Assembly (NCBI RefSeq): GCF_020386615.1
Contig: NZ_CP077769.1
Coordinates: 1,178,001 to 1,242,000 of the forward strand
Source: Chitinophaga pendula
GTDB taxonomy: Bacteria; Bacteroidota; Bacteroidia; Chitinophagales; Chitinophagaceae
Direction: 5' to 3'
Length of the DNA stretch: 64,000 nt
Shown here: positions 1 through 64,000 of the stretch, piece by piece
Layout of the letters: each line of letters opens with the position of its first letter
How positions within the stretch are numbered: position 1 is the stretch's first letter
The notes under the pieces: generated by a model
Databases searched by the model: none
Seen by the model: the letters and a program-made list of their open reading frames with translations, nothing else
Told to the model about the DNA's origin: nothing
Program-made: the position numbers and the translations under genes

Positions 1-481
1 TATAATGTCAACCAGGTGATCTACAATATGCTGCACGACAACGAATCCTTTAACAGGGTACTGCAGAACTGGTACTTGAACTATGCTGATGCCGATCAGT
101 CGTATGATGAACGCATCGGCTATTACAATGCCCTGGGACAATCTATTGAATTCATGCGGGTCACCACCCCCTTCGAACAGATCGAACGCAATCTCGTAGC
201 GGTAGCAGCCGCGGAGAAAGAGCTGAAGGTACAGATCCGTATGATGCAGGAAACAGCACTCTTCCGGGACGATCACACCGGAGATAACAGCCATCTTTGA
301 CAGGTACCTCTCTCAGGACTGGGTATATTTCAGTGATAAACAATATGATGATGACGCTTTGAAAGTGCTGGAAGAGGTCATGGACCAGTATCCATTTGTG
401 CTGTCTAAGAGTTATTTCCTTGCTAAAAAGGCATTGCTGGACCAGGAAGCCGCGATGCAGACGGCATCAGTACCTGTATAG
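1..481 (+). pseudogene. 3' end of an unidentified gene, apparently frameshifted
   Basis: The frame is open from the window edge to a TGA at 298-300. The frame one base further on then stays coding-like (acidic, amphipathic, ending ALLDQEAAMQTASVPV) up to a TAG at 479-481. The switch lies around 270-295. A single indel there would join both parts into one C-terminal region of at least 159 residues. I recognise no family; composition suggests an alpha-helical soluble protein. It may be a true frameshifted gene, a sequencing error, or a gene ending at 300 followed by chance coding potential. Confidence 0.5.
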
Positions 482-566
482 ATACATGTCGCTGATTTTC
501 AGGAGATTTTAAGGTGAGCGTAATGACAACTGTCTTATATTTACGCCCATTCAATCATTTACAGAC

Positions 567-995
567 ATGGAGTTTTCAAAAGAATACACAGTAAAAGCAG
601 AACATATCGATGTGCAGAATATCATGGATGGCCTCTATTATCCGTTTTACATGGAGTATTGCCGTCATGACTATATAAAGGAAGTGTTGGGCTTCGACTT
701 CGCGGAAGAAGCCGAAAAAGGCGTGCATATGGTACTGTCCGGGTATAAGATCCAGTACCTGCGCTCCCTCAAAAAGGACGATCAGTTCAAGGTTACCTGT
801 ACCCTGTATAAGGACCCTGCAGGACTCCCCAGGCTGCATTTCAAGCAGCAGATCATCATGAACAATAAGGTGATGACCAAAGCCGTATTTACCGGTACCT
901 GCGTACCTGCCACCGGCGGCAGACCTTACCTGCCCGAAGGTATGCTAGACCAGCTGAAAGACGCACCCGTGCTGGAAGCAGGAGAGTCCCTGTAA
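567..995 (+). CDS. Acyl-CoA thioesterase, hotdog fold (YbgC/4HBT-like)
   Basis: This 142-aa protein has the length and opening pattern of single-domain 4-hydroxybenzoyl-CoA thioesterase-like enzymes, which hydrolyse acyl-CoA in the cytoplasm. Residues 13-31 correspond to the family's D-x(5)-G-x-Y-x(4)-Y stretch: Asp15, then Gly22, Tyr25, Tyr28 and Tyr31. This part carries the catalytic acid in the family. A beta-rich region with alternating hydrophobics follows (residues 55-115), as expected for the hotdog sheet. The ATG at 567 is the first in frame and fits the family N-terminus. It stands alone; no neighbour indicates the substrate. Family fairly sure, substrate unknown. Confidence 0.75.
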   Translation: MEFSKEYTVKAEHIDVQNIMDGLYYPFYMEYCRHDYIKEVLGFDFAEEAEKGVHMVLSGYKIQYLRSLKKDDQFKVTCTLYKDPAGLPRLHFKQQIIMNNKVMTKAVFTGTCVPATGGRPYLPEGMLDQLKDAPVLEAGESL

Positions 996-1140
996 GCCAG
1001 TCGCTCACCTTCACCGTAAATTCCATTCCCTTTTTGGGAGACCACAGCACCTTTCTTTAGCCTCGGTGCTATCAGCTGGAATATCTCAAACACCATATCC
1101 GGGAAACCATCTAATAGCACCAGGGCAAAAAGAGGTATCT
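990..1140 (-). pseudogene. Remnant of a class I SAM-dependent O-methyltransferase
   Basis: On the minus strand a short open stretch reads LFALVLLDGFPDMVFEIFQ and continues to IAPRLKKGAVVSQ. This matches the beta5-alpha5 pattern of catechol-type O-methyltransferases (LDG, then L-x-P-x-L-x-x-GA-V). An in-frame stop lies just upstream and there is no start codon or SAM-binding N-terminus, so this would be a decayed fragment of about 45 residues. Similarity is judged by eye only and could be chance. Confidence 0.35.
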
Positions 1141-1220
1141 ACTTCTTTTAAGGTCTCTCTCATCCCGCAGTATGGAGAATAGCTCGGGTTTTACTAAAGT
1201 AGTTATGTGATCGGGGACTT

Positions 1221-1427
1221 TCAGGATGGCTTGATCCCTTTCTCTATCTCGGCATGTTTGATGCCCTTCACTGCTTTCAGATCCTTTAGGCTCTTTCGCT
1301 CACTGCTGGCAGAGATGTTGCGGGTGATGGTGCGCACCCGGTATACGTCAAAGCCGGATTGCTTCAACGTCTCCACCACCGCATCGATGTCTGCACTATC
1401 ATCTATCGTCGCTATGAATTTCACCAT
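1221..1427 (-). CDS. Small protein resembling a stand-alone subtilisin propeptide/I9-type inhibitor
   Basis: This 68-aa protein opens MVKFIATIDDSADIDAVVE and ends GIKHAEIEKGIKPS. The arrangement (beta strand, helix, strand, then a V-K-x-I-x-x-A-E-x-E tail) resembles the ferredoxin-like inhibitor I9/propeptide fold. It is the last gene of the minus-strand operon, 41 bp after the subtilase gene, which supports a role as inhibitor or chaperone of that protease. It has no signal peptide, like the protease itself. The link is inference from fold pattern and position; it could be an unrelated small alpha/beta protein. Confidence 0.55.
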   Translation of the reverse strand: MVKFIATIDDSADIDAVVETLKQSGFDVYRVRTITRNISASSERKSLKDLKAVKGIKHAEIEKGIKPS

Positions 1428-1468
1428 GATAGGAAAGTTTACCGGAGAGCACGTACAAAGTTACCGAA

Positions 1469-2968
1469 TCAAAGAAAATATGCCAAGCCGGCGCCTACAT
1501 CCGTGGCGTTGATGTCCAGGCGTTTGGCATTCTGGATCAACTTCATCCAGATCTCCGATGCGGTTGCCTGCGGATGTTTCTCCCAGAACAAGGCTGCCAG
1601 CCCTGATACGAAAGGAGCTGCTGCCGACGTACCGGAATCGGTGGCATATCCCGCCTCTTTAGACGTGCTGAAGATGTCCACACCCGGTCCCGCAATATCT
1701 ATCTGCCCACCGTTGGCAAATAATCCACCACAGGAGAAGTTAGCCACCTGTATATTACCATCCAGTGCGGCGACGGCCATCACCGACGGACAGTTAGCAG
1801 GCTCCGCCACCGGCTCTATCAGGTTGAATTCCCGGTCGCTTTCATTACCCGCTGCGGCGATGATCAGGCAGTTGTTTTGTAACGCTTTGGCCGCTGTCGA
1901 CTCGTAGTCCGCAGAGTACCCTTTCTGTTTGGGATCGATCGCCCGCACCACCGATAGGTTGATGATATGGCATTTGTGCTGCAAGGCCCATTCTATACCA
2001 TCTAGCAGAGAAGTATCGGTACCCTTGCTGTTCTTGTTGATCACTTTCCCTATATACAGCGACGCCCCGAAAGCCACGCCATAACGCATGCCATCAGGCG
2101 TACGCCGGAAGCCGCCTGCTATGCCGGCACTCATGCTACCATGACCCACTACATCGTTGGCATCCTCATTTTCAATAAAACTTTTACTACCCGCAATCCG
2201 CCCCGCGAAATCAGGATGATCCAGGTCTAGGCCGGTATCCAGCACGGCAATACGGATACCCTTGCCGCTGAAGGTGCTGTTAAGCGCATTGATCACCTGT
2301 ATACCCCACGCAGAAGTGACATTGTTGCTGTACTGGAATTTGCTTTTAGGAGGCATCGCCGGATATACGAAACGCTCCGGCTCCGAGTAATGAAATTTAT
2401 CCTTGGTAGAAGGATGCGTGATCAGCATGGATAACTCCGACTCTTTATCCGGGTTAATGATAGCCACCTCCAGCTTGGGAAGGATCACACCATCTGCCTC
2501 CTGTAATATCTGTTGTGATAGCCCCTTCTGGTTCAGGTCGTCAAAACTTTCGATACTGGCTATCTTGAGAGACGCATTTTTCGCTGCCTTTTCGAACTGG
2601 GCTGCATTTTGTCCACCGGCGAGTGATACCAGGTGCCGGCCGGTATACACTTCCCGTCCGTGTTTATCTTTTACATCTGTAAATGGGGTGTCCGGTAGCT
2701 GTTTATTACGTACCGGGTCACCAGCGCCAATGGCTTCCATTAGGTCGCGGGATACCTTCTCTTGTTTGCTCCTGTTACGTATCACGCTAAGCCCTGACCA
2801 CTTTGGAATTGAAGAGTCAGCATATACAGCACCCCTAGCTACCGGCGCTGCTTTCTTGGCCGCCGCTTTCTTCTTAGGCGCGGCCTTTTTCGCTGCCGCT
2901 TTCTTTTTCGGAGCAGCTTTTTTGGCCGCCGCTTTTTTTGCTGCGGCCTTCTTATTGCTTTTCGGCAT
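1469..2968 (-). CDS. S8 subtilisin-like serine protease with Lys/Ala-rich N-terminal tail
   Basis: This 499-aa subtilase has a complete catalytic set: Asp244 in AVLDTGLDLDHPDF, His276 in VVGHGSMSAG, oxyanion Asn375 in AAAGNES, and Ser448 in SGTSAAAPFVSG. Residues about 105-200 look like an I9-type prodomain. Instead of a signal peptide, residues 6-42 are nearly pure Lys/Ala/Pro repeats of the KKAAAKKAAP type, like histone H1 or bacterial Hc1-like DNA-binding tails. The enzyme therefore appears cytoplasmic and possibly nucleic-acid associated. It sits in a minus-strand operon, 22 bp after a membrane protein and 41 bp before a putative I9-type inhibitor. Protease call firm; the role of the tail is inference. 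Confidence 0.9.
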   Translation of the reverse strand: MPKSNKKAAAKKAAAKKAAPKKKAAAKKAAPKKKAAAKKAAPVARGAVYADSSIPKWSGLSVIRNRSKQEKVSRDLMEAIGAGDPVRNKQLPDTPFTDVKDKHGREVYTGRHLVSLAGGQNAAQFEKAAKNASLKIASIESFDDLNQKGLSQQILQEADGVILPKLEVAIINPDKESELSMLITHPSTKDKFHYSEPERFVYPAMPPKSKFQYSNNVTSAWGIQVINALNSTFSGKGIRIAVLDTGLDLDHPDFAGRIAGSKSFIENEDANDVVGHGSMSAGIAGGFRRTPDGMRYGVAFGASLYIGKVINKNSKGTDTSLLDGIEWALQHKCHIINLSVVRAIDPKQKGYSADYESTAAKALQNNCLIIAAAGNESDREFNLIEPVAEPANCPSVMAVAALDGNIQVANFSCGGLFANGGQIDIAGPGVDIFSTSKEAGYATDSGTSAAAPFVSGLAALFWEKHPQATASEIWMKLIQNAKRLDINATDVGAGLAYFL

Positions 2969-2990
2969 AGTCTTTAATATTTATGCTGCC

Positions 2991-3440
2991 TTAGTTGCCA
3001 CCTGCAGGGGTTTCGGGGTCCAGGTAAGCCAGCCATGGAGTGAATAAAGTATACATCGGCACAATGATAGCCGCAATGAACTGCGTGGAATATCCTGCTA
3101 GTTTTAATCCTTCCACAGGGCCTCCAATCGACAATACCCATATCAGGAAAGAAAACTCACAGATGACGATCTGTTTGAATGATTTTACCCGACCCAGCTT
3201 ACGAAGGTAGAAGGGGAGTAATACCAGGATGAATCCAAATATGGTCCATTGTAATACTTCCGGCTGCGTACCCGGTTGCTTACCATCTTTGATCACATTA
3301 AAAGCTGCCAGGTATACACTGATTACATCTGCCGGAACGAGCTTGACCACTCGCTCCAGGAAGGTATCATTTTTTTCGTTAGCGCTGGCGGTGGTGAACT
3401 CGCCTTTCACGCGCTTGTTGAATACGATCTCTCTGGACAT
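2991..3440 (-). CDS. Small integral membrane protein of the subtilase operon
   Basis: This 149-aa protein has a hydrophilic N-terminus of about 35 residues and three or four hydrophobic segments (around residues 36-52, 64-80, 92-105 and 118-138). The last is a glycine-free IAAIIVPMYTLFTPWL stretch. No known family is recognised. It lies 9 bp downstream of the outer-membrane coiled-coil protein and 22 bp upstream of the subtilase. It is therefore probably co-translated with them and may form the inner-membrane part of one system. Function unknown. Confidence 0.7.
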   Translation of the reverse strand: MSREIVFNKRVKGEFTTASANEKNDTFLERVVKLVPADVISVYLAAFNVIKDGKQPGTQPEVLQWTIFGFILVLLPFYLRKLGRVKSFKQIVICEFSFLIWVLSIGGPVEGLKLAGYSTQFIAAIIVPMYTLFTPWLAYLDPETPAGGN

Positions 3441-3449
3441 ATGCGAAGA

Positions 3450-4976
3450 TTATTGGTTTGAGGTAGTAGTAGATGGTTGATGACCGGAGCCTCCCAGGTT
3501 AAAGCCTATAGAGAAAAAGGCACTCGCCTTTAAGGTCTTTTTCGTCAGCTCTGAAGCATCCAGGTCGCCGAAGCGGGCGTAGTTATCCAGGTCTTTATAC
3601 TTGGTTTTTAATTCATCGCCATAACCTACGGATACACCCGCATTCAATACGATCCGTCTGAACAGTTCATTGGTCGTATTAAATCCTAAGCCACCACCCA
3701 GAGAGAGCCGGGAAGCGCTCATGTCGCTGAAGTCCGGACTTAACCCTATGGTCAGCATAGGCTGTACGGCACACTTGGACACTTTGTACCAGTGTATATG
3801 CAGTATAGGATTGAATTTCAATAAGCGATGTTTGTCATCTTTGAGAAGTATTACAGAATCCATCGCGCTGCCGCTGGTCGCATTGGTAGGATTTTTCCGC
3901 AGGTCATAACTATATTTACCCTGTCCGCCGATATTGAGGGCCACACCCACACTGAAGTCTATACGACGCCCGCCATAAGTGGGGATCTTGAAGGCGGCCA
4001 TCTTTTTCAGTTCTGCACCATGATTGTCCTGCAGCTTACCACTGATCTCGATAAAGTCGCCACTGGCAGTACCGCTTTCTTTGGAGGTGGCCATGAAATC
4101 CTGATCCAGCAGCATCGACGCGTTCTGCGCCATCGCACCCACTGTCGAATATAAGCTGTCTGCGTTAGTGCCATTATACGCAGTTTTTAAGGTGTCAACT
4201 TTTTTGGACAGGTCAGCCAGTGTTTTCTCTGTTTTAGCCCTTTCTTCTTTGGGCAACTGGTCGCCTACCTTATCCATATTATTGTGAATACCGTTGATAT
4301 ACCCCTCCGTCTTTCGTAATTCGGCATTGATGGCCCCAATGGATGTCGCAACGGCATTGCTGAAGTCTCCAGGTGCTTTTATCGTGGACGAAGGGCTATT
4401 CAGGAAGAGGCTGTTCTGCATTTTGGTTTTATCGCTCAGGTAAGGATTGTTTTTCGCAGAGTCGATATCCTTATTCATCTGTACGATCCGTTTTATCAGT
4501 AGCGCTTGTGTATTCACTTCGCTGAGGCTCGTTTCTATTCTGTCGAGCAGCTTGTACTTGGCATCGAAGTATCGCTCCAGCTTTTCTTTTTTCTCTCTGT
4601 CGCCGACCGATGCGGTTTTCGTTTCTTTGTTAGAAGAGTCTGCCGCAGCAGTGGCTTCTTTCGCCTGGGTCAATGTACCCAGCCCGGTTTGTAAGGCGGA
4701 CAGACCATCCTCATACTTCCTGTTTACCTCGGCAAACGTAGTATTGGCCGTTACTGCGTATCGGTTTACGCCGGCGTAGCGCACAAAAACGATGGCGCCC
4801 TCTTTCACAAATGCCGGTTTCTGTAAAAAACGGGGAGATACCAGGTCATACGTGATGAATACCTGGTTAATAGTGCTGTCTTCCCGTATGACCGGAGACG
4901 ATGCTTGTGCAGCTGCAATGGATGCATACGTCAATGCTACGCATGTGCAGATAGAACGAGTAGAATAAGAGCTCAT
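3450..4976 (-). CDS. Secreted coiled-coil protein with C-terminal outer-membrane barrel-like region
   Basis: This 508-aa protein begins with a signal peptide cleaved near AAAQA-S (about residue 26). Residues about 85-310 are Lys/Glu/Ala-rich and predicted helical or coiled-coil (KEATAAADSSNKETKT, KTEKTLADLSKKVD). The last 170 residues alternate polar and hydrophobic with many glycines (IDFSVGVALNIGGQGKYSY, FFSIGFNLGG), like an outer-membrane beta-barrel. No family is recognised. It is the first gene of a four-gene minus-strand operon ending in a subtilase and a putative inhibitor, so it may anchor or receive that system at the cell surface. Confidence 0.65.
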   Translation of the reverse strand: MSSYSTRSICTCVALTYASIAAAQASSPVIREDSTINQVFITYDLVSPRFLQKPAFVKEGAIVFVRYAGVNRYAVTANTTFAEVNRKYEDGLSALQTGLGTLTQAKEATAAADSSNKETKTASVGDREKKEKLERYFDAKYKLLDRIETSLSEVNTQALLIKRIVQMNKDIDSAKNNPYLSDKTKMQNSLFLNSPSSTIKAPGDFSNAVATSIGAINAELRKTEGYINGIHNNMDKVGDQLPKEERAKTEKTLADLSKKVDTLKTAYNGTNADSLYSTVGAMAQNASMLLDQDFMATSKESGTASGDFIEISGKLQDNHGAELKKMAAFKIPTYGGRRIDFSVGVALNIGGQGKYSYDLRKNPTNATSGSAMDSVILLKDDKHRLLKFNPILHIHWYKVSKCAVQPMLTIGLSPDFSDMSASRLSLGGGLGFNTTNELFRRIVLNAGVSVGYGDELKTKYKDLDNYARFGDLDASELTKKTLKASAFFSIGFNLGGSGHQPSTTTSNQ

Positions 4977-5114
4977 TTTATTTCAGTTTAGGGATACTAA
5001 ATTGTTTTGGGTGCATTCGGAGTTCAATAAATAGTTCACATGAGGGGACTCGACAGTTATAACACGATAATAAAACTAAATGTTCGTTTTGGGCTGTACA
5101 ATACCCACAATGTG

Positions 5115-6014
5115 TTATTTTGATGGCACCTCGCTGTACATAAGCGTATTGCTGTTCTTATAGGAAATATAAGGCGCATAGTAAGCCGACAGGTTCAGTA
5201 ATATCAACAGCGCTGAAAAGAAGAATAATCCCATAAAACAAGCGATAAATACATGCAGCAGGATGATGCCCGCCAGCGAGTAACGGCGTGTAGACCGCAG
5301 GTTCATGAACAGGCCGTAACATATTTCCAGTATGATAGTGGCCCAGCCGCTGATCACGAAGAAAGGGGTATCCACCAGGAAATCCAGGCTGAACATGCTG
5401 TAGTAATTATGACTATGCAACGCTTTCCATAAAGCCTCTCCATTACGCCAGGTTACACCGATCACTTTGTCAAAGCCGGAAAAGAAATACGCCACACCCA
5501 GGTGTCCTCTTAACAAGAACAGGTAGGGCAGGTGGTCTGGTTGCCGGCGGGATCGCCTCCGCCGGTTATCCAGGGAATAGACGGCCCCTACGGGGAATAC
5601 ACAGCAGTAGAACAGCGCAAATGTCGTATAGCCGTCTATGCCATATTCGTAGAGGTGGATGGATTTAATGAGCAGTAGTTGAAAGAGCAAGGATAAGACG
5701 GCGCTGATGCGGGTAAAAAGACCCAGTATCAGCAATATCAGCGCCAGCGGGTAGGCGATCCGGCATACCAGCAGTAATGATTCGTAGTCTGTTGGTAGGT
5801 CCATCCTTTGCAGGAAGGCCTGTAAGCTCACCACCGTCGGACTTACATAGTCCGTGGTGGTGTCCATGATATCGGGATAAATGTACCCTTTGTAAGAGTA
5901 CAAGGCAGTAAAGTCCGGCTGTATGGCCAGAAAGTGTAGCAATGCGAAGCCGGCGATGTTCACCCGAAAGAAGAACAGCCAGCCCGCATGACTGGAAGGC
6001 GACTTATCTTGCAT
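5115..6014 (-). CDS. HTTM-domain membrane protein (SdpB/vitamin-K-carboxylase-like)
   Basis: This 299-aa protein has about six membrane segments in the arrangement of the HTTM superfamily (vitamin K-dependent gamma-carboxylase membrane domain, also in SdpB). Features include FFFRVNIAGFALLHFL near the N-terminus, the mid-protein HLYEYGIDGYTTFALFY, and a YLFLLRGHLGVAYFFSGFDK loop with the family's Y-F-x-x-G-x-x-K motif. The start codon overlaps the preceding gene by 11 bp, showing translational coupling. In Sdp-type toxin systems an HTTM protein acts with a single-span partner during toxin maturation. Family likely; that role is inference. Confidence 0.8.
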   Translation of the reverse strand: MQDKSPSSHAGWLFFFRVNIAGFALLHFLAIQPDFTALYSYKGYIYPDIMDTTTDYVSPTVVSLQAFLQRMDLPTDYESLLLVCRIAYPLALILLILGLFTRISAVLSLLFQLLLIKSIHLYEYGIDGYTTFALFYCCVFPVGAVYSLDNRRRRSRRQPDHLPYLFLLRGHLGVAYFFSGFDKVIGVTWRNGEALWKALHSHNYYSMFSLDFLVDTPFFVISGWATIILEICYGLFMNLRSTRRYSLAGIILLHVFIACFMGLFFFSALLILLNLSAYYAPYISYKNSNTLMYSEVPSK

Positions 6015-6663
6015 AAGGTTGCAGGCTATAGTTGACCGTGATCAGTTTCACCTGCGAATATTGAGGAGCGGCGCCCGCCCGCACGGCCGCCAGCGTAGGG
6101 AAATCCAGCAGGTTATAACTGAGAGCGACAGCAGTATCCTGACAGTGATGTTGTTGAAAGAGTGTGACCGCTATATTCCTTAGTACCAGTTGATTGTAGT
6201 CGTTCATGATATCGGCAGCAGGGTGATGTGATAAGCTATCCTGCGTGCCAGGTTTGATAAAGTCGTCTGTCAGTGAGTTGCCCATAGAAAAAAATCGCAG
6301 CGTCGTCTCATACGACCGTAGGTCCGGTGTCAATACTTTGCCTTCACATTCACCCAGGAAGATACCATTGGAGCGTACGTTGATACCGAAGAAGCCATAG
6401 CCCGTTTCAGCGCCGGTATAACGACCATAAAAGCGCGCAGGAGCCTTGTTGAGCAGATTGGCCACTACGCTGGCTACCCGGTTGCTGTCGCGGCGTTGAT
6501 GGAATTCCTGGTAAGAACTGTATACGGTCACGGCATTCATGAGGAAGATGAACAACAGGTGAAAGCCGATCCACACGTAGAGTAAAGGGCGCTGCAGGAG
6601 AGAGATGGCCAGTCGCAATGCGGCCAGCCATCTGTTGCGATGCCTACTTTCCAGCCACGGCAT
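6004..6663 (-). CDS. Single-span membrane protein partnered with HTTM protein (SdpA-like position)
   Basis: This 219-aa protein has one strong transmembrane segment (residues about 29-50, LYVWIGFHLLFIFLMNAVTV) preceded by positive charges, then an extracytoplasmic domain. That domain contains ETGYGFFGINVRSNG, which recalls the W/YGFF-x-x-N-R motif I associate with SdpA. It overlaps the gene upstream by 20 bp and the HTTM gene downstream by 11 bp, so the three form one translationally coupled unit. The SdpA relation is tentative; otherwise it is an uncharacterised HTTM companion. Confidence 0.55.
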   Translation of the reverse strand: MPWLESRHRNRWLAALRLAISLLQRPLLYVWIGFHLLFIFLMNAVTVYSSYQEFHQRRDSNRVASVVANLLNKAPARFYGRYTGAETGYGFFGINVRSNGIFLGECEGKVLTPDLRSYETTLRFFSMGNSLTDDFIKPGTQDSLSHHPAADIMNDYNQLVLRNIAVTLFQQHHCQDTAVALSYNLLDFPTLAAVRAGAAPQYSQVKLITVNYSLQPYAR

Positions 6664-7036
6664 ACTTTGTCATGATTTGATTCGCTTTGATCACCTCCTG
6701 CGGGAGATCTTTGATCTGTTTCCAGAAGATGAAGCGGGTAGAGATCCAGTCTTTGTACACAGAGGTTTCGAAGATACCTCCGGAAGCTTTGTTCCTGGGG
6801 TCATTGACAGCAATGATGATGGCTTTTCGTGTGAAGTCTTTGATACCATAGTGCTCCGCGATTACGCGTTTTACTTCTTCTTTGTCTTCGACAGCGACGC
6901 GTTTGTTCGCCACTTTGGATACATTGTAAAGATGCTTGCTGACCCTTAATACCCCGTTCTGTTGTGGTCGTTGGATGGTGAAGGAAAGTAATAGAATGAC
7001 GGGAATGCTTAATGTTACTAACATTAGCTTTTTCAT
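6644..7036 (-). CDS. Small exported protein, first gene of the HTTM operon
   Basis: This 130-aa protein has an N-terminal signal or anchor sequence (MKKLMLVTLSIPVILLLSF) followed by a mixed-charge domain with KASGGIFETSVYKDWIS and a helical C-terminus ending ITKYAVAGK-like residues. No family is recognised. Its position ahead of an SdpA-like and an SdpB/HTTM-like gene makes a secreted precursor or companion of that system possible, but nothing in the sequence proves a toxin. The 20-bp overlap with the next gene supports shared translation. Confidence 0.6.
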   Translation of the reverse strand: MKKLMLVTLSIPVILLLSFTIQRPQQNGVLRVSKHLYNVSKVANKRVAVEDKEEVKRVIAEHYGIKDFTRKAIIIAVNDPRNKASGGIFETSVYKDWISTRFIFWKQIKDLPQEVIKANQIMTKYAVAGK

Positions 7037-7166
7037 AAGTCGTGATTTGGGATTAATCCTACTCTTTTTTGGAAGGCATTTTCGGAATCCTGCCTAAAGT
7101 ACCAATAGTAAGTTACTGAATTTTTATGACATTAGGGTAATATAATCGCAGTCAGGCTCCCGCTTA

Positions 7167-7772
7167 TTATTTACGGGAAGCCAGTTTATTAAGTATATCC
7201 TGGACGTTGCCGATCTCGCCGATCCGCGGAAAGATGTTTTTCAGGCTATGATGATGTGCTTCCAGGGAGCGGTCTGTCATGGCATCGCTGGCGAAGCTGA
7301 GGTTGTATCCCAGTTCGCTGGCAGCACGGGCAGTACCTTCTACGCCTACACTGGTGGATACGCCACCCAGTACGATGTTGGTTACCTGCTGGGCCTGTAG
7401 CTGCTGATGCAGTGGTGTTTCGAAGAAGGCGTTCCAGGTATGTTTGCGGATGTGAATGTCGGCGCCCGGTTGCTGTAGTAGCTCCGGTACCAGCTCTTCG
7501 AAGCCGGTGGCCGGCATGATCACTTTGGCGACGGTCTGTGTCACTACGTTAGTCGGCACCGATGGCTGCTCTACCCGGCATTTGGTCCAGGCTGCCCCCA
7601 TGGGATTGACGGTCACGAACACGACCGGCAGTCCGGCTTTCCGGAAAGCATCGATCAGGATGTTAGCCTGTGCCAGCACCTCCTTAATAGGATGGGCGGT
7701 TTCGTATTTTACAATGCCCTTTTGCAGGTCTATCAGTACCAGGGCGCTGCGTTTGTCTAAGGCGGTGATCAT
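7167..7772 (-). CDS. Isochorismatase-fold hydrolase lacking the catalytic cysteine
   Basis: This 201-aa isochorismatase-like protein keeps the active-site Asp15 (LVLIDLQKG) and Lys110 (IRKHTWNAF). In the third catalytic motif, GGVSTSVGVEGTARA, glycine 143 occupies the place of the usual cysteine (T-x-x-C-V). Nicotinamidases and carbamoyl hydrolases of this family need that cysteine, whereas true isochorismatases such as PhzD and EntB work without it. Chemistry therefore cannot be assumed to be amide hydrolysis. It starts 18 bp after the MarR gene, so it is probably co-transcribed with and controlled by that repressor. Confidence 0.85.
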   Translation of the reverse strand: MITALDKRSALVLIDLQKGIVKYETAHPIKEVLAQANILIDAFRKAGLPVVFVTVNPMGAAWTKCRVEQPSVPTNVVTQTVAKVIMPATGFEELVPELLQQPGADIHIRKHTWNAFFETPLHQQLQAQQVTNIVLGGVSTSVGVEGTARAASELGYNLSFASDAMTDRSLEAHHHSLKNIFPRIGEIGNVQDILNKLASRK

Positions 7773-7790
7773 ACAATATGGTTTTTTGTG

Positions 7791-8222
7791 TTATCCGGCG
7801 GCGGCGCTCAGCTTTTCCAATATGGCTACTGCATCCGCTAATGTTTTTCTTTCTTGTTTGGTCAGGTGGGTATCTATTGCCTGAGCCAGCCATTCGTCCC
7901 GCTCGTAGCGGGTATGTTCCACCAGTTTATTGCCGGTTTCCGTCAGGGTGATGTACGTCTTACGGCCATCCTCTTCCGATGGTGTCCGTTTGATGAGCTG
8001 CAGGCTATCCATTTTGCTCAGTATCTGCGACATCGACTGTGTACTTACCTTCACTAATGATGCCAGTTCGGACGGCAGTAAAGGTCCCTGCTTGTATATA
8101 TAACCCACCGTTTCCATCTCTGAAATAGAATGATTTTCAACAGAATGCGCCTGTTTACGCAGGCGTTTAAACATTTTTGAGATCGCCGATCTCAGGGAGG
8201 AGGACAATTGAGTAGTACTCAT
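7791..8222 (-). CDS. MarR-family transcriptional regulator
   Basis: This 143-aa protein has the MarR winged helix: helix-turn-helix LLPSELASLVKVSTQSMSQI (about residues 52-71), then the wing IKRTPSEEDGRKTYITLT with the conserved D-G/R-x-x-x-I-x-L-T, and a dimerisation helix with TLADAVAILEKL. It is the first gene of a two-gene operon with an isochorismatase-fold hydrolase. A 17-bp inverted repeat sits just upstream of its start, as expected for autoregulation. Ligand unknown. Confidence 0.9.
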   Translation of the reverse strand: MSTTQLSSSLRSAISKMFKRLRKQAHSVENHSISEMETVGYIYKQGPLLPSELASLVKVSTQSMSQILSKMDSLQLIKRTPSEEDGRKTYITLTETGNKLVEHTRYERDEWLAQAIDTHLTKQERKTLADAVAILEKLSAAAG

Positions 8223-8227
8223 TATTA

Positions 8228-8244
8228 TTAATAAAACTTATTAA
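8228..8244. promoter_or_regulatory. Candidate MarR operator
   Basis: TTAATAA-AAC-TTATTAA is a perfect 7-bp inverted repeat with a 3-bp spacer. It lies 6 bp upstream of the MarR start codon, the size and position typical of MarR autoregulatory sites. Binding is inference. Confidence 0.5.
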
Positions 8245-8304
8245 TTTACTTAACAAATTTACTTTACTATCTGGATACCTGCCAAATTATTTTTGAGACC
8301 TCAT

Positions 8305-8436
8305 TGTATAGCTCACGTCCACCTTTCCTGTAGTTAGTGTATAGCATTTGTATATCTCAGGTCCACCTTTTGTATACCTTAAGTATATCATTCGTATACC
8401 TGAGGTATACCTTTCCCTTAGTGGCGGCATTACATT
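8305..8436. repeat. Three degenerate 44-bp direct repeats built of 22-bp palindromic halves
   Basis: Units start at 8305, 8349 and 8393, exactly 44 bp apart, and each ends CATT. Units one and two share the block GTCCACCTTT at the same offset. Within units a 22-bp period appears, with near-palindromic cores; the best is GTATACCTGAGGTATAC at 8394-8410, a perfect palindrome around a central G, and GTATACCTTAAGTATAT lies at 8372-8388. The array lies between the divergent MarR operon and the first GG-leader peptide gene. It has no CRISPR-like unique spacers. It could be a regulator-binding array or a remnant of a mobile or replication element. Confidence 0.65.
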
Positions 8437-8516
8437 CCGATAGTCAGAGCATGCCTTTTCACTGCGGGGTATCATCAGTGTGATGAGTTATATTCATAGT
8501 ACCAAAATTTACCACC

Positions 8517-8696
8517 ATGAAATTGAACCCCTCTTTTGAAAAGGTACCACGTACCAGCCTGAAGCAGGTAGCAGGAGGCGGGCAGGCGCATGCGGCCCGT
8601 GTATGCTTCACTTTCTGTACCAATGGATCACCCTGTCCGGCGGGATGTAAGTGTGTGTTCCAATCAGGCAATGTCCGTATTTGTTTGTCCTTATAA
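8517..8696 (+). CDS. Double-glycine-leader, six-cysteine (knottin-like) peptide
   Basis: This 59-aa precursor has a leader with SLKQVAGGG followed by a core with six cysteines spaced C-x3-C-x5-C-x3-C-x1-C-x9-C. The middle loops 5-3-1 equal those of squash trypsin inhibitors (6-5-3-1-5). The leader (K-Q-V-A-GG) is of the kind cut by C39 peptidase/ABC exporters, so the product is probably secreted. It shares the six-cysteine plan with six other intact genes to 14065. A hairpin terminator follows at 8709. Target and activity are unknown; disulfide knotting is inference from spacing. Confidence 0.75.
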   Translation: MKLNPSFEKVPRTSLKQVAGGGQAHAARVCFTFCTNGSPCPAGCKCVFQSGNVRICLSL

Positions 8697-8708
8697 GACA
8701 TTGTAAGT

Positions 8709-8738
8709 CCTATAGCGGGGAGAGATCCCTGCTATAGG
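8709..8738 (+). terminator. Hairpin after first knottin-like peptide gene
   Basis: CCTATAGC pairs with GCTATAGG, and GGGA with TCCC inside, around a GAGA loop, with one G-T opposition. It starts 12 bp after the stop codon. There is no long T-tract, so it could also be an RNA stability hairpin. Confidence 0.55.
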
Positions 8739-8775
8739 CTCCCTATACCCCATTAGGAAACTAAACATAGATATC

Positions 8776-8970
8776 ATGAGAAAACTGATCGATCAATTCG
8801 GTATTTTATCCCGCATTCAACTGGCAAAAGTTTCTGGTGGCCTGGGAAAGAGAAGAGAGCCTAATTGCGGAGCCATCTGTCGGACACAGGCAGACTGTGA
8901 TCCGTCTCCACAACCCGCATGTGTGTGTCTGCGTCCCCGCCAGGCCTGTTACGGCCCGGCATCGCTGTAA
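8776..8970 (+). CDS. Double-glycine-leader, six-cysteine (knottin-like) peptide
   Basis: This 64-aa precursor has a leader ending QLAKVSGG and a core spaced C-x3-C-x5-C-x7-C-x1-C-x6-C, with CRTQADC and CVCLRPRQAC. The single residue between cysteines 4 and 5 and the five-residue loop 2 match the plant cystine-knot pattern. The core is proline- and arginine-rich, with few Ser/Thr, which speaks against a lanthipeptide. It follows the first peptide gene by 79 bp with a hairpin between, so the two are probably separate transcripts. Function unknown. Confidence 0.75.
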   Translation: MRKLIDQFGILSRIQLAKVSGGLGKRREPNCGAICRTQADCDPSPQPACVCLRPRQACYGPASL

Positions 8971-8983
8971 TGTCTTTGTTAGC

Positions 8984-9006
8984 CCAACCGGTGAAAGGCC
9001 GGTTGG
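8984..9006 (+). terminator. Hairpin terminator after second peptide gene
   Basis: CCAACCGG and CCGGTTGG form an 8-bp perfect stem around a 7-nt loop, 13 bp after the stop codon of the 8776 peptide gene. Confidence 0.6.
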
Positions 9007-9214
9007 TAATATCATTGCTGTAGCTGTTATTTATATTTAAAAAATGACCTATTCGTCATTGTTACATTCGTTCTGGTACTATAGTTTTGTAATCGTATTC
9101 ATCCGCTAGCTGTTAAAATGAAAAGATAGTAATCGGAGATACCATACTCGCTTCAGCTGTAGCAGTTCCCAATTGGATTGTCATTTATTGCTTACCCCTA
9201 AAATCATCGTTGAC

Positions 9215-9508
9215 ATGAAAAGAACGAATGGGCATACTAATGCCGGCACCTCAGGAATGAACATGCTACAAGACTTACACACCAGGTTATTCGAAGTACC
9301 CATCCTATTCCGCGACCGTGTCTGTGAAGAATGTGCCTGGAGCATCCCCACTTTCTATAGAAAAATGAAAGCTATCGACCGCTATAACGGCCGGAAGAAG
9401 CTAATTCCAAGTCTCAGCAATGCTGAGATGGAAAAGATCATTGATGTCTTAGATCAAGAGTATAAGAAGCTGTGGGAGTATTGTGAGAGATATAGAACCA
9501 GAAAATAA
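9215..9508 (+). CDS. Hypothetical protein with HTH-like segment
   Basis: The first ATG in frame (9215) gives 97 aa; an upstream TTG at 9173 would add 14 residues and is less likely. The stretch FRDRVCEECAWSIPTFYRKM (about residues 32-51) has the spacing of a helix-turn-helix. A long amphipathic C-terminal helix rich in Lys/Glu/Tyr follows. No family is recognised. It lies in the AT-rich accessory stretch among peptide genes and is followed by a strong hairpin, so it is expressed as a single gene. Confidence 0.55.
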   Translation: MKRTNGHTNAGTSGMNMLQDLHTRLFEVPILFRDRVCEECAWSIPTFYRKMKAIDRYNGRKKLIPSLSNAEMEKIIDVLDQEYKKLWEYCERYRTRK

Positions 9509-9518
9509 GTGGGTGCAT

Positions 9519-9549
9519 AACAATAGCGATATACAATATCGCTATTGTT
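9519..9549 (+). terminator. 14-bp stem terminator
   Basis: AACAATAGCGATAT and ATATCGCTATTGTT form a perfect 14-bp stem with an ACA loop, 10 bp after the stop codon at 9508, followed by ATTT. Confidence 0.75.
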
Positions 9550-9993
9550 ATTTATCATGATATAACAAATATTATTATCTTCGCTATTGTCGACCGGAAT
9601 CTACATATTATTAACACTCAATTTATTTAGGCTTATACTTATTAAATTCCTATATCGTTGGCCTTAATTGCCCCTACCTTTTGTGATTGAATTGTCGAGG
9701 TTTATTTTTTAAAAACCTGAAAAGGTATTCTTCCCTAGCGGAACAATAAATACATTATTTCAAGTAGAGCTAACATTCATATGATTAAATGCAATATTGC
9801 TTGCTGTTCAAACCATTTCGATTCGCAGAAGCATTGGCAACCAAGAAGATACCTCAAGCTAGAGGACCAAAAATAGTTTGGTTTCAAATGAATTTTTTGA
9901 CAATCCAGAGAGCTACAAGTGATTTGATTGTTGTTTCAACTTAAAAGAGGAAATTATGCTTATTAAATAAAAGGTCTCGTAATAGACCAAAGA
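9550..9993. other. AT-rich intergenic stretch without recognisable gene
   Basis: This stretch is visibly AT-richer than the flanking chromosome. Only short open frames occur, such as a 51-codon frame from 9789 and a 31-codon frame from 9781. Neither has a leader, signal or family motif, so neither is called. The segment AAGGTCTCGTAATAGACC near 9970 contains a small inverted repeat (GGTCT/AGACC) just upstream of the next gene. Confidence 0.5.
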
Positions 9994-10221
9994 ATGGAAT
10001 GTTCTGTAAAGAATTTCAAAACTAAAAATCATGCTAATATGCTAGAAAGTAGTAGTTCATTCAGTATACCAATTATGATAGCTGCTTTAGCTATATTCGT
10101 TGTGATACAAATCGTAATAATCAGATGGGTACTAAGGATAAATGATATCGTCTTTTATCTTCAAAAGATACATGAAAAATTATGGAAGCTATTGGAAGAA
10201 AAAGGGTTAAACGATAAATAA
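9994..10221 (+). CDS. Small single-span membrane protein
   Basis: This protein of up to 75 aa has one transmembrane segment (residues about 25-46, IPIMIAALAIFVVIQIVIIRW) and a basic/amphipathic C-terminal tail (IVFYLQKIHEKLWKLLEEKG). The start may be the ATG at 9994 or the internal Met16, which would leave a shorter periplasmic end. No family is recognised. It lies in the AT-rich island. The architecture (single span plus amphipathic helix) fits small membrane effectors, toxins or immunity proteins, but this is not proof. Confidence 0.5.
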   Translation: MECSVKNFKTKNHANMLESSSSFSIPIMIAALAIFVVIQIVIIRWVLRINDIVFYLQKIHEKLWKLLEEKGLNDK

Positions 10222-10526
10222 GTGTTTCGTAATAGATGCCTCAAAAAGTTGACGTTACAACGATAACTGCTATAATAGGAATTGGATAGATCAACTACTT
10301 AATGGCAAAACTGTTAGTATAAAAAGTCTTCAGTTACGAGGAGGCTTGTAGATAGTAACTTTATCAGCCTTCTATTGCTGGTCTCAGCGAGGTCGTAATA
10401 GCTACTATATTATTGATAGTCTCTTAGCCCAAAGTTATAGAAACCATTTATATGCAGTGTGATTTCTATTCTTTTCTTAATGGTATAAAGTGCGGTCAGA
10501 ACTATCAAGTACGTAAATAATAAAAC
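10222..10526. other. Intergenic stretch, no intact gene
   Basis: At 10236 an ATG opens 17 codons (MPQKVDVTTITAIIGIG) that look like the start of a small membrane protein before a TAG, possibly a decayed gene. Nothing else coding-like is seen up to the hairpin at 10527. Confidence 0.4.
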
Positions 10527-10557
10527 AATAATAGCGGCCTATTATGCCGCTATTATT
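10527..10557 (-). terminator. 12-bp stem terminator of the 10614-10793 peptide gene
   Basis: AATAATAGCGGC and GCCGCTATTATT form a perfect 12-bp stem with a 7-nt loop. On the minus strand the stem is followed by a T-rich run (TTGTTTTATTATTT). It lies 57 bp beyond the minus-strand peptide stop codon. Confidence 0.7.
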
Positions 10558-10613
10558 ATGAAAAGCATCGCTTATTGAAGGAGAGGTACACCCTCCCTTT
10601 CATAAATATGATA

Positions 10614-10793
10614 TTAAAATCCCCCACAATAAAGCGTCAGGCATCTGCAATTTGATCCCATACTTGTACAATCGCTTTGAATAACGCAGCGAATACCGAA
10701 GCAAAGCCTCGCTGTTGTCATCGCTTTACCGCCTCCATGTAAGGCTTTCATCTCCGATCTTGAAACTGGTGTGAATTGGATTAACTTTTTCAT
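10614..10793 (-). CDS. Double-glycine-leader, six-cysteine (knottin-like) peptide, short ORF
   Basis: This 59-aa gene runs from the CAT at 10791-10793 to the TTA at 10614-10616 and falls below common ORF length cut-offs. The leader is MKKLIQFTPVSRSEMKALHG followed by GG. The core has six cysteines spaced C-x4-C-x5-C-x6-C-x1-C-x4-C and ends CGGF. Loops 4-5-6-1-4 are the most cyclotide-like of the set (kalata-type 3-4-4-1-4). The leader has the same MKK-x-x-F-x(4)-R-x-E/D-x-K plan as the 12688-14065 peptides. A hairpin terminator lies downstream. Probably exported after GG cleavage; activity unknown. Confidence 0.75.
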   Translation of the reverse strand: MKKLIQFTPVSRSEMKALHGGGKAMTTARLCFGIRCVIQSDCTSMGSNCRCLTLYCGGF

Positions 10794-11054
10794 AAGACAT
10801 TTATTTTAGGTGAAGAAATAATGCTTGCGAAATAATCGGGTATCTAATCTAATGTTTAGGAATGCGATATGACGGCGTTGAGACGCACGGTACAGGCCGG
10901 TGTATGTGCGCTTCGTCCATTTTATTGTCACTATTAGGAAATTTGTATATTTGTTTAAGCCCATCACTTATTGGCTTGTGGATGTAGCTAACCTCAATGT
11001 ACCCTTGTTAGTGAATGACAACCTAATGTAGAATTAATATTAAATCTCTTATCT

Positions 11055-11738
11055 ATGGCAGAATATGCTAATTGCCCCAATTGTGATAGCCCTATCAAAT
11101 CAGGACTATTTAATTCAAATGAACTCCTTAATGATGAGTTATGTCTCCTGATAAATGAATTCGGGAGCCGCAGAAGTGCTGGTTATTGTAAGAAATGCGG
11201 TACCGATCTATCTCATGATGCGATGGCTAAACTTCGGGAGATATTTTCTGACGCTCAGTCGGAAGTAAGGAAGAATATAAGTAATATTCCTATCGTTACT
11301 ACTCACTCGCCATTTGGATGGCAGTATCGGATTCTTGGAATGGCTTCCGGACAGAGCACGACAGGTACGGGACTCTTTTCTGAATTTACGGCTTCCTGGA
11401 CAGATCTATTTGGTATGCAGTCGAGTGCTTATAACGAAAAGATCGCCAATGGCGAATCGTTGTGTGCAAGTCAGCTGAGGTCAAAGGCTGTTGCCATGGG
11501 CGGAAATGCAATTATTGCGGCGGACATTGACTATTCGGAATTGGGTGCCGGTAAAGGTATGATAATGGTTTGTATGTCGGGTACCGTTGTTCGTTTAGAA
11601 AATCTCGATGTTCTGGAACAGGGAAAAATTGCCGCATTGCAAATCATCAAAGAAAATTCGGCCAGCTTATCCCATTTGAATAAGCGGTTTCCCGAGACAA
11701 TAAAAGCGATAAGAAAAAGTGCTTTGCCGCAGCAGTAG
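11055..11738 (+). CDS. Zinc-ribbon plus YbjQ/UPF0145-like domain protein
   Basis: This 227-aa protein starts with a zinc-ribbon-like pair of Cys-x2-Cys motifs (CPNC at residues 7-10, CKKC at 45-48). From about residue 76 it has a YbjQ-type (DUF74) domain: IVTTHSPFGWQYRILGMASG, then the helical A-x-x-L-R-x-x-A-x-x-x-G-x-N-A-I core, and MVCMSGTVVRLE at the end. YbjQ proteins form pentamers and are of unknown function, sometimes called heavy-metal binding. The C-terminal 40 residues are an extra helix. Cytoplasmic; function not established. Confidence 0.75.
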   Translation: MAEYANCPNCDSPIKSGLFNSNELLNDELCLLINEFGSRRSAGYCKKCGTDLSHDAMAKLREIFSDAQSEVRKNISNIPIVTTHSPFGWQYRILGMASGQSTTGTGLFSEFTASWTDLFGMQSSAYNEKIANGESLCASQLRSKAVAMGGNAIIAADIDYSELGAGKGMIMVCMSGTVVRLENLDVLEQGKIAALQIIKENSASLSHLNKRFPETIKAIRKSALPQQ

Positions 11739-11792
11739 GTAATAGGCAAGACTGCGGATACTGTTCTATAATAATAACAAAATGCCATTTAC

Positions 11793-12302
11793 ATGACTGA
11801 CGCAGCATGGGGTGTTTTAGGCACCCTGGGAGGAGCGTTTCTGGGCATAGGCTTCCCATGGATAAGAGAGTTTATTGACCGGAGACGCCCTCTTTTCGTA
11901 GACATAAAAGACTTTGGGCTTATTTATCAGGCGGTAAACCAACAGACATCGCCGGCTACTGGTGTCTTGAAAGCCTATGTTTATAATAGTTCCTCTATCC
12001 CGAAGCCATTCAGTCCACTAGACCTGACGTTGATAAATAATGAAACCATTAAGGTCATATTACATCAACATCCCGATCATTATGAGGAAGTGGCAGAAAC
12101 TGTCCAGATAGGAGCAAACTCCGCTGAATACTTTATCGTACATGTGTCCATTCTTCCAATAAGTAAATATGATGAGCTACCTGTGCTTCCTGAACTAAAG
12201 GAGGAGCGCGGGAATTTAAAGGGGATATTTAGGTATAGAGTAGGAGCGAAAATAAAAAGGACCAAAATACATATTTGGCAGGGGGTAGAATTGGAGGAGT
12301 AA
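11793..12302 (+). CDS. Hypothetical membrane-anchored protein
   Basis: This 169-aa protein has one N-terminal hydrophobic segment (residues about 5-24, AWGVLGTLGGAFLGIGFPWI) followed by RRR and a soluble, beta-rich domain with no recognisable motif. The N-in pattern and positive stop suggest a membrane anchor with a cytoplasmic domain. It lies 54 bp after the YbjQ-like gene, so co-transcription is possible. No family is recognised. Confidence 0.6.
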   Translation: MTDAAWGVLGTLGGAFLGIGFPWIREFIDRRRPLFVDIKDFGLIYQAVNQQTSPATGVLKAYVYNSSSIPKPFSPLDLTLINNETIKVILHQHPDHYEEVAETVQIGANSAEYFIVHVSILPISKYDELPVLPELKEERGNLKGIFRYRVGAKIKRTKIHIWQGVELEE

Positions 12303-12366
12303 ACAAAAAGAGAAATCATAGAGGAGGCATAGTGCTAAAGCCTTCGAGCCTGCTCCCGGTCTTTAG

Positions 12367-12570
12367 CAATCCCTCCTTTTCCGTACCTCGCCGCCACAAA
12401 ACCTCACCAATGCTGCTCTCCTGATCCAGGTATATAACACCCTGCATTTTATCGCGGAAAACTACAACCGTCTTATCTCCATCAGGGAGCTGGAGAACGT
12501 GTCTAATTATTCTTACCGGAATATCCAGCGGGTGTTTAAGTACATCTGTGGGCAGACGATTGACGGCTAG
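12367..12570 (+). pseudogene. Fragment of an AraC-family regulator DNA-binding domain
   Basis: The plus-strand frame between stops at 12364 and 12568 encodes the first HTH of an AraC domain: YNTLHFIAENYNRLISIREL, then VSNYSYRNIQRVFKYICG, matching the family's S-x-R/Y-x-L/I-Q-R-x-F-K-x-x-x-G signature. There is no ATG at a sensible place, no sensor domain, and the second HTH is missing after GQTIDG. It is a truncated remnant, suggesting past rearrangement inside the peptide island. Confidence 0.65.
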
Positions 12571-12687
12571 TTGTATGCAAATGTATGCTGATCCCATCAT
12601 TTTCTGATACTGCATCGTCCCTACTACTTAAGATATAAATATTTGCCGATGAAACCTTATTTTCTGTAACCCCAAAAACTATACGTT

Positions 12688-12876
12688 ATGAAGAAGATCA
12701 CCCAGTTTAAGACTTTAACAAGAACAGATCTCAAAATCGTTAAAGGTGGCGGTTTAACCCGCGGGCAGATCGAATGCCCCAAGCAAAGATGTATCACGGA
12801 GTTCGGCTGGCCTAACTGCTTGCCAGGTGTATTCTGCGGATGTATGAAGGACTTGATGTGCGGATCACCCTTCTGA
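12688..12876 (+). CDS. Double-glycine-leader, six-cysteine (knottin-like) peptide
   Basis: This 62-aa precursor has the leader MKKITQFKTLTRTDLKIVKG plus GG and a core spaced C-x4-C-x8-C-x5-C-x1-C-x5-C. The first loop is CPKQRC, which recalls the CPK/R start of squash trypsin inhibitors, though two residues shorter. The segment before the ATG (CCCAAAAACTATACGTT) is shared with the other MKK-type peptide genes. A degenerate copy of a related peptide follows directly in the same frame. Function unknown; protease inhibition would be speculation. Confidence 0.75.
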   Translation: MKKITQFKTLTRTDLKIVKGGGLTRGQIECPKQRCITEFGWPNCLPGVFCGCMKDLMCGSPF

Positions 12877-12885
12877 TACCACTGT

Positions 12886-13041
12886 GCTGTTCTTACAGTC
12901 AGCAAAGGTGGTGGCACAGCTGCCGCGAATGCAACCTGCCAGCTCGTATGCTGCCAGCAGACGACAGGATGGATGTATTGAAAACCTGCTGGGAATTTCT
13001 GTATATATAACGCCAATGGCTATTGCGACGTTCGTTTATGA
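12886..13041 (+). pseudogene. Decayed knottin-like peptide gene
   Basis: In the same frame as the preceding peptide, beyond its TGA, the reading is TVSKGGGTAAANATCQ, then VCCQQTTGWMY, a TGA, KPAGNFCIYNANGYC and a TGA at 13039. Aligned to the 13197 peptide (loops 4-8-6-1-5) every position fits if the internal TGA replaces cysteine 3 (one base from TGC/TGT) and Tyr (TAT) replaces cysteine 5 (TGT). The start and most of the leader are gone, as after recombination between tandem genes. Confidence 0.65.
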
Positions 13042-13049
13042 TGTAACGG

Positions 13050-13075
13050 TAGTGTTCAGCCGTCACTGAACACTA
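13050..13075 (+). terminator. Hairpin after decayed peptide gene
   Basis: TAGTGTTCAG and CTGAACACTA form a 10-bp perfect stem with a 6-nt loop, 8 bp after the TGA ending the peptide pseudogene. It is probably the retained terminator of that copy. Confidence 0.55.
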
Positions 13076-13196
13076 TGTGAACGCAGCGCTATCCTGTAAT
13101 GCGAATGGAATGACTAGACGGTTAATCTATTGGATAAGATCGACGTTTTTTATAACGTCTCAGCCCCTGTTTTCTATAACCCAATCCATATTTGTT

Positions 13197-13391
13197 ATGA
13201 AAAAGATGACCAACTTCGAATTAGTTTCCAGAGCGGAACTAAAATCGATCAATGGTGGTGGAAGCTCTGTGGCACAGCGCGAATGTCCCTTCAGAGGTTG
13301 CACGCCAGAGACATCATTTATTTATTGCAGGCCGGCAGGCGTATTTTGTGTATGTAGAAACATCGGTTTCTGCGGTTTTGGCATACCATAG
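13197..13391 (+). CDS. Double-glycine-leader, six-cysteine (knottin-like) peptide
   Basis: The ATG at 13197 gives 64 aa with the leader MKKMTNFELVSRAELKSING plus GG. An in-frame ATG at 13077 would add 40 residues that resemble no leader. The core is spaced C-x4-C-x8-C-x6-C-x1-C-x5-C and ends RNIGFCGFGIP, similar in pattern to the CRGNGYCG end of squash inhibitors. The upstream sequence ends TAACCCAATCCATATTTGTT-ATG, like its paralogs. A 12-bp terminator stem follows at 13400. Function unknown. Confidence 0.75.
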   Translation: MKKMTNFELVSRAELKSINGGGSSVAQRECPFRGCTPETSFIYCRPAGVFCVCRNIGFCGFGIP

Positions 13392-13399
13392 CGTATGCA

Positions 13400-13428
13400 A
13401 AAGCGTCCCTGACAACCAGGGACGCTTT
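13400..13428 (+). terminator. 12-bp stem terminator of the 13197 peptide gene
   Basis: AAAGCGTCCCTG and CAGGGACGCTTT form a perfect 12-bp stem with the loop ACAAC, 8 bp after the stop codon. Confidence 0.8.
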
Positions 13429-13591
13429 AAATTGATCTCAACTTATCGTCTGCTGTTGCAAATGCTAAGTCAGGCATAATACTGTTGACAGCTATCGCCC
13501 TCACATGTGCATCGTCCTGCAAAAAAAAAACAAAGACGCCTCAGCCGATAAAAGGCAACTTACTAAACAAACAGATGTACATAACAATAAG

Positions 13592-13622
13592 ATCCCCCGA
13601 TAGTCGAGGACTACCGGGGGAT
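13592..13622 (-). terminator. Terminator of the minus-strand tandem peptide genes
   Basis: ATCCCCCGATAGT and ACTACCGGGGGAT pair over 13 bp with one mismatch and a 5-nt loop. It lies 6 bp beyond the minus-strand stop codon at 13629. Confidence 0.7.
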
Positions 13623-13628
13623 AGCTTT

Positions 13629-13817
13629 TTAGAAGGCACATCTGCCGGCGCCGCCAACAGGGCCCAGGCATACACAGCCACTACGAACGCAGCCATTACC
13701 AGGCGTATTACGGCACTGAGAAGGGCAGGGGAGGGCTACGCGCACGCCCGAACCACCACCATGAATGTTTTTCAGTGCATCGCGATGCATCATTTCAAAT
13801 TTGCTGATCTTTTTCAT
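13629..13817 (-). CDS. Double-glycine-leader, six-cysteine peptide, tandem copy 2
   Basis: This 62-aa precursor has the leader MKKISKFEMMHRDALKNIHG plus GG and a core spaced C-x3-C-x7-C-x4-C-x1-C-x9-C. It differs from the upstream copy (13871-14065) at a handful of positions: N/S and G/A near the GG site, S-Q/S-L in loop 1, V/A in loop 4 and the C-terminal end. The gap between the two copies has no hairpin, and the terminator at 13592 follows this copy, so both are probably on one transcript. Confidence 0.75.
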   Translation of the reverse strand: MKKISKFEMMHRDALKNIHGGGSGVRVALPCPSQCRNTPGNGCVRSGCVCLGPVGGAGRCAF

Positions 13818-13870
13818 AACGCTATGGGTTTTGGGTTTTGAAATTACAGGATGGGTGCAGATGGTGACAG

Positions 13871-14065
13871 TTATTCAAAGGAGGCGCATCTGCCCGTGCC
13901 ACCTACAGGACCCAGGCATGCACAACCGCTGCGTACGCAGCCATTACCGGGTGTGTTACGGCACAGAGAAGGACAGGAGAGCCCCACGCGTATACCTGCG
14001 CCACCACCATGAATACTTTTCAGTGCATCGCGATGCATCATTTCAAATTTGCTGATCTTTTTCAT
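13871..14065 (-). CDS. Double-glycine-leader, six-cysteine peptide, tandem copy 1
   Basis: This 64-aa precursor has the same leader (…RDALKSIHGGG) and the same 3-7-4-1-9 cysteine loops as the copy at 13629, and ends GRCASFE. It is the promoter-proximal copy of a minus-strand pair. The core is rich in Gly, Pro and Arg and poor in hydroxy residues. The near-identical leader against a slightly varied core fits recent duplication. Function unknown. Confidence 0.75.
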   Translation of the reverse strand: MKKISKFEMMHRDALKSIHGGGAGIRVGLSCPSLCRNTPGNGCVRSGCACLGPVGGTGRCASFE

Positions 14066-14328
14066 AACTCTATGGATTTTGGGTTTTGGAATGACAGGGT
14101 TGAATCAAATCGTGACAGTCGTAAAGTTGCATATTAACGCATCCGTCTGTAAAAATGCCGCAGTGGCGGAAGAAAATAAATACCATGATCCTGTCCTATT
14201 ATGTCAAATGTACATATGATGGGCGCCAGATAAAAAAACTGCAATTATTGCGAACATTTTCATTAAACTTGTGTTCCGCATATTTAGTAAGGTTACTACC
14301 TGAAAACGGGGGCTGCTATTGATAACCG
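14066..14328. other. Intergenic region upstream of the sigma-factor operon
   Basis: The left part is the upstream region of the minus-strand peptide pair; the right part must hold the promoter of the FecI-like operon. I see no clear TAnnTTTG element and no further peptide gene. Confidence 0.4.
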
Positions 14329-14883
14329 ATGATGAGCAATGATCAAACACTGATAGAAAGGGCCAAATCGGGAGATGAACGGGCCTTTCAACAATTATTT
14401 GATAGATACTGGCGGGACCTGTACCGCATAGCTTACCAGCGAGTGAGAGCCGAAGCCGACGCTCAGGACCTGGTACAGGAAGTCTTTATTGCCTTCTGGA
14501 AGAACATACACACCGTCAAAATCACCGACTCCGTAGCCGGATACCTCTTCATCGCACTCCGTAATAAGATATTCGACTTCTACGAAAAACAACAGGTCCG
14601 CCTACACTACGTACTCGACCAGCCATTTCGTGCCGCCGATACACCCGAACAGCCAATTGATAACATCGCCAGTAAAGAACTACGCAACATACTAGCCGCC
14701 GCCATCGAGACGCTGCCAGATAAAATGAAAGAAATATACCGCCTCAGCCGCGAACAACAACTCACCATAGCAGAAATGTCATCCCTGCTCGCACTCTCTC
14801 CGCAAACCGTCAAAAATCAACTCAGTACCGCATTACAGCGTATCCGGAAAGAAGTCCAGCGACACTATCTCCTCCTGCTCTGA
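14329..14883 (+). CDS. ECF sigma factor, FecI/Bacteroidetes SusCD type
   Basis: This 184-aa extracytoplasmic-function sigma-70 has region 2 at residues about 20-85 (AFQQLFDRYWRDLYRIAYQR, DAQDLVQEVFIAFW) and region 4 at about 125-178 (LPDKMKEIYRLSREQQLTIA, LLALSPQTVKNQLSTALQRI). It is followed by a FecR anti-sigma gene and a SusC receptor with an STN domain. That is the standard trans-envelope signalling chain, in which substrate binding at the receptor frees the sigma factor to transcribe the operon. The second ATG at 14332 is an equally possible start. Confidence 0.92.
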   Translation: MMSNDQTLIERAKSGDERAFQQLFDRYWRDLYRIAYQRVRAEADAQDLVQEVFIAFWKNIHTVKITDSVAGYLFIALRNKIFDFYEKQQVRLHYVLDQPFRAADTPEQPIDNIASKELRNILAAAIETLPDKMKEIYRLSREQQLTIAEMSSLLALSPQTVKNQLSTALQRIRKEVQRHYLLLL

Positions 14884-14950
14884 AATTTTTTTTCGCGACA
14901 CTAGTACTCCGCCACCTGTCACCCGTTATTCATTCATATAGGTCGTCACT

Positions 14951-15910
14951 ATGGATGAACAATTGCTGGCACTCATAAAGAAATACAACCAGGGCAAATG
15001 CACGCCTGCCGAAAAGCAGCGCCTGGAAGACTGGTACAACGCCACCGGCATGGACAATAGTGAAGTCCCCCCTCCACCAGGTGGATGGGAAGCAGCCGGT
15101 AAGGTCATGTGGAAAGAGATCCGCGCCAATCAACCGGCCAGAAAAGCCCGCATCCGGCCTATATACTGGCAGGTCGCCGCCGCCGCAGTCATACTCCTCG
15201 CCATAGCAGGATTGTACCGCTTCTGGCAGCAACAACAACAGTGGATAGTAATACGCACCGCACAGGGCGAGATCAGGCAGATCACCTTGCCCGATAGCTC
15301 CTCCGTCACCATGAATGGCAATGCCGTACTACGCTATGGCCGCCAATGGGACCCATCAAAAGAAAGACAAGTATGGATCACCGGAGAAGCCTTCTTTAAC
15401 GTTAGACACCTGCATAAAAAAGGAGCTACCGTCATACCGGTACATCGTTTCCTGGTACATGCAGGTCCCACACAGGTCACCGTACTAGGCACCTCCTTTA
15501 ATGTAAAGACACAGGGAGACATCACCCGCATCATACTCGAAACAGGTCATATTCAGCTAAACCATGAAAAAGGCCATAACAGTCCCGTCGACATGCTGCC
15601 GGGCGAAATGGTCACCGTCAACATACATAACACTACCGTTAAAAAAGAAAAGATCAACACCACCATATACACCGCTTGGAAAGCAGGCAAACTTGAACTA
15701 AACAGCACCGATTTTGCTGATATAGTGAAGTTCATCACATACAACTATGGACGGAAAGTAGGCGTGTATGATACCACCCTACTCCATAAAAGATTGTCCG
15801 GGGGTACAGTGGACACAAACGATGAACAACAGCTTTACAGTATTTTATCAACTATTTTAAATGTTAACATTCGCCAACAGGGCGACTCTATCATCATTTC
15901 TCACCAATAA
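14951..15910 (+). CDS. FecR-family anti-sigma factor
   Basis: This 319-aa protein has a cytoplasmic N-terminus with a short helical anti-sigma region (LIKKYNQGKCTPAEKQRLE) and one membrane span at about residues 71-90 (WQVAAAAVILLAIAGLYRFW). The periplasmic FecR domain follows (RQITLPDSSSVTMNGNAVLR, EAFFNV, TVLGTSFNV). The C-terminal region (LSGGTVDTNDEQQLYSILST) is of the type that contacts the STN domain of the partner SusC. It is encoded 67 bp after the sigma factor and immediately upstream of the receptor. Confidence 0.92.
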   Translation: MDEQLLALIKKYNQGKCTPAEKQRLEDWYNATGMDNSEVPPPPGGWEAAGKVMWKEIRANQPARKARIRPIYWQVAAAAVILLAIAGLYRFWQQQQQWIVIRTAQGEIRQITLPDSSSVTMNGNAVLRYGRQWDPSKERQVWITGEAFFNVRHLHKKGATVIPVHRFLVHAGPTQVTVLGTSFNVKTQGDITRIILETGHIQLNHEKGHNSPVDMLPGEMVTVNIHNTTVKKEKINTTIYTAWKAGKLELNSTDFADIVKFITYNYGRKVGVYDTTLLHKRLSGGTVDTNDEQQLYSILSTILNVNIRQQGDSIIISHQ

Positions 15911-15962
15911 TGATGACAGCAGATAGGACTTTATCAACCATTTAAAAAAAGAAATCGCTACT

Positions 15963-18900
15963 ATGAACAAATGTACTCTGCTCCTGGCGGGAGTATTGTC
16001 CGTGCTATGCCCCGACAATACCGCCCCCGCAGCGGCACCATTGTCCGCACCGGCAAGGGTAGTGCACACACAACCAAGATCCATACCGCTACCCGTATTG
16101 CTCAAAACAATACAACAGCGACATAAGGTCAGCTTCATCTATGAAGAATCATTGCTCAAAGGCAAAGCCTGCACCTGCGACGCTGCCCGCACCCGCCGCG
16201 AAGAAGTAGAACAATATGTCGCTGCCATCATCGCTCCCATGCACCTGAAACTAAAAAGATTTAACGATTACACCTATGCCATCATAAGCGCCGACACGCC
16301 TGACGATACTGCACTTCCCGCAGAACCCATCCCGTCATCAGGAAGAAGCCACCAACTTGATAAGGTCAGTAATACCGCACAAGCGGGCACATACCATGTA
16401 TCATCTGCCGATGCCCTGCAACAACGCGTAGTCATCAGCGGTCGCATCGTAGCAGAAGAAAATGAAGATCCACTGCCAGGCGCTATCGTCATGGTCGAAG
16501 GCACCAATTTCGGCACCACCGCCGATGAAGAAGGACGCTTCACATTGCGTGTCCCCACCGCCAGAATACTACTCATAAAACATATAGGCTACGAACCGAA
16601 AGAACTCACTTTGGGAGACAAAAGAACAGATCTCATCATCCGCCTCACTGGTAAGTCAAAAACGCTTACCGACGTAGTAGTAACAGGCATCTATAAAAGA
16701 CCGGTGGAAAACTTCACCGGCTCCGCCAAAATCATCACCGCCGAAGAACTACAACGCATCTCACCCCAAAATATACTGGCAGCCATCGCTGTGCTCGATC
16801 CGGCCTTCCAGATGCCCGAAAATATCAACCTCGGCTCCGATCCTAACCGCCTGCCAGACGTACAACTCCGCGGACAGAACAACTTCCCCGTACAATCCGG
16901 CAGAAGCAGCAACGCCAGCCTCCGCAGCATGTACGGCGACAAACCCAATGCTCCCATGTTCGTACTCGATGGCTTCGAAGTAAGCATACAACGCATATTC
17001 GACCTCGATATGAACCGCGTATCCAGGATCACCATACTCAAAGATGCCGCCGCCACCGCCATATATGGCTCCCGCGCCTCCAACGGCGTCATCGTCATCG
17101 ACACCCGCCAGCCCAAAGAAGGCGCCGTAAGAGTATCCTACCGCGGCGGCCTCCAGGTAGAAGCACCCGACCTCAACGGCTATGACCTGCTCAACGCTAA
17201 AGAAAAACTGCAACTGGAAAAAGATGCCGGCAGATACATCTCCACCCGCTTCCAGGGTGATCAGCTCAACCTGGATGAAGAATACAACCGCCGCCTCAAA
17301 GCGGTAACCAGCGGCGTTAACACCTACTGGCTCTCACAACCACTACAGACAGGCGTCGGCAGCACACACTCCCTCTACCTCGAAGGAGGAGACAACGCCG
17401 TGCGATATGGCGTCAACCTCGGCTATCAGAACAATGTCGGCGTCATGAAAGGCTCCGGCCGCCAAAACCTCAGCGGAGGCGTCACACTCAACTATCGTAG
17501 TAACAAACTACTCTTCGGAAACGACCTCTCCATTACCTCCAATAAAGCCACTAACTCGCCATATGGATCGTTCAGCGCCTACGCAAAAATGAATCCCTAT
17601 AATAAAGCCTTCGATTTAAATGCCCATCCACTCCGATACCTCGATACCAGCTGGATCGGTTATACCTACAACTACCTCGAAAATCCCATATATAACGCTA
17701 CCATCGGTAGCCGTAACAATAGCCAGTACCTGCTGTTTACCAACAATTTCCGCTTCGAATGGTCCGCACTCTCCTGGCTGCGTTTCAACGGTAGCTTCAG
17801 CTTCACCAAAAGCACCGACGAATCCAACGACTTCAAACCAGCCGCTCATACCAGCTTCGACAACGTCGACTTTAGCCAGAAAGGAAGTTTCCAGAAAATA
17901 AATGGCAAAAGCGCTAACTATAACGCCACCCTCGGCTTCGATATCCGTAAGATGTTCGGCAAAAGCCTGCTCTACGTCACCGGCGGCGGTAACCTCAACG
18001 AGATAAAGAACGAATCAACCGGCGTCACTGCCGTAGGATTCCCCAACGCCAAAATGGACAATATCATCTTCGCCAGCGGATACGCCGCCAATACAAAACC
18101 CACCGGCATCCAGGGTATCAGCCGCCTCGCCAGCCTGCGCATGAATATCAACTACTCATACGACAACCGCTACCTGGCAGACTTCTCCTCCAGCATCGAC
18201 GCCTCCTCCCAGTTCGGTACCAACAAAAGCCTCGCACCTTTCTGGTCCTTCGGCCTCGGCTGGAATATCCACCGCGAAGCCTTCCTGCACAACAATCGCC
18301 TGATCAACTTCCTCAAACTCAGAGCCTCCATAGGTACCACCGGCGACCAACGGTTCCCGCCATACATGGCCATCACCACCTACACCTATGCGAACGATCG
18401 TTATTACCTCAACCAACTGAGTGCATACCTCATGGGCTACGGCAATCCCGCCCTCGGCTGGCAAAAAGGATTTAAGCGAAACATCGGCGTAGATGCCACC
18501 CTCTGGCAAAACCGCTGGAGCCTCAGCGCAGACTACTACGACAACAGTACCAATGATCTCATCCTCGATATTAGCACACCGCCCTCCCTCGGCTTCTCCG
18601 GCTTCAAGGAAAATGTCGGCTCCCTGCGCAACAAAGGCTGGCAGGTCAGCACCAACGTCGTACTCATCCAGCGCACCAGGCAAGAATTTTTCTGGAGAAT
18701 AGGCGTGTCAGCTTATCACAATACCAATAAGATCGATAAGATATCCAACACGCTGAAAAAGCTGAACAGCGACAACGATAAGTTTGGCAACGATACCGAG
18801 AAGAAACAACAACTATACCCTCGTCTCCGCTTCGAAGAAGGCCAATCATTAACCGCCCTCTGGGGCGTACAAAGCATGGGCATAGACCCGGCCAACGGCC

Positions 18901-19463
18901 AGGAACTGTTCCGCCGCAGAGATGGTACCTATACCTACACCTGGGACCCCAACGACAAAATCGTCCTGGGCGACACCGAACCTAAAGTATCCGGCACCAT
19001 CTCCACAGGTGTAGACTTCAAAGGCTTTAGCATTAACATCTACATCATGTACCGCCTCGGCGCACAGATATATAATCAGACACTCGTAGATAGGGTCGAA
19101 AATGCTGACATCACCTATAACGTAGATAGACGCGTGTCAGAACAGCGTTGGCGAAAACCAGGAGACCACTCCATGTATAAAGGGATCACCTACCTCACCT
19201 CCGGTGGCATATCACAACCGGTATCTACACCTACCTACACCACCTCCCGCTTCGTGCAGACAGAAAATACACTGGATTGCAGCAGCATATCCGCCAGCTA
19301 CCGCTTCCCGGATCAATGGCTTAAAAGGATGAAAATGTCGAATACACGCATCGACTTCTACCTGAATAATCCATTCCGCATCTCCAGCATCAAACGCGAA
19401 CGGGGTCTCGACTACCCATTCGCCAACACATTCAGCTTTAATATCAACACCACATTCTTCTAA
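15963..19463 (+). CDS. SusC/RagA-family TonB-dependent receptor with STN domain
   Basis: This 1166-aa outer-membrane receptor has a signal peptide, then an STN domain (about residues 40-105, PLPVLLKTIQQRHKVSFIYE), a carboxypeptidase-like regulatory domain (160-225, VVISGRIVAEENEDPLPGA), a plug (about 235-385, ending NGVIVIDTRQPKEG) and a 22-strand barrel ending in the aromatic FNINTTFF. The STN domain links it to the FecI/FecR pair upstream. With the SusD partner 18 bp downstream it imports an oligomeric nutrient by TonB energy. Substrate unknown; no glycosidase or peptidase accompanies it. Confidence 0.95.
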   Translation: MNKCTLLLAGVLSVLCPDNTAPAAAPLSAPARVVHTQPRSIPLPVLLKTIQQRHKVSFIYEESLLKGKACTCDAARTRREEVEQYVAAIIAPMHLKLKRFNDYTYAIISADTPDDTALPAEPIPSSGRSHQLDKVSNTAQAGTYHVSSADALQQRVVISGRIVAEENEDPLPGAIVMVEGTNFGTTADEEGRFTLRVPTARILLIKHIGYEPKELTLGDKRTDLIIRLTGKSKTLTDVVVTGIYKRPVENFTGSAKIITAEELQRISPQNILAAIAVLDPAFQMPENINLGSDPNRLPDVQLRGQNNFPVQSGRSSNASLRSMYGDKPNAPMFVLDGFEVSIQRIFDLDMNRVSRITILKDAAATAIYGSRASNGVIVIDTRQPKEGAVRVSYRGGLQVEAPDLNGYDLLNAKEKLQLEKDAGRYISTRFQGDQLNLDEEYNRRLKAVTSGVNTYWLSQPLQTGVGSTHSLYLEGGDNAVRYGVNLGYQNNVGVMKGSGRQNLSGGVTLNYRSNKLLFGNDLSITSNKATNSPYGSFSAYAKMNPYNKAFDLNAHPLRYLDTSWIGYTYNYLENPIYNATIGSRNNSQYLLFTNNFRFEWSALSWLRFNGSFSFTKSTDESNDFKPAAHTSFDNVDFSQKGSFQKINGKSANYNATLGFDIRKMFGKSLLYVTGGGNLNEIKNESTGVTAVGFPNAKMDNIIFASGYAANTKPTGIQGISRLASLRMNINYSYDNRYLADFSSSIDASSQFGTNKSLAPFWSFGLGWNIHREAFLHNNRLINFLKLRASIGTTGDQRFPPYMAITTYTYANDRYYLNQLSAYLMGYGNPALGWQKGFKRNIGVDATLWQNRWSLSADYYDNSTNDLILDISTPPSLGFSGFKENVGSLRNKGWQVSTNVVLIQRTRQEFFWRIGVSAYHNTNKIDKISNTLKKLNSDNDKFGNDTEKKQQLYPRLRFEEGQSLTALWGVQSMGIDPANGQELFRRRDGTYTYTWDPNDKIVLGDTEPKVSGTISTGVDFKGFSINIYIMYRLGAQIYNQTLVDRVENADITYNVDRRVSEQRWRKPGDHSMYKGITYLTSGGISQPVSTPTYTTSRFVQTENTLDCSSISASYRFPDQWLKRMKMSNTRIDFYLNNPFRISSIKRERGLDYPFANTFSFNINTTFF

Positions 19464-19481
19464 ACGAAAAAAGCAGATCAA

Positions 19482-20882
19482 ATGAAACATACCAAAATTA
19501 TCTGCATATACCTGCTGCTCTCCGCAATGCTCTCCTGCAAAAAATGGCTGGATGTACGCCCCGCTACCGAAATAAAACAGGAGAACATGTTCGAAACAGA
19601 AACCGGGTTCAAAGAAGCCCTCTTCGGCGTATACATGAAAATGGGTAAGACAGCATCGTATGGAGGTACCCTCACCCTCACCATCCTGGACGTGCTCGCC
19701 CAATACTACAATGTACAGGACTTCAATAACAAATATGCCAACGTCGGTAAATACAACTATAGGGACATACAGGTCAGGACCGCCATCGACTCCGTCTGGA
19801 ATCTACAATACGAATGTATCGCCAACCTGAACAACCTGCTCGCAGCAGTCGATCAGCAAAAGTCAGTGTTCTCCGGTCAGCACTACGAAATGGTTAAAGG
19901 AGAAGCCCTCGGCCTCAGAGCATTCTTGCACTTCGACCTCCTGCGTATATATGGCCCCGTGATCGCAACAGGCGCCGCAAAAAAGGCCATCCCATATATC
20001 ACCACCTTCGGTAAGCTGGTCACACCACAAAGTACCGCCACCGAAATAATGGATAAATGCCTGCAAGACCTCGATGCCGCCGACAGCTTGCTCAAAGTAC
20101 AACAACAGCTGTTCTACGCCGATCCGGACGCATTCCGCTCCTATACCCGCAATCATTTCAACTACTGGGCAGTACAGGCACTACGGGCACGTATATATCT
20201 CTATAAAGGGGATAAAGTAAAAGCCTTACAGTACGCCAAATCCGTCATAGATGAAGCACGCTTCACCTTCGGAGATCCCAACACCTTCAACGCCACCTAC
20301 AACAGCGATCGCACCTTCTCCACCGAACATATATTCGCCATACAGGTATCCGATCTCAAAATCCTCTACGACCGCGAATTCAAACCAGGTAGCACAAATG
20401 CCGTCACTATCTATCAATTGCCAACAGTCGTCGACGATATGTTCGAGGTAACCAAAGGGGGCGCCACCGACTACCGCTATCGCTACCTGGTAGCCCGGCA
20501 GGGAGACGTATCCCTCTTTACCAAATACAACCAGGATGTCAATGGCGCCCTCGAGATCGAAGGACAGATACCACTGATCAAATTACCGGAACTATACTAC
20601 ATCGCCGCAGAAGCCTCACCAGACAAAAACCTCGCACTCACTTATCTCAACACCATAAGAAGTAAACGAGGCCTGGTAGGCCTGCCCACCCCCATAGACG
20701 AAGCTACCCTCACAGCAGAGCTCACAAAAGAATATACCAAAGAGTTCTGCAGCGAAGGCCAGCTGTTCTTTTATTTTAAAAGACTCAATCGCTCGCAGAT
20801 ACCTCGTACCGCCGTCCAGATGAATGAGGCCACCTATGTCCTGCCATTACCCGACAACGAAGTAGAATTCGGTAACCGTTAA
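19482..20882 (+). CDS. SusD/RagB-family outer-membrane lipoprotein
   Basis: This 466-aa protein has a lipoprotein signal with lipid-attachment Cys19 (AMLSCKKW). It has the SusD opening after the lipobox (WLDVRPATEIKQENMF), TPR-like helices (GEALGLRAFLHFDLLRIYGP, NYWAVQALRARIYLYKGDKV) and the C-terminal LYYIAAEA motif. It forms the lid of the SusC channel and captures substrate at the surface. It is slightly short for the family, and the extreme C-terminus ends soon after the RagB core. Confidence 0.93.
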   Translation: MKHTKIICIYLLLSAMLSCKKWLDVRPATEIKQENMFETETGFKEALFGVYMKMGKTASYGGTLTLTILDVLAQYYNVQDFNNKYANVGKYNYRDIQVRTAIDSVWNLQYECIANLNNLLAAVDQQKSVFSGQHYEMVKGEALGLRAFLHFDLLRIYGPVIATGAAKKAIPYITTFGKLVTPQSTATEIMDKCLQDLDAADSLLKVQQQLFYADPDAFRSYTRNHFNYWAVQALRARIYLYKGDKVKALQYAKSVIDEARFTFGDPNTFNATYNSDRTFSTEHIFAIQVSDLKILYDREFKPGSTNAVTIYQLPTVVDDMFEVTKGGATDYRYRYLVARQGDVSLFTKYNQDVNGALEIEGQIPLIKLPELYYIAAEASPDKNLALTYLNTIRSKRGLVGLPTPIDEATLTAELTKEYTKEFCSEGQLFFYFKRLNRSQIPRTAVQMNEATYVLPLPDNEVEFGNR

Positions 20883-20892
20883 ATGAATCAAT

Positions 20893-21639
20893 ATGCTACA
20901 ACATCTTAAATATACGGGCTTGATAATGGGCCTCCTCTGCATGGGAAGCTGCGTGAAAGACACACCCAGGTTCGCCAATGAGGCAGGCGTATATATCAAT
21001 AAAGAAAGTATGGATAGCTATAAAGACAGCATCACCTATTCATTCGCTGTCAAACCAGATACACTCCAGCAGGACACCATATACCTCCCCATACGCATCA
21101 CCGGCCTGCCCACCAAAAACGATCGTCCCATACCCATGACCATCGTCAAAGACAGTACCTCCGCCACCCAGGCACAGCACTACGAACTACCGGTATGCCT
21201 CATCAAAGCCGATAGCTTCATCGCCAGGTTCGCCATCATCGTAAAACGTCGCCCCGATCTCAAAGACCGCGAAGTACGACTGATGTTACAGGTAACACCC
21301 AGTCAGGACTTCCCGCTCAATATCACCCGCCTCGCCACCGGCGCCAATCCATACTACCTCATCCGGCTCAATGACAAACTCACCAAACCGGATAAATGGG
21401 AATCCGCCGGCAGCTGGTTACAAACATTCTTCGGCAACTATAGCGAGACTAAATTCAAATTTATCATACAGGTCACCGGTCGCAGCAACTGGCCCCCAAG
21501 AGGCCGCGATGGCGCCGGTGCACCCATACTCAACGATATGCACAACTATTCCAGCATGGTGCACGAAGCATTACGCCTCTATGAAGCTGCCAACGGCCCT
21601 ATGATAGACGAAAACGGGAATCGCGTAGTATTCCCCTGA
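20893..21639 (+). CDS. DUF4843 lipoprotein
   Basis: This 248-aa lipoprotein (Cys20 in CMGSC) has the DUF4843 pattern: YINKESMDSYKDSITYSFAV, then paired Ig-like strands (IYLPIRITGLPTKNDRPI, VRLMLQVTPSQDF). The family occurs mainly downstream of susC/susD in Bacteroidota and is thought to assist surface substrate binding. Spacing of 10 bp from susD shows operon membership. Confidence 0.85.
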   Translation: MLQHLKYTGLIMGLLCMGSCVKDTPRFANEAGVYINKESMDSYKDSITYSFAVKPDTLQQDTIYLPIRITGLPTKNDRPIPMTIVKDSTSATQAQHYELPVCLIKADSFIARFAIIVKRRPDLKDREVRLMLQVTPSQDFPLNITRLATGANPYYLIRLNDKLTKPDKWESAGSWLQTFFGNYSETKFKFIIQVTGRSNWPPRGRDGAGAPILNDMHNYSSMVHEALRLYEAANGPMIDENGNRVVFP

Positions 21640-21677
21640 CGTATACACTACTTTCTCTTCACGTTAAAACAACAGGC

Positions 21678-23123
21678 ATGAAACACCTGCCCGGTATATA
21701 CACCCTGCTCCTCATCACCATGCTCCTGTTCACAGCATGCTATAAGGACAAAGGCAACTACAACTACACACAGATCGCAGAAATGACGATCAACGGCCTG
21801 CCCGATACCCTCAATACCTTGCTGCTGGACACGCTCCAACTCCAACCCTCCGTTACGCAACAGGGGGTAAGCAACGGTAACTACAGCTATGATTGGTTCG
21901 TAATAGATTACAAAGCCAACACCAGAACCTCCGTAGCCAATACACTCGCCTTGCGCATGCCGGTCACCACCGGCATCGGTACCTACCCGCTCGTATTCCG
22001 GGTAACAGACAAAAACACCGGCATCAGCAGCTCCAAAGAGGTCACCATGATCGTCAAATCCTTGCTGAGCAATGGCGCACTCCTGCTCGAAGAAGGCCCG
22101 CAGGGTGGAGACCTCAGCCAGGTCACTCCCGATTACAAAGTATATCGCAACTTGTACAGCCAGATCAACAAAGGCGAACGACTCATCCCTCCCCTGAAAG
22201 GCATACTGGGTAGCTACAACGACAATAACCGCTATCAGCAACAGGTTATCTTCATCGTCGCCGGTACCGATCCCGTACTCCTCGATGTACAGACCTATGC
22301 GAAAAAAGGAGTGCTGTCACAACAATTCCAGACCCCGCCGGCAACAATGGAGCCGTCCTTCTATAATTGTAACAACGACGCCTATATCATCAATAGTGGA
22401 AAGATCTATGGCATGCAGGGCGCTACCAGCAACCCCATCAAGTTTGTAGCGCCAATGGCCGGCAATTATAAAGCGGCGCCCTATCTCCATCCGCTATACA
22501 GCTGGTTCGCTGCCTTCGCCACCTACGACGAAGCGAATGGCCGCTTCGCCTATGGCAAAAAGTCAGGGGGAGACCTCCTGTTCTACCCACCAGCCACCGG
22601 AGCCAGCGCATTCGATCTCAATAAGATCGGCAAAAAATACGTATACGCTGCACCGACCGCCAGCAACTATGTACTATGGATAATGAAAGACAGCGATGGC
22701 TCCCTGCATATATACATCGTCAACCCGGATAGCAACAGCGCAGATGCCGCCATCCAATACGTGGCAGTAGCAAACGCACCGGCCATGCAGACAGCCACCG
22801 CATATACGGCGTCAGCCAAAGTGCCTCAGCTTTACTACAGCGCTGCCAACCAGCTATACCTGTACGACTACAAAGCCAATACTGCCAGGCACCTCTACAC
22901 ACTGCCTGCCGGCGAAAACATCACCGCCTTACAACTAATACCCGACAAAACAGCTAACGGCTGGACATACACGACGCAGAACAAACTACTGGCTGTCTCC
23001 TGGAATGGCAGTGAAAGCAAACTATACTACTTCGATATCGAAGATACCGGCCTCCTGAAAAGTAACACTCCCGTCAAAGTAGTCGGCGGCTTCGGAAAGA
23101 TCATCTCTCTCTTTTACAAATAA
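21678..23123 (+). CDS. PKD-like family lipoprotein
   Basis: This 481-aa lipoprotein (Cys21 in LFTACYKD) opens with the CYKDKGNYNY stretch typical of the Bacteroidota PKD-like family found after susCD-DUF4843. The N-terminal part is Ig/PKD-like (YDWFVIDYKAN, TYPLVFRVTDKNTGISSSKE). The C-terminal two thirds look like a beta-propeller or repeated-sheet domain (LLFYPPATGASAF, LYYFDIEDTGLL). Probably a surface-exposed binding protein of the same uptake system. Confidence 0.8.
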   Translation: MKHLPGIYTLLLITMLLFTACYKDKGNYNYTQIAEMTINGLPDTLNTLLLDTLQLQPSVTQQGVSNGNYSYDWFVIDYKANTRTSVANTLALRMPVTTGIGTYPLVFRVTDKNTGISSSKEVTMIVKSLLSNGALLLEEGPQGGDLSQVTPDYKVYRNLYSQINKGERLIPPLKGILGSYNDNNRYQQQVIFIVAGTDPVLLDVQTYAKKGVLSQQFQTPPATMEPSFYNCNNDAYIINSGKIYGMQGATSNPIKFVAPMAGNYKAAPYLHPLYSWFAAFATYDEANGRFAYGKKSGGDLLFYPPATGASAFDLNKIGKKYVYAAPTASNYVLWIMKDSDGSLHIYIVNPDSNSADAAIQYVAVANAPAMQTATAYTASAKVPQLYYSAANQLYLYDYKANTARHLYTLPAGENITALQLIPDKTANGWTYTTQNKLLAVSWNGSESKLYYFDIEDTGLLKSNTPVKVVGGFGKIISLFYK

Positions 23124-23133
23124 ACAAGTGATC

Positions 23134-24321
23134 ATGAAATCATGGATGTTAATCGGCCTCTGTATGCCCCTGATGGCACAGGCACAGCAAAAGCAAGCAG
23201 TAGCGCCCTTTGAGATCAAAGGCAGCATAAACAGTAACGCACCGCTAAATAACTGGGTCTATCTGCGCTATGAACAGAATGGGGAGAAAAAACAGGATAG
23301 CGCCCGGATAAAAAACCGTCAATACAAATTCACCGGCACATTACACTACCCCGTAGAAGCAACGTTATACTTCAGCGTTCCCGATAGTACCGCGCAATAC
23401 TACCGCCAGACACGTATGCTGAAACCATACGAATACACCTTCTACCTGGACGCCGGAAATTTACGCATACAGGCAGACAGCACCCTCCGGTCCTCAAAGG
23501 TCACCGGCTCGCCCGCCCAGGCAGACCAAGAACTGCTCAACCAACAACTGGCCGTTGTCCAACATAAAGAAGACAGCCTGTACCGCTCGGAAGGAGAACC
23601 CGCCTATCGTAGCAAAGACTCCATCGCCATCGCCCGCTACCAGGAAAAATCCTACCGCTACTACGACGAACAAGAACACCTGCGCTGGGCCTTTATGGAA
23701 AAACATCCCGCATCAGGCATCATCCTCGACCTGCTGCAGGATTGTACCCGCTCCTTCCTGGACCCCGCCAAAGTCGAACCCATATATGATCGCATGTCCC
23801 CAGCCCTGAAGGCGTCACCCGCCGCAAAGGCCTACGCACAAAGACTGGAAAAAGCTAAACTGACAGCCGCCGGCGTACAGGCCCCCGATTTCCAACTGAA
23901 CAACACCTCCGCCCAACCTGTACGCTTCTCCGCGTTTAAAGGCAAACTCGTACTCCTCGACTTCTGGGGCAGCTGGTGCGGACCCTGCCGGATGAGTAAT
24001 CCCCACCTCAGAGAAATCTACAACGCCTTCCAATCCAAAGGCTTTGAAATCGTTGCCGTCGCCTGCGAAAGAGGTAGCACCCCACAACAACAACAGGAAA
24101 AGTGGAAAAAAGCCATAGCAGAAGATCGCATGAACTGGGTCAACCTCCTCAATAATGACAACCCACAGGAAGATGTCGCCAAACTATATGGCGTCAGCGC
24201 CTTCCCAACCAAACTGCTCATCGGGAAAGATGGTAAGATCATCAAACGTTTTGTAGGCAATACCCCCCTCAAACAACAAGAGCTGGAAAACTTGGTAAAA
24301 AAATATCTGGCAGGTAGCTAA
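23134..24321 (+). CDS. TlpA/ResA-like thioredoxin-fold protein with N-terminal DUF4369-like domain
   Basis: This 395-aa protein starts at the ATG at 23134; a GTG six bases earlier is less likely. It has a signal peptide (MKSWMLIGLCMPLMAQAQ), a beta-rich DUF4369-like domain to about residue 200, and a C-terminal TlpA domain with the redox motif in LLDFWGSWCGPCRMSNPHLR and the cis-Pro loop SAFPTKLLI. It acts in the periplasm as a thiol-disulfide oxidoreductase. It closes the SusCD operon 10 bp after the PKD-like gene, an arrangement common in this phylum; the reason for the linkage is not known. Confidence 0.88.
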   Translation: MKSWMLIGLCMPLMAQAQQKQAVAPFEIKGSINSNAPLNNWVYLRYEQNGEKKQDSARIKNRQYKFTGTLHYPVEATLYFSVPDSTAQYYRQTRMLKPYEYTFYLDAGNLRIQADSTLRSSKVTGSPAQADQELLNQQLAVVQHKEDSLYRSEGEPAYRSKDSIAIARYQEKSYRYYDEQEHLRWAFMEKHPASGIILDLLQDCTRSFLDPAKVEPIYDRMSPALKASPAAKAYAQRLEKAKLTAAGVQAPDFQLNNTSAQPVRFSAFKGKLVLLDFWGSWCGPCRMSNPHLREIYNAFQSKGFEIVAVACERGSTPQQQQEKWKKAIAEDRMNWVNLLNNDNPQEDVAKLYGVSAFPTKLLIGKDGKIIKRFVGNTPLKQQELENLVKKYLAGS

Positions 24322-24360
24322 CATACCGGCCGCAGGGAGTTCACGAGAGCAGCAACAACC

Positions 24361-24385
24361 GAAAGGGAGGCCAAGCCTCCCTTTC
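24361..24385 (+). terminator. Terminator of the SusCD-TlpA operon
   Basis: GAAAGGGAGGC and GCCTCCCTTTC form an 11-bp perfect stem with a CAA loop, 39 bp after the TlpA-like stop codon. Confidence 0.75.
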
Positions 24386-24475
24386 ACAGTAATGGCAATA
24401 CGAAAAAAGAGAAGAAAGATGCCGTATCTCACATCCACTGCATGATAAAATGAGGTGGACTGCGCTACAAAAAAA

Positions 24476-24497
24476 GAGGAAGGCAATCGCCTCCCTC
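24476..24497 (-). terminator. Intrinsic terminator of the 24523 peptide gene
   Basis: On the minus strand GAGG-GA-GGC pairs with GCC-TT-CCTC around GATT and is followed directly by a run of seven Ts. Classic intrinsic terminator, 25 bp past the peptide stop. Confidence 0.8.
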
Positions 24498-24522
24498 TCC
24501 TGGTGATGACTATAATAAAAAG

Positions 24523-24747
24523 TTAGTTCGCCGTCTTCACGCACTTACCCTGATCCGGACTGGAGGGGTTGTTAGTAGACCAGCAGGTCAACCCCGCTTC
24601 ACATTTAATGTCCATCCAGTTACAATATTCCCCCTCTTTCGACGGACGAACGGTAAACCGGACAGCTTGACCGCCTAATACGTTCTTAATTTCACTTCTG
24701 GACAATACGTCCACGTTACTCATAGATTGGAATTGCAGTGTTTTCAT
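24523..24747 (-). CDS. Double-glycine-leader peptide with four-cysteine core
   Basis: This 74-aa precursor has a leader ending LSRSEIKNVLGG, clearly of the same type as the 12688-14065 peptides (R-x-E/D-x-K-x-x-x-GG). The core differs: four cysteines spaced C-x6-C-x5-C-x13-C, with KCEAGLTCW. The start is the ATG at 24747 or internal Met9. It is flanked by its own terminator and lies outside the main peptide island, next to the SusCD operon. Probably secreted; function unknown. Confidence 0.7.
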   Translation of the reverse strand: MKTLQFQSMSNVDVLSRSEIKNVLGGQAVRFTVRPSKEGEYCNWMDIKCEAGLTCWSTNNPSSPDQGKCVKTAN

Positions 24748-24999
24748 GTCGCTGAGTTTAATTATTGTGAAAGTTAAAATGTGGGCACTAGTAGCAGCTA
24801 GTAGTGACAGATTGTTGTTCGATAGTGCTTAAACGTTTAAGATTTGCTTGATAGGAAAAATGTTGGCATTGATCAATTATCTACAAGATAAGTTATCTTA
24901 ACTGAAGAATCACCGCAGTGATATTAAAGCCGCAAGATCACATCATAGCGACTTCTCTGACCAGATTACCAGTATTACCGCAGCAACCGGCTGGTAAAA
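24748..24999. other. Divergent intergenic region without recognised gene
   Basis: It carries the upstream region of the minus-strand peptide gene and leads into the SRPBCC promoter. It contains AGTAGCAGCTAGTAGTGAC-like short direct repeats near 24790 but no ORF worth calling. Confidence 0.4.
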
Positions 25000-25052
25000 T
25001 AAATTTGCGTAGTTAAATAGCTACATGTATTTTTGTAGTCAAATAGCTACAT
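25000..25052 (+). promoter_or_regulatory. Promoter -7 element followed by two tandem operator-like repeats
   Basis: TAAATTTG at 25000-25007 fits the Bacteroidota TAnnTTTG element. GTAGTTAAATAGCTACAT (25009-25026) and GTAGTCAAATAGCTACAT (25035-25052) follow, 26 bp apart and differing at one base. Each has GTAG/CTAC arms. A repressor on them would block initiation of the SRPBCC-YdeI operon. An ArsR-type regulator is a guess; none is encoded adjacent. Confidence 0.55.
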
Positions 25053-25080
25053 AAGGCAATCCGCATAAACAAAATATATC

Positions 25081-25548
25081 ATGGAGCGTAAAACCAAAGT
25101 AAATGTAGAAGATGGCAGACAGGAAGTTAAGATCACCCGCGACTTCGAACTGCCGGTAGACTTGCTGTTCAGAGCCTATGTAGAGGCCGATATCGTAGAA
25201 CAATGGATGGGCACCAAAGTAGTCAAACTGGAAAGCACAAAACATGGCAGCTACCAATTTGAAACAACAGATCCTAAAGGCAACCTCCATCGCTTCAGTG
25301 GCGTGATCCATGAACTCATACCCGACCATAAGATCACCCGCACCTTCGAAATAGAGAACGGCGCTATGGGGGTACAATTGGAATTCCTGCGCTTCGAACC
25401 ACTCACCGAAAATACCAGCAGGCTCAATATGCATGTACTATATGAATCCGTAGTCATAAGAGACCAGGTCGTCAAATTCGGTATGCCCAAAGGCATCGAT
25501 ATGGCACATACCCGTATACAAGAGATCATGAGCAAACTAAAAAAATAA
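25081..25548 (+). CDS. SRPBCC/AHSA1-domain protein
   Basis: This 155-aa protein has the AHSA1 (activator of Hsp90 ATPase homolog 1-like) START-fold pattern: ITRDFELPVDLLFRAYVEAD, VEQWMG, then KITRTFEIENG and the long C-terminal helix. Such proteins bind small hydrophobic ligands or act as stress-related accessory factors. The gene is followed 6 bp later by a YdeI-type gene, so they form one operon behind the tandem operator at 25009-25052. Confidence 0.87.
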   Translation: MERKTKVNVEDGRQEVKITRDFELPVDLLFRAYVEADIVEQWMGTKVVKLESTKHGSYQFETTDPKGNLHRFSGVIHELIPDHKITRTFEIENGAMGVQLEFLRFEPLTENTSRLNMHVLYESVVIRDQVVKFGMPKGIDMAHTRIQEIMSKLKK

Positions 25549-25554
25549 CCGGCA

Positions 25555-26148
25555 ATGGCAAAGAGTGCAACAAATCATAAAGTAGATGCTTTCATAGACA
25601 GAGAAGAGAAGTGGCAGAAAGAATTTGAAAAGCTGAGAGACATCCTGCTCGACTGTATGATGGCAGAAGACCTGAAATGGGGCGTACCTTGCTATAGCTA
25701 TAACGATAGTAACATCGTCCTGATACATGGCTTCAAAGATTACTGTGCTATATTGTTCTTCAAAGGCGCACTGTTAAGCGATCCGGAAAATGTATTGATA
25801 CAACAGACGGAAAATGTACAGGCAGCACGTCAGCTCAGGTTTACCAGCCTGAAAGAAATAGTACAACTGGAAGCAGTCATAAAATCTTATGTATTCGAAG
25901 CCATTGAAGTGGAAAAAGCAGGCCTCCAGGTCAACCTGAAGAAAGTCTCTGAATTCGCCGTAGTAGAAGAATTCCAGCAAAAGCTGGATAAAATGCCCAA
26001 ACTGAAAAAGGCTTTCGATGCTCTGACACCGGGCCGCCAGCGCGCCTACCTGTTGCACTTCTCCGCACCCAAGCAGGCAAAAACACGGGAAGCAAGAGTA
26101 GAAAAATGTATCCCACAAATACTCGACGGAAAAGGACTAAATGAATAG
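25555..26148 (+). CDS. YdeI-family protein (DUF1801 plus OmdA domain)
   Basis: This 197-aa protein has an N-terminal DUF1801-like fold (KLRDILLDCMMAEDLKWGVP, CAILFFKGALL). The C-terminal OmdA/YdeI helical tail has FQQKLDKMPKLKKAFDALTP and GRQRAYLLHFSAPKQAKTR, the family signature. YdeI proteins are linked to resistance to cationic peptides and stress in other bacteria; the biochemical role is unsettled. It is co-operonic with the SRPBCC gene. Confidence 0.88.
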   Translation: MAKSATNHKVDAFIDREEKWQKEFEKLRDILLDCMMAEDLKWGVPCYSYNDSNIVLIHGFKDYCAILFFKGALLSDPENVLIQQTENVQAARQLRFTSLKEIVQLEAVIKSYVFEAIEVEKAGLQVNLKKVSEFAVVEEFQQKLDKMPKLKKAFDALTPGRQRAYLLHFSAPKQAKTREARVEKCIPQILDGKGLNE

Positions 26149-26154
26149 TCCTTT
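26131..26154. terminator. Bidirectional terminator between convergent genes
   Basis: AAAGGACT and AGTCCTTT form an 8-bp stem with an 8-nt loop. The stem overlaps the stop codon of the YdeI gene and precedes the end of the convergent GT39 gene. Confidence 0.55.
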
Positions 26155-26164
26155 CCCTGTCTCA

Positions 26165-27688
26165 TTATCGCCACCGGCTTTTCATTTCCTCTATCTCCTG
26201 CTCGATCCTTTTATTGATATTGATCTTGGCGCCGGTAAATGTATAGATCATCGTACCGTACTCCCTGGCAAATGGATTTGTTATAGAATCAGCTACCACC
26301 GCTGTCGTAAAGAAAGGACCGGATTTCTCTATCTCCATATCCCGCGCATTGTCTTTCACCCGTATCAGGTGCACATAACGTACACGCAGATCAAACCAAT
26401 TGACATAGTCCGCATTAAAAGACACCGCCTTCACCCCTTTTTTCGTATAAAAGTTGATCGCACCCGCCTGGCCATAGTTGTCACAGAGTACCAGCGTCTT
26501 TGCAGGGTCCGGCATCAGCGCATATAAACTGTCTACCTTATGCGCCAGCTCTTTCCAACCAAGCATATCGGCAAAGTCCTGTGGCAACGGATGATCCTTG
26601 CCATCTTCCCACCGCAGCAACCCGATCTTTTTATAACGCTCCGCATGCGCTACAATGTACTCGGGGCTTTTCGTCGGGAACAATACCCGGTACATCGGCA
26701 CGAAAAACAATAGCGGAATGATCACCAGCACCGGCTGCAAATACCGCTTCCAGCCATTGTCCAGCACATCCGCCAGATAAGCCGCACCAAAGGATATATA
26801 GATAGGATATATTCCAATAGCATAATAGTCTTTAGCCTTGAAATACAGAAACACGGCTAGCGTAAATACCAGACTCCAGAAGAAAACCGCATATTTACGC
26901 AGAGGAGCATAGCTTAATACCGCATACAACCCCGCCAGTGTCACCGGTAATGCCCCCACGAAGAACAAAAGCTGCGCCCGCAGGAAACCCCACCGGTCTA
27001 CATGCACCAGCTGCCGCTCGGACAACTCTTTCATATGATGCACCACCGGGAAATGATGATGATATTGCCAAAGCAGGTTAGGCACTATCAGTAGCAGCGC
27101 CAGCAAAGCAGCCAGGTAAAGGTGTTTTTCCGTAAATAGTTGTCGCTGCCACGTAAGCAGCAACGCTGGTAGCAATCCCATCACACAGAAAACGATATTG
27201 TACTTATTAAGGAATCCAAAGGCAAATACAAGCGCACCAATATATAACCACTTCACCCGGTCGTCATATATATACCGGATCAGGCAATAATACAGTAAGG
27301 TCCAACAAAGCACATCCAGCGAATTAGGCTGGTACAGGATGTTAAGCCGCAAGAGGATGGAGAATAATACGCAGGTCGCCCCGAGTATAAGAGCAAACAG
27401 GCCGCCTTTCAATACCTCGATCGCTTTCCAGACTACCAGCAAGGTCAATGCCCCGAATAAGGCAGGGAAGAACTTCACCCAGAATACCGAATTGCCCAAT
27501 AACCGGATAAGGTAGGAATTCCACGAAGTCACAGGTGGTACCGACAAATATCCCCATGCCAGATGCCCGGCCTGGTCCAGGTGCAAATATTCATCCCTTT
27601 GCAAATCATACTCCGGGCTGATCAGATGATAACTCAACAGGAACTTGACAATGATAAATGCCAGTAAAATGATTGTTTTCTTTGTCAT
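26165..27688 (-). CDS. Glycosyltransferase family 39-like integral membrane protein
   Basis: This 507-aa GT-C protein has about ten membrane segments. The first extracytoplasmic loop carries the acidic DLQRDEYLHLDQAGHLA motif where PMT/ArnT-type enzymes hold their catalytic Asp/Glu. It is followed by the SVFWVKFFPALFGALTLLVV span and a soluble C-terminal domain (from about residue 340). It would transfer a sugar from a polyprenyl phosphate donor on the periplasmic side. It stands alone, so acceptor and sugar are unknown. Confidence 0.85.
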   Translation of the reverse strand: MTKKTIILLAFIIVKFLLSYHLISPEYDLQRDEYLHLDQAGHLAWGYLSVPPVTSWNSYLIRLLGNSVFWVKFFPALFGALTLLVVWKAIEVLKGGLFALILGATCVLFSILLRLNILYQPNSLDVLCWTLLYYCLIRYIYDDRVKWLYIGALVFAFGFLNKYNIVFCVMGLLPALLLTWQRQLFTEKHLYLAALLALLLIVPNLLWQYHHHFPVVHHMKELSERQLVHVDRWGFLRAQLLFFVGALPVTLAGLYAVLSYAPLRKYAVFFWSLVFTLAVFLYFKAKDYYAIGIYPIYISFGAAYLADVLDNGWKRYLQPVLVIIPLLFFVPMYRVLFPTKSPEYIVAHAERYKKIGLLRWEDGKDHPLPQDFADMLGWKELAHKVDSLYALMPDPAKTLVLCDNYGQAGAINFYTKKGVKAVSFNADYVNWFDLRVRYVHLIRVKDNARDMEIEKSGPFFTTAVVADSITNPFAREYGTMIYTFTGAKININKRIEQEIEEMKSRWR

Positions 27689-27920
27689 AGGTAATTACAT
27701 AAATAAATCAGACCGGCCACTCGACCGGATGTCCCGTTGGTATATACGAAGAATGGAAAAGCCTGTAAGGCGTATCAGATTAATTTGCAGACACTAATAT
27801 ACGCATTCTTTCAGGACCTTACTATCTGCCTCAAACAATCCCCGCTCCTTACTTGTTACATATCGAGAGTAAATAACGACTGGCGCAAATATTGTAGCCA
27901 TTAACAAATTTCCCTGGATA

Positions 27921-28949
27921 ATGACAAAACTATACGCCCTGGGTTGCCTGGCTGCAATGGCATTCATAGGCTGCCAGCATGCCAGCAACACGCACGAACA
28001 AACGGAAACTGCCATACCGGTTGTCATACAGCAGCTGACCAAAAGCAGCGATCAGAACACCATCCGCCTCAGCGGTAATGTAGAGGGTAATAAGACCGTA
28101 CGCCTCGGATTTATGGTCGCGGGTAAAATCAACTATATCGCTGCCAACGAAGGCCAACGTGTCAATGCCGGACAACTCCTGGCCAGCCTCGACCCGCAAA
28201 GCTATGGCTACGCCCTCGATGCCGCCAACGCCAGCCTCAACCAGGTACAGGACGAATACGACCGCCTAAAGATCATGCACGAAAGGAAAAGCCTCAGCGA
28301 AAGCGACTTCTCCAAAGTATCCAACACACTGGAACAAGCCAAAGCCCAACGTAACCTCCAGCAAAAGAATGTCAAAGAGACCAAACTATATGTTCCCTTC
28401 AATGGTGTACTGCTGAAGAAAAATGCCGAAGTAGGAGAGATCGTAAACACCGGTATGCCCCTGTTCGTTGTGGCCGATATACAACAGGTCAAAGTCAACG
28501 CAGCAGTACCCGAGTCCGAACTGCGAAGTATACGCCTCGGACAGGAGAGTAAAGTATACATCCCCTCCCTGGACACTACCTTCACCGGCAAAGTGGTAGA
28601 AGTAGGCTCCGCCGCCGATGCCACCACCCGCGCATTCACCGTTAAGATGGAGCTTAAAAATCCGCAGCTCCTTATCCGCCCTGGTATGATCGCAGAGTTA
28701 CAGACCACCTCCGCCACCAGGAGCGAAATGATGGTACTACCGGCAGAAGCCGTACTCCATGATACCGACAACTCCACCTATGTCTTCATCGCCGATACCG
28801 CCCGCCACCAGGCCTTTAAACGTAAGGTCACCCTGGGCCGGCTGGTAGACAATAAGATAGAAATCACCTCAGGCATCAACGAAAACGAACAGGTAGTCAC
28901 CGGCGGTCAGCAGAAATTACATGACGGCGTAGCGATCACCATAAAATAA
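27921..28949 (+). CDS. RND efflux periplasmic adaptor (membrane fusion protein)
   Basis: This 342-aa lipoprotein (Cys18 in AFIGCQHA) has the barrel-sandwich hybrid signature VRLGFMVAGKINYIAANEGQ and GQLLASLDPQ, an alpha-hairpin (residues about 95-150), a second lipoyl half (YVPFNGVLLKKNAEVGEIVN) and a beta-barrel. It links the inner-membrane pump encoded 7 bp downstream to the outer-membrane channel. Substrate unknown. Confidence 0.93.
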   Translation: MTKLYALGCLAAMAFIGCQHASNTHEQTETAIPVVIQQLTKSSDQNTIRLSGNVEGNKTVRLGFMVAGKINYIAANEGQRVNAGQLLASLDPQSYGYALDAANASLNQVQDEYDRLKIMHERKSLSESDFSKVSNTLEQAKAQRNLQQKNVKETKLYVPFNGVLLKKNAEVGEIVNTGMPLFVVADIQQVKVNAAVPESELRSIRLGQESKVYIPSLDTTFTGKVVEVGSAADATTRAFTVKMELKNPQLLIRPGMIAELQTTSATRSEMMVLPAEAVLHDTDNSTYVFIADTARHQAFKRKVTLGRLVDNKIEITSGINENEQVVTGGQQKLHDGVAITIK

Positions 28950-28956
28950 TTGCCCT

Positions 28957-31900
28957 ATGAATTTTGTGAAGTCATCGCTCAAATATCCGCAAGTCACCCT
29001 GCCCGTCCTGCTCCTGGTATTCATCGTCGGCGTCAACTCCCTGTTGAACATGCCCCGGCGTGAAGACCCGAAGATCACCATCCGCCAGGGCCTCGTCCTC
29101 GCCTACTACCCGGGTGCCAATGCCGCTCAGGTAGAAGACCAGGTCACCAAAAAGATAGAACAATACCTCTTCCAGTTCGAAGAAGTCAAAAAAGAAAAAA
29201 CCTACTCCACCACCAGCGATGGCATGATGGTCATCAACGTAGAACTGGAAGAATCCGTTAAAAACCCGGATGTCTTCTGGAGCAAACTACGACACGAACT
29301 ACTGCTGGTCAAAAACCTCGACCTGCCCCAAGGCGTCAGAGGCCCCATCGTCAACTCAGACTTCGGCGATACCGAAGCCCTGGTCATCGGCATCGTCAGC
29401 AATAATGCCGACTACACACAGCTGAAGAGCTATACCCAGAAGCTGGAAGACGAACTGCGCACCGTCAACGCCGTCTCCAAGATCAAACGTATCGGCGAAC
29501 AGAAAGAACAGATCTCCGTTACCTCCAACTCAGAAAAACTGGCACAATACGGTATCAGCCTTTCGCAAGTAGTACAGGTACTGCAATCACAGAATGCCAT
29601 TAATGCCACCGGCGATGTCAAGACCGACCTTTCCAAAGTGCCACTCTATACCAGCGGCTACTACAGCTCCGAAGACCAGATCGCCAATCAGATCGTCGGT
29701 ACCTCCCGCACCGGCGAAGTGATACGCCTTGGCGATGTAGCCGACATCAAACGTAACTACCAGGAGCCCACTCAGGAAATATCCGTCAACGGCGAAAAGG
29801 CCATGATGCTGGCCGTAGAAATGCGCGAAGGACATAACATCGTCAAGTTCGGAGAAGACTTGCAGAAAAAGATAGCTGAAATAGGAAAACTACTCCCCGG
29901 CAATGTCAAGCTGATCACCATCGTCAACCAACCACATATAGTAGACGAAAACATCAGCCACTTCATCCGCGAATTCTTCCTGGCAATCGTATCCGTAGTC
30001 ATAGTGGTCGTACTGCTACTACCGCTCCGTATTGCTGCCGTAGCTGCCATGGCCATCCCCATGACCATCGCTGTGACCTTCGCACTCCTGCACATGTTCA
30101 GCATAGAGCTGCACCAGGTGTCGCTTGCAGCTCTCATCGTAGTACTGGGTATGGTAGTAGACGATGCTATCGTGATAGCCGATAACTATGTCGAACTGCT
30201 CGACGAAGGCGTCGAACGATGGACCGCCGCCTGGCGTAGCGCCACCGACCTCGTTGTCCCCGTACTCACCGCCACCATTACCATCATAGCGGCATTCATG
30301 CCCATGGTCATCCTGACCGGGTCAGTAGGAGAGTTCATCTTCGCCCTGCCGATCACCGTCGCCATCGCGCTGGCAGCCTCATTCATCGTGGCCATGGTAC
30401 TTACCCCCTTATTATGTTACACCTTCATCAAAAAAGGCCTGCACGACCACAGCACACCAAAAAGTGACCAAAAGAAAGAGAAACGCTCCGTCCTCGATCG
30501 TATGCAGGATGGCTATGATAATGCAATAGAATGGTGCATGCGCCGCCCCGGACTCACCGTCATCGTCAGCCTGGTAACAGTGGCCGCCGCCTTCCTCCTC
30601 TATAAAGGCATCCGCCAGAAGTTCTTCCCGGCAGCAGAACGTAACCAGTTCGTCGTCGAAGTATGGATGCCCACCCGTACCAAACTGGATAAGACCAGGG
30701 AAGCTATACTCAAAGTAGAACGCCTGGTGAAGGAAGATAAACGCGTGGTCAGCTATGCCACCTTCGTCGGTACCAGCGCTCCGCGCTTCTACTACAACTT
30801 TTCCCCGGAAGTACCCGTTAGCAACTACGCCCAGGTACTGGTCAACACCTCCGATGATAAAGCCGCCGAAACCCTCGCAGAAGCACTGTCCCACAAAGTA
30901 GATACCCTCATCCCCGAAGGTCGCCCCCAGGTCAAACTGATGCAACAGGGCTCACCTTCCAAAGCTCCCGTAGAGGTCCGTATCATCGGCGATGAACTGA
31001 GCCAGCTCAAACGTATCGGCATCTCCATACAGGACATCCTGCAAAAAGCCAAAGGCAGCGCCATGGTACGCACCGACTTCCGCGAAGACTACTACGGCAT
31101 CGGCATCAACCTCACCGACGAAGCCAACCGCCTCGGGTTCACCACCACCAGCATCGCCAAAATGGTATATACCGGCTTCTCCGGATACCCCGTATCGACC
31201 ATGTATGAAGGCAATAACCCCGTAGACATCGTACTGCGCCTCGATGAAAAAAGCCGCCGCAACTCCGACGACTTGCAGAATATGTACCTCAGCTCCCCCG
31301 TCACCGGTGCCAATGTACCCCTCCGCCAGATCGCCCGCCTCACCCCCGAATGGCAGACCGGCAACATCATGCACCGCAACGGCATACGCACCCTCACCGT
31401 CCTCAGCGAAACAAAAGACGGAATACTCCCCTCCGAACTGCTCGGCACCATACAACCACAGATCCGGAAGATACCCCTGCCCCCCGGATATCGTATCGAA
31501 TATGGTGGAGAAGATGCCAACAAAAAAGAAACCTTCAGTCAGATGATCGTCGCCTTGCTCATCAGCCTGTTACTCATATATTTTATCCTGCTGTTCCAGT
31601 TCCGCAACCTCAAAGAAGCAACCCTGGTCATGCTCACCATCCCACTCAGCCTGTTCGGCGCCATGCTGGGGCTGATCATCACCCGCAACAACTTCGGCTT
31701 CACCGCATTCGTCGGGTTGATCAGCCTGTCAGGTATCGTAGTCCGCAACGCTATCATACTCATCGACCATACAAACGAACTACTCAAACATGGCATGGAC
31801 ATTCGCACCGCAGCCATTGAATCCGGCAAACGAAGGATGCGTCCCATCTTCCTTACCGCCATGGCCGCTGCCATCGGTGTACTTCCCATGATACTGTCCG

Positions 31901-32064
31901 GCTCCCCCATGTGGAGCCCCCTGGCCAGCGTCATCGCCGTCGGCGTAGTATGGTCCATGGTCATGGCCCTGCTCACCGTACCCGTACTATACGTCATGTG
32001 GATCAAACCAAAGGACAAGAAGGATATATTGAACAACGCTAAACCGGTGCAACATGAAGCATAG
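28957..32064 (+). CDS. RND-family efflux transporter, AcrB/HAE-like
   Basis: This 1035-aa inner-membrane pump has twelve spans and two large periplasmic loops. In TM4 the proton-relay acidic pair appears in LIVVLGMVVDDAIVIADNYV, and the second half has the corresponding ISLSGIVVRNAIILIDHTNE. Length and duplication match the hydrophobe/amphiphile efflux (HAE) class; no heavy-metal signature is seen. It sits between adaptor and TolC-like genes, forming a complete tripartite operon. The downstream gene starts inside its last 11 bp. Confidence 0.93.
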   Translation: MNFVKSSLKYPQVTLPVLLLVFIVGVNSLLNMPRREDPKITIRQGLVLAYYPGANAAQVEDQVTKKIEQYLFQFEEVKKEKTYSTTSDGMMVINVELEESVKNPDVFWSKLRHELLLVKNLDLPQGVRGPIVNSDFGDTEALVIGIVSNNADYTQLKSYTQKLEDELRTVNAVSKIKRIGEQKEQISVTSNSEKLAQYGISLSQVVQVLQSQNAINATGDVKTDLSKVPLYTSGYYSSEDQIANQIVGTSRTGEVIRLGDVADIKRNYQEPTQEISVNGEKAMMLAVEMREGHNIVKFGEDLQKKIAEIGKLLPGNVKLITIVNQPHIVDENISHFIREFFLAIVSVVIVVVLLLPLRIAAVAAMAIPMTIAVTFALLHMFSIELHQVSLAALIVVLGMVVDDAIVIADNYVELLDEGVERWTAAWRSATDLVVPVLTATITIIAAFMPMVILTGSVGEFIFALPITVAIALAASFIVAMVLTPLLCYTFIKKGLHDHSTPKSDQKKEKRSVLDRMQDGYDNAIEWCMRRPGLTVIVSLVTVAAAFLLYKGIRQKFFPAAERNQFVVEVWMPTRTKLDKTREAILKVERLVKEDKRVVSYATFVGTSAPRFYYNFSPEVPVSNYAQVLVNTSDDKAAETLAEALSHKVDTLIPEGRPQVKLMQQGSPSKAPVEVRIIGDELSQLKRIGISIQDILQKAKGSAMVRTDFREDYYGIGINLTDEANRLGFTTTSIAKMVYTGFSGYPVSTMYEGNNPVDIVLRLDEKSRRNSDDLQNMYLSSPVTGANVPLRQIARLTPEWQTGNIMHRNGIRTLTVLSETKDGILPSELLGTIQPQIRKIPLPPGYRIEYGGEDANKKETFSQMIVALLISLLLIYFILLFQFRNLKEATLVMLTIPLSLFGAMLGLIITRNNFGFTAFVGLISLSGIVVRNAIILIDHTNELLKHGMDIRTAAIESGKRRMRPIFLTAMAAAIGVLPMILSGSPMWSPLASVIAVGVVWSMVMALLTVPVLYVMWIKPKDKKDILNNAKPVQHEA

Positions 32065-33406
32065 TACCATTAACATAAAAAGAAGCATAGGCATCGGCAT
32101 TTTGATGATCGCTATCACCTGCACCGCCAACGCACAGACAGATACCCTGCGGCTGGAACAAGCCCGCGAAATGGCCCTGCAACAAAACCACCTCGTTAAA
32201 ATCCAACGGGAGAAATTACAGGAAACCAAAGCTAAAATCATCAACGCCCGCAGTAAGAATAAACCCCTCATATTCGCCAGCGGTAACTATATATACAACG
32301 GCGTCACCAAAGACTACGTCATCCCCAAAGGTGTCCTCGGCTCCCTGGCAGGCAATCCCCTGCCACTCTCAGATATCAGCTTATCCGTTAGCAAACATCA
32401 CCTGCTCATGGGCAGCGTAATGGCCTATCAACCAATCAGCCAGCTGGGCAAGATAGGAGTGGGCATACAAGCCGCCGAAGCCGACCTGCAGATCGCAACC
32501 GCACAGGTGACCAAAGCCGAACTGGAAATACAACAAGGGGTAGAGAAGTTGTACTACGCCTACCTCATGGCCCTGCAGCAAAGAGAAGAAGCCTCCGCCA
32601 ATATCGCATTGTCAGAACTCAAACTGTACGATGTAGAAAGCGCCCTCATGGCAGGTAAGACAGAAGAAGTGAACAAAATAGGACTACAGGCCGACCTCGC
32701 CAGTCAACAGCAAAAGCGGTTACAAATAGAGAATCAGATAGAAGACTACGCGGCCGATCTCCGCCAGCTCACGGGTATCGGTGGTTCAGGCTGGTTATAC
32801 CTGCCCGATGTCACCACGCCACTACCACCCCTTCCTGCACTGGAAAGCTATCTCAAACAGACAGACAATAACCCCGATGTGAAGATGGCCGGTATGAATA
32901 TTCAAAAGGCAGGCTACGGTATCGATGCTGCTAAACAAGACCGCATGCCCAACATCGGACTAATGGGTGGTTATACCTATCAGAACGTTGTGCCTCTGCT
33001 ACCAGGACACAATTACTTCCTGGGCGTTAACCTCAGCTGGAATATCATAGACTTCGGCAAGCGCCGGTCCGAAATAGACCAGTATGTATCGCAGAAAAAA
33101 CAGGCGGAAGAATACCTGGCCCATACCAGGGAAGAACTACATACACAGGTAGAAAAAGCCTACCGCAAAGCCTCCCAGTCATACCGGCTTATTGCCGTAG
33201 CAGAAAAAGCCGTGCAATATCGCCGCGAGGAATACCGCCTTAAAAATGACCGTAAAGCAGCAGGACTTACCTTGCCCAAAGATGTACTGGAAACCAAAGT
33301 CGCTCTGGCTAAAGCAGAACAGGATCGGTATAGCGCACAAATGGCCTATCGCATCGCTCTCACCGACCTGCAAAAATTGACAGGCAACACTATACCTGCA
33401 TATTAG
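32054..33406 (+). CDS. TolC-family outer-membrane efflux channel
   Basis: This 450-aa protein has a signal peptide (ending ANAQT) and two repeated helical-hairpin/barrel halves typical of outer-membrane efflux proteins: TLRLEQAREMALQQNHLVKI at the start and KAYRKASQSYRLIAVAEKAV in the second half. It overlaps the pump gene by 11 bp. It forms the exit duct of the RND complex. A hairpin over the stop codon ends the operon. Confidence 0.92.
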   Translation: MKHSTINIKRSIGIGILMIAITCTANAQTDTLRLEQAREMALQQNHLVKIQREKLQETKAKIINARSKNKPLIFASGNYIYNGVTKDYVIPKGVLGSLAGNPLPLSDISLSVSKHHLLMGSVMAYQPISQLGKIGVGIQAAEADLQIATAQVTKAELEIQQGVEKLYYAYLMALQQREEASANIALSELKLYDVESALMAGKTEEVNKIGLQADLASQQQKRLQIENQIEDYAADLRQLTGIGGSGWLYLPDVTTPLPPLPALESYLKQTDNNPDVKMAGMNIQKAGYGIDAAKQDRMPNIGLMGGYTYQNVVPLLPGHNYFLGVNLSWNIIDFGKRRSEIDQYVSQKKQAEEYLAHTREELHTQVEKAYRKASQSYRLIAVAEKAVQYRREEYRLKNDRKAAGLTLPKDVLETKVALAKAEQDRYSAQMAYRIALTDLQKLTGNTIPAY

Positions 33407-33416
33407 CAGGTATAGT
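33389..33416 (+). terminator. Terminator of the RND operon
   Basis: ACTATACCTGC and GCAGGTATAGT form an 11-bp perfect stem around ATATTA. The stop codon TAG (33404-33406) lies inside the hairpin. Confidence 0.7.
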
Positions 33417-33495
33417 ATCAAGTAGCAATAGGATAACACATGGGACAATAATGGAATAGACCGTTCTAACCACCCTTCCCCTTATCCAGCTAAAA

Positions 33496-33537
33496 TAAAT
33501 TTGCCATTATATTTTTAACGTACGTTTTTTATCGTAC
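33496..33537 (+). promoter_or_regulatory. Promoter -7 element and BlaI-type operator
   Basis: TAAATTTG at 33496-33503 fits TAnnTTTG. Fourteen bases on is the palindrome AACGTACGTT (33517-33526), overlapping the inverted repeat GTACG-N8-CGTAC (33520-33537). It lies 10 bp before the BlaI-like start, where BlaI/MecI repressors autoregulate. Confidence 0.6.
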
Positions 33538-33546
33538 CTTAGTGTC

Positions 33547-33948
33547 ATGAGAGGTAAAAAAGAAATATCCAGAGAAACAGTACCGACCAGAGCAGAAATG
33601 GACGTACTACAGGTACTCTGGCAACATGGGCCTTCCACCGTACGTTTTGTACACGATACCCTCAATCAGCAGAAAGAGGCGGTACAATATACCTCTACCC
33701 TCAAGCTGATGCAGGTCATGACCGAAAAGGGAATGCTGACGCGTGACGAAAGTAGTATGAAACATATCTACAGCGCAGCATTGGAAGAAGAAAAAACAAA
33801 AGGGACCTTGCTTTCCCGCTTTGTAGATAATATGTACAATGGCTCCGTCAGTAACCTGATGATGGCCCTCCTGGGCAATGATAAAACTTCAAAGAAAGAA
33901 CTGAAAGTGCTGAAGGAAATGCTGGACAAACTCGACGATAAGCAATAG
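33547..33948 (+). CDS. BlaI/MecI/CopY-family repressor
   Basis: This 133-aa winged-helix repressor has the opening VPTRAEMDVLQVLWQHGPST, HTH residues to YTSTLKLMQVMTEKGMLTRD, and the C-terminal dimerisation region with the protease-sensitive linker (SAALEEEKTKGTLLSRFVDN). It is encoded 15 bp upstream of the M56 peptidase that is expected to inactivate it on signal. Targets probably include its own operon through the palindrome upstream. Confidence 0.93.
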   Translation: MRGKKEISRETVPTRAEMDVLQVLWQHGPSTVRFVHDTLNQQKEAVQYTSTLKLMQVMTEKGMLTRDESSMKHIYSAALEEEKTKGTLLSRFVDNMYNGSVSNLMMALLGNDKTSKKELKVLKEMLDKLDDKQ

Positions 33949-33963
33949 CTAAAAACCAGTACC

Positions 33964-35574
33964 ATGAACAACAGGTGGCTCATCGAATGCGACATATTCA
34001 ATCAGGGTATACATGCCTTCTGCTGGATGCTGCTGCATTCCCTGTGGCAGGGATTGATACTTACTATGCTGGCGGGCCTGGTAATGTCTTTTACCAGAAA
34101 GGCAGCTGCAAACGTACGCTATAACCTCTTGGTCTCAATAATGGCCGCCTTCCTGGTCACGACAGCTATTACATTCACATATGAATGGCAGGCCTTCGGT
34201 AACGACAGCCAATGGTCAAACACAAATAGATGGTCCCTCGCCAGCACAACACATAGGCAATGGTTGACAGCAATAGCCACCTATTGCTCCGAGCATACCA
34301 TCGGCCTGCTCACCATCTGGTGGATGCTGTTCTGCTTTAAATGCTGGCAACTGGGTAGGGGAGTACTATATCTAAGGCATATACGTAAAGGAGCCGCGCA
34401 CCTGCCCACACCCGAATGGCAGGTAAGAATGGCCATCTTTACAGAAAAGCTGCAACTCCGCCGGTCGGTGCAACTGCTCGAATCCGGCCTGACTAAAGTA
34501 CCCGTCGTGATCGGCCATTTCAAACCAGTGATCTATATGCCACTGGGTTTACTGACCCGGCTGCCGGCAGCACAGCTGGAAGCCGTACTGCTGCATGAGC
34601 TCGCACATATACACCGTCACGATTACCTCATCAATTTCGTACAACACCTGGCAGAAGCCATATTCTGCTGCAACCCCGGATTCCTGTGGGTATCCGCGCT
34701 GCTCAAACAGGAAAGAGAACACTGCTGTGATGATCTCGCCCTGCAACATACGGGCAAAAAGAAACCACTGATACAGGCCCTGGTATCCTTCAAAGAGTAT
34801 GCAATGTATGGCGCCACACTCACCCCGGCATTCCCCGGACAAAAACAACACCTGGTACAACGCGCCGCCCGCCTGCTGCAAGGCAGTAACACACCCCTGA
34901 ATACCCGGGAAAGGGCTTTCTGTTTTATCAGCATGCTGACCATCGCCCTCCTGTTAGGTGCGTTAGGAACAAAAAAGATATTTAGTACCGATAATGCCCG
35001 GCAACCATTGGCCAGAGTAGCTACCACACATCTGCTATCGACCAGCGATGCAGATACACAGCTGAAGATACATAGCCGCAGTAATATGCACTATCAGAAC
35101 CCGCCGGAACAGAAACAACAGCACAAAAAGATGGCACAGCACGAAAAACCATCGCAGCCCTCACCTAAGCAGACACATAAACACAAAACAATAACGATAG
35201 ACAAACAGCCGGTGCAAAAAGAAGCTAAGGAGCAAGCACAAATGAACATACCGGAAATGGCAGGGAATATCCATAACCCGGAAGCACAGGTACACTACGA
35301 CAAACTAAAAGAAGCAGCCGATCGCATGCGCCAGCAAGCCGACCGCGATCGTATCCAGGCAGAACAACATAGACAACAGGCAGAACTCGACCGGCAACAA
35401 GCCGACCGCGATCGCATACAAGCCGATAAAGATCGCAAACGTGCCGACCTCGATCGCCAGCAGGCAGAAAAAGACCGCATCCGCGCAGAAAAAGATCGGG
35501 CACAGGCAGAACGAGATAGGGCAAGAGCCGAAAGAGATCGCATCCTGGCTATGCAAGACAGACTATCTTATTAA
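33964..35574 (+). CDS. M56 (BlaR1-like) membrane metallopeptidase with C-terminal heptad-repeat tail
   Basis: This 536-aa BlaR1/MecR1-like sensor protease has four predicted spans, the last near residues 318-336. Zinc-site HELAH is at 211-215 (VLLHELAHIHRHDYLINFVQ), with the CCDDLAL glutamate/aspartate site downstream. The extracytoplasmic part carries no penicillin-binding domain. Instead it has a His/Gln/Lys-rich linker and then ten perfect heptads of the DRxxAEx type (about residues 460-530). The next gene encodes a secreted protein with the same heptads, suggesting direct coiled-coil contact. It probably cleaves the BlaI-like repressor after a signal sensed by that tail. Confidence 0.88.
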   Translation: MNNRWLIECDIFNQGIHAFCWMLLHSLWQGLILTMLAGLVMSFTRKAAANVRYNLLVSIMAAFLVTTAITFTYEWQAFGNDSQWSNTNRWSLASTTHRQWLTAIATYCSEHTIGLLTIWWMLFCFKCWQLGRGVLYLRHIRKGAAHLPTPEWQVRMAIFTEKLQLRRSVQLLESGLTKVPVVIGHFKPVIYMPLGLLTRLPAAQLEAVLLHELAHIHRHDYLINFVQHLAEAIFCCNPGFLWVSALLKQEREHCCDDLALQHTGKKKPLIQALVSFKEYAMYGATLTPAFPGQKQHLVQRAARLLQGSNTPLNTRERAFCFISMLTIALLLGALGTKKIFSTDNARQPLARVATTHLLSTSDADTQLKIHSRSNMHYQNPPEQKQQHKKMAQHEKPSQPSPKQTHKHKTITIDKQPVQKEAKEQAQMNIPEMAGNIHNPEAQVHYDKLKEAADRMRQQADRDRIQAEQHRQQAELDRQQADRDRIQADKDRKRADLDRQQAEKDRIRAEKDRAQAERDRARAERDRILAMQDRLSY

Positions 35575-35666
35575 TATCACCATAGATCATTTTTAAACAT
35601 TGTATTCCCTGTCGCCGACAGGTGAACAGCCTCTCTTTTCGCCATTACTAATTAAAACAGAAAGAA

Positions 35667-36464
35667 ATGAAAAAATTCGTACTGATCTTCAGTGTCACAC
35701 TGATGACGACCGCCTATGCAGTCACAACTACTCAGGCACAGACATCCGCTACCGTTACTTCCTATAATAGTGATAATAACGTAGAGCAGATCAACACCTT
35801 CCTGGATGGTAAGTCCTACCGGATGCGTCTCGAACGTGACAAACTAGTAGAACTATACATCGATAATCAACAGATCCCCGCCACCGAATGGCCCAAATAT
35901 GATTCAGTGATCCGCAAGCTGCAAGAACAGCTGAAGAAAGACCGCGCTCAAGCAGAAAAAGATCGCGCGCAGGCAGAACTCGACCGGCAACAGGCCGGCC
36001 GCGATCGTATCCAGGCAGAAAAAGATCGCGCTCGCGCAGAACAGGATCGGCAACAAGCCGATAAAGACCGTATCCAGGCAGAAAAAGATCGCGCCCAGGC
36101 CGAAAGACATCGCATACAGGCCGATAAAGATCGGGCGCATGCAGAAGTGGCCCGCCAACAAGCCGACAAAGACCGCGCCCAGGCAGAAAAAGATCGTGCC
36201 CGCGCAGAAATAGACCGCCAGAAAGCCGAAGCCGATCGCAAACTGGTCGAGTCCATGGTAGACGACCTCGTAGCACAAAAAATACTGACAGGTAAAACCG
36301 ATGATTACTCCATCCAACTTTCGGATAAAGTCTTCATCGTAAATGGTAAAGAACAACCAACAGCCCTGCACCAGCAATTCAAAGCCAAATATCTCAAAGA
36401 TGCCGCCAAAACCATCAACGTACAACGCTATAATGGTAACGGCATACACATGAACGTACGCTAA
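35667..36464 (+). CDS. Secreted protein with fifteen DRxxAEx heptads
   Basis: This 265-aa protein has a signal peptide (cleaved near TTQAQT) and a short N-terminal beta region (SYNSDNNVEQINTFLDGKSY). A continuous run of fifteen heptads follows (residues 92-196) with consensus D-R-x-Q-A-E-K, highly charged and suited to a long coiled coil or single alpha-helix. The C-terminal domain of about 70 residues ends NVRYNGNGIHMNVR-like. No family is recognised. The same heptad occurs in the M56 protease encoded 92 bp upstream, so it may be the ligand, partner or target of that sensor. Confidence 0.75.
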   Translation: MKKFVLIFSVTLMTTAYAVTTTQAQTSATVTSYNSDNNVEQINTFLDGKSYRMRLERDKLVELYIDNQQIPATEWPKYDSVIRKLQEQLKKDRAQAEKDRAQAELDRQQAGRDRIQAEKDRARAEQDRQQADKDRIQAEKDRAQAERHRIQADKDRAHAEVARQQADKDRAQAEKDRARAEIDRQKAEADRKLVESMVDDLVAQKILTGKTDDYSIQLSDKVFIVNGKEQPTALHQQFKAKYLKDAAKTINVQRYNGNGIHMNVR

Positions 36465-36468
36465 TACC

Positions 36469-36509
36469 ATAGTCACCGGGGACAACCAACCGCTGTCCCC
36501 GGTAACTAT
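36469..36509. terminator. Bidirectional terminator
   Basis: ACCGGGGACA and TGTCCCCGGT form a 10-bp GC-rich stem, extended by ATAGT/ACTAT after a 1-nt internal mismatch, with a 9-nt loop. It lies between two convergent coding regions. Confidence 0.7.
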
Positions 36510-36958
36510 CAATGAACATCACCGATAGTCGCCTCACCCGGCTGCCAGCCACATGGCGTCAACGCCGTCGTCTGTAAAGCCTGCAATACCCGCAATACCT
36601 CATCTACATTACGCCCCGTACGCATATCATACAGACTTACATCTCGAACTGTATTTTCCGGGTCTATAATAAACGTGGCCCGGTAAGCCACCCGTTCTAC
36701 CCCATCCAGTATACCCATCGCCGTTGCCAGTGATTTCAAAGTGTCAGCAAGCAACGGGATATGCAATTGCCGTAACCCCGGATGCTGCTGCCGCCATCCC
36801 ATATGTACATATTCCGAATAAGTAGAAGCACCCAATACCAACGCATTCGCAGCAGCAAACACCGCCGCCTGCCGGTCAAAATCAATGATCTCCGCCTCCT
36901 GCAGGCACAATACTCCCCATATCCCCAATAAGGCATCCCCTGGGATTAAAAGACCGGA
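36509..36958 (-). pseudogene. N-terminally truncated AhpC/TSA-type peroxiredoxin
   Basis: The frame is open from a TGA at 36959-36961 and reads LLIPGDALLGIWGVLCLQEA and then EIIDFDRQAAVFAAANALVLGASTYSEYVHMGW in parts. It aligns to the 2-Cys peroxiredoxin stretch around the peroxidatic cysteine, with Cys retained but the conserved Thr and the PTE after it changed. The usual ~30 residues before this motif and an ATG are absent; only a TTG at 36928 could start it. The length is 139-150 residues against about 190 in the family. It is most likely a decaying or unusual peroxiredoxin next to the metal regulator gene. Confidence 0.6.
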
Positions 36959-37003
36959 TCAGTATTGTAAAGACTGAATGTTTTTTTTGGTAAATATCTA
37001 AAG

Positions 37004-37017
37004 TTAGACTTATCTAA
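37004..37017. promoter_or_regulatory. Candidate MntR/DtxR operator
   Basis: TTAGACTTATCTAA is an inverted repeat (TTAGA-N4-TCTAA), preceded by an overlapping TCTAAAGTTAGA. It lies 63 bp upstream of the MntR-like start and also faces the peroxiredoxin remnant. Sites of this form are bound by DtxR/MntR dimers. Confidence 0.5.
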
Positions 37018-37079
37018 TAAATAAGTTTGTGGATATTTATTTTTATTTGCCAACTTGCTTTTATAGCTACCTTTGTAGC

Positions 37080-37742
37080 ATGTATTCGCAAGCAGAAGAA
37101 AACTACCTGAAAGCATTGTTGAAGATCACCTGCGTAAATGGAGAGGCAAACGTAAACCAGCTGAGCAAAGACCTGGATATCAAAATGCCCACCGTCAACA
37201 GCATGATGAAAAAGCTGGCAGAAAAACAATTGGTACACTATGAAAGCTATAAACCTGTCAGACTCACACCGGCAGGCAAAAAAGCAGCAGCGCTGATATT
37301 GCGCAAACACCGCCTCACAGAGATGTTCCTCGTAGCAATAATGGGATTCGGCTGGGAAGAAGTACATCCCATCGCAGAACAAATAGAGCATATCCAATCG
37401 CCGCTCTTCTTCGAGAAAATGGATAATATTTTGAACCATCCACGTGTCGATCCGCATGGCTCACCTATACCTGATAAAAGCGGTAACCTGCCACAGCTAC
37501 GATACACCCCGCTATCCGCTTGCAAGGAAAAAGATAAAGTAACCTTTCAGGCAGTAGCCGATTCGTCAGAAGAATTTCTGCGTTTCCTCAATAAAAAAGA
37601 AATGCAATTAGGCATGACCATGAAAATTGTACATGTAGAAGCTTTCGATGGCTCTATGGAAGTCGAATTGGCAGGCGCACACCGCGAAGTGCTTAGCTCC
37701 ACCGCCTGCAACAGGATCTTGGTCACCGTCAATAAAAAATAA
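37080..37742 (+). CDS. DtxR/MntR-family metal-dependent regulator
   Basis: The ATG at 37080 gives 220 aa beginning MYSQAEENYLKALLKIT, the standard family start; the upstream frame extension has no homology. HTH residues 23-60 (VNQLSKDLDIKMPTVNSMMK) are followed by the metal-binding/dimer domain, with glutamate/histidine residues in the WEEVHPIAEQIEHIQSP stretch (H102, E105 and H109 region). A C-terminal FeoA/SH3-like domain follows. It would sense Mn or Fe in the cytoplasm. A TACCTTTG element at 37068-37075 ends only 4 bp before the ATG. Confidence 0.88.
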   Translation: MYSQAEENYLKALLKITCVNGEANVNQLSKDLDIKMPTVNSMMKKLAEKQLVHYESYKPVRLTPAGKKAAALILRKHRLTEMFLVAIMGFGWEEVHPIAEQIEHIQSPLFFEKMDNILNHPRVDPHGSPIPDKSGNLPQLRYTPLSACKEKDKVTFQAVADSSEEFLRFLNKKEMQLGMTMKIVHVEAFDGSMEVELAGAHREVLSSTACNRILVTVNKK

Positions 37743-37784
37743 TTCCCTGTTGTTATCTCCGGCGCCGGAGATAACAACAGGGAA
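37743..37784. terminator. 42-bp perfect palindrome, bidirectional terminator
   Basis: TTCCCTGTTGTTATCTCCGG and its exact reverse complement meet at GGC|GCC with no spacer (centre between 37763 and 37764). It starts directly after the MntR stop codon and lies 18 bp from the end of the convergent gene. Confidence 0.8.
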
Positions 37785-37802
37785 AGATATGGAGCCATTT
37801 GC

Positions 37803-38186
37803 CTATAATGCTGGCACCGGTTGTGGTGTCGCAATCTTATTAGAGCCCTTACTCACTGCCTCCACTATATCATTGAAAATAAGTCTGTTCACCTCTTCTG
37901 TTCCCCCTTTGAGGAATTCGTAATCCTCAAATTGATTAGTAACTTTTTCAGAAGTGGCCCTGAATGTAATATAGTATATACCGTAGAATCCTGGGGATAT
38001 ACTGAACGCTCCTCCATTGATCTCGCCGTAAGGTCCTATGTCCACAAAACCTGTGAAAGTATGCATTAATCCGTCTTTCATAACAGTGAACCTGATTGGT
38101 TCAGGTATTCGGACCGCATCAGCCGTAAAAGAAAAAACACTAATGAATAGGGCGATTAACAAAGAAATTCTCAATAAAATTTTCAT
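37803..38186 (-). CDS. Hypothetical small secreted protein
   Basis: This 127-aa protein has a signal peptide (MKILLRISLLIALFISVFSF, cleavage near ADA-V). The mature domain is beta-rich (FTVMKDGLMHTFTGFVDIGP, GGAFSISPGFYGIYYITF) with a helical end. No family is recognised. It is expressed alone, convergent with the metal regulator across the 42-bp palindrome. Confidence 0.6.
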   Translation of the reverse strand: MKILLRISLLIALFISVFSFTADAVRIPEPIRFTVMKDGLMHTFTGFVDIGPYGEINGGAFSISPGFYGIYYITFRATSEKVTNQFEDYEFLKGGTEEVNRLIFNDIVEAVSKGSNKIATPQPVPAL

Positions 38187-38508
38187 AGTAAAGTTTTTAA
38201 AAAGTGAAAGAATAGATATCAGTTTCCGGAAGACTGAGCAAGGTTAATGAGCTACATTAATAAGATACATACTACGTAACCAATAGGTTAGTGATATCGG
38301 GGCACACTCAAATAGGGGGTTAAATTGCTACGCTAATGTAGCGATAGCCCAAAGCACACTCAAATATTCTCAACAAACGGTACTGAAAAGTTTATTAACG
38401 GTACTTGCCACCACCGATCCTCTTTTTTCTTCTAATCTTCACATTTTTTTTAGCTTTATTGTCTATAGTGACTGCATTCGCAGGGCAGCGCATAAAACAT
38501 GTGAACAT
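38187..38508. repeat. Intergenic region with a 13-bp direct repeat
   Basis: GCACACTCAAATA occurs at 38302-38314 and exactly again at 38354-38366, 52 bp apart, upstream of the arylsulfatase gene. A small inverted repeat GCTACGCTAATGTAGC lies between them at about 38328-38343. Possible regulator sites; no gene is seen. Confidence 0.45.
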
Positions 38509-39921
38509 ATGAAAAGAATGACCTACCTCCTGATCGCCACACTCCTGATGGCAGCCAACGCATGGGCACAACAACGTCCCAATATCGTATTCATCCTCGC
38601 CGACGACCTCGGCTACGGCGACCTGGGTGCATATGGACAACAAAAGATCAAAACACCCAACATAGATCGGCTGGCCAAACAAGGCATGTTGTTCACACAA
38701 TTTTATGCCGGCACCTCCGTATGCGCACCTTCCCGCTCTGCCTTACTCACCGGGCAGCATACCGGCCACACCTACATCCGGGGCAATAAAGAAGTCAAAC
38801 CAGAAGGGCAGGAGCCACTCGCCGATACCGTGCAGAGCTACGCCACCCTCTTGAAACAGGCAGGATATGTCACCGGCGCATTCGGCAAGTGGGGGCTGGG
38901 AATGGTAGGTACCTCCGGCGCCCCGGACAAAAAAGGCTTCGATGTATTCTATGGCTACAACTGCCAGCGTCAGTCACATCGCTATTATCCCACTCACTTG
39001 TGGAGCAACGATCAACGCATAGACCTGCCAGGCAACGACCTCGCACACAAAGTGGTATATGCACCGGAATGGATACAGGAAAAAACACTGGACTTCATCA
39101 CCGTAAATAAAGACCGGCCCTTCTTCCTCTTTGTCCCATCCGTATTACCCCATGCAGAACTGCAAGGCCCCGATGACGAATACTATAAACAATACGAACA
39201 TAGTTTTGAAGAACATCCATATAAGGGCAACGACTATGGCCCCAACGCCGCCATAGCCGGATATGCCTCCGTCGCTAAACCCCGCGCCACTTACGCCGCA
39301 ATGGTCGCCAGACTGGATGCGCACGTCGGACAGATACTGGCCAAACTCGACCAACTGGGACTAACCCAAAAGACCATCGTTATCTTCAGCAGCGATAATG
39401 GTGCGCACAGAGAAGGGGGGGCTGACCCGGCCTTCTTCAACAGCGCCGGCAACCTACGCGGATTCAAACGTGACCTCTATGAAGGTGGCATCAAAACCCC
39501 CTTCATCGTAAAATGGCCTGGAACAGTAAAACCCGGTAGCCGCACTAACTTCATCGGCGCCTTCTGGGACCTCATGCCCACTCTCGTAGCCATCGCCCAC
39601 GCTCCAAAACCCCGACACACCGATGGCATCTCCTTCTTACCAACTCTTACAGGCAAAGGCAAACAAACACAACATCCCTACCTGTACTGGGAGTTTCATG
39701 AAGATGGCGGTCGCCAGGCCGTACGTATGGGCCGATGGAAAGGCGTAAAGCAAAAAGTAACCGCAGATACCAACGCCCCACTCGAACTCTATGACCTGGA
39801 AAAAGATCCTCGGGAACAACATGATATCGCTGCACAACACCCGGATGTCGTAAGGCAACTGAATAATTACATCAGTCAGGCGCATAACGAAAGTCCCATC
39901 TTCCCGCTCCTGAAGCAATAG
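38509..39921 (+). CDS. Secreted type I arylsulfatase
   Basis: This 470-aa sulfatase has a signal peptide (ending WAQQ), the metal-binding motif FILADDLGYGDLGAYG, and the formylglycine signature C-A-P-S-R-x-A-L-L-T-G with Cys72 as the modified residue. Further metal ligands are in FSSDNGAHREGG. Cys-type sulfatases need a formylglycine-generating or anSME enzyme, which is not in this window. It would cleave sulfate esters from glycans in the periplasm. No SusCD or glycosidase is adjacent. Confidence 0.93.
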   Translation: MKRMTYLLIATLLMAANAWAQQRPNIVFILADDLGYGDLGAYGQQKIKTPNIDRLAKQGMLFTQFYAGTSVCAPSRSALLTGQHTGHTYIRGNKEVKPEGQEPLADTVQSYATLLKQAGYVTGAFGKWGLGMVGTSGAPDKKGFDVFYGYNCQRQSHRYYPTHLWSNDQRIDLPGNDLAHKVVYAPEWIQEKTLDFITVNKDRPFFLFVPSVLPHAELQGPDDEYYKQYEHSFEEHPYKGNDYGPNAAIAGYASVAKPRATYAAMVARLDAHVGQILAKLDQLGLTQKTIVIFSSDNGAHREGGADPAFFNSAGNLRGFKRDLYEGGIKTPFIVKWPGTVKPGSRTNFIGAFWDLMPTLVAIAHAPKPRHTDGISFLPTLTGKGKQTQHPYLYWEFHEDGGRQAVRMGRWKGVKQKVTADTNAPLELYDLEKDPREQHDIAAQHPDVVRQLNNYISQAHNESPIFPLLKQ

Positions 39922-39998
39922 GAACGAATGAGATTTATCAGCCTCGCTTATGATAATCGTCATGTATCGTCCGGACAAACAATCGGACCTTTGCTGCA

Positions 39999-41582
39999 AT
40001 GAACAGCTTGATCGCCAACCTGGATATCAACTTCCAACTCACCATACTGGCAGCCATGCTCGAACGCATGCCTGGCCTCGTTGCCGTCAGAGAACAACAG
40101 ACCGGCCAAATATACTATATCAATAAGACCGGTACCGACCTGCTGGGCACCACCGACCCCCGGCAATTACAAACATTGCTGACAGCCAACCTGTCCGCGC
40201 CGCCACCAACCGGCGCCAGGGAAATAGGCGAACGCCGCTGGCGGAATAATAAGGGTACCTGGTTCTCCGGTATACTGGAAGAAATGTCCCTCCGGCATAA
40301 TGGAAAAGAATACGATTGTATCCGCCTGTCCGATATCCCGGGTGATAAACATTATAAACAACAACTCAATAAAGAACTACAGCGCTTCAGCGCATTGTTT
40401 GATTATGCAAGCATCGGTATACTGGTCACCAACAAACAGGGCGAAATCATTACCATCAATGATTTCGCCCTCGAACAGTTCGGTTATTGCCGCGAAGAAC
40501 TGCTGCTCCGCAAAGTAGAAATACTCATCCCGCAACGGGTACATCATCGTCATGAACAACATCGCGCAAGATATAACGCCAACCCCCAAAGCCGGCCTAT
40601 GGGCATCGGGCTCGATCTGTACGCCGTACGTAAAGATGGTACCGAATTTCCCGTAGAGATCAGCCTGAGCCACTATACCAACGAAGAAGGAACCTTCGTG
40701 ATCGCATATGTCAACAACATCACCGAACGGAAAAAAGCAGAAGAAAAAGTAGAAAAACTCAACGACGAACTCGAAGAGATGGTGGAAGAAAGGACCGTAC
40801 AACTGCGTAATGCCCTGGCAGAACTGGAACTGTCCAAAGAAGAACTGACACTCGCATTGGGAAAAGAAAAAGAACTCAGCGAACTCAAATCCCGATTCGT
40901 CTCCATGGCTTCCCACGAATTCCGTACCCCCCTCAGCACCATCCTCTCCTCCGCATTCCTTGTCAAGCAATATGCGGCAGAAGAAGACCAACCCAAACGA
41001 AATAAACATATACAACGTATCGTCACCTCCGTCAACCTGCTCACCGACATATTGAACGATTTCCTGTCCGTTGGCAGAATAGAAGAAGGCAAGATACAGG
41101 TACGCCCCGTCTCTTTCGATATCGCCGAACATATCAACACCATCATACAGGAAATGCAGGGCATGGTCAAAGAAGGACAGGATATCCTGTACCAGCACAA
41201 TGGCCCGGCCTTGCTCTACTCAGATCCCTCGCTCCTCAGACATATCATCATGAACCTCCTGGGAAATGCCCTGAAGTTCTCTCCTAAACATACGGCCATC
41301 AACGTTAGTACTTCACTCGAACAGGAACACTTTGCACTGGTCGTTAAAGACCTGGGCATCGGTATGTCCCCCGAAGATCAGCAACACCTATTCGAACGTT
41401 TCTACAGGGGCGCCAATGTAAGCAACATACAGGGCACCGGACTGGGACTGCACATCGTAAAGAAATACAGTGAACTGCTCCACGGCCGTATCACCTGCCA
41501 AAGCCAACTGGGAAGCGGTACTACCTTCACCGTCCGTTTTAATACCAACCACAGCACAGATAGCACCAACAATACAATATGA
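39999..41582 (+). CDS. PAS-domain sensor histidine kinase, cytoplasmic
   Basis: This 527-aa protein has no membrane segment. Two PAS domains (about residues 15-120 and 128-245; the second ends with the PAC-like FVIAYVNNITERKKAEE) are followed by a coiled coil (245-300). HisKA follows with His306 (FVSMASHEFRTPLSTIL) and an ATPase domain with N, G1 and G2 boxes (NLLGNALKFSP, DLGIGMS, GTGLGLHIVK). The stop codon overlaps the start of the REC-CRP regulator gene (ATGA), so the two form a cognate pair. Confidence 0.93.
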   Translation: MNSLIANLDINFQLTILAAMLERMPGLVAVREQQTGQIYYINKTGTDLLGTTDPRQLQTLLTANLSAPPPTGAREIGERRWRNNKGTWFSGILEEMSLRHNGKEYDCIRLSDIPGDKHYKQQLNKELQRFSALFDYASIGILVTNKQGEIITINDFALEQFGYCREELLLRKVEILIPQRVHHRHEQHRARYNANPQSRPMGIGLDLYAVRKDGTEFPVEISLSHYTNEEGTFVIAYVNNITERKKAEEKVEKLNDELEEMVEERTVQLRNALAELELSKEELTLALGKEKELSELKSRFVSMASHEFRTPLSTILSSAFLVKQYAAEEDQPKRNKHIQRIVTSVNLLTDILNDFLSVGRIEEGKIQVRPVSFDIAEHINTIIQEMQGMVKEGQDILYQHNGPALLYSDPSLLRHIIMNLLGNALKFSPKHTAINVSTSLEQEHFALVVKDLGIGMSPEDQQHLFERFYRGANVSNIQGTGLGLHIVKKYSELLHGRITCQSQLGSGTTFTVRFNTNHSTDSTNNTI

Positions 41583-42637
41583 AAACGATCCTCATCATAG
41601 AAGATAATACCGAAATAAGAGAGAATGCAGCAGAAATACTGGAACTGGCCGGATACCGCGTATGCACCGCAGAGAATGGAAAAGCAGGAGTGGAGCTGGC
41701 ACTCGAAGAGCATCCGGACCTCATCGTATGCGATATCATGATGCCTGTACTCGACGGTTTCGGTGTATTACATATGTTACAACGCAATCCCGCTTCACAA
41801 GACATGCCCTTCATCTTCCTTACCGCCAAAACAGAAAGGAGCGACTTCCGCAAAGGCATGGAAATGGGAGCCGATGACTATATCACCAAACCATTCAGTG
41901 GTACAGAATTGCTACATGCCATTGAATCCCGGTTGAAGAAAACCTCCTTACGCCGCCAAGTAGCTGCAGAGGGAATAGATGGTGTCAATAAATTGTGGCA
42001 ACAGGCTACCGGCCGTGACTCCCTCCGCACACTGTCCGAAGGCCGGGATACCAATAAATACAAAAAGAAACAGGTCATCTATGCAGAAGGGAATCATCCC
42101 ATCAGGTTGTTCTACGTACAAAAAGGAAAGGTGAAAACCTTCAAACGGAATGATGATGGTAAAGAACTGGTAACCGAATTATATAATGAAGGAGACTTCC
42201 TGGGGCATATCGCACTATTAGAAGGTACTGTATATAAGGAGACCGCAGAAGCAATGGAAGAATCCGAAATCGCTGTCATTCCCCGGGAAGAATTCGAAGC
42301 GCTGATCACCAACAATCACGACGTAGCCGTTCAGTTTATTCGCATGCTGGCAGGAAACGTCACTGCAAAAGAAAAACAACTGCTGGGCCTCGCCTATAAC
42401 TCCCTCCGTAAAAAAGTGGCAGAAGCCCTCATCCATCTGCACAGGAAATATAGCCGGGAAGAACAACAGCCATTCGCCATTGATATCAGCAGGGATAACC
42501 TGGCTGCCATAGCAGGTACCGCAACAGAATCACTGATACGTACACTGGGAGACTTCAGAGAGGAAAAACTGATCAACATTAAAGATGGAATGATCCTGAT
42601 AATGAACGAAGAAAAATTACGCAAGCTGTTATATTAA
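41579..42637 (+). CDS. Response regulator with CRP/FNR output (REC-cNMP-HTH fusion)
   Basis: This 352-aa protein has a receiver domain (residues 1-122; acidic pair Glu8/Asp9, phospho-acceptor Asp52 in IVCDIMMPVLDG, Lys in YITKPFS). A linker leads to a cNMP-binding-type domain (about 160-275, IYAEGNHPIRLFYVQKGKVK) and a Crp-type winged helix (about 285-345, ISRDNLAAIAGTATESLIRT). Receiver fusion to a CRP-like module is much rarer than OmpR, NarL or NtrC outputs. Overlap with the PAS kinase gene by 4 bp indicates the kinase controls it. Confidence 0.92.
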   Translation: MKTILIIEDNTEIRENAAEILELAGYRVCTAENGKAGVELALEEHPDLIVCDIMMPVLDGFGVLHMLQRNPASQDMPFIFLTAKTERSDFRKGMEMGADDYITKPFSGTELLHAIESRLKKTSLRRQVAAEGIDGVNKLWQQATGRDSLRTLSEGRDTNKYKKKQVIYAEGNHPIRLFYVQKGKVKTFKRNDDGKELVTELYNEGDFLGHIALLEGTVYKETAEAMEESEIAVIPREEFEALITNNHDVAVQFIRMLAGNVTAKEKQLLGLAYNSLRKKVAEALIHLHRKYSREEQQPFAIDISRDNLAAIAGTATESLIRTLGDFREEKLINIKDGMILIMNEEKLRKLLY

Positions 42638-43018
42638 CAGCTGTATCGCCTGTAGATAATCGTTAAACTCCCGGGTCAGCTTCTCCGCACTCTCTTGTAT
42701 AATAATAAAACGCACACCCAGCCGGTTCTGCTGCTCAGCGATCTTATGAAGGGAGAAACGATGCACATGTTCCGCTTGCTCCAGGGTATATAACTGCTCC
42801 CGGATCTCATGCCGCAACAGGATGATATGCTCGTCCATCTTCAAAAAGCGGGTCTGGAAATTCTCCAGCTCCTCCAACTGCCCTTCAGGCTGCCGTCCTC
42901 CCTTTAGCTGGTTGGCCAGCGTCGTCTTGGAATGAATGTTCTCGTCTTCCAGCTGCTTCAGCTGATGTTTCCAGGACACATTTTCCGCTATCAATTGTGT
43001 CAGTTTTCCGTTTGCCAT
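42629..43018 (-). CDS. Hypothetical coiled-coil protein
   Basis: Starting at the ATG at 43018 (a GTG 24 bp upstream is less likely) gives 129 aa. The protein is almost entirely helical and charged (LTQLIAENVSWKHQLKQLED, LRHEIREQLYTLEQAEHVHR), with no membrane segment. The 3' end overlaps the convergent REC-CRP gene by 9 bp. No family is recognised. Confidence 0.65.
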   Translation of the reverse strand: MANGKLTQLIAENVSWKHQLKQLEDENIHSKTTLANQLKGGRQPEGQLEELENFQTRFLKMDEHIILLRHEIREQLYTLEQAEHVHRFSLHKIAEQQNRLGVRFIIIQESAEKLTREFNDYLQAIQLLI

Positions 43019-43071
43019 CACTCGTAAATATTTTATCCTCACAAATTACGCCAGCCGTCAAAACGAGAGTA

Positions 43072-43105
43072 TGACAAGGATCAGCAGCCTCGTTGATCCT
43101 TGTCA
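43072..43105. promoter_or_regulatory. 12-bp inverted repeat upstream of divergent genes
   Basis: TGACAAGGATCA (43072-43083) and TGATCCTTGTCA (43094-43105) are perfect complements with a 10-bp spacer. A further TTGTCAGG lies near 43114. Because it precedes both divergent genes, it is more likely an operator or attenuator than a terminator. Confidence 0.45.
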
Positions 43106-43283
43106 GCCTACGCTCTTGTCAGGATTATATAACAAAAGTAACCCACCGGTCCTACTGGTAAAATGACGCACATCAGCAACAGGTATGAGTACTGTCAGGC
43201 GATCACCTAAGCCGGAAATACTGTCGCAACAGTGCAGTCCCCGCCATACATAAATAGCACTATGAACAATCTGTTTTAATACT

Positions 43284-43291
43284 TATATTTG
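43284..43291 (+). promoter_or_regulatory. Candidate -7 element of the GH81 gene
   Basis: TATATTTG matches TAnnTTTG, 160 bp before the ATG, with CTGTTTT about 18 bp upstream as a weak -33 element. It implies a long leader of about 150 nt. The rest of 43106-43451 holds no gene. Confidence 0.45.
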
Positions 43292-43451
43292 AATAGTGAT
43301 ACACCGCCTCCTTGCTCCGGGCATGTATCCCTCACAATAACCGGCCGTAAAACGGCAACATAACGTTACCTCCATTCCTCCCCGTTCAGATAGGGCACTA
43401 CCACCGTCCTGTTATCACAATTATATCACTATTAAAACCCCACGTTCAATT

Positions 43452-46400
43452 ATGAAAGGCCTATTCTCTTGGGTCATAGCCCTCGCTATGTGTCCCCTGT
43501 CCACGTACGCCCAGACTGCCGTAAAAGTAGGAGCCGGCAGCTACGCATCATTCCCTCCCGCATCGGAAAATATCGACTGGAACAACGACGGCCAGGGCGA
43601 TCTCTATCCCTTCGTCTTCAATAACCCCATCTACGTCGCAGAAAACAAAAAAGGAAAACCCATCCCCACCAACGATTGGTGGACAGACCTTATCATCGAA
43701 CGCTATGGCGGCCTGCTATGGGCATACCCCCTCGTAGCCGATCCCGAACCCGATGGCGCCAGGGTCTATTTCCCCAATAGCTTCGTCCCCGATGGATCCA
43801 ATATGGCTTATGGCGGATACATGAAGATAGGCGCCGCCGGATACACCCCCGATAAAGCCATCGCCAAAGATTGGTCCGACTGGGCCGTAGTAATGGGTAT
43901 GCCCGATAGCATACACAATAAGAATATCGACTATACCATCGCACATGGTATTCCCTTCATCTGGGCACAAAGTCAGGGTGTCAACCCCGAATTCTCCTTC
44001 GAAAAAGGTGCTTCCTACCTCACGGAAACAGGGGCCCCCGTACAGTTCCCCACCACCCGCTCTTTCGTAGTTCGCACCGACGGCAGATACCTGGGTATCC
44101 ACCTCGATGGTACCAGCAGGGCCGAAATACAGGGACAGCAATTCGTACAGATCGACCTCGGTAGCGTTCAACCCATCACCTCCGTACAACTCAACTGGGA
44201 AGCAGCCTTCGCCTCCGGTTATGCCATACAGGTATCGGCCAATAACACCTCCTGGAATACCGTCTTTGCTACCACCACCGGCGATGGTAACCTCGATAAC
44301 ATCTCCCTCAATACCTCCGGCAGATATGTACGGCTCCAACTCGCCGAAAGAGGTACCATCTTCGCCTACTCCCTCTGGGAAATGTCCGTACTCAACGGCA
44401 ATACCGTATTGTCTGTCAATAAACCCATACAGGTATCTTCTGTACAAGCCCCCTTCGCCGCCGCCAACGTCAATGATGGCAATACCGGCACTCGATGGGC
44501 TTCCGACGGCAGCCAGCAGGAAAGACTCGTACTCAATACCAATAATGGAAATACCTACTTTGTCATATCCGCACTTCCTGCCCCCCAACAGCTTACCACC
44601 TACGAAACATACGCATTCAACAGACCGGTCAACACACAGGTAACATACGACTACAACGCCGGCGCCGGGAAAGTATACGTCAACTGGAACGTGACAACCG
44701 CCAACCTCAAAGGGCAACCGGCCGGCCCTACTATCCAGGGATTCCTGCCGCATCTCTACCAGAATACCACCCATAGTGTGGCCTTCATGCCATATGATTA
44801 TGTATCCCCACGCGGTAAGCTCAGGACTGCAACAGGCAATAGCTTCGCATTCACCTACAACTTCAACGGCATACTGCCTAACTACACCGCTCCCTATCGT
44901 AACGCAGCAGATGCCAGTCCCTACAACGCGAACGCCATGTTCGACCTCCTGACTAAATTCTCTAAAAAACAAGGCTACGGCGGTGATACCTACTGGGGTG
45001 GAAAAGACCTGGTCAACTACGCCAAGTACACACTCATGGCCAAAGAACTCAACCACCAGTCCTACCAGGCCCTTAAAACCAAAACCCGCGAAGCCTTAGT
45101 CAACTGGCTGACCTATACACCAGGAGAACAAGAGAAGTTTTTCGCCCGCTATGACCGCTGGGGAGCTATCGTCGGCTTCAACGAATCCTATGGCTCCGCC
45201 CAGTTTACCGACAACCATTTCCACTATGGTTACCTCATACTGGCTTGTGCCCTTTATGGTATGACCGATCCCGATTTTGTTACCCAGTATAAAGACATGA
45301 TCAAACTGGTGGCAAAACAATATGCCAACTGGGATCGTAACGACAACTTCCTGCCTTTCTTCCGCACCTTCGATCCTTGGATCGGCCATAGCTACGCCGG
45401 AGGCACCAGCTCCTCCACCGGCAATAACCAGGAATCCACCTCCGAAGCCATGCAGTCCTGGATCGGTCTGTTCCTCTTCGGTGACCTCATCGACGACGAA
45501 GCCATCCGCGATGCCGGCGCCTTCGGCTACATCAGCGAAGCATACGCTACCCTCGAATACTGGTTCGACTGGAAAGAACGCAACCTCCCACCGGCATATG
45601 CCCACAACGTAGTAGGCATACTGTCCAATCAGGGCTTCGCATATGGTACCTACTTCAGCGCAAGCCCCGTACACATCCATGGTATCCAGTACCTGCCGGT
45701 AAACCCTGGTTTCAGATATCTGGCAATAGACAGCACCTGGGCCAAACGAGAATACAGCGACATGCTCCGCGAATCCGCCGCCATCGATGGCCATACTAGC
45801 GAACTGGATTTCGGCGACGACTGGGCACATGTTGCACTTGGTTTCCGCCAGCTCTTCGACCCGCGCTATGTGACCGCCTTCATGGCTGCCAACCTCCAGC
45901 TGCCACCGGCAAATCCTAAATACATCATGGATTACGAAGTGGCCGGCATGACCTACTACTACGCCCATGCTAACCAGAACTTGGGCGCCTTCTCCAATAA
46001 TTTCCGGACTAACTTCCCCTCCAGCAGCGTCTTCGAACGAAATGGCAACTTTAGCTATGCCGTGGCATACAACCCCACCGGCGCCGCTAAGACCTGTATC
46101 ATTTACAACGCAGCTGGCGCCCAGGTAGCTTCTTTCTCCGTACCTGCCCGCACCCTGTTAACCTATCCTACATTGCCCTCCTCCGGTCAGCAACCTACCG
46201 GCTGCTATGGAGTAAGCCCGGTAAAAGCATCTGCCACCTCCGGCAATCCCGATGCTGCCATCGATGGCAACGCTGGCTCCCGATGGGAAAGCCTGTTCAC
46301 CGATCCGCAATTACTTACCGTAGATCTGGGCGTACTCACCTCCGTCAACAAGATCACCTTGTCCTGGGAAGTAGCCAACGCCAAAAGCTACTACCTCCTC

Positions 46401-46880
46401 GGCAGCCGCGATAGCACACGCTGGGATACCATCGCCGTCCGTACAAATATGCCCACCGGCAATCGTACCGACCTCACAGATAACCTCAACGGCACCTGGC
46501 GCTATATCCGGATGCAGGGCGTCAGCCGTAATACCCCCTGGGGCTATTCTCTCTACGAACTGGAGATTTGTGGAAAAGCGGCCGCTAACACGGAAGCAAG
46601 AGAAATAATCGCCGCACCGGCAGAAGATAACCTGGAACGGAAATGGACACCGGAAAACAATACCGCCATCTATCCTAATCCCGCCAGGAACTGGATCAGG
46701 GTTAACACACCAAATCGTACAGTATACACCATCACCGACCTCAACGGCCGCCGGGTACAAGCCGGCCGACTCGAAGCAGGCGCCACCACCGTCGATATAT
46801 CCACACTCAAAGATGGCATATACCTTATCCGTACAGACAATGGTACCACGAAACTGATCGTCGCACCACACCAGCAATAA
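43452..46880 (+). CDS. Secreted GH81 endo-beta-1,3-glucanase with discoidin domains and T9SS tail
   Basis: This 1142-aa protein has a signal peptide (ending TYAQT). The GH81 N-terminal sandwich begins with KPIPTNDWWTDLI. The helical catalytic domain has Asp587 in FTDNHFHYGYLILA (acid) and Glu661/Glu665 in NQESTSEAMQSW (base region). A C-terminal F5/8-type-C domain spans about residues 915-1045, followed by a type A T9SS sorting domain (about 1070-1142, YPNPARNWIRV, GIYLIRT). A second discoidin-like block lies inside the sandwich domain at about 231-367, with its strands in permuted order. It would degrade laminarin-type or fungal-wall glucan at the cell surface. Confidence 0.92.
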   Translation: MKGLFSWVIALAMCPLSTYAQTAVKVGAGSYASFPPASENIDWNNDGQGDLYPFVFNNPIYVAENKKGKPIPTNDWWTDLIIERYGGLLWAYPLVADPEPDGARVYFPNSFVPDGSNMAYGGYMKIGAAGYTPDKAIAKDWSDWAVVMGMPDSIHNKNIDYTIAHGIPFIWAQSQGVNPEFSFEKGASYLTETGAPVQFPTTRSFVVRTDGRYLGIHLDGTSRAEIQGQQFVQIDLGSVQPITSVQLNWEAAFASGYAIQVSANNTSWNTVFATTTGDGNLDNISLNTSGRYVRLQLAERGTIFAYSLWEMSVLNGNTVLSVNKPIQVSSVQAPFAAANVNDGNTGTRWASDGSQQERLVLNTNNGNTYFVISALPAPQQLTTYETYAFNRPVNTQVTYDYNAGAGKVYVNWNVTTANLKGQPAGPTIQGFLPHLYQNTTHSVAFMPYDYVSPRGKLRTATGNSFAFTYNFNGILPNYTAPYRNAADASPYNANAMFDLLTKFSKKQGYGGDTYWGGKDLVNYAKYTLMAKELNHQSYQALKTKTREALVNWLTYTPGEQEKFFARYDRWGAIVGFNESYGSAQFTDNHFHYGYLILACALYGMTDPDFVTQYKDMIKLVAKQYANWDRNDNFLPFFRTFDPWIGHSYAGGTSSSTGNNQESTSEAMQSWIGLFLFGDLIDDEAIRDAGAFGYISEAYATLEYWFDWKERNLPPAYAHNVVGILSNQGFAYGTYFSASPVHIHGIQYLPVNPGFRYLAIDSTWAKREYSDMLRESAAIDGHTSELDFGDDWAHVALGFRQLFDPRYVTAFMAANLQLPPANPKYIMDYEVAGMTYYYAHANQNLGAFSNNFRTNFPSSSVFERNGNFSYAVAYNPTGAAKTCIIYNAAGAQVASFSVPARTLLTYPTLPSSGQQPTGCYGVSPVKASATSGNPDAAIDGNAGSRWESLFTDPQLLTVDLGVLTSVNKITLSWEVANAKSYYLLGSRDSTRWDTIAVRTNMPTGNRTDLTDNLNGTWRYIRMQGVSRNTPWGYSLYELEICGKAAANTEAREIIAAPAEDNLERKWTPENNTAIYPNPARNWIRVNTPNRTVYTITDLNGRRVQAGRLEAGATTVDISTLKDGIYLIRTDNGTTKLIVAPHQQ

Positions 46881-46888
46881 CCCCTTCC

Positions 46889-46915
46889 CAGGCTCCCGGA
46901 CATTCCGGGAGCCTG
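46889..46915 (+). terminator. Intrinsic terminator of the GH81 gene
   Basis: CAGGCTCCCGG and CCGGGAGCCTG form an 11-bp perfect stem around ACATT, followed by CTCCTTTTT, 8 bp after the stop codon. Confidence 0.85.
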
Positions 46916-46972
46916 CTCCTTTTTATGCGTATATATCATTAGCTTTGGTACCGGCTATGTAAATGAAGCTCC

Positions 46973-47920
46973 ATGTCACAGACTAACGGACATACAGGAA
47001 AAGTATTGCTGTTCAACCACCTGGTAGATCAGTATCACTATATGGGACTTCCCGTCGATATCATCGACGAAAAGAATGCTTTTACCATTCACAACATCGC
47101 CGACGTACACCACAAACTGCCCTATCGCTCCGAAGTATACCGCGTCAACTTCTACTCTTTCGTATTCGTAAAAAATGGACAGGGGAGATACACCGCCGAC
47201 GATAAACAATTCAATACCACACCCGGTACTATCTATTTTACCAACCCGGGCCATTTCAAATCCTTCGAATGGAAAACGCTGAAAGAAGTCTACCTGGTCA
47301 CCCTTAATGAAGCATTCCTCAAAGAGAACGTGCACCCAAACATCTTCCGCGAATTCCCCTTCCTGCTGGCAGAAACCGTACCCCCACGCACATTGCCGCT
47401 CGAAGCATTTGCAGAGTTCGAAGAGCTGTACCTGCAGATAGAAAAAGCCTACCACTCTTCCTCTCCCTACAAATACCGCATCATCGGCAGCCTGTTTGTA
47501 GTAATACTGCTAAGGATCAAAGAATACTTCTGGGAAGATTATAACCCGATCTATGAAGGGAACAGAAGCTCCCAGATCGTCAAACAATTCAAACGAAATC
47601 TGGAAGAACACTACCGCGACCTCGTTGCCGGCAAAGTAGATAAACCTTATCGTGCACAGGACTATGCTAGGTTACAACATCTGCATCCGACCTACCTCAG
47701 CAATGTCATAAAAAGCAAAACAGGCAAACCCATCGCCACCTGGATCAGCGAAAAAACAGTGGTCGAAGCCAGCGCCTTACTACAACACGCCGCATTGTCC
47801 GTCAAGGAGATAGCCGACCGCCTCGGCTTCACCGAAGCGGCTCACTTCAGTAACTATTATAAGAAATATACCGGCTTCACCCCACTGGCCTATCGCAAAC
47901 AACAAAAGACCGAACCTTAA
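46973..47920 (+). CDS. AraC-family transcriptional regulator
   Basis: This 315-aa protein has an N-terminal cupin-like sensor (about 20-190, FVFVKNGQGRYTADDKQF) and a C-terminal double HTH (about 210-310, LHPTYLSNVIKSKTGKPIAT and VKEIADRLGFTEAAHFSNYY). A TAGCTTTG element at 46940-46947 fits a promoter 25 bp before the ATG. It lies 93 bp upstream of an SDR gene in the same direction; in Bacteroidota this pairing usually means the SDR is its target. Confidence 0.9.
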   Translation: MSQTNGHTGKVLLFNHLVDQYHYMGLPVDIIDEKNAFTIHNIADVHHKLPYRSEVYRVNFYSFVFVKNGQGRYTADDKQFNTTPGTIYFTNPGHFKSFEWKTLKEVYLVTLNEAFLKENVHPNIFREFPFLLAETVPPRTLPLEAFAEFEELYLQIEKAYHSSSPYKYRIIGSLFVVILLRIKEYFWEDYNPIYEGNRSSQIVKQFKRNLEEHYRDLVAGKVDKPYRAQDYARLQHLHPTYLSNVIKSKTGKPIATWISEKTVVEASALLQHAALSVKEIADRLGFTEAAHFSNYYKKYTGFTPLAYRKQQKTEP

Positions 47921-48013
47921 ATATTTGTAATTAATACTGTAATAAACGTACTTTTTTGCGACGCCTTCATGCCACCTTTGTATTGTCATTAAACACACAA
48001 AAACAAATGTAGT

Positions 48014-48754
48014 ATGAGCAACTTAAATGGAAAAGTGATTATCGTAACCGGCTCCTCAAGAGGTATCGGTGCCACCATCGCCACCCAACTAGCCGCCGCT
48101 GGTGCCAACGTGATCGTAAACTATGCCGGCGGACAGGCAGCTGCAGAACAGGTAGTAGCAGACATCACCGCCGCCGGAGGCAACGCCATTGCCGTACAAG
48201 CCGATGTCAGCAAACCCACCGATGCCGAAAAATTATTCGACGCCGCTATTGATAAATATGGCAAAGTAGATGTCCTCCTCAACAACGCAGGTATCATGAT
48301 CATCAAACCGCTAAAAGATACTACCGATGAAGACTTCGATCGCCAGTTCGCGATCAATGTAAAAGGCACCTTCAATACCTTACGCATAGCAGCTACCCGC
48401 CTGGCAGATAATGGTACCATTATCAACTTCGCGACCTCTGTCAGCCGCCTCATGGTGCCAGGATATGCCACCTATGGCGCCACCAAAGCAGCGGTAGAAC
48501 AATTCACCCGCGTATTCGCTAAAGAACTGGGGCCCAGAGGTATCAATGTCAATACCGTTTCTCCTGGCCCGACCAACACAGAACTATTCACCAATGGTAA
48601 ATCCGAAGAAACCATCCAGCGCCTCGCCGCTCAATCTGCCTTTAATCGTATAGGCGATCCAGATGATATCGCCAAAGTAGTGACCTTCCTCGTCAGCGAT
48701 GATGCTAAATGGATCAGTGGCCAGAATATCGGCGTCAATGGTGCTATGGCATAA
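48014..48754 (+). CDS. Short-chain dehydrogenase/reductase (3-oxoacyl-ACP reductase-like)
   Basis: This 246-aa classical SDR has the cofactor motif TGSSRGIGATIA, NNAGI, a catalytic Ser in FATSVSRL, and the Y-x3-K pair in GYATYGATKAAVEQ. It ends with the WISGQNIGVNGA tail. It uses NAD(P)H to reduce a ketone; the substrate is unknown. It follows an AraC regulator, typical of inducible SDRs rather than of the fatty-acid enzyme. A truncated second SDR follows. Confidence 0.93.
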   Translation: MSNLNGKVIIVTGSSRGIGATIATQLAAAGANVIVNYAGGQAAAEQVVADITAAGGNAIAVQADVSKPTDAEKLFDAAIDKYGKVDVLLNNAGIMIIKPLKDTTDEDFDRQFAINVKGTFNTLRIAATRLADNGTIINFATSVSRLMVPGYATYGATKAAVEQFTRVFAKELGPRGINVNTVSPGPTNTELFTNGKSEETIQRLAAQSAFNRIGDPDDIAKVVTFLVSDDAKWISGQNIGVNGAMA

Positions 48755-48791
48755 TGCCTGGCCCCTCTTTCCCCTCATAAAATATATATAC

Positions 48792-49052
48792 ATGATGGAT
48801 GTCCTGGCTAAAGAGATCGGTCATAGAGGCGTTACCGTTAACACTATCATTCCGTTCGCCGTCGATCACGCCGGTATATTTACTGACCCCGACGCCTATC
48901 CGGAACTACGCAACCAACTACTCGATAGCTGCCCCATGGGCCGCCTCGCAGAAGTAGAAGACGTTCCCAATATAGCTGAATTCTTCGCCAGCGACCTGTC
49001 CTCTTTCGTGTCTGGACAACATCAGCTCGTCAATGGCGCGGCCACCAATTAA
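48792..49052 (+). pseudogene. C-terminal fragment of a second SDR
   Basis: The 87-codon frame from the ATG at 48792 reads MDVLAKEIGHRGVTVNTIIP and ends FVSGQHQLVNGAATN. It corresponds to the SDR region after the Y-x3-K active site. The Rossmann core and catalytic residues are missing, so it cannot be an active dehydrogenase. Probably the remainder of a tandem SDR gene whose 5' part was deleted. Confidence 0.75.
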
Positions 49053-49296
49053 TGATTACATAATATTCAGGAAACAAAGCACCACAGCGGACGCCACCGT
49101 GCGCCCGCTGTAGTATAACAGTAGACTGCCGTCATTGGCATAATGACACTAACGATAAATAATCGTATTTTTACCTTTCACAATGGGGACGACTGTACTC
49201 CCCGGGTTAGCCTGAAGTAGCAACTGTTCATATGTTGATACATGAATGTTTGCTTATAGAAGAAAGTGTTTGATGCCTTATTGATACATAATCGTT

Positions 49297-50136
49297 ATGT
49301 CTACCGTTAGAATGAAAAAGTATAATCCTCATCCCGCGTTGAGGGAATACATCTCTTATGTCACTATCTACCGTCCCGATTTTACCGCCGGGGCACTCTC
49401 GAATATTTATAGGTTCGTTCCCACTCATCAGCGATATATGATGTTTTACCTCGACGATCCCATCAAAATATTAAGAGAATCACAGGGCAATACCTACGAT
49501 ACCAGACCTACCAGCGTCAGCGTTGGCCCACTGGATAAGTCCGTAACACTTGACATGGGTAGCAAACACCTCGCTATAGGCGTAGCATTCACTCCCAGCG
49601 GTATGTTCCGTCTCTTCAATATCCCACTCCCCGAAATGTACGACCTCGACGTCGATACCACCCTGATACTGGGTAATGAAATTGAAGAACTCAATAACCG
49701 CCTCCGCGATTCCATGGAAGACTGGGACAACATGTTCCTCATCCTCCAACAATATCTCCTTCGTAAACTTGATCGCCTCAAACCTTGCCTGCCCATCGAT
49801 ATGGCGATCGCCGAACTGGTAGATACCGGCGGTAATGCCGCTATCGATCATATCGCCAACCTGTCCTGTCTGAGCAATCGCCAGTTCGAACGCAAATGCC
49901 TGGAAAGACTAGGCATGCCACCCAAACAATACGCCCGGCTCGTCCGCTTCGGCAGAGCCTATAAACTAAAAGAGTTTCATCCGGAACTCACCTGGACCGC
50001 CATCGCACACCGAAGCGGATACTATGATCAGATGCACTTCATCCGCGACTTCAAAAAATTCGCCGGTATCACACCTTCATTCATCCATGAAGAAGAACTC
50101 ATGAACACCATCCGCCTTCACCGGCTCATAGAATAA
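49297..50136 (+). CDS. AraC-family transcriptional regulator with DUF6597-like sensor
   Basis: This 279-aa protein has the N-terminal sensor typical of DUF6597 AraC proteins (HPALREYISYVTIYRPDF, VGPLDKSVTLDMGSKHLAIG, VAFTPSGMFRLFN). The C-terminal HTH (about 180-275) has LSCLSNRQFERKCLERLGMP, PKQYARLVRFGRA and the second helix AIAHRSGYYDQMHFIRDFKK. It is a monocistronic regulator with unknown target, followed by a possible small RNA. Confidence 0.88.
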   Translation: MSTVRMKKYNPHPALREYISYVTIYRPDFTAGALSNIYRFVPTHQRYMMFYLDDPIKILRESQGNTYDTRPTSVSVGPLDKSVTLDMGSKHLAIGVAFTPSGMFRLFNIPLPEMYDLDVDTTLILGNEIEELNNRLRDSMEDWDNMFLILQQYLLRKLDRLKPCLPIDMAIAELVDTGGNAAIDHIANLSCLSNRQFERKCLERLGMPPKQYARLVRFGRAYKLKEFHPELTWTAIAHRSGYYDQMHFIRDFKKFAGITPSFIHEEELMNTIRLHRLIE

Positions 50137-50204
50137 CAACCCTTTTCTAAAAATGTCGTTTTTGTACTATTCGACAGAAATACACTAACATATTTTTGTA
50201 ACAA

Positions 50205-50448
50205 CGAATCAATTGAACCATCGCAAGATGCAATCTGTCGGGCAGCGACTAGCATTCGTATGCCACTTAGAAACTCTTTGACACCTCTATAGATATGGAG
50301 GAAAAAACTGGTCCAACCCTGTTGCCAGCTTCTAATTGACACAAATACAGGGACAACGGGTGCAAATAATTTGCATTCATCCAATTGCTCTTAGTCTGTT
50401 TATCCATTTAGCCTCTCAGCAAGTGTCTGCGGACACTTGCTGATTTTT
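50205..50448 (+). ncRNA. Candidate structured small RNA with strong terminator
   Basis: After a TAnnTTTG-like TATTTTTG (50191-50198) the next ~240 nt have no ORF but several helices. CCTCTAT/ATGGAGG has an AGAT loop (50284-50301); CCCTGT/ACAGGG is at 50317-50352; the palindrome TGCAAAT-A-ATTTGCA is at 50361-50375. A classic terminator ends it at 50448. Nothing on the plus strand follows, so the terminator must serve either this RNA or a long 3' UTR of the AraC gene. Confidence 0.4.
50417..50448 (+). terminator. Strong intrinsic terminator
   Basis: CAGCAAGTGTC and GACACTTGCTG form an 11-bp perfect stem around TGCG, followed by ATTTTTT. It is 280 bp beyond the AraC stop codon, which argues for a separate transcript before it. 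Confidence 0.85.
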
Positions 50449-50562
50449 TGTACTGACCTTCTTTGGGGAAGAACAATCAATAGGGTGTATCACGGACAGG
50501 TAACCTTTCTTTCCGCCTATAGCTCATCGAAGCACCTGCATCGGTGAGCTTTTTACAATGCC

Positions 50563-51141
50563 CTACAGCAGCCCGTGCAAACACACATATTGCAACAATA
50601 ATATCGTCTTACCATCCCGTATCTCCCCATTTTCCACCATCGCCATCGCTCGCACAATAGGTAGCTCTAACACCGTAATCTCCTCCTGCTCATGTGCCAA
50701 CCCACCACCTCCGTGTACCTGCATATCATCCGTATACGCCGCCACAAAAAAATACAATAACTCCGTTACCGATCCCGGCGACATATACGCCTCAAATACC
50801 TTCCGCACCTCCCGCACCTGGTAACCCGTTTCCTCCTCCGCCTCCCGCCGGATACAATCCTCCGGACTATCCTTATCCAACAACCCCGCACAGGCTTCTA
50901 TCAACATACCCCCCTCATTACCGTTGATAAATGTCGGCAGCCGGAACTGCTGCGTCAATACCACCGTACCCCGCTCCTCGTTGTACAATAATATCACCGC
51001 CCCATTCCCCCGGTCATACGCTTCCCGCACCTGTGTCTCCCAATGCCCGCTCTTCTTCCGGTAGTCATAAGTGATCTTCTTCAATACATACCAATTGTCT
51101 GATAATATCTCTGTCGACTTGATAAGAACATTCATTTCCAT
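50563..51141 (-). CDS. nudK: GDP-mannose pyrophosphatase NudK-like Nudix hydrolase
   Basis: The ATG at 51141 gives 192 aa (or 190 from 51135), the length of E. coli NudK (191 aa). Similarity runs throughout: [60 protein letters not shown], the Nudix box around [21 protein letters not shown], and [16 protein letters not shown] at the end. NudK hydrolyses GDP-mannose to GMP and mannose-1-phosphate. It is divergent from a DeoR regulator, with 53 bp between starts. Confidence 0.92.
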
Positions 51142-51194
51142 AATAATGATTATATTTGATCGTTTTTGATTGTTTTGATCAAATGTAAAGAAAA

Positions 51195-51953
51195 ATGGCT
51201 TACCCGGATAGAAAACTGAAAATATTACAGGCACTCGCAGATCATACCCACCTCGAAGTACAGGAGCTCTCCGCACTACTCGACATATCACCCGTCACCA
51301 TTCGCCGCGACCTGCAACAAATGGCAGAAGAAGGACTACTTCTTCGTACGCATGGTGGCGCAATGAAACACGATCAGCATATCGCCTTCACCGCCTTCGC
51401 AGATAAAAGCAAAGTCGCCGCCGCCGCCAAAGAAGAGATTGGTAAATTGGCAGCCACACACGTACAGGAAGGAGATACCATATTCCTGGATTGCGGTAGC
51501 ACCGTATTCGCCATGTGCGAACACCTGAAAAAAATTAAAAACCTGCGCATCATCACCAACTCCCTCCCCGTAATGGCCGCTTTCATGGATACTCCCCAGA
51601 TAATGATTAACCTGGCAGGAGGGGAGCTGGACCGCGATCGTCGTGCCATCCACGGTCAGCAAGCAATACAACATATCAACAGCTATCACGCACAAAAAGC
51701 CTTCATCGGCACTGATGGCCTCTCCATAGCCAAAGGACTCTCCGCCAACAGCGAAAAAGAAGCCTCCATGAGCAAAGCCATGGCCGTTAACGCCGATCAG
51801 GTATTCCTCCTCTGCGATGCCTCCAAAATCGGTAAAGACAGCTACTTTGCATTTGCACCGCTGCACCTTATCCATCACCTCATCAGCGATGCCTCCCTCT
51901 CCACACAACAACGTAAGATCCTGCGATCCGGAAAAGTCAACATATTATCCTGA
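51195..51953 (+). CDS. DeoR-family transcriptional regulator
   Basis: This 252-aa protein has the DeoR HTH (residues 6-60, [20 protein letters not shown], then [11 protein letters not shown]) and the sugar-phosphate-sensing C-terminal domain ([47 protein letters not shown]). It would repress until a phosphorylated sugar binds. It shares a 53-bp intergenic region with the divergent nudK, a plausible target. No sugar kinase is adjacent. Confidence 0.9.
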
Positions 51954-52227
51954 TAATGGCATACTGAAATAATATTGCCTACCTGTTACATCTTCCATCT
52001 TCGCCTACATGCTGGTGCGACACCATGGGCTTTAATCCTCACACAAGCCAGCAGACAAAGGCCACCGGATAGTGCTCCATACCGCCGGTAGCTCTCGTTT
52101 TTATCACCGCGCCCACTCAATAACTACCCCATATTTCATAGGCATCAACTATCTTCGCTGTCAGCAACCGGTCAGATATTCCTGCAACATGCAGAAAAGG
52201 CCACATACCGAAGGAGAACAGTCTATT
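51954..52227. other. Intergenic region before the histidine kinases
   Basis: The kinase frame is open back to 52072, but the extension has no homology-like content or signal peptide. An AAGGAGAACA sequence at 52210-52219 is a possible ribosome-binding site for the ATG at 52228. Confidence 0.4.
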
Positions 52228-54252
52228 ATGAACATATCCAGACAGCATATCCAGCTGTCAGCTAAGACATTAATGCTATGGCTACTATGCCTGCTGACAG
52301 CTGTTCCATCCATACATGCCCAGCAACCCGGAGGTGAGCTGGAAAATATTATGAAACGGCTTAGCACCGAAAAGAATGATAGCATCCGAGCCTACCTGAG
52401 CATGCAGGTCGCTAATCGCCTTGAAGCGAAAGACAGCATTAAGGTCATGCAGTATTTTCAGCAGGCGCAGCAACTGTCGCGTAAATACAATCCTCGCCTC
52501 AGCGGTAGGATATACCTGTCCATGTCGGGATGGTATATGGAACGGGATGAACATGATCAAAGCGACTCCGTAAACCGGCTCGCAATGACCTTGTTAAATA
52601 AAGACACCTCCCGCGAAGGGAAACGCATATACTACCGTGCAGCCGCCAATCTCGCCTATCGTAAACTGCTCAATGGCGACAACAGAGGCTGGACCCATGA
52701 ATACCTCGAACTCATTCCCAAAGTAGAATCCGTACGCGATACCTCTCATCTTATCCATCTCTATAACGACCTGGCCAGCAACTATACCAGCCTGCTCGAA
52801 TTCCGCCAGTCCATTCCCTACTTCCTCAGGTCTATCAGCTACATGAAAGCAGCCGATGCCAGCCCCCATTCCCTGGCAAAAGCAGAAATAGGCCTCGCCA
52901 CCGCTATGGCGGAAATGGATAGCGTCAACGGATTGGACACCCGCCTGCAGCAAGCCCGCCAACACCTCGATCAGATAAAAGATACCTTGCCAATATGGTC
53001 CGCCTATTATTACGCGCTAGGCAAATACAAATACCGGCTCGGGGAAAATACCGCTGCCACCACCGCATTCCGGCAAGGACTGGCACTGGCGCAAAGAATG
53101 GACCTCAGCTGGGATGTACTCAATAACATGCTGGGCCTCGCCACTACCTGGCAAAAAACCAATCAACACCAGGATGCCCTTACCCTCATGAATGAAGCAT
53201 ACCCGCTATCCCGGCAGATAAAAGAAGGCCCCTTCATCCTGGATGTACTCCGCCTGAGAGCGGCTTCGGAAAATAAACTGGGACTATACGCCAAAGCTGC
53301 TGGTGACCTGCAGGATTATATCACGCTGTCCGATAGCATACAACGGGCAGCAACCGCCCGGATGGTATTGGACCTGGATGCAAAATACCAGTCAGATCGC
53401 AAAGAAAGACAAATACAACAGTTACAGCACGATAACGAACGTACCTCCCTGATCCTGGATAAACATCGCCTGTTCGTCTGGCTGTTAACTATGATCGCTA
53501 TCGCCCTGCTACTGATAGTGATATTCATATTCCTCTTCTACCGTAACAGCCGAAAACTGCTATTCCATCAGCAACGACTACACCAGTTGGAACTCGACCG
53601 TGTTAAACAGGAACATCGTATATCCCTGCTCTCTGCCATGCTCGATGGACAGGAACAGGAACGCACCCGCCTCGCCCGCGATCTCCATGATGGGCTGGGT
53701 GGTCTGCTGTCCGCCGTAAAATTGCAACTGGCAGACATGTCCCGCGTACTCACACAACCAGGCGAACAATCACTCCTGCAAAAAATCGCCCGGCATATGG
53801 ATAACGCCATCGACGAACTGCGTCGCGTAGCCCGCAATATGATGCCGGAAATACTCCTGCGTTATGGCCTGGGAGAAGCCGTACAGGAATACTGCCGCGC
53901 ACTCAAAGCCCCGGGCACCGCCATCACCTGTCAGGTGTTTAACTACAAAGACAATGACAACCGCTCCACCCAAACCGTCGTATACCGCATCATGCAGGAA
54001 CTGGTAAATAATGCCGTCAAATACGCCAGCGCTTCTCAAATATTGGTGCAACTACAGCAAACAGATAATCGTTTATTCCTTACCGTAGAAGATAATGGCG
54101 TCGGCTTTGATGTAAAAGCCGCCAGTAGCAACATCGGCAGCACAGGCTTGAATAACATCTACGCACGTACTGCATTCCTCAACGGCAAAATAAATATCGA
54201 CTCTCAACCAGGTAACGGTACCGCTGTCTTCATGGAGTGTGAGTTTGCGTAG
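52228..54252 (+). CDS. TPR-containing sensor histidine kinase, HisKA_3 (NarX/DesK) type
   Basis: From the ATG at 52228 it is 674 aa with a signal peptide (ending SIHAQQ), a periplasmic helical-repeat sensor (about 40-405, TPR-like), a transmembrane span (413-435), and a short coiled coil. A HisKA_3 domain follows with His487 in RTRLARDLHDGLGGLLSAV, then an ATPase domain (IMQELVNNAVKYASASQILV, VEDNGVGFD). Such kinases normally pair with LuxR-type regulators, none of which is adjacent. The next gene encodes a paralog with the same kinase core. Confidence 0.92.
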   Translation: MNISRQHIQLSAKTLMLWLLCLLTAVPSIHAQQPGGELENIMKRLSTEKNDSIRAYLSMQVANRLEAKDSIKVMQYFQQAQQLSRKYNPRLSGRIYLSMSGWYMERDEHDQSDSVNRLAMTLLNKDTSREGKRIYYRAAANLAYRKLLNGDNRGWTHEYLELIPKVESVRDTSHLIHLYNDLASNYTSLLEFRQSIPYFLRSISYMKAADASPHSLAKAEIGLATAMAEMDSVNGLDTRLQQARQHLDQIKDTLPIWSAYYYALGKYKYRLGENTAATTAFRQGLALAQRMDLSWDVLNNMLGLATTWQKTNQHQDALTLMNEAYPLSRQIKEGPFILDVLRLRAASENKLGLYAKAAGDLQDYITLSDSIQRAATARMVLDLDAKYQSDRKERQIQQLQHDNERTSLILDKHRLFVWLLTMIAIALLLIVIFIFLFYRNSRKLLFHQQRLHQLELDRVKQEHRISLLSAMLDGQEQERTRLARDLHDGLGGLLSAVKLQLADMSRVLTQPGEQSLLQKIARHMDNAIDELRRVARNMMPEILLRYGLGEAVQEYCRALKAPGTAITCQVFNYKDNDNRSTQTVVYRIMQELVNNAVKYASASQILVQLQQTDNRLFLTVEDNGVGFDVKAASSNIGSTGLNNIYARTAFLNGKINIDSQPGNGTAVFMECEFA

Positions 54253-54433
54253 TGGGATTACCGTATACTGATGTAGTGGTTATTTGTTGGTTTCCGCACC
54301 GCTGGCCTTTTTCGCTCCCCATCCTTGCTATTTACCGGATTTCAGGGATAGGAAACCGCCATTTTAATAGGCAAATTACATGACCAATTGTGTACATCAA
54401 TAAGCGCAATCTGATCTGGTGAGCCTGAACAAA

Positions 54434-55507
54434 ATGATACCTGTTAACGAACGCATAAAACTTATGGGGAAGGCTATATTCCTGTATGTATTACACAGCT
54501 GCTGTTGGCTGATGCCGCTGAATACATACAGCATAGCCAAAACTGTCACCCCTCCGGTTACCTCAATAAAGCAAACTGCTGAGGTGCCGTCTCCCTATAT
54601 CTCCAACTATACCTACCTGGCCGATCTCTCACAGGATGAAAATATGCGCTGGAAAGAGAGCGCCGCAAATAGATCCCGGATTACCTACGAAGCAGAAAAA
54701 CAAGAACTGCTCCTGGTAAAACATCAGCTTATCAACTGGCTCTGGCTACTCCTGGGAATCATACTCCTGCTGGTAGCACTGCTTGCCAGCGTCTACTACC
54801 GTCACGGCCGCCGCTGGACCGTCAAAAAGAAACGATTGGTACAGCTGGAAGAAGATACTCGCTACCAGGAACAACGCATCTACCAGCTGTCGGCAATGCT
54901 GGAAGGCCAGGAACGAGAACGCAGCCAGCTGGCCCGCGACCTGCATGATAGCCTGGGTGGCCTCTTGTCAGGCATCAAACTACAACTATCCGGTATTGCT
55001 TCCTTCCTCCAGGATGGCCCTCAACTGGCACTCGTAAAACAGACCATGTGCCGCATGGACAATGCCATGGATGAATTGAGATCCATCGCTCGCAATATGA
55101 TGCCCGATGTACTCATTCAATATGGCCTGCAGGAAGCTATTATGGACTATTGCCGTGCCTTGACAACTACCGAAGTGAATATTACCTGTCAGGTATACAA
55201 TTATACAGAAAGCCTCAACATAACCAGACAAACCGTATTGTACCGCATTGTTCAGGAGCTGGTCAGCAACGCCCTGAAATACGCAGGGGCCTCCAATATC
55301 TTGGTCCAATTGCAGCAATCCGGCCCCCGTCTCTATCTCACCGTCGAAGACAATGGAAAAGGCTTCGAACCCCTGCACAGCAGTCAGGCAGCAGGTACCG
55401 GCCTGGCAAGTATACGCGCGAGAGTAGCCTACCTCAACGGGAATATCGAATTTCAGTCCCAACCAGGAGCTGGTACCAGCATCTCCATCGAATGTGATAT
55501 CGCATAA
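54434..55507 (+). CDS. Sensor histidine kinase, HisKA_3 type, shortened sensor
   Basis: From the ATG at 54434 (a GTG at 54419 is possible) it is 357 aa: an N-terminal signal/anchor, only about 70 extracytoplasmic residues without TPRs, a span at about 98-122, then HisKA_3 with His171 (SQLARDLHDSLGGLLSGIKL) and ATPase motifs (VQELVSNALKYAGASNILV, VEDNGKGFE). The kinase core closely follows the upstream kinase, so this is a tandem paralog that has lost or never had the repeat sensor. No response regulator is in reach. Confidence 0.9.
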   Translation: MIPVNERIKLMGKAIFLYVLHSCCWLMPLNTYSIAKTVTPPVTSIKQTAEVPSPYISNYTYLADLSQDENMRWKESAANRSRITYEAEKQELLLVKHQLINWLWLLLGIILLLVALLASVYYRHGRRWTVKKKRLVQLEEDTRYQEQRIYQLSAMLEGQERERSQLARDLHDSLGGLLSGIKLQLSGIASFLQDGPQLALVKQTMCRMDNAMDELRSIARNMMPDVLIQYGLQEAIMDYCRALTTTEVNITCQVYNYTESLNITRQTVLYRIVQELVSNALKYAGASNILVQLQQSGPRLYLTVEDNGKGFEPLHSSQAAGTGLASIRARVAYLNGNIEFQSQPGAGTSISIECDIA

Positions 55508-55571
55508 AAAAGGCCTGCAGCCCCAAGCCACAGACCTCCTTGCACTCGTCAGAAGGCTATAAAAAATAAGA

Positions 55572-55811
55572 TTAATCGTGACCTTCTACCTTCACAATCT
55601 TATTGTAAATACCCATCAGTAAAAAAGGCGCTGCCCATTGCCCCAGAAAAAGACTCGTATGTTTTTTCTTCAAGCATTGCAATGTCAACGATATCCCCAT
55701 CGCCGCCAACGCAGCCCATAAAAAGGTATCCGACGGCAGTTTTGCCGTTTGTTTTTCTATCGCCTTGGTAACAGGCCCTTCTTTGTGCTCCGGATTGTTA
55801 AGCATATTCAT
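55572..55811 (-). CDS. Hypothetical small two-span membrane protein
   Basis: This 79-aa protein has a charged N-terminus (NNPEHKEGPVTKAIEKQTAK), two hydrophobic segments (DTFLWAALAAMGISLTLQCL and FLGQWAAPFLLMGIYNKIV) and a basic loop KKKHTS between them. It resembles short Bacteroidota membrane proteins of unknown function. Monocistronic. Confidence 0.65.
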   Translation of the reverse strand: MNMLNNPEHKEGPVTKAIEKQTAKLPSDTFLWAALAAMGISLTLQCLKKKHTSLFLGQWAAPFLLMGIYNKIVKVEGHD

Positions 55812-56209
55812 GATCGTAAATTTTAAAAGTGATCAAATGGATAACTGAACATATCATACACATTTCTATGCCAGTATTACACACATGGCATCTTCTCCAA
55901 TAGGAAATTTTTTTGTCCACTTAAATTAGCCACCATACGTCCTCTGCCGTACAACGCAGTTGTAGAACGCACTGCCGTTTGTGAGTAAGAAAATCGCCGG
56001 GATTTTTTTTAACGTATTGATGTGCTTGAAATGCTGTATTCTTTTACAGTATTGGTTCGTAGAAGCGCTGCTGATAAGCGTTTCCTTTCCTTTCAGCAAA
56101 CACGTCCTTTTTTCTCCCGCAGGCAGGTAATAAACATTTGGTTTTATAATTGAACATTGTTACTCAAGGACGCAACTCAATCATTATTACCATTAAGCAC
56201 ATTTCATCT
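55812..56209. other. Divergent intergenic region, no gene seen
   Basis: It separates the small membrane protein from the heptose cluster and must contain the promoter of that operon. I see no clear TAnnTTTG element, RNA or ORF worth calling. The open frame upstream of 56210 begins at a TTG and has no family-like content. Confidence 0.4.
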
Positions 56210-57208
56210 ATGAGCACAGCACCTGTTCACCGGCTAAAGGTGTTTACCTGGCATATTCACGGGAGCTACCTGTATTACCTGTCACAGGGAAAATATGATA
56301 TATACATCCCTGTCAACGAACAACGCTCCTCGGGATACTACGGACGTGGCAACACTTTTCCTTTTGGAGTCAACGTGCATGAGATACCTGCCGATGCTGT
56401 CAGGGACATGGATTTTGACTGTATCCTCTTTCAATGCGAACAAAACTACCTGGTAGACCAGTATGAGATACTTTCCCTGGCACAGCAAAGCCTGCCACGC
56501 ATTTATCTGGAGCACAATGCACCTCCTGGAGAAGCTGCCCTCACACGCCACGTACTCACCGACCCGGACATACTATTAGTACATGTCACATATTACAATC
56601 ACCTGATGTGGAACAACAACGATCAGTGTTCCGTCGTCATCGAGCATGGAGTAACAGATTCGGCTATGCCTTACACAGGAGAAACACCAAGAGGGCTCGT
56701 TATCATCAATCACCTGCGTCAAAGAGGTCGCATACTGGGATGGGACATATTCCGGGAGATAAGTAAAGTAATACCACTCGACCTCGTTGGCATGGGAACT
56801 GAACAGGATGGCCTGGGAGAAGTGTTGCACCCTCAGTTGCCGGAATTCAGAAGCCGCTACCGGTTCTACTTTCATCCGGCACGCCATACCAGCCTGGGCC
56901 TGTCAGTATGTGAAGCCATGATCAGTGGACTACCTGTCGTAGGCCTCGCCACTACAGAACTGGCCACCGTCATTGATAATGGGTATACCGGATTTATACA
57001 TACAAACCTCCGCTATCTTGTAGATAAAATGAAAATCCTCTTGGAGGATCAACAGCTAGCCCGCCGCATCGGAGAGGCCGGGCAAATCTCCGCCAGGGAA
57101 CGCTTCAATATAGAACGTTTTGTGAAGGACTGGCACACCGTCTTTACTTCCGTCATCCACCGTCAGTTACAGCATGTTTCTCATCAATTAACAACACTAT
57201 CTGTATGA
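56210..57208 (+). CDS. Glycosyltransferase, GT4-like
   Basis: From the ATG at 56210 it is 332 aa. The C-terminal half has the GT-B donor-site pattern of GT4 enzymes: FYFHPARHTSLGLSVCEAMI (E-x7-E region), SGLPVVGLATTELATVIDNG and YTGFIHTNL. The N-terminal half is atypical (FTWHIHGSYLYYLSQGKYDI). Its stop overlaps the next gene's start (ATGA), giving a translationally coupled glycan operon with a second GT4, heptose genes and GT9 enzymes. Confidence 0.85.
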   Translation: MSTAPVHRLKVFTWHIHGSYLYYLSQGKYDIYIPVNEQRSSGYYGRGNTFPFGVNVHEIPADAVRDMDFDCILFQCEQNYLVDQYEILSLAQQSLPRIYLEHNAPPGEAALTRHVLTDPDILLVHVTYYNHLMWNNNDQCSVVIEHGVTDSAMPYTGETPRGLVIINHLRQRGRILGWDIFREISKVIPLDLVGMGTEQDGLGEVLHPQLPEFRSRYRFYFHPARHTSLGLSVCEAMISGLPVVGLATTELATVIDNGYTGFIHTNLRYLVDKMKILLEDQQLARRIGEAGQISARERFNIERFVKDWHTVFTSVIHRQLQHVSHQLTTLSV

Positions 57209-59136
57209 AAAAACGCATCGCATTTATCAGTGACCATGCCTCTCCTCTAGCCGCATTAGGGGGAGTAGATACCGGCGGACAAAACGTTTATGTAGGCGAA
57301 CTCGCCAAACACCTCGTCAGGAAAGGATATGAAATAGACGTTTTCACCCGCTGGGAAAATCCGCACTTACCTCAACGGCTGCAATGGATCAATGGTGTAC
57401 GCATCATCCACATCGACGCCGGCCCCCGGACCACAGTAGCAAAGGAAGACCTGCTTCCCTTCATGCAGGAGTTTACTGACAACATGATCAGCTTTATACG
57501 TACTGAAAATATATCCTACAAACTGGTACATGCCAACTTCTTTATGTCAGCACTGGTGGCTGCCGCATTGAAAAAGAAATTACATCTTCCCTTTGTCGTT
57601 ACTTTCCATGCACTGGGGCATGTACGTCGCCTCCACCAGGGAGAACAAGACCGGTTCCCGCCAGAAAGGATTGGTATAGAAGAAACAGCTATACGGGAAG
57701 CAGACCAGATCATCGCAGAGTGTCCACAGGATAAAGATGACTTGATGGGTTTCTATATGGCGCCAGAAGATAAGATCACAGTAATACCTTGTGGATTTAA
57801 TCCGGAAGAACTATACCCGATAGACAAACTGTTGGCCCGCCGTATGCTCCGCCTCCCGGCCGAAGAGATCATCCTGCTCCAGCTGGGCAGAATGGTGCCT
57901 AGAAAAGGCATCGATAATGTGATCCATGCGTTGAAACATATTAAATATACAGGGGCTAATGTAAGACTGATAGTAGTAGGTGGCGAAGCTACCGTATCCG
58001 CAAATGGGCATCATCCGGAAATATGCCGCCTGAAACAGCTGGCAAAAGACTTAGGCGTTACCGCTCGTGTCACTTTCGCCGGAAGAAAAAGCCGGGAAGA
58101 GATCAAATACTACTATGCAGCAGCAGACCTCTTTATCACCACTCCCTGGTATGAACCTTTTGGTATCACACCGCTGGAAGCCATGGCTTGCGGTACACCT
58201 GTGATAGGGGCCGACGTCGGAGGTATCAAATACAGCGTGGTCGACGGAAAAACCGGGTATCTCGTTCCTCCGAATGATCCCGAAGCACTGGCCATAAAGA
58301 TCAACAGCCTCATCACAGACAAAGCATTGCTCAACAGTATGTCCCGGGAAGCCATTAAACGGGTGAATGCTTTATTCACCTGGCAGCAGGTAGCTAACAT
58401 GGTCAGCACACTTTACGAACGTATACTGGCAGAAGAACAATCAGATGCTGTAGACAATGTGCTTGAAGAATTCTCTCTCATAGATGCTGCTTTTGAAGAT
58501 GCCGCTAATATGATCTCCGTGTGCCGTAAACAGCTGCGCCTGCCCATCCGTAATGCAACCCATGTAATCTGCAAAAGTCTGCAACAAGGCAAAAAGGTAT
58601 TGATTTGTGGTAACGGTAACAGCTACATGCAAATACAGCAATTCATATCCTTTCTCTCCGGACGGATGGATACAATGGCTGGACCAGCGTTACCGGTGAT
58701 CGTACTAAGTGGCGCCATCACAGGACCGGCAGCACCGTTGTATGACTATGATAATACTACCCGCGATGCACTCGCCAGGCAAGTGGAGGCATTGGGACAA
58801 AAAGGAGATGTATTGCTTTGCCTGAGCATGGATGGCCAGCCGGGTAATATCGTCAAAGCAATGGAAATGGCCCGCAGGCAACGCATGTCCTGTGTAGCAT
58901 TACTGGGCAAGGATGGGGGAGAGGCAATAGAATACGCAGATGTACCGTTATTGGTGCCTTTCGGTAATGTACAGCTCATCGAAGAAATGCACTTGCATCT
59001 GTTGCATACCCTGGGCATGCTGTTGGAAAACAGACTGTGTAGCGGTCGTACGCAGACAGAATTACTACCTGGTACAATACCTGCAAATACACAGCACACC
59101 CCCCGGATCAATGGTGCCGAAGCCGTACTTCGCTGA
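57205..59136 (+). CDS. GT4 glycosyltransferase fused to a GmhA-like SIS domain
   Basis: This is a 643-aa two-domain protein. Residues 1-415 form a GT4 transferase of the sucrose-phosphate-synthase-like type (GGVDTGGQNVYVGELAKHLV; LLQLGRMVPRKGIDNVIHAL; TPWYEPFGITPLEAMACGTP). Residues about 428-610 form a SIS domain resembling phosphoheptose isomerase GmhA: KKVLICGNGNSYMQIQQFIS, QVEALGQKGDVLLCLSMDGQ, EEMHLHLLHTLGMLLE. The usual GNGGSAADA loop is altered to GNGNSYMQI, so isomerase activity is uncertain. Neighbours gmhB and hldE supply the following heptose steps. Confidence 0.9.
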   Translation: MKKRIAFISDHASPLAALGGVDTGGQNVYVGELAKHLVRKGYEIDVFTRWENPHLPQRLQWINGVRIIHIDAGPRTTVAKEDLLPFMQEFTDNMISFIRTENISYKLVHANFFMSALVAAALKKKLHLPFVVTFHALGHVRRLHQGEQDRFPPERIGIEETAIREADQIIAECPQDKDDLMGFYMAPEDKITVIPCGFNPEELYPIDKLLARRMLRLPAEEIILLQLGRMVPRKGIDNVIHALKHIKYTGANVRLIVVGGEATVSANGHHPEICRLKQLAKDLGVTARVTFAGRKSREEIKYYYAAADLFITTPWYEPFGITPLEAMACGTPVIGADVGGIKYSVVDGKTGYLVPPNDPEALAIKINSLITDKALLNSMSREAIKRVNALFTWQQVANMVSTLYERILAEEQSDAVDNVLEEFSLIDAAFEDAANMISVCRKQLRLPIRNATHVICKSLQQGKKVLICGNGNSYMQIQQFISFLSGRMDTMAGPALPVIVLSGAITGPAAPLYDYDNTTRDALARQVEALGQKGDVLLCLSMDGQPGNIVKAMEMARRQRMSCVALLGKDGGEAIEYADVPLLVPFGNVQLIEEMHLHLLHTLGMLLENRLCSGRTQTELLPGTIPANTQHTPRINGAEAVLR

Positions 59137-59167
59137 CCTGGATGAAACAGATCTTATACTGACTGAT

Positions 59168-59755
59168 ATGAATAAAGCCGTATTCCTGGATAAAGATGGA
59201 ACACTCATCGTTGATGTACCATACAATATCGATCCTAACAGGATCGTCCTGGAAGAAGGGGCTGAAAAAGCGCTGCAACTGCTGAAAAAAGCAGGCTTCC
59301 TGCTAGTCATCATCTCCAACCAGGGAGGCATAGCCAAAGGTGTCATTCAGGAACAGCAGCTCGCAGGAGTAGAACAACGCATCAACGAATTATTAGCAGA
59401 AGTAGAGATCCGGCTGGACGGCTTCTTCTATTGCCCGCACGATCCAAAAGGAAAGATTGCGGCTTATACTAAAAGCTGCTATTGCCGTAAACCAGCTCCT
59501 GGCCTTTTGCTGCAAGCAGCCAGCGTGCTGAACATAGATTTAGAAGCATCCTGGATGATCGGCGACATACTCAACGATGTGGAAGCCGGGCATCGGGCCG
59601 GTTGTCGCAGCATCCTGATCGACAATGGTAACGAAACAGAATGGTTGCTAAATGACTACCGCATACCCGATTTCTTCGCGGATAACCTGCAGGAAGCAGC
59701 AGCCTATATACAGATGGTCGCTAAAACCTACGATTATGAATCAGACATACTATGA
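59168..59755 (+). CDS. gmhB: D-glycero-beta-D-manno-heptose-1,7-bisphosphate 7-phosphatase
   Basis: The ATG at 59168 (MNKAVFLDKDGTLIVDVPYN) gives 195 aa and the standard HAD opening D-K-D-G-T. Motif II is LVIISNQGGIAKG. The zinc-binding loop runs CPHDPKG to SCYCRKPAPG, and motif IV is MIGDILNDVEAG. It removes the 7-phosphate in ADP- or GDP-heptose synthesis. The 3' end overlaps hldE by 20 bp. Confidence 0.92.
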   Translation: MNKAVFLDKDGTLIVDVPYNIDPNRIVLEEGAEKALQLLKKAGFLLVIISNQGGIAKGVIQEQQLAGVEQRINELLAEVEIRLDGFFYCPHDPKGKIAAYTKSCYCRKPAPGLLLQAASVLNIDLEASWMIGDILNDVEAGHRAGCRSILIDNGNETEWLLNDYRIPDFFADNLQEAAAYIQMVAKTYDYESDIL

Positions 59756-61220
59756 TATCATCCATCGCTTTCGACAACAAAAGGTACTCGTAATCGGTGA
59801 CCTGATCCTGGATATTTATCTTAAAGGCAGCACTACCCGCTTATCACCGGATGCACCCGTACCCGTCGTGAATGTAGCTAACAGGCAAACCGTATTGGGC
59901 GGCGCCGGCAATGCAGCCGCTAACCTCCGCTTAATGGGAGCCACAGTCACCTGCTGCAGCCTCGTCGGCGAAGATGCGGACGCATGCCTAGCCAACCAGC
60001 AGCTAACCGAATTGGGTATCACCGCCTCACTAATAGCATGCCCCGATCGTGAGACCATAGTAAAAACAAGGATCATGGCCAATGACCGGATACTGGCCAG
60101 GTATGACGCAGGTACGGAAACAGTAGCTTGCCCCGCCGATAATGATCGCCTGAAAGCCTGGCTTAGCAACACCTGGCATCATTTTGATGCTATACTGATT
60201 GCAGACTACAACAAAGGAATGTTCACCCCGGAACTGATCCGGCTGCTGGAAGAACTGATTGCACAACACCGGCCGTTTATAGCAATAGACTCCAAACAGC
60301 TGGCAGCATTTAAACGTCTGCAGCCCTCTCTCACCAAACCCAATTATCCCGAGGTCTTACAGTTACTAAATACGGAAACAGCGATGGCTGACAGGCAACA
60401 ATTCATCAGGCAAGAGGCCCAAAGTATTTACGACCAGACGCAAGCTGCCATCACCGCAGTCACGCTCGATCAGGATGGTGCTGTCATCCTCGAAGAAGGG
60501 GTCGCTAAATTCGCTATCGATGCCCCGCAGATCTCACATCCGAACGTATCAGGCGCAGGAGATACTTACATCAGCGCATTCACCCTCAGCATGCTGTCCG
60601 GAGCTACCATACAGATTGCAGCAGAAATAGCCGGCGCAGCAGCAGCGGTAGCAGTGAATAAACAACTGACGGCCTGTTGCAACCAAAAGGAATTGATCGC
60701 CTATTTCTCCATGAGCGAAAAACTGGTGAACGATATGGAACAACTGCAATATGTATGCGAACTGCACAAAGCCCAGGGTAAAAAGATCGTATTTACCAAT
60801 GGTTGCTTTGATATACTGCATAGCGGTCACGTGAGTTATCTGGAACGTGCACGGCAGCTGGGAGATATACTCATCGTTGGCATCAACAACGACGAGAGTA
60901 TCCGACGCCTCAAAGGAAGCGAACGGCCTGTCAATCAGTTGCCCGACAGGATACAGGTACTGGCAGGCCTCTCCGCAGTGAACTACGTAATACCCTTCGG
61001 AAACGAAACAGACGATACCCCTGCTTCGCTTATCCGTATCGTCTGCCCGGATGTCTTTGCAAAAGGAGGCGACTATAACCGCGATAACCTGCCGGAAGCA
61101 TCCCTGCTAGAGTCGTTGGGCACAGCAATGGTTTTTCTCCCATTGGTGCCCGGCCGCTCTACATCTATCATTATCCGGCAGATCAACAATCAACCGTTGC
61201 AACAGCTGATTGAAAGATAA
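59736..61220 (+). CDS. hldE: Bifunctional heptose kinase/adenylyltransferase HldE
   Basis: From the ATG at 59736 it is 494 aa. Residues 1-325 are a ribokinase-type heptose-7-phosphate kinase (VLVIGDLILDIYLKGSTTRL; TVLGGAGNAAANL; catalytic VSGAGDTYISAF). Residues about 350-485 are a cytidylyltransferase-like domain (IVFTNGCFDILHSGHVSYLE; VGINNDESIRRLKG). Both halves look intact, so it can phosphorylate C1 and then adenylylate after GmhB. No HldD epimerase is in the window. Confidence 0.93.
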   Translation: MNQTYYDIIHRFRQQKVLVIGDLILDIYLKGSTTRLSPDAPVPVVNVANRQTVLGGAGNAAANLRLMGATVTCCSLVGEDADACLANQQLTELGITASLIACPDRETIVKTRIMANDRILARYDAGTETVACPADNDRLKAWLSNTWHHFDAILIADYNKGMFTPELIRLLEELIAQHRPFIAIDSKQLAAFKRLQPSLTKPNYPEVLQLLNTETAMADRQQFIRQEAQSIYDQTQAAITAVTLDQDGAVILEEGVAKFAIDAPQISHPNVSGAGDTYISAFTLSMLSGATIQIAAEIAGAAAAVAVNKQLTACCNQKELIAYFSMSEKLVNDMEQLQYVCELHKAQGKKIVFTNGCFDILHSGHVSYLERARQLGDILIVGINNDESIRRLKGSERPVNQLPDRIQVLAGLSAVNYVIPFGNETDDTPASLIRIVCPDVFAKGGDYNRDNLPEASLLESLGTAMVFLPLVPGRSTSIIIRQINNQPLQQLIER

Positions 61221-61225
61221 CGCAT

Positions 61226-62389
61226 ATGATAACATCAAAAGACATAGCAACGCCGTCCTGGAGGCATTGTAAACATATTCTGTGTATACGTCCCGACAAT
61301 ATCGGAGATATTTTAATGAGCGAACCGGCAATACGGGCGCTGAAGAATTATCTGGGTTGTAAGATCACCGTATTGACTTCAACAGCAGCTGCACGTATCA
61401 CATCACTGATGGCTGTCATTGATGATGTCATTCCATTTGATGTCCCCTGGGCAAAACATGACTATCCTACAGGCGCCGATGCCTTTCAGGAAATGGTAAG
61501 CACACTGGCTTCCAGGCATTTCGATGGGGCTGTCATCTTCACCGTATATAGCCAGAATCCAATGCCTGCTATCATGCTCGCTTACCTGGCGGATATTCCG
61601 TTAAGATTAGCCTATTGCAGAGAAAATCCTTATGATTTGTTGACACATTGGATCCCCGAAAAAGAACCTTATACCTTTATCCGCCACCAGGTACGAAGAG
61701 ACCTCGACCTGGTAGGAGAGATAGGCGCAAGTATCGACGATGAACATTTGCGGTTGAGTCTTAACGCAGCGGCAGGCAGAAATGCCGTCCGGTTGATGAA
61801 AGAACACCTGCAGCCGTCGTCATACAGACATTGGATACTGGTACATACCGGGGTAAGTGAATATAGGCGGGCATACCCTGTAAATGATTGGATAGCCATT
61901 GGTAAATTCCTGGTAGAAGAACTATCCTGCCAGCTGTTGTTCACCGGTACTACTGCTGAAAGTAAACAGATAGACGCCATCTGCAATGGCATTGGCCCTG
62001 GTGCGGTATCGCTGGCGGGCTGCTGCGATCTCACACAACTCACGATGCTGATCCGGCTAAGCCCCTTACTGTTGTCTGTCAATACCGGAATGGTACATAT
62101 TGCAGCTGCTACCGGTACGCCTGTTGTCGTACTCTATGCCATGACCAACCCACAGCATACCCCTTGGATGGTACCCAATGAAGTCCTCTATTTTCCGGTT
62201 AAAAAAGGGCAGGAAAGTAATAATGAAGTGGTACGCTACGGCATGCGGATCATGGAAGATACCTCCGGTACCCCTGTTAGCATGAGTAATATTGCCAGCG
62301 CAATAGCACGTTTACTGGGCATCACCCTGCCTGTGGAAAAGGATGGTAATATACGTTCCTCATCCGATGAGATGTTCTGCAGCCATTAA
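61226..62389 (+). CDS. GT9-family heptosyltransferase
   Basis: This 387-aa GT-B enzyme of family 9 (WaaF/WaaC-like) begins HILCIRPDNIGDILMSEPAI, the D-x-x-G-D acceptor-side motif. The donor-side end is LSPLLLSVNTGMVHIAAATG-T-P, matching the family's S-N/D-T/S-G-x-x-H-x-A. It starts 5 bp after hldE, so it probably uses the ADP-heptose made by this operon. The 3' end overlaps the convergent GT9 gene by 30 bp. Confidence 0.92.
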   Translation: MITSKDIATPSWRHCKHILCIRPDNIGDILMSEPAIRALKNYLGCKITVLTSTAAARITSLMAVIDDVIPFDVPWAKHDYPTGADAFQEMVSTLASRHFDGAVIFTVYSQNPMPAIMLAYLADIPLRLAYCRENPYDLLTHWIPEKEPYTFIRHQVRRDLDLVGEIGASIDDEHLRLSLNAAAGRNAVRLMKEHLQPSSYRHWILVHTGVSEYRRAYPVNDWIAIGKFLVEELSCQLLFTGTTAESKQIDAICNGIGPGAVSLAGCCDLTQLTMLIRLSPLLLSVNTGMVHIAAATGTPVVVLYAMTNPQHTPWMVPNEVLYFPVKKGQESNNEVVRYGMRIMEDTSGTPVSMSNIASAIARLLGITLPVEKDGNIRSSSDEMFCSH

Positions 62390-63355
62390 AACAGTGTCCA
62401 GTTCCGGATGCTGCAACCAGTCAATTGTCGTATGACGTGTCTGATCCAGCGGACCCCAGCGCTCAGGTTCCCCATCCATACTGATGATTAGACTAGGCGT
62501 ACGTAAGGCCGCTGCCATATGAGACACGCCGGTACAATTCGACAATAAAGCCCGGGCTTCCGCTATCAGCACAGCCAGGCTGCCTAATGTAGTTCGCCCG
62601 GCTACATTGAGCGCAGGATATTGCATCAAACCGGCCACCTTTTCCGTCAATGGCCTTTCCTCCGCAGTCCCTGTCAATACAATTGTCCACCCCTCTCGGG
62701 CCATGTAATCAGCCGTAGTGGCAAAAAATGCGGGCGGCCACTGCCGGTAGTTACCTCTCGATCCGGGATGCACACAGATATAACGCCCGCGCACCAGTGG
62801 TAATGACAGCTGATGAAAGGCTGCACGTTCTTCCTCACCAATCGGAAACTCAAGGCCCTCCCCATTCGCGGAAATACCCAAATGCGCCATCAGCTGCAGG
62901 TGCCGCTGTATCTCGTGTATGCCTTCCGGATATTCAATGAATAACCGCTCATCCGGACAATAATCACCCCGGCAGCGGAACCCGGCCGTATATCTGGCGC
63001 CCCATAAAGCGATCATCGGATTGACAATATTCCCGTTACCTTGTAACTGTAAGGCCAGATCAAATCGACCTTCCTGTATCGTCTCAATAAACTGCACTGC
63101 GCTACCGACATTTACTTCCTGCTCCGGTAACCCCGGATAACCCGGAAAATGCACAAAATCATCCAGGTAAGCACCAAAGCGACGCACAAAGTCCGCAGCC
63201 CATGGTAAACCAGCCAGCGTAATATGCGCATCCGGGTAGGCCAGCCGCAGTGCCCGGAACGCAGGCACCGAACATAGCATGTCTCCCAGCTGCAGCGCAC
63301 GGAATACGATTATTTTACGTATATGGGTAACAGGTAATAACAACATAACAAGCAT
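62360..63355 (-). CDS. GT9-family heptosyltransferase
   Basis: This 331-aa protein starts at the ATG at 63355; a TTG three bases upstream would be an alternative. Family 9 motifs: KIIVFRALQLGDMLCSVPAF, CVHPGSRGNYRQWPP in the donor domain, and ALLSNCTGVSHMAAALRTPS. It is the second heptosyltransferase at this locus but in a minus-strand unit with a GT2 gene; the start overlaps the GT2 stop by one base. It probably adds sugar to the same cell-surface glycoconjugate. Confidence 0.92.
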   Translation of the reverse strand: MLVMLLLPVTHIRKIIVFRALQLGDMLCSVPAFRALRLAYPDAHITLAGLPWAADFVRRFGAYLDDFVHFPGYPGLPEQEVNVGSAVQFIETIQEGRFDLALQLQGNGNIVNPMIALWGARYTAGFRCRGDYCPDERLFIEYPEGIHEIQRHLQLMAHLGISANGEGLEFPIGEEERAAFHQLSLPLVRGRYICVHPGSRGNYRQWPPAFFATTADYMAREGWTIVLTGTAEERPLTEKVAGLMQYPALNVAGRTTLGSLAVLIAEARALLSNCTGVSHMAAALRTPSLIISMDGEPERWGPLDQTRHTTIDWLQHPELDTVLMAAEHLIG

Positions 63356-64000
63356 CAAATAAAAAGTACTTTATAACGCCAGGCTCCATACCAATTCCAG
63401 TAAACAGAAAGAAAAGGAATAAGAGTCGACGTAATGATCATTTCAAATACATGGGAAGGACGCCTGGAAGTCACAGCCAGGCGGCGGCGAATAAACAATA
63501 CAAGTAGTAACAACCATAACATCATCGCCCCTAATGCTACCCAAAGCTGCCCTGTCACTACCCCCAGTAACAACACCATAAAACTGGCAATCATCAAATA
63601 GTAATCCTTGGGTGGCCACTGCGCGATCTTGGTACGGTAAAGCACCGGAAACTTTTTATACAGGAGTGCATTGAACATGCACTTCCGCTGCTCCCGGAGA
63701 CTGACACCCCAGGTGGCCGCACGTACCGGGTGTACCACAATAGCATCCGATACGTGTATAACACAGATATCATGATCGATCAGTTTGAACTCCAGATCAC
63801 TGTCTTCCCGCCAGGCCATCGCAAAACGCTCGTCAAATCCACCGGTCAATAACAGCGCCTCCCTCGTACAGGCACAATTAGCCGTTACAAAATCTGCTTG
63901 TTCCAACTGAGCTGTATTTAATGCAAAATCTGTCAGCTCCTCCGGCATGGGCACAATGATACGGCCGGTATAAGCCTGTAAAGGTGCCGACTGGTAATGA
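63355..64000 (-). CDS. GT2-family glycosyltransferase, N-terminus beyond window
   Basis: The minus-strand frame is open to the window edge. It shows the C-terminal half of a GT2 enzyme: VTANCACTREALLLTGGFDE, then the acidic FAMAWREDSDLEFKLI (the E-D-x-D-L motif). Two hydrophobic segments (MIASFMVLLLGVVTGQLWVA and MMLWLLLLVLFI) and a C-terminal soluble end follow. It is probably membrane-associated and adds a sugar in the same glycan pathway as the GT9 gene translated after it. Confidence 0.88.
   Translation of the reverse strand, partial: HYQSAPLQAYTGRIIVPMPEELTDFALNTAQLEQADFVTANCACTREALLLTGGFDERFAMAWREDSDLEFKLIDHDICVIHVSDAIVVHPVRAATWGVSLREQRKCMFNALLYKKFPVLYRTKIAQWPPKDYYLMIASFMVLLLGVVTGQLWVALGAMMLWLLLLVLFIRRRLAVTSRRPSHVFEMIITSTLIPFLSVYWNWYGAWRYKVLFI

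Follow-up and report, generated by a model that had tools for sequence, protein, structure and literature searches.

The window analysed here, a 64,000-nucleotide stretch of the Chitinophaga pendula genome, contains seven short genes between positions 8517 and 14065 for which a sequence-only reading had proposed exported peptides with a plant-knottin-like cysteine pattern. The locus raises the question of what these peptides are, and by which system they would be folded and exported. All seven ORFs, of 59–64 aa with a GG leader and six core cysteines, were recovered, and both the loop lengths and the single residue between Cys4 and Cys5 were reproduced in every core (7/7). On the + strand, precursor 1 (8517..8696; 59 aa) showed core loops of 3-5-3-1-9 and precursor 2 (8776..8970; 64 aa; sequence identical to P0005) loops of 3-5-7-1-6, with E values of 3.2e-14 and 1.2e-14 against the precursor profile described below. 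Precursor 3, the core of which was modelled, was found on the − strand (10614..10793; 59 aa; loops 4-5-6-1-4; E 4.4e-15), followed on the + strand by precursor 4 (12688..12876; 62 aa; 4-8-5-1-5; E 1.4e-15) and precursor 5 (13197..13391; 64 aa; 4-8-6-1-5; E 2.4e-17); in the ORF list, the frame of the latter starts from a GTG at 13077. Precursors 6 (13629..13817, − strand; 62 aa; E 8.5e-15) and 7 (13871..14065, − strand; 64 aa; E 1.1e-14) both showed loops of 3-7-4-1-9 and are tandem paralogues with 95% identity in the leader and 80% in the core.

The window precursors showed a GG leader with hydrophobic leader positions. In a Pfam scan of the seven, the leader of precursor 4 matched ComC at 26 bits, above the cut-off of 20.4, and five of the seven matched the NCBIfam model leader_Chryseo ("bacteriocin-like protein") at 13–18 bits, under its cut-off of 23.5. 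ORFs combining a GG leader, exactly six core cysteines and Cys4-x-Cys5 numbered seven in the window and none in 100 dinucleotide shuffles, so the seven precursors are not a product of chance. Besides, a 74-aa ORF (24523..24747, − strand) that combines a GG leader with four core cysteines (loops 6-5-13) is a possible outlier of the system; it corresponded to a weak profile place (24538–24747, E 0.033) and showed no match in Pfam or NCBIfam.

The family is real in the window, but its extent proved to be genome-wide, with about 80 members, rather than local. A profile built from 21 precursors, and biased towards the C. pendula genome itself, found at least 91 places in the 7.66-Mb genome, at least 81 of them with E ≤ 1e-3; the 21 building precursors match by construction, and the counts of profile places and of genomes with a profile match are lower bounds, since 26–150 candidates were scored per genome. 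A filtered list of 81 own-genome ORFs, a different set from the 81 profile places, was used for the cysteine frameworks as well as for the start-box, promoter, pN/pS, Ser/Thr, Gly-after-Cys6 and loop-median counts. It retains one evidently spurious 114-aa ORF with three cysteines (place 536718), and it leaves out the ninth precursor of the 4.21-Mb run described below, places with GA or GT for GG, places with in-frame stops, and nine ORFs without the leader motif. One of these nine, a six-cysteine ORF at place 5069302, lies near another C39 exporter. A profile search of a protein catalogue, which sees only proteins sharing short exact words with the query, gave eight relatives.

Exactly six core cysteines were found in 77 of the 81 filtered ORFs. 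The Cys4-x-Cys5 framework was shown by 63 ORFs, with cores of 34–56 residues, median loops of 4-5-5-1-6 and frequent Pro or Gly after Cys3 (29/63). Nine ORFs had the CS-alpha-beta cysteine order of defensins and scorpion toxins, all ending in Cys5-x-Cys6 and all with Cys2-x3-Cys3 (e.g., 4-3-9-4-1), and four had adjacent Cys3 and Cys4 (C-C-CC-C-C); a Pfam scan of two of the latter gave no family. Two traits ascribed to the window peptides did not extend to the family: the C-G-x ends stood for three of the seven, with Gly after Cys6, but for only 5/63 genome cores, and the scarcity of Ser and Thr did not hold (mean 5.0 per core, range 0–13, in the 63 cores).

Upstream of 80 own-genome precursor starts an A-rich box was detected at −13 to −11, with A in 72, 76, and 71%, respectively. 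Over 29 close pairs from four genomes, which are not independent of each other, pN and pS were 0.174 and 0.490 in the leader and 0.283 and 0.648 in the core; the cores thus diverge faster than the leaders. The box and the excess of pS over pN are signs of translation of the family and of selection on it. The motif TAnnTTTG, looked for as a shared promoter, was present upstream of 3/80 precursors compared to 3.8 expected, and it is not proposed as one.

The window itself showed no match to C39 and none to a VKOR fusion. About 3 Mb away, at 4.21 Mb, a single strand carries a gene for a C39-like/VKOR/thioredoxin fusion, nine precursors, a C39 ABC exporter and HlyD, in this order. By eye, the exporter has the catalytic Cys/His/Asp motif of C39. 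In an alignment of the own fusion and 56 of the 58 loci tried, VKOR Cys218/226/297/300 and both CGPC cysteines were kept in 57/57 fusions, while the column of the own Cys15 held Cys in 7/57. Matches to the fusion, a few of them fragments, were found in 39/79 genomes of the genus and, for the phylum, matches were present in 43/395 genomes, the own genome included in both counts.

The search of relatives showed that the linkage between fusion and precursor recurs. Thirty-nine congener VKOR loci were picked from 64 other-genome rows, mostly by score. At 27 of them the fusion was followed, no more than 3 kb downstream and on its own strand, by a GG-leader precursor carrying four or more cysteines, compared to 0.028 expected per locus for such ORFs. 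Ten of the 39 were known beforehand to adjoin a profile match (one of them about 8 kb off), and without these the linkage was 19/29. An even number of cysteines was present in 35/37 of the GG ORFs found after these loci. Among the other genomes of the genus, at least 11 held a profile match, which adjoined a VKOR fusion in 9/11. The congener cores behind the same system included a four-cysteine LDLR-A-like core above its Pfam cut-off, and hevein-like and WAP-like cores just below theirs.

Taken together, we consider the seven window genes, at a probability of about 0.7, to encode members of a family of small three-disulfide miniproteins that is spread over the genome and exported, with an oxidase and an exporter acting in trans. 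The C39-like domain of the fusion would bind the precursor leader, its VKOR and CGPC active sites would oxidize the six core cysteines, and the C39 peptidase/ABC exporter with its HlyD-type adaptor would cut after GG and export the core; the 4.21-Mb oxidase and exporter may serve the dispersed precursors, including those of the window. By the standards of genomic evidence, the 4.21-Mb run and the congener linkage give good support to C39 export as originally proposed, with the C39 gene lying outside the window, and the same grade applies to the predicted disulfide fate of the cores.

As to the fold, the published spacing of inhibitor cystine knots (CX3-7CX3-8CX0-7CX1-4CX4-13C, as given in PMC4942781), a permissive formula, fitted 7/7 window cores, 50/63 own-genome Cys4-x-Cys5 cores and 1/4 cores with adjacent Cys3 and Cys4 (7-4-0-4-8). 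Two core models were predicted with pLDDT 72–75. The models showed a weak likeness to squash knottins, which made up 5/6 of the structural matches of one model, all weak; the VIA-align lists drew on 19 and 4 chains, and a family absent from them is not thereby excluded. The likeness to cyclotides and squash inhibitors concerns spacing; no curated family of either kind matched the seven window precursors (Pfam scan, E ≤ 1). One core from the 4.21-Mb operon gave chance-level matches only among PDB sequences, and the single match of the whole-precursor profile there, at E 0.57, lay in the carnobacteriocin B2 leader region. Core alignments A3, A4, and A5 comprised 67, 57, and 33 rows out of 103 cores, excluding the G049 cores (one row of A5 is a whole precursor, P0006). 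Profile A3 matched Notch EGF in PDB at E 0.023–0.14 among the better rows, and squash knottins at 0.03–0.04; the match at 0.023 spans profile positions 7–33 only.

Cys4-x-Cys5 spacing is a signature of EGF domains too, and the strongest alternative is that the cores are disulfide miniproteins with EGF-like (1-3, 2-4, 5-6) or other non-knot pairing. The equal standing of Notch EGF and squash knottins against A3 agrees with this, as do the long Cys3–Cys4 and Cys5–Cys6 loops of some cores (e.g., 4-5-8-1-10) and the other folds (LDLR-A-like, hevein-like, WAP-like) that congeners appear to run through the same system. However, the loops of the 63 cores are mostly short, as the medians show, and the model matches, although weak, were mostly to squash, cyclotide, scorpion and other cystine-dense chains; one antistasin-type and no EGF chain was among the matches listed, an absence that excludes nothing. 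We regard non-knot pairing as rather unlikely, and a cystine knot as a plausible, if unproven, fold, which the Cys4-x-Cys5 majority of the cores probably adopts, with a smaller set in CS-alpha-beta order.

With regard to function, all ORFs within 3 kb of the own-genome precursors were compared all-against-all, and no recurrent immunity or partner gene was found beside the precursors. The recurrent groups looked generic by eye: kinases and regulators (9 loci), TonB receptors (7), an ECF-sigma-like group (4), and several further groups (3 loci each). That no immunity gene regularly adjoins the precursors, and that histidine kinases and response regulators occur within 3 kb at 9 loci, would suit peptides that serve as signals or act on the producer (kin recognition, development) rather than as weapons or inhibitors. 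These regulators are, on the other hand, heterogeneous members of large superfamilies, and a kinase/regulator partner was dropped as a lead; about 80 diverse cores in this genome would also exceed the needs of signaling. A signaling or producer-directed role is improbable. A diversified arsenal of exported disulfide miniproteins is most likely, and the conserved leader with a diverging core suggests that it serves antagonism, in a bacteriocin- or inhibitor-like manner.

A thioether or other RiPP modification of the cysteines in place of disulfides is very improbable, given that an oxidase is the enzyme linked to the precursors and that the clear Lan loci are distant. The absence of lanthionine enzymes, as first described, held for the window (no LanC-like or Lant_dehydr_N match) but not for the genome, which has LanC-like matches at 4.39, 3.09, 5.49, and 6.89 Mb and Lant_dehydr_N matches at 5.49, 6.88, 3.09, and 0.57 Mb; in addition, two other C39 exporters have neighboring ORFs judged SPASM-like by eye. 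All clear Lan loci, however, lie more than 30 kb from the listed precursors (the nearest, at 4.390 Mb, about 33 kb), no LanB, LanC, or LanM gene was found beside a listed own-genome precursor, and the two LanC-like matches at about 21 kb are weak and partial (28.6 and 19.8 bits). One of these two lies about 21 kb from the window genes. In the 4.21-Mb run the enzyme is instead a VKOR-thioredoxin oxidase, and the cysteine count is nearly constant at six while Ser + Thr varies from 0 to 13. Disulfides rather than thioethers are the best reading of the cores.

Eukaryotes are the main known source of cystine knots and related dense-disulfide miniproteins. More tentatively, and at somewhat less than even odds, the genome may hold a venom-like library of about 80 exported three-disulfide miniproteins with one leader type, in cysteine orders known in eukaryotes from plant knottins, CS-alpha-beta defensins and, for a few cores, C-C-CC-C-C toxins. 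A dedicated leader-binding C39-like/VKOR/thioredoxin oxidase would fold them and would, in Bacteroidota, serve hevein-like and LDLR-A-like cores as well; these odds take into account that the knot formula fits a single one of the four cores in C-C-CC-C-C order. If true, this would be a convergent bacterial platform of cystine-dense peptides with its own folding enzyme. Scores of such miniproteins with a leader-oxidase-exporter module would represent an independent evolutionary experiment, and the family would supply stable scaffolds and might also serve as a system for production. Cores folding like toxin or inhibitor miniproteins would make an unusual bacterial arsenal, and the fusion is suggested as a marker of a wide class of disulfide peptides, which may escape annotation.

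Compared to known systems, the cores share with squash trypsin inhibitors and cyclotides the Cys4-x-Cys5 spacing, short loops and frequent Pro or Gly after Cys3. Loop 1, which has 6 residues in squash trypsin inhibitors, has 3–4 in the window peptides. The plant peptides are made from a secretory precursor, whereas the bacterial family has a GG leader, C39 export and no Pfam match, and the likeness lies in the spacing, with no sequence homology shown. The CS-alpha-beta order of defensins and scorpion toxins is a minority framework in the genome and absent among the window precursors; weak Pfam Defensin or scorpion Toxin matches, below the curated cut-offs, were obtained for 2/3 precursors of this order tested. 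The leader type is that of class II bacteriocins with a double-glycine leader and of leader_Chryseo, from which the six-cysteine cores and the linked oxidase set the family apart. In phrase and term searches of the open-licence PMC literature, no report of a bacterial knottin family or of a VKOR/C39/thioredoxin precursor system was found. A precedent is given by the bacteroidetocins, class IIf bacteriocins of Bacteroidetes, which are described as having disulfides by gel-shift evidence, a thiol oxidoreductase gene required for full activity and no immunity protein seen (PMC6671954). They resemble this family in the GG leader, the C39-type ABC transporter, the cysteine-containing core and the thiol oxidoreductase in the region; oxidoreductase and C39 ABC genes beside precursors were present at 4.21 Mb and absent from the window. 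On the published description, bacteroidetocins A and B contain four cysteines, with a single precursor in a four-gene region, whereas the present family has six cysteines, a run of nine precursors with scores more dispersed, and an oxidase that is one C39-like/VKOR/thioredoxin fusion.

The seven ORFs described in the sequence-only reading were recovered at the same positions and lengths, with double-glycine (GG) leaders, exactly six core cysteines, the same loop lengths and, in all seven, one residue between Cys4 and Cys5. ORFs selected in the same way numbered seven in the window and zero in 100 dinucleotide shuffles of it. The observation was right, and it was understated. The precursors belong to a genome-wide family. 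They adjoin a gene run at 14329–24321 of the window (ECF sigma/FecR/TonB receptor/SusD-like/DUF4843/PKD_2/TlpA-like thioredoxin); SusC/SusD and FecR were among the gene content found. A GG-leader ORF with four core cysteines lies at 24523–24747 on the minus strand, a weak place (E 0.033) of A2, a profile built from 21 GG-leader precursors of C. pendula.

In the single 7.66-Mb contig of C. pendula, where the window occupies 1178001–1242000 of C1, A2 found at least 91 places, at least 81 of them at E ≤ 1e-3, the 21 precursors used in building the profile matching by construction. In the fetched stretches, 81 ORFs, one of them spurious, passed the leader filter, and 77 had exactly six core cysteines; the ninth precursor of the operon discussed below falls outside this count, as do some places where GA or GT replaces GG. 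Three frameworks covered all but one of the 77. Cys4-x-Cys5 was present in 63 cores, whose net charge ranged from −4 to +5 (0 to +3 in 51). Nine ended in Cys5-x-Cys6, all with Cys2-x3-Cys3 (e.g., 4-3-9-4-1); scorpion toxins and defensins of the CS-alpha-beta type share this cysteine order. In the remaining four, Cys3 and Cys4 were adjacent, as in many inhibitor cystine knot (ICK) toxins of animals, but only one of the four (7-4-0-4-8) fitted the ICK spacing CX3-7CX3-8CX0-7CX1-4CX4-13C. Three tandem precursors at about 5885396–5886178 of the genome, with the family leader type and spacing 7-3-6-4-1, have a CS-alpha-beta-like order.

Two signs indicate that the precursors are real genes: 80 starts are preceded by a shared A-rich box (−13 to −11), a feature typical of Bacteroidota, and pN is below pS in both leaders (0.174/0.490) and cores (0.283/0.648) of 29 close pairs, which are not independent. 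Cores diverged faster than leaders in these pairs. A dispersed pair at 0.313 and 7.390 Mb showed core pS 0.79 and pN 0.04. Members with in-frame stops at 2361044–2361202 and 3526166–3526339 are probably decayed copies.

Matches at E ≤ 1e-3 were present in at least 12 of 79 genus genomes, and A2 matched at least 11 of 244 genomes in a family-level draw (C. pendula included in both); since A2 leans to C. pendula and a set number of candidates (26–150) was scored per genome, counts outside its genome are lower bounds. At least 24, 10 and 4 places were found in congeners G030, G049 and G026, and at least 1–2 in each remaining matched genome, and expansion of the C. pendula leader type looks lineage-specific. 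All 26 leader-filtered precursors of G049, many in tandem, had Cys4-x-Cys5, and the 26 six-cysteine precursors of G030 divided 19/5/2 among Cys4-x-Cys5, Cys5-x-Cys6 endings and adjacent Cys3-Cys4. A tandem array of short GG precursors in G049 (contig C2, about 30214–34000; usual spacing C-x6/7-C-x2/3-C-x3-C-x-C-x(4-11)-C) ends next to a VKOR fusion encoded on the opposite strand.

Seven C39 matches were found in the C. pendula genome, none of them within the window. Two sit in a single-strand run at 4.21 Mb. Encoded there are a 548-aa fusion of C39-like, VKOR and Thioredoxin_4 domains, nine GG precursors with six cysteines each, a C39 ABC exporter of 733 aa with catalytic motifs visible by eye, and a HlyD-type protein of 171 aa. 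The fusion, the proposed oxidase of the cores, had one match in this genome. All four VKOR cysteines and both CGPC cysteines were kept in 57/57 aligned fusions. By contrast, at the column of Cys15 of the C. pendula fusion, its candidate C39 nucleophile, just 7/57 have a cysteine, which suggests that the C39-like domain binds leaders without cutting them, like the C39-like domain of HlyB. Some other C39 exporters lie near Lan matches or near ORFs that are SPASM-like by eye; separate lanthipeptide-type matches occur at about 4.39, 3.09, 5.49 and 6.88 Mb.

The fusion was matched in 39/79 genus genomes, a few as fragments, and in 43/395 phylum genomes and 15/171 genera (C. pendula included throughout). 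Among 39 congener VKOR loci chosen from 64 rows, 27 had a GG ORF carrying four or more cysteines within 3 kb downstream on the same strand (background 0.028 per locus), and 19/29 after removal of ten already known from the profile search; the 12 loci without such an ORF count against linkage. Cysteine number was even in 35/37 downstream GG ORFs, and a C39 ABC exporter was also present at 19/39 loci. A profile match adjoins the fusion in 9 of the 11 other genus genomes with a match, the exceptions being G039 (about 8 kb away) and G029 (different contig). Outside the genus, with 1.5-kb flanks, GG ORFs of this kind (four cysteines or more) were found at 8/15 fusion loci of several families and at 1/14 of one further family (f5). 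Named relatives of the fusion included those of a Chitinophagales, a Mucilaginibacter and a Bacteroidetes MAG; in one of these three records, that of Mucilaginibacter, the fusion is followed by two precursors with eight cysteines each. Other frameworks were also seen in congeners: an LDL-receptor class A-like core behind a fusion (L204:7744–7956; 35 bits vs. Pfam cut-off 24.1), a hevein-like core behind another (L195:9522–9851; Chitin_bind_1 27.0 bits, just under 27.8), and a WAP-like core (20.5 bits, just under 20.8).

The 4.21-Mb run and the repeated linkage of fusion and precursor in congeners support well the C39 peptidase/ABC export proposed earlier, and on genomic grounds disulfide formation and export of the cores are well-supported predictions. 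The inhibitor cystine knot, also proposed earlier, is a possible fold of the cores. No recurrent immunity gene was found among precursor neighbours. Our best guess is that the cores would serve diversified antagonism or inhibition. The nearest tested system is that of the bacteroidetocins, described with a GG leader, a thiol oxidoreductase and a peptidase-ABC transporter, disulfides indicated by gel shift, activity attenuated on deletion of the oxidoreductase gene, and no immunity protein observed (PMC6671954).
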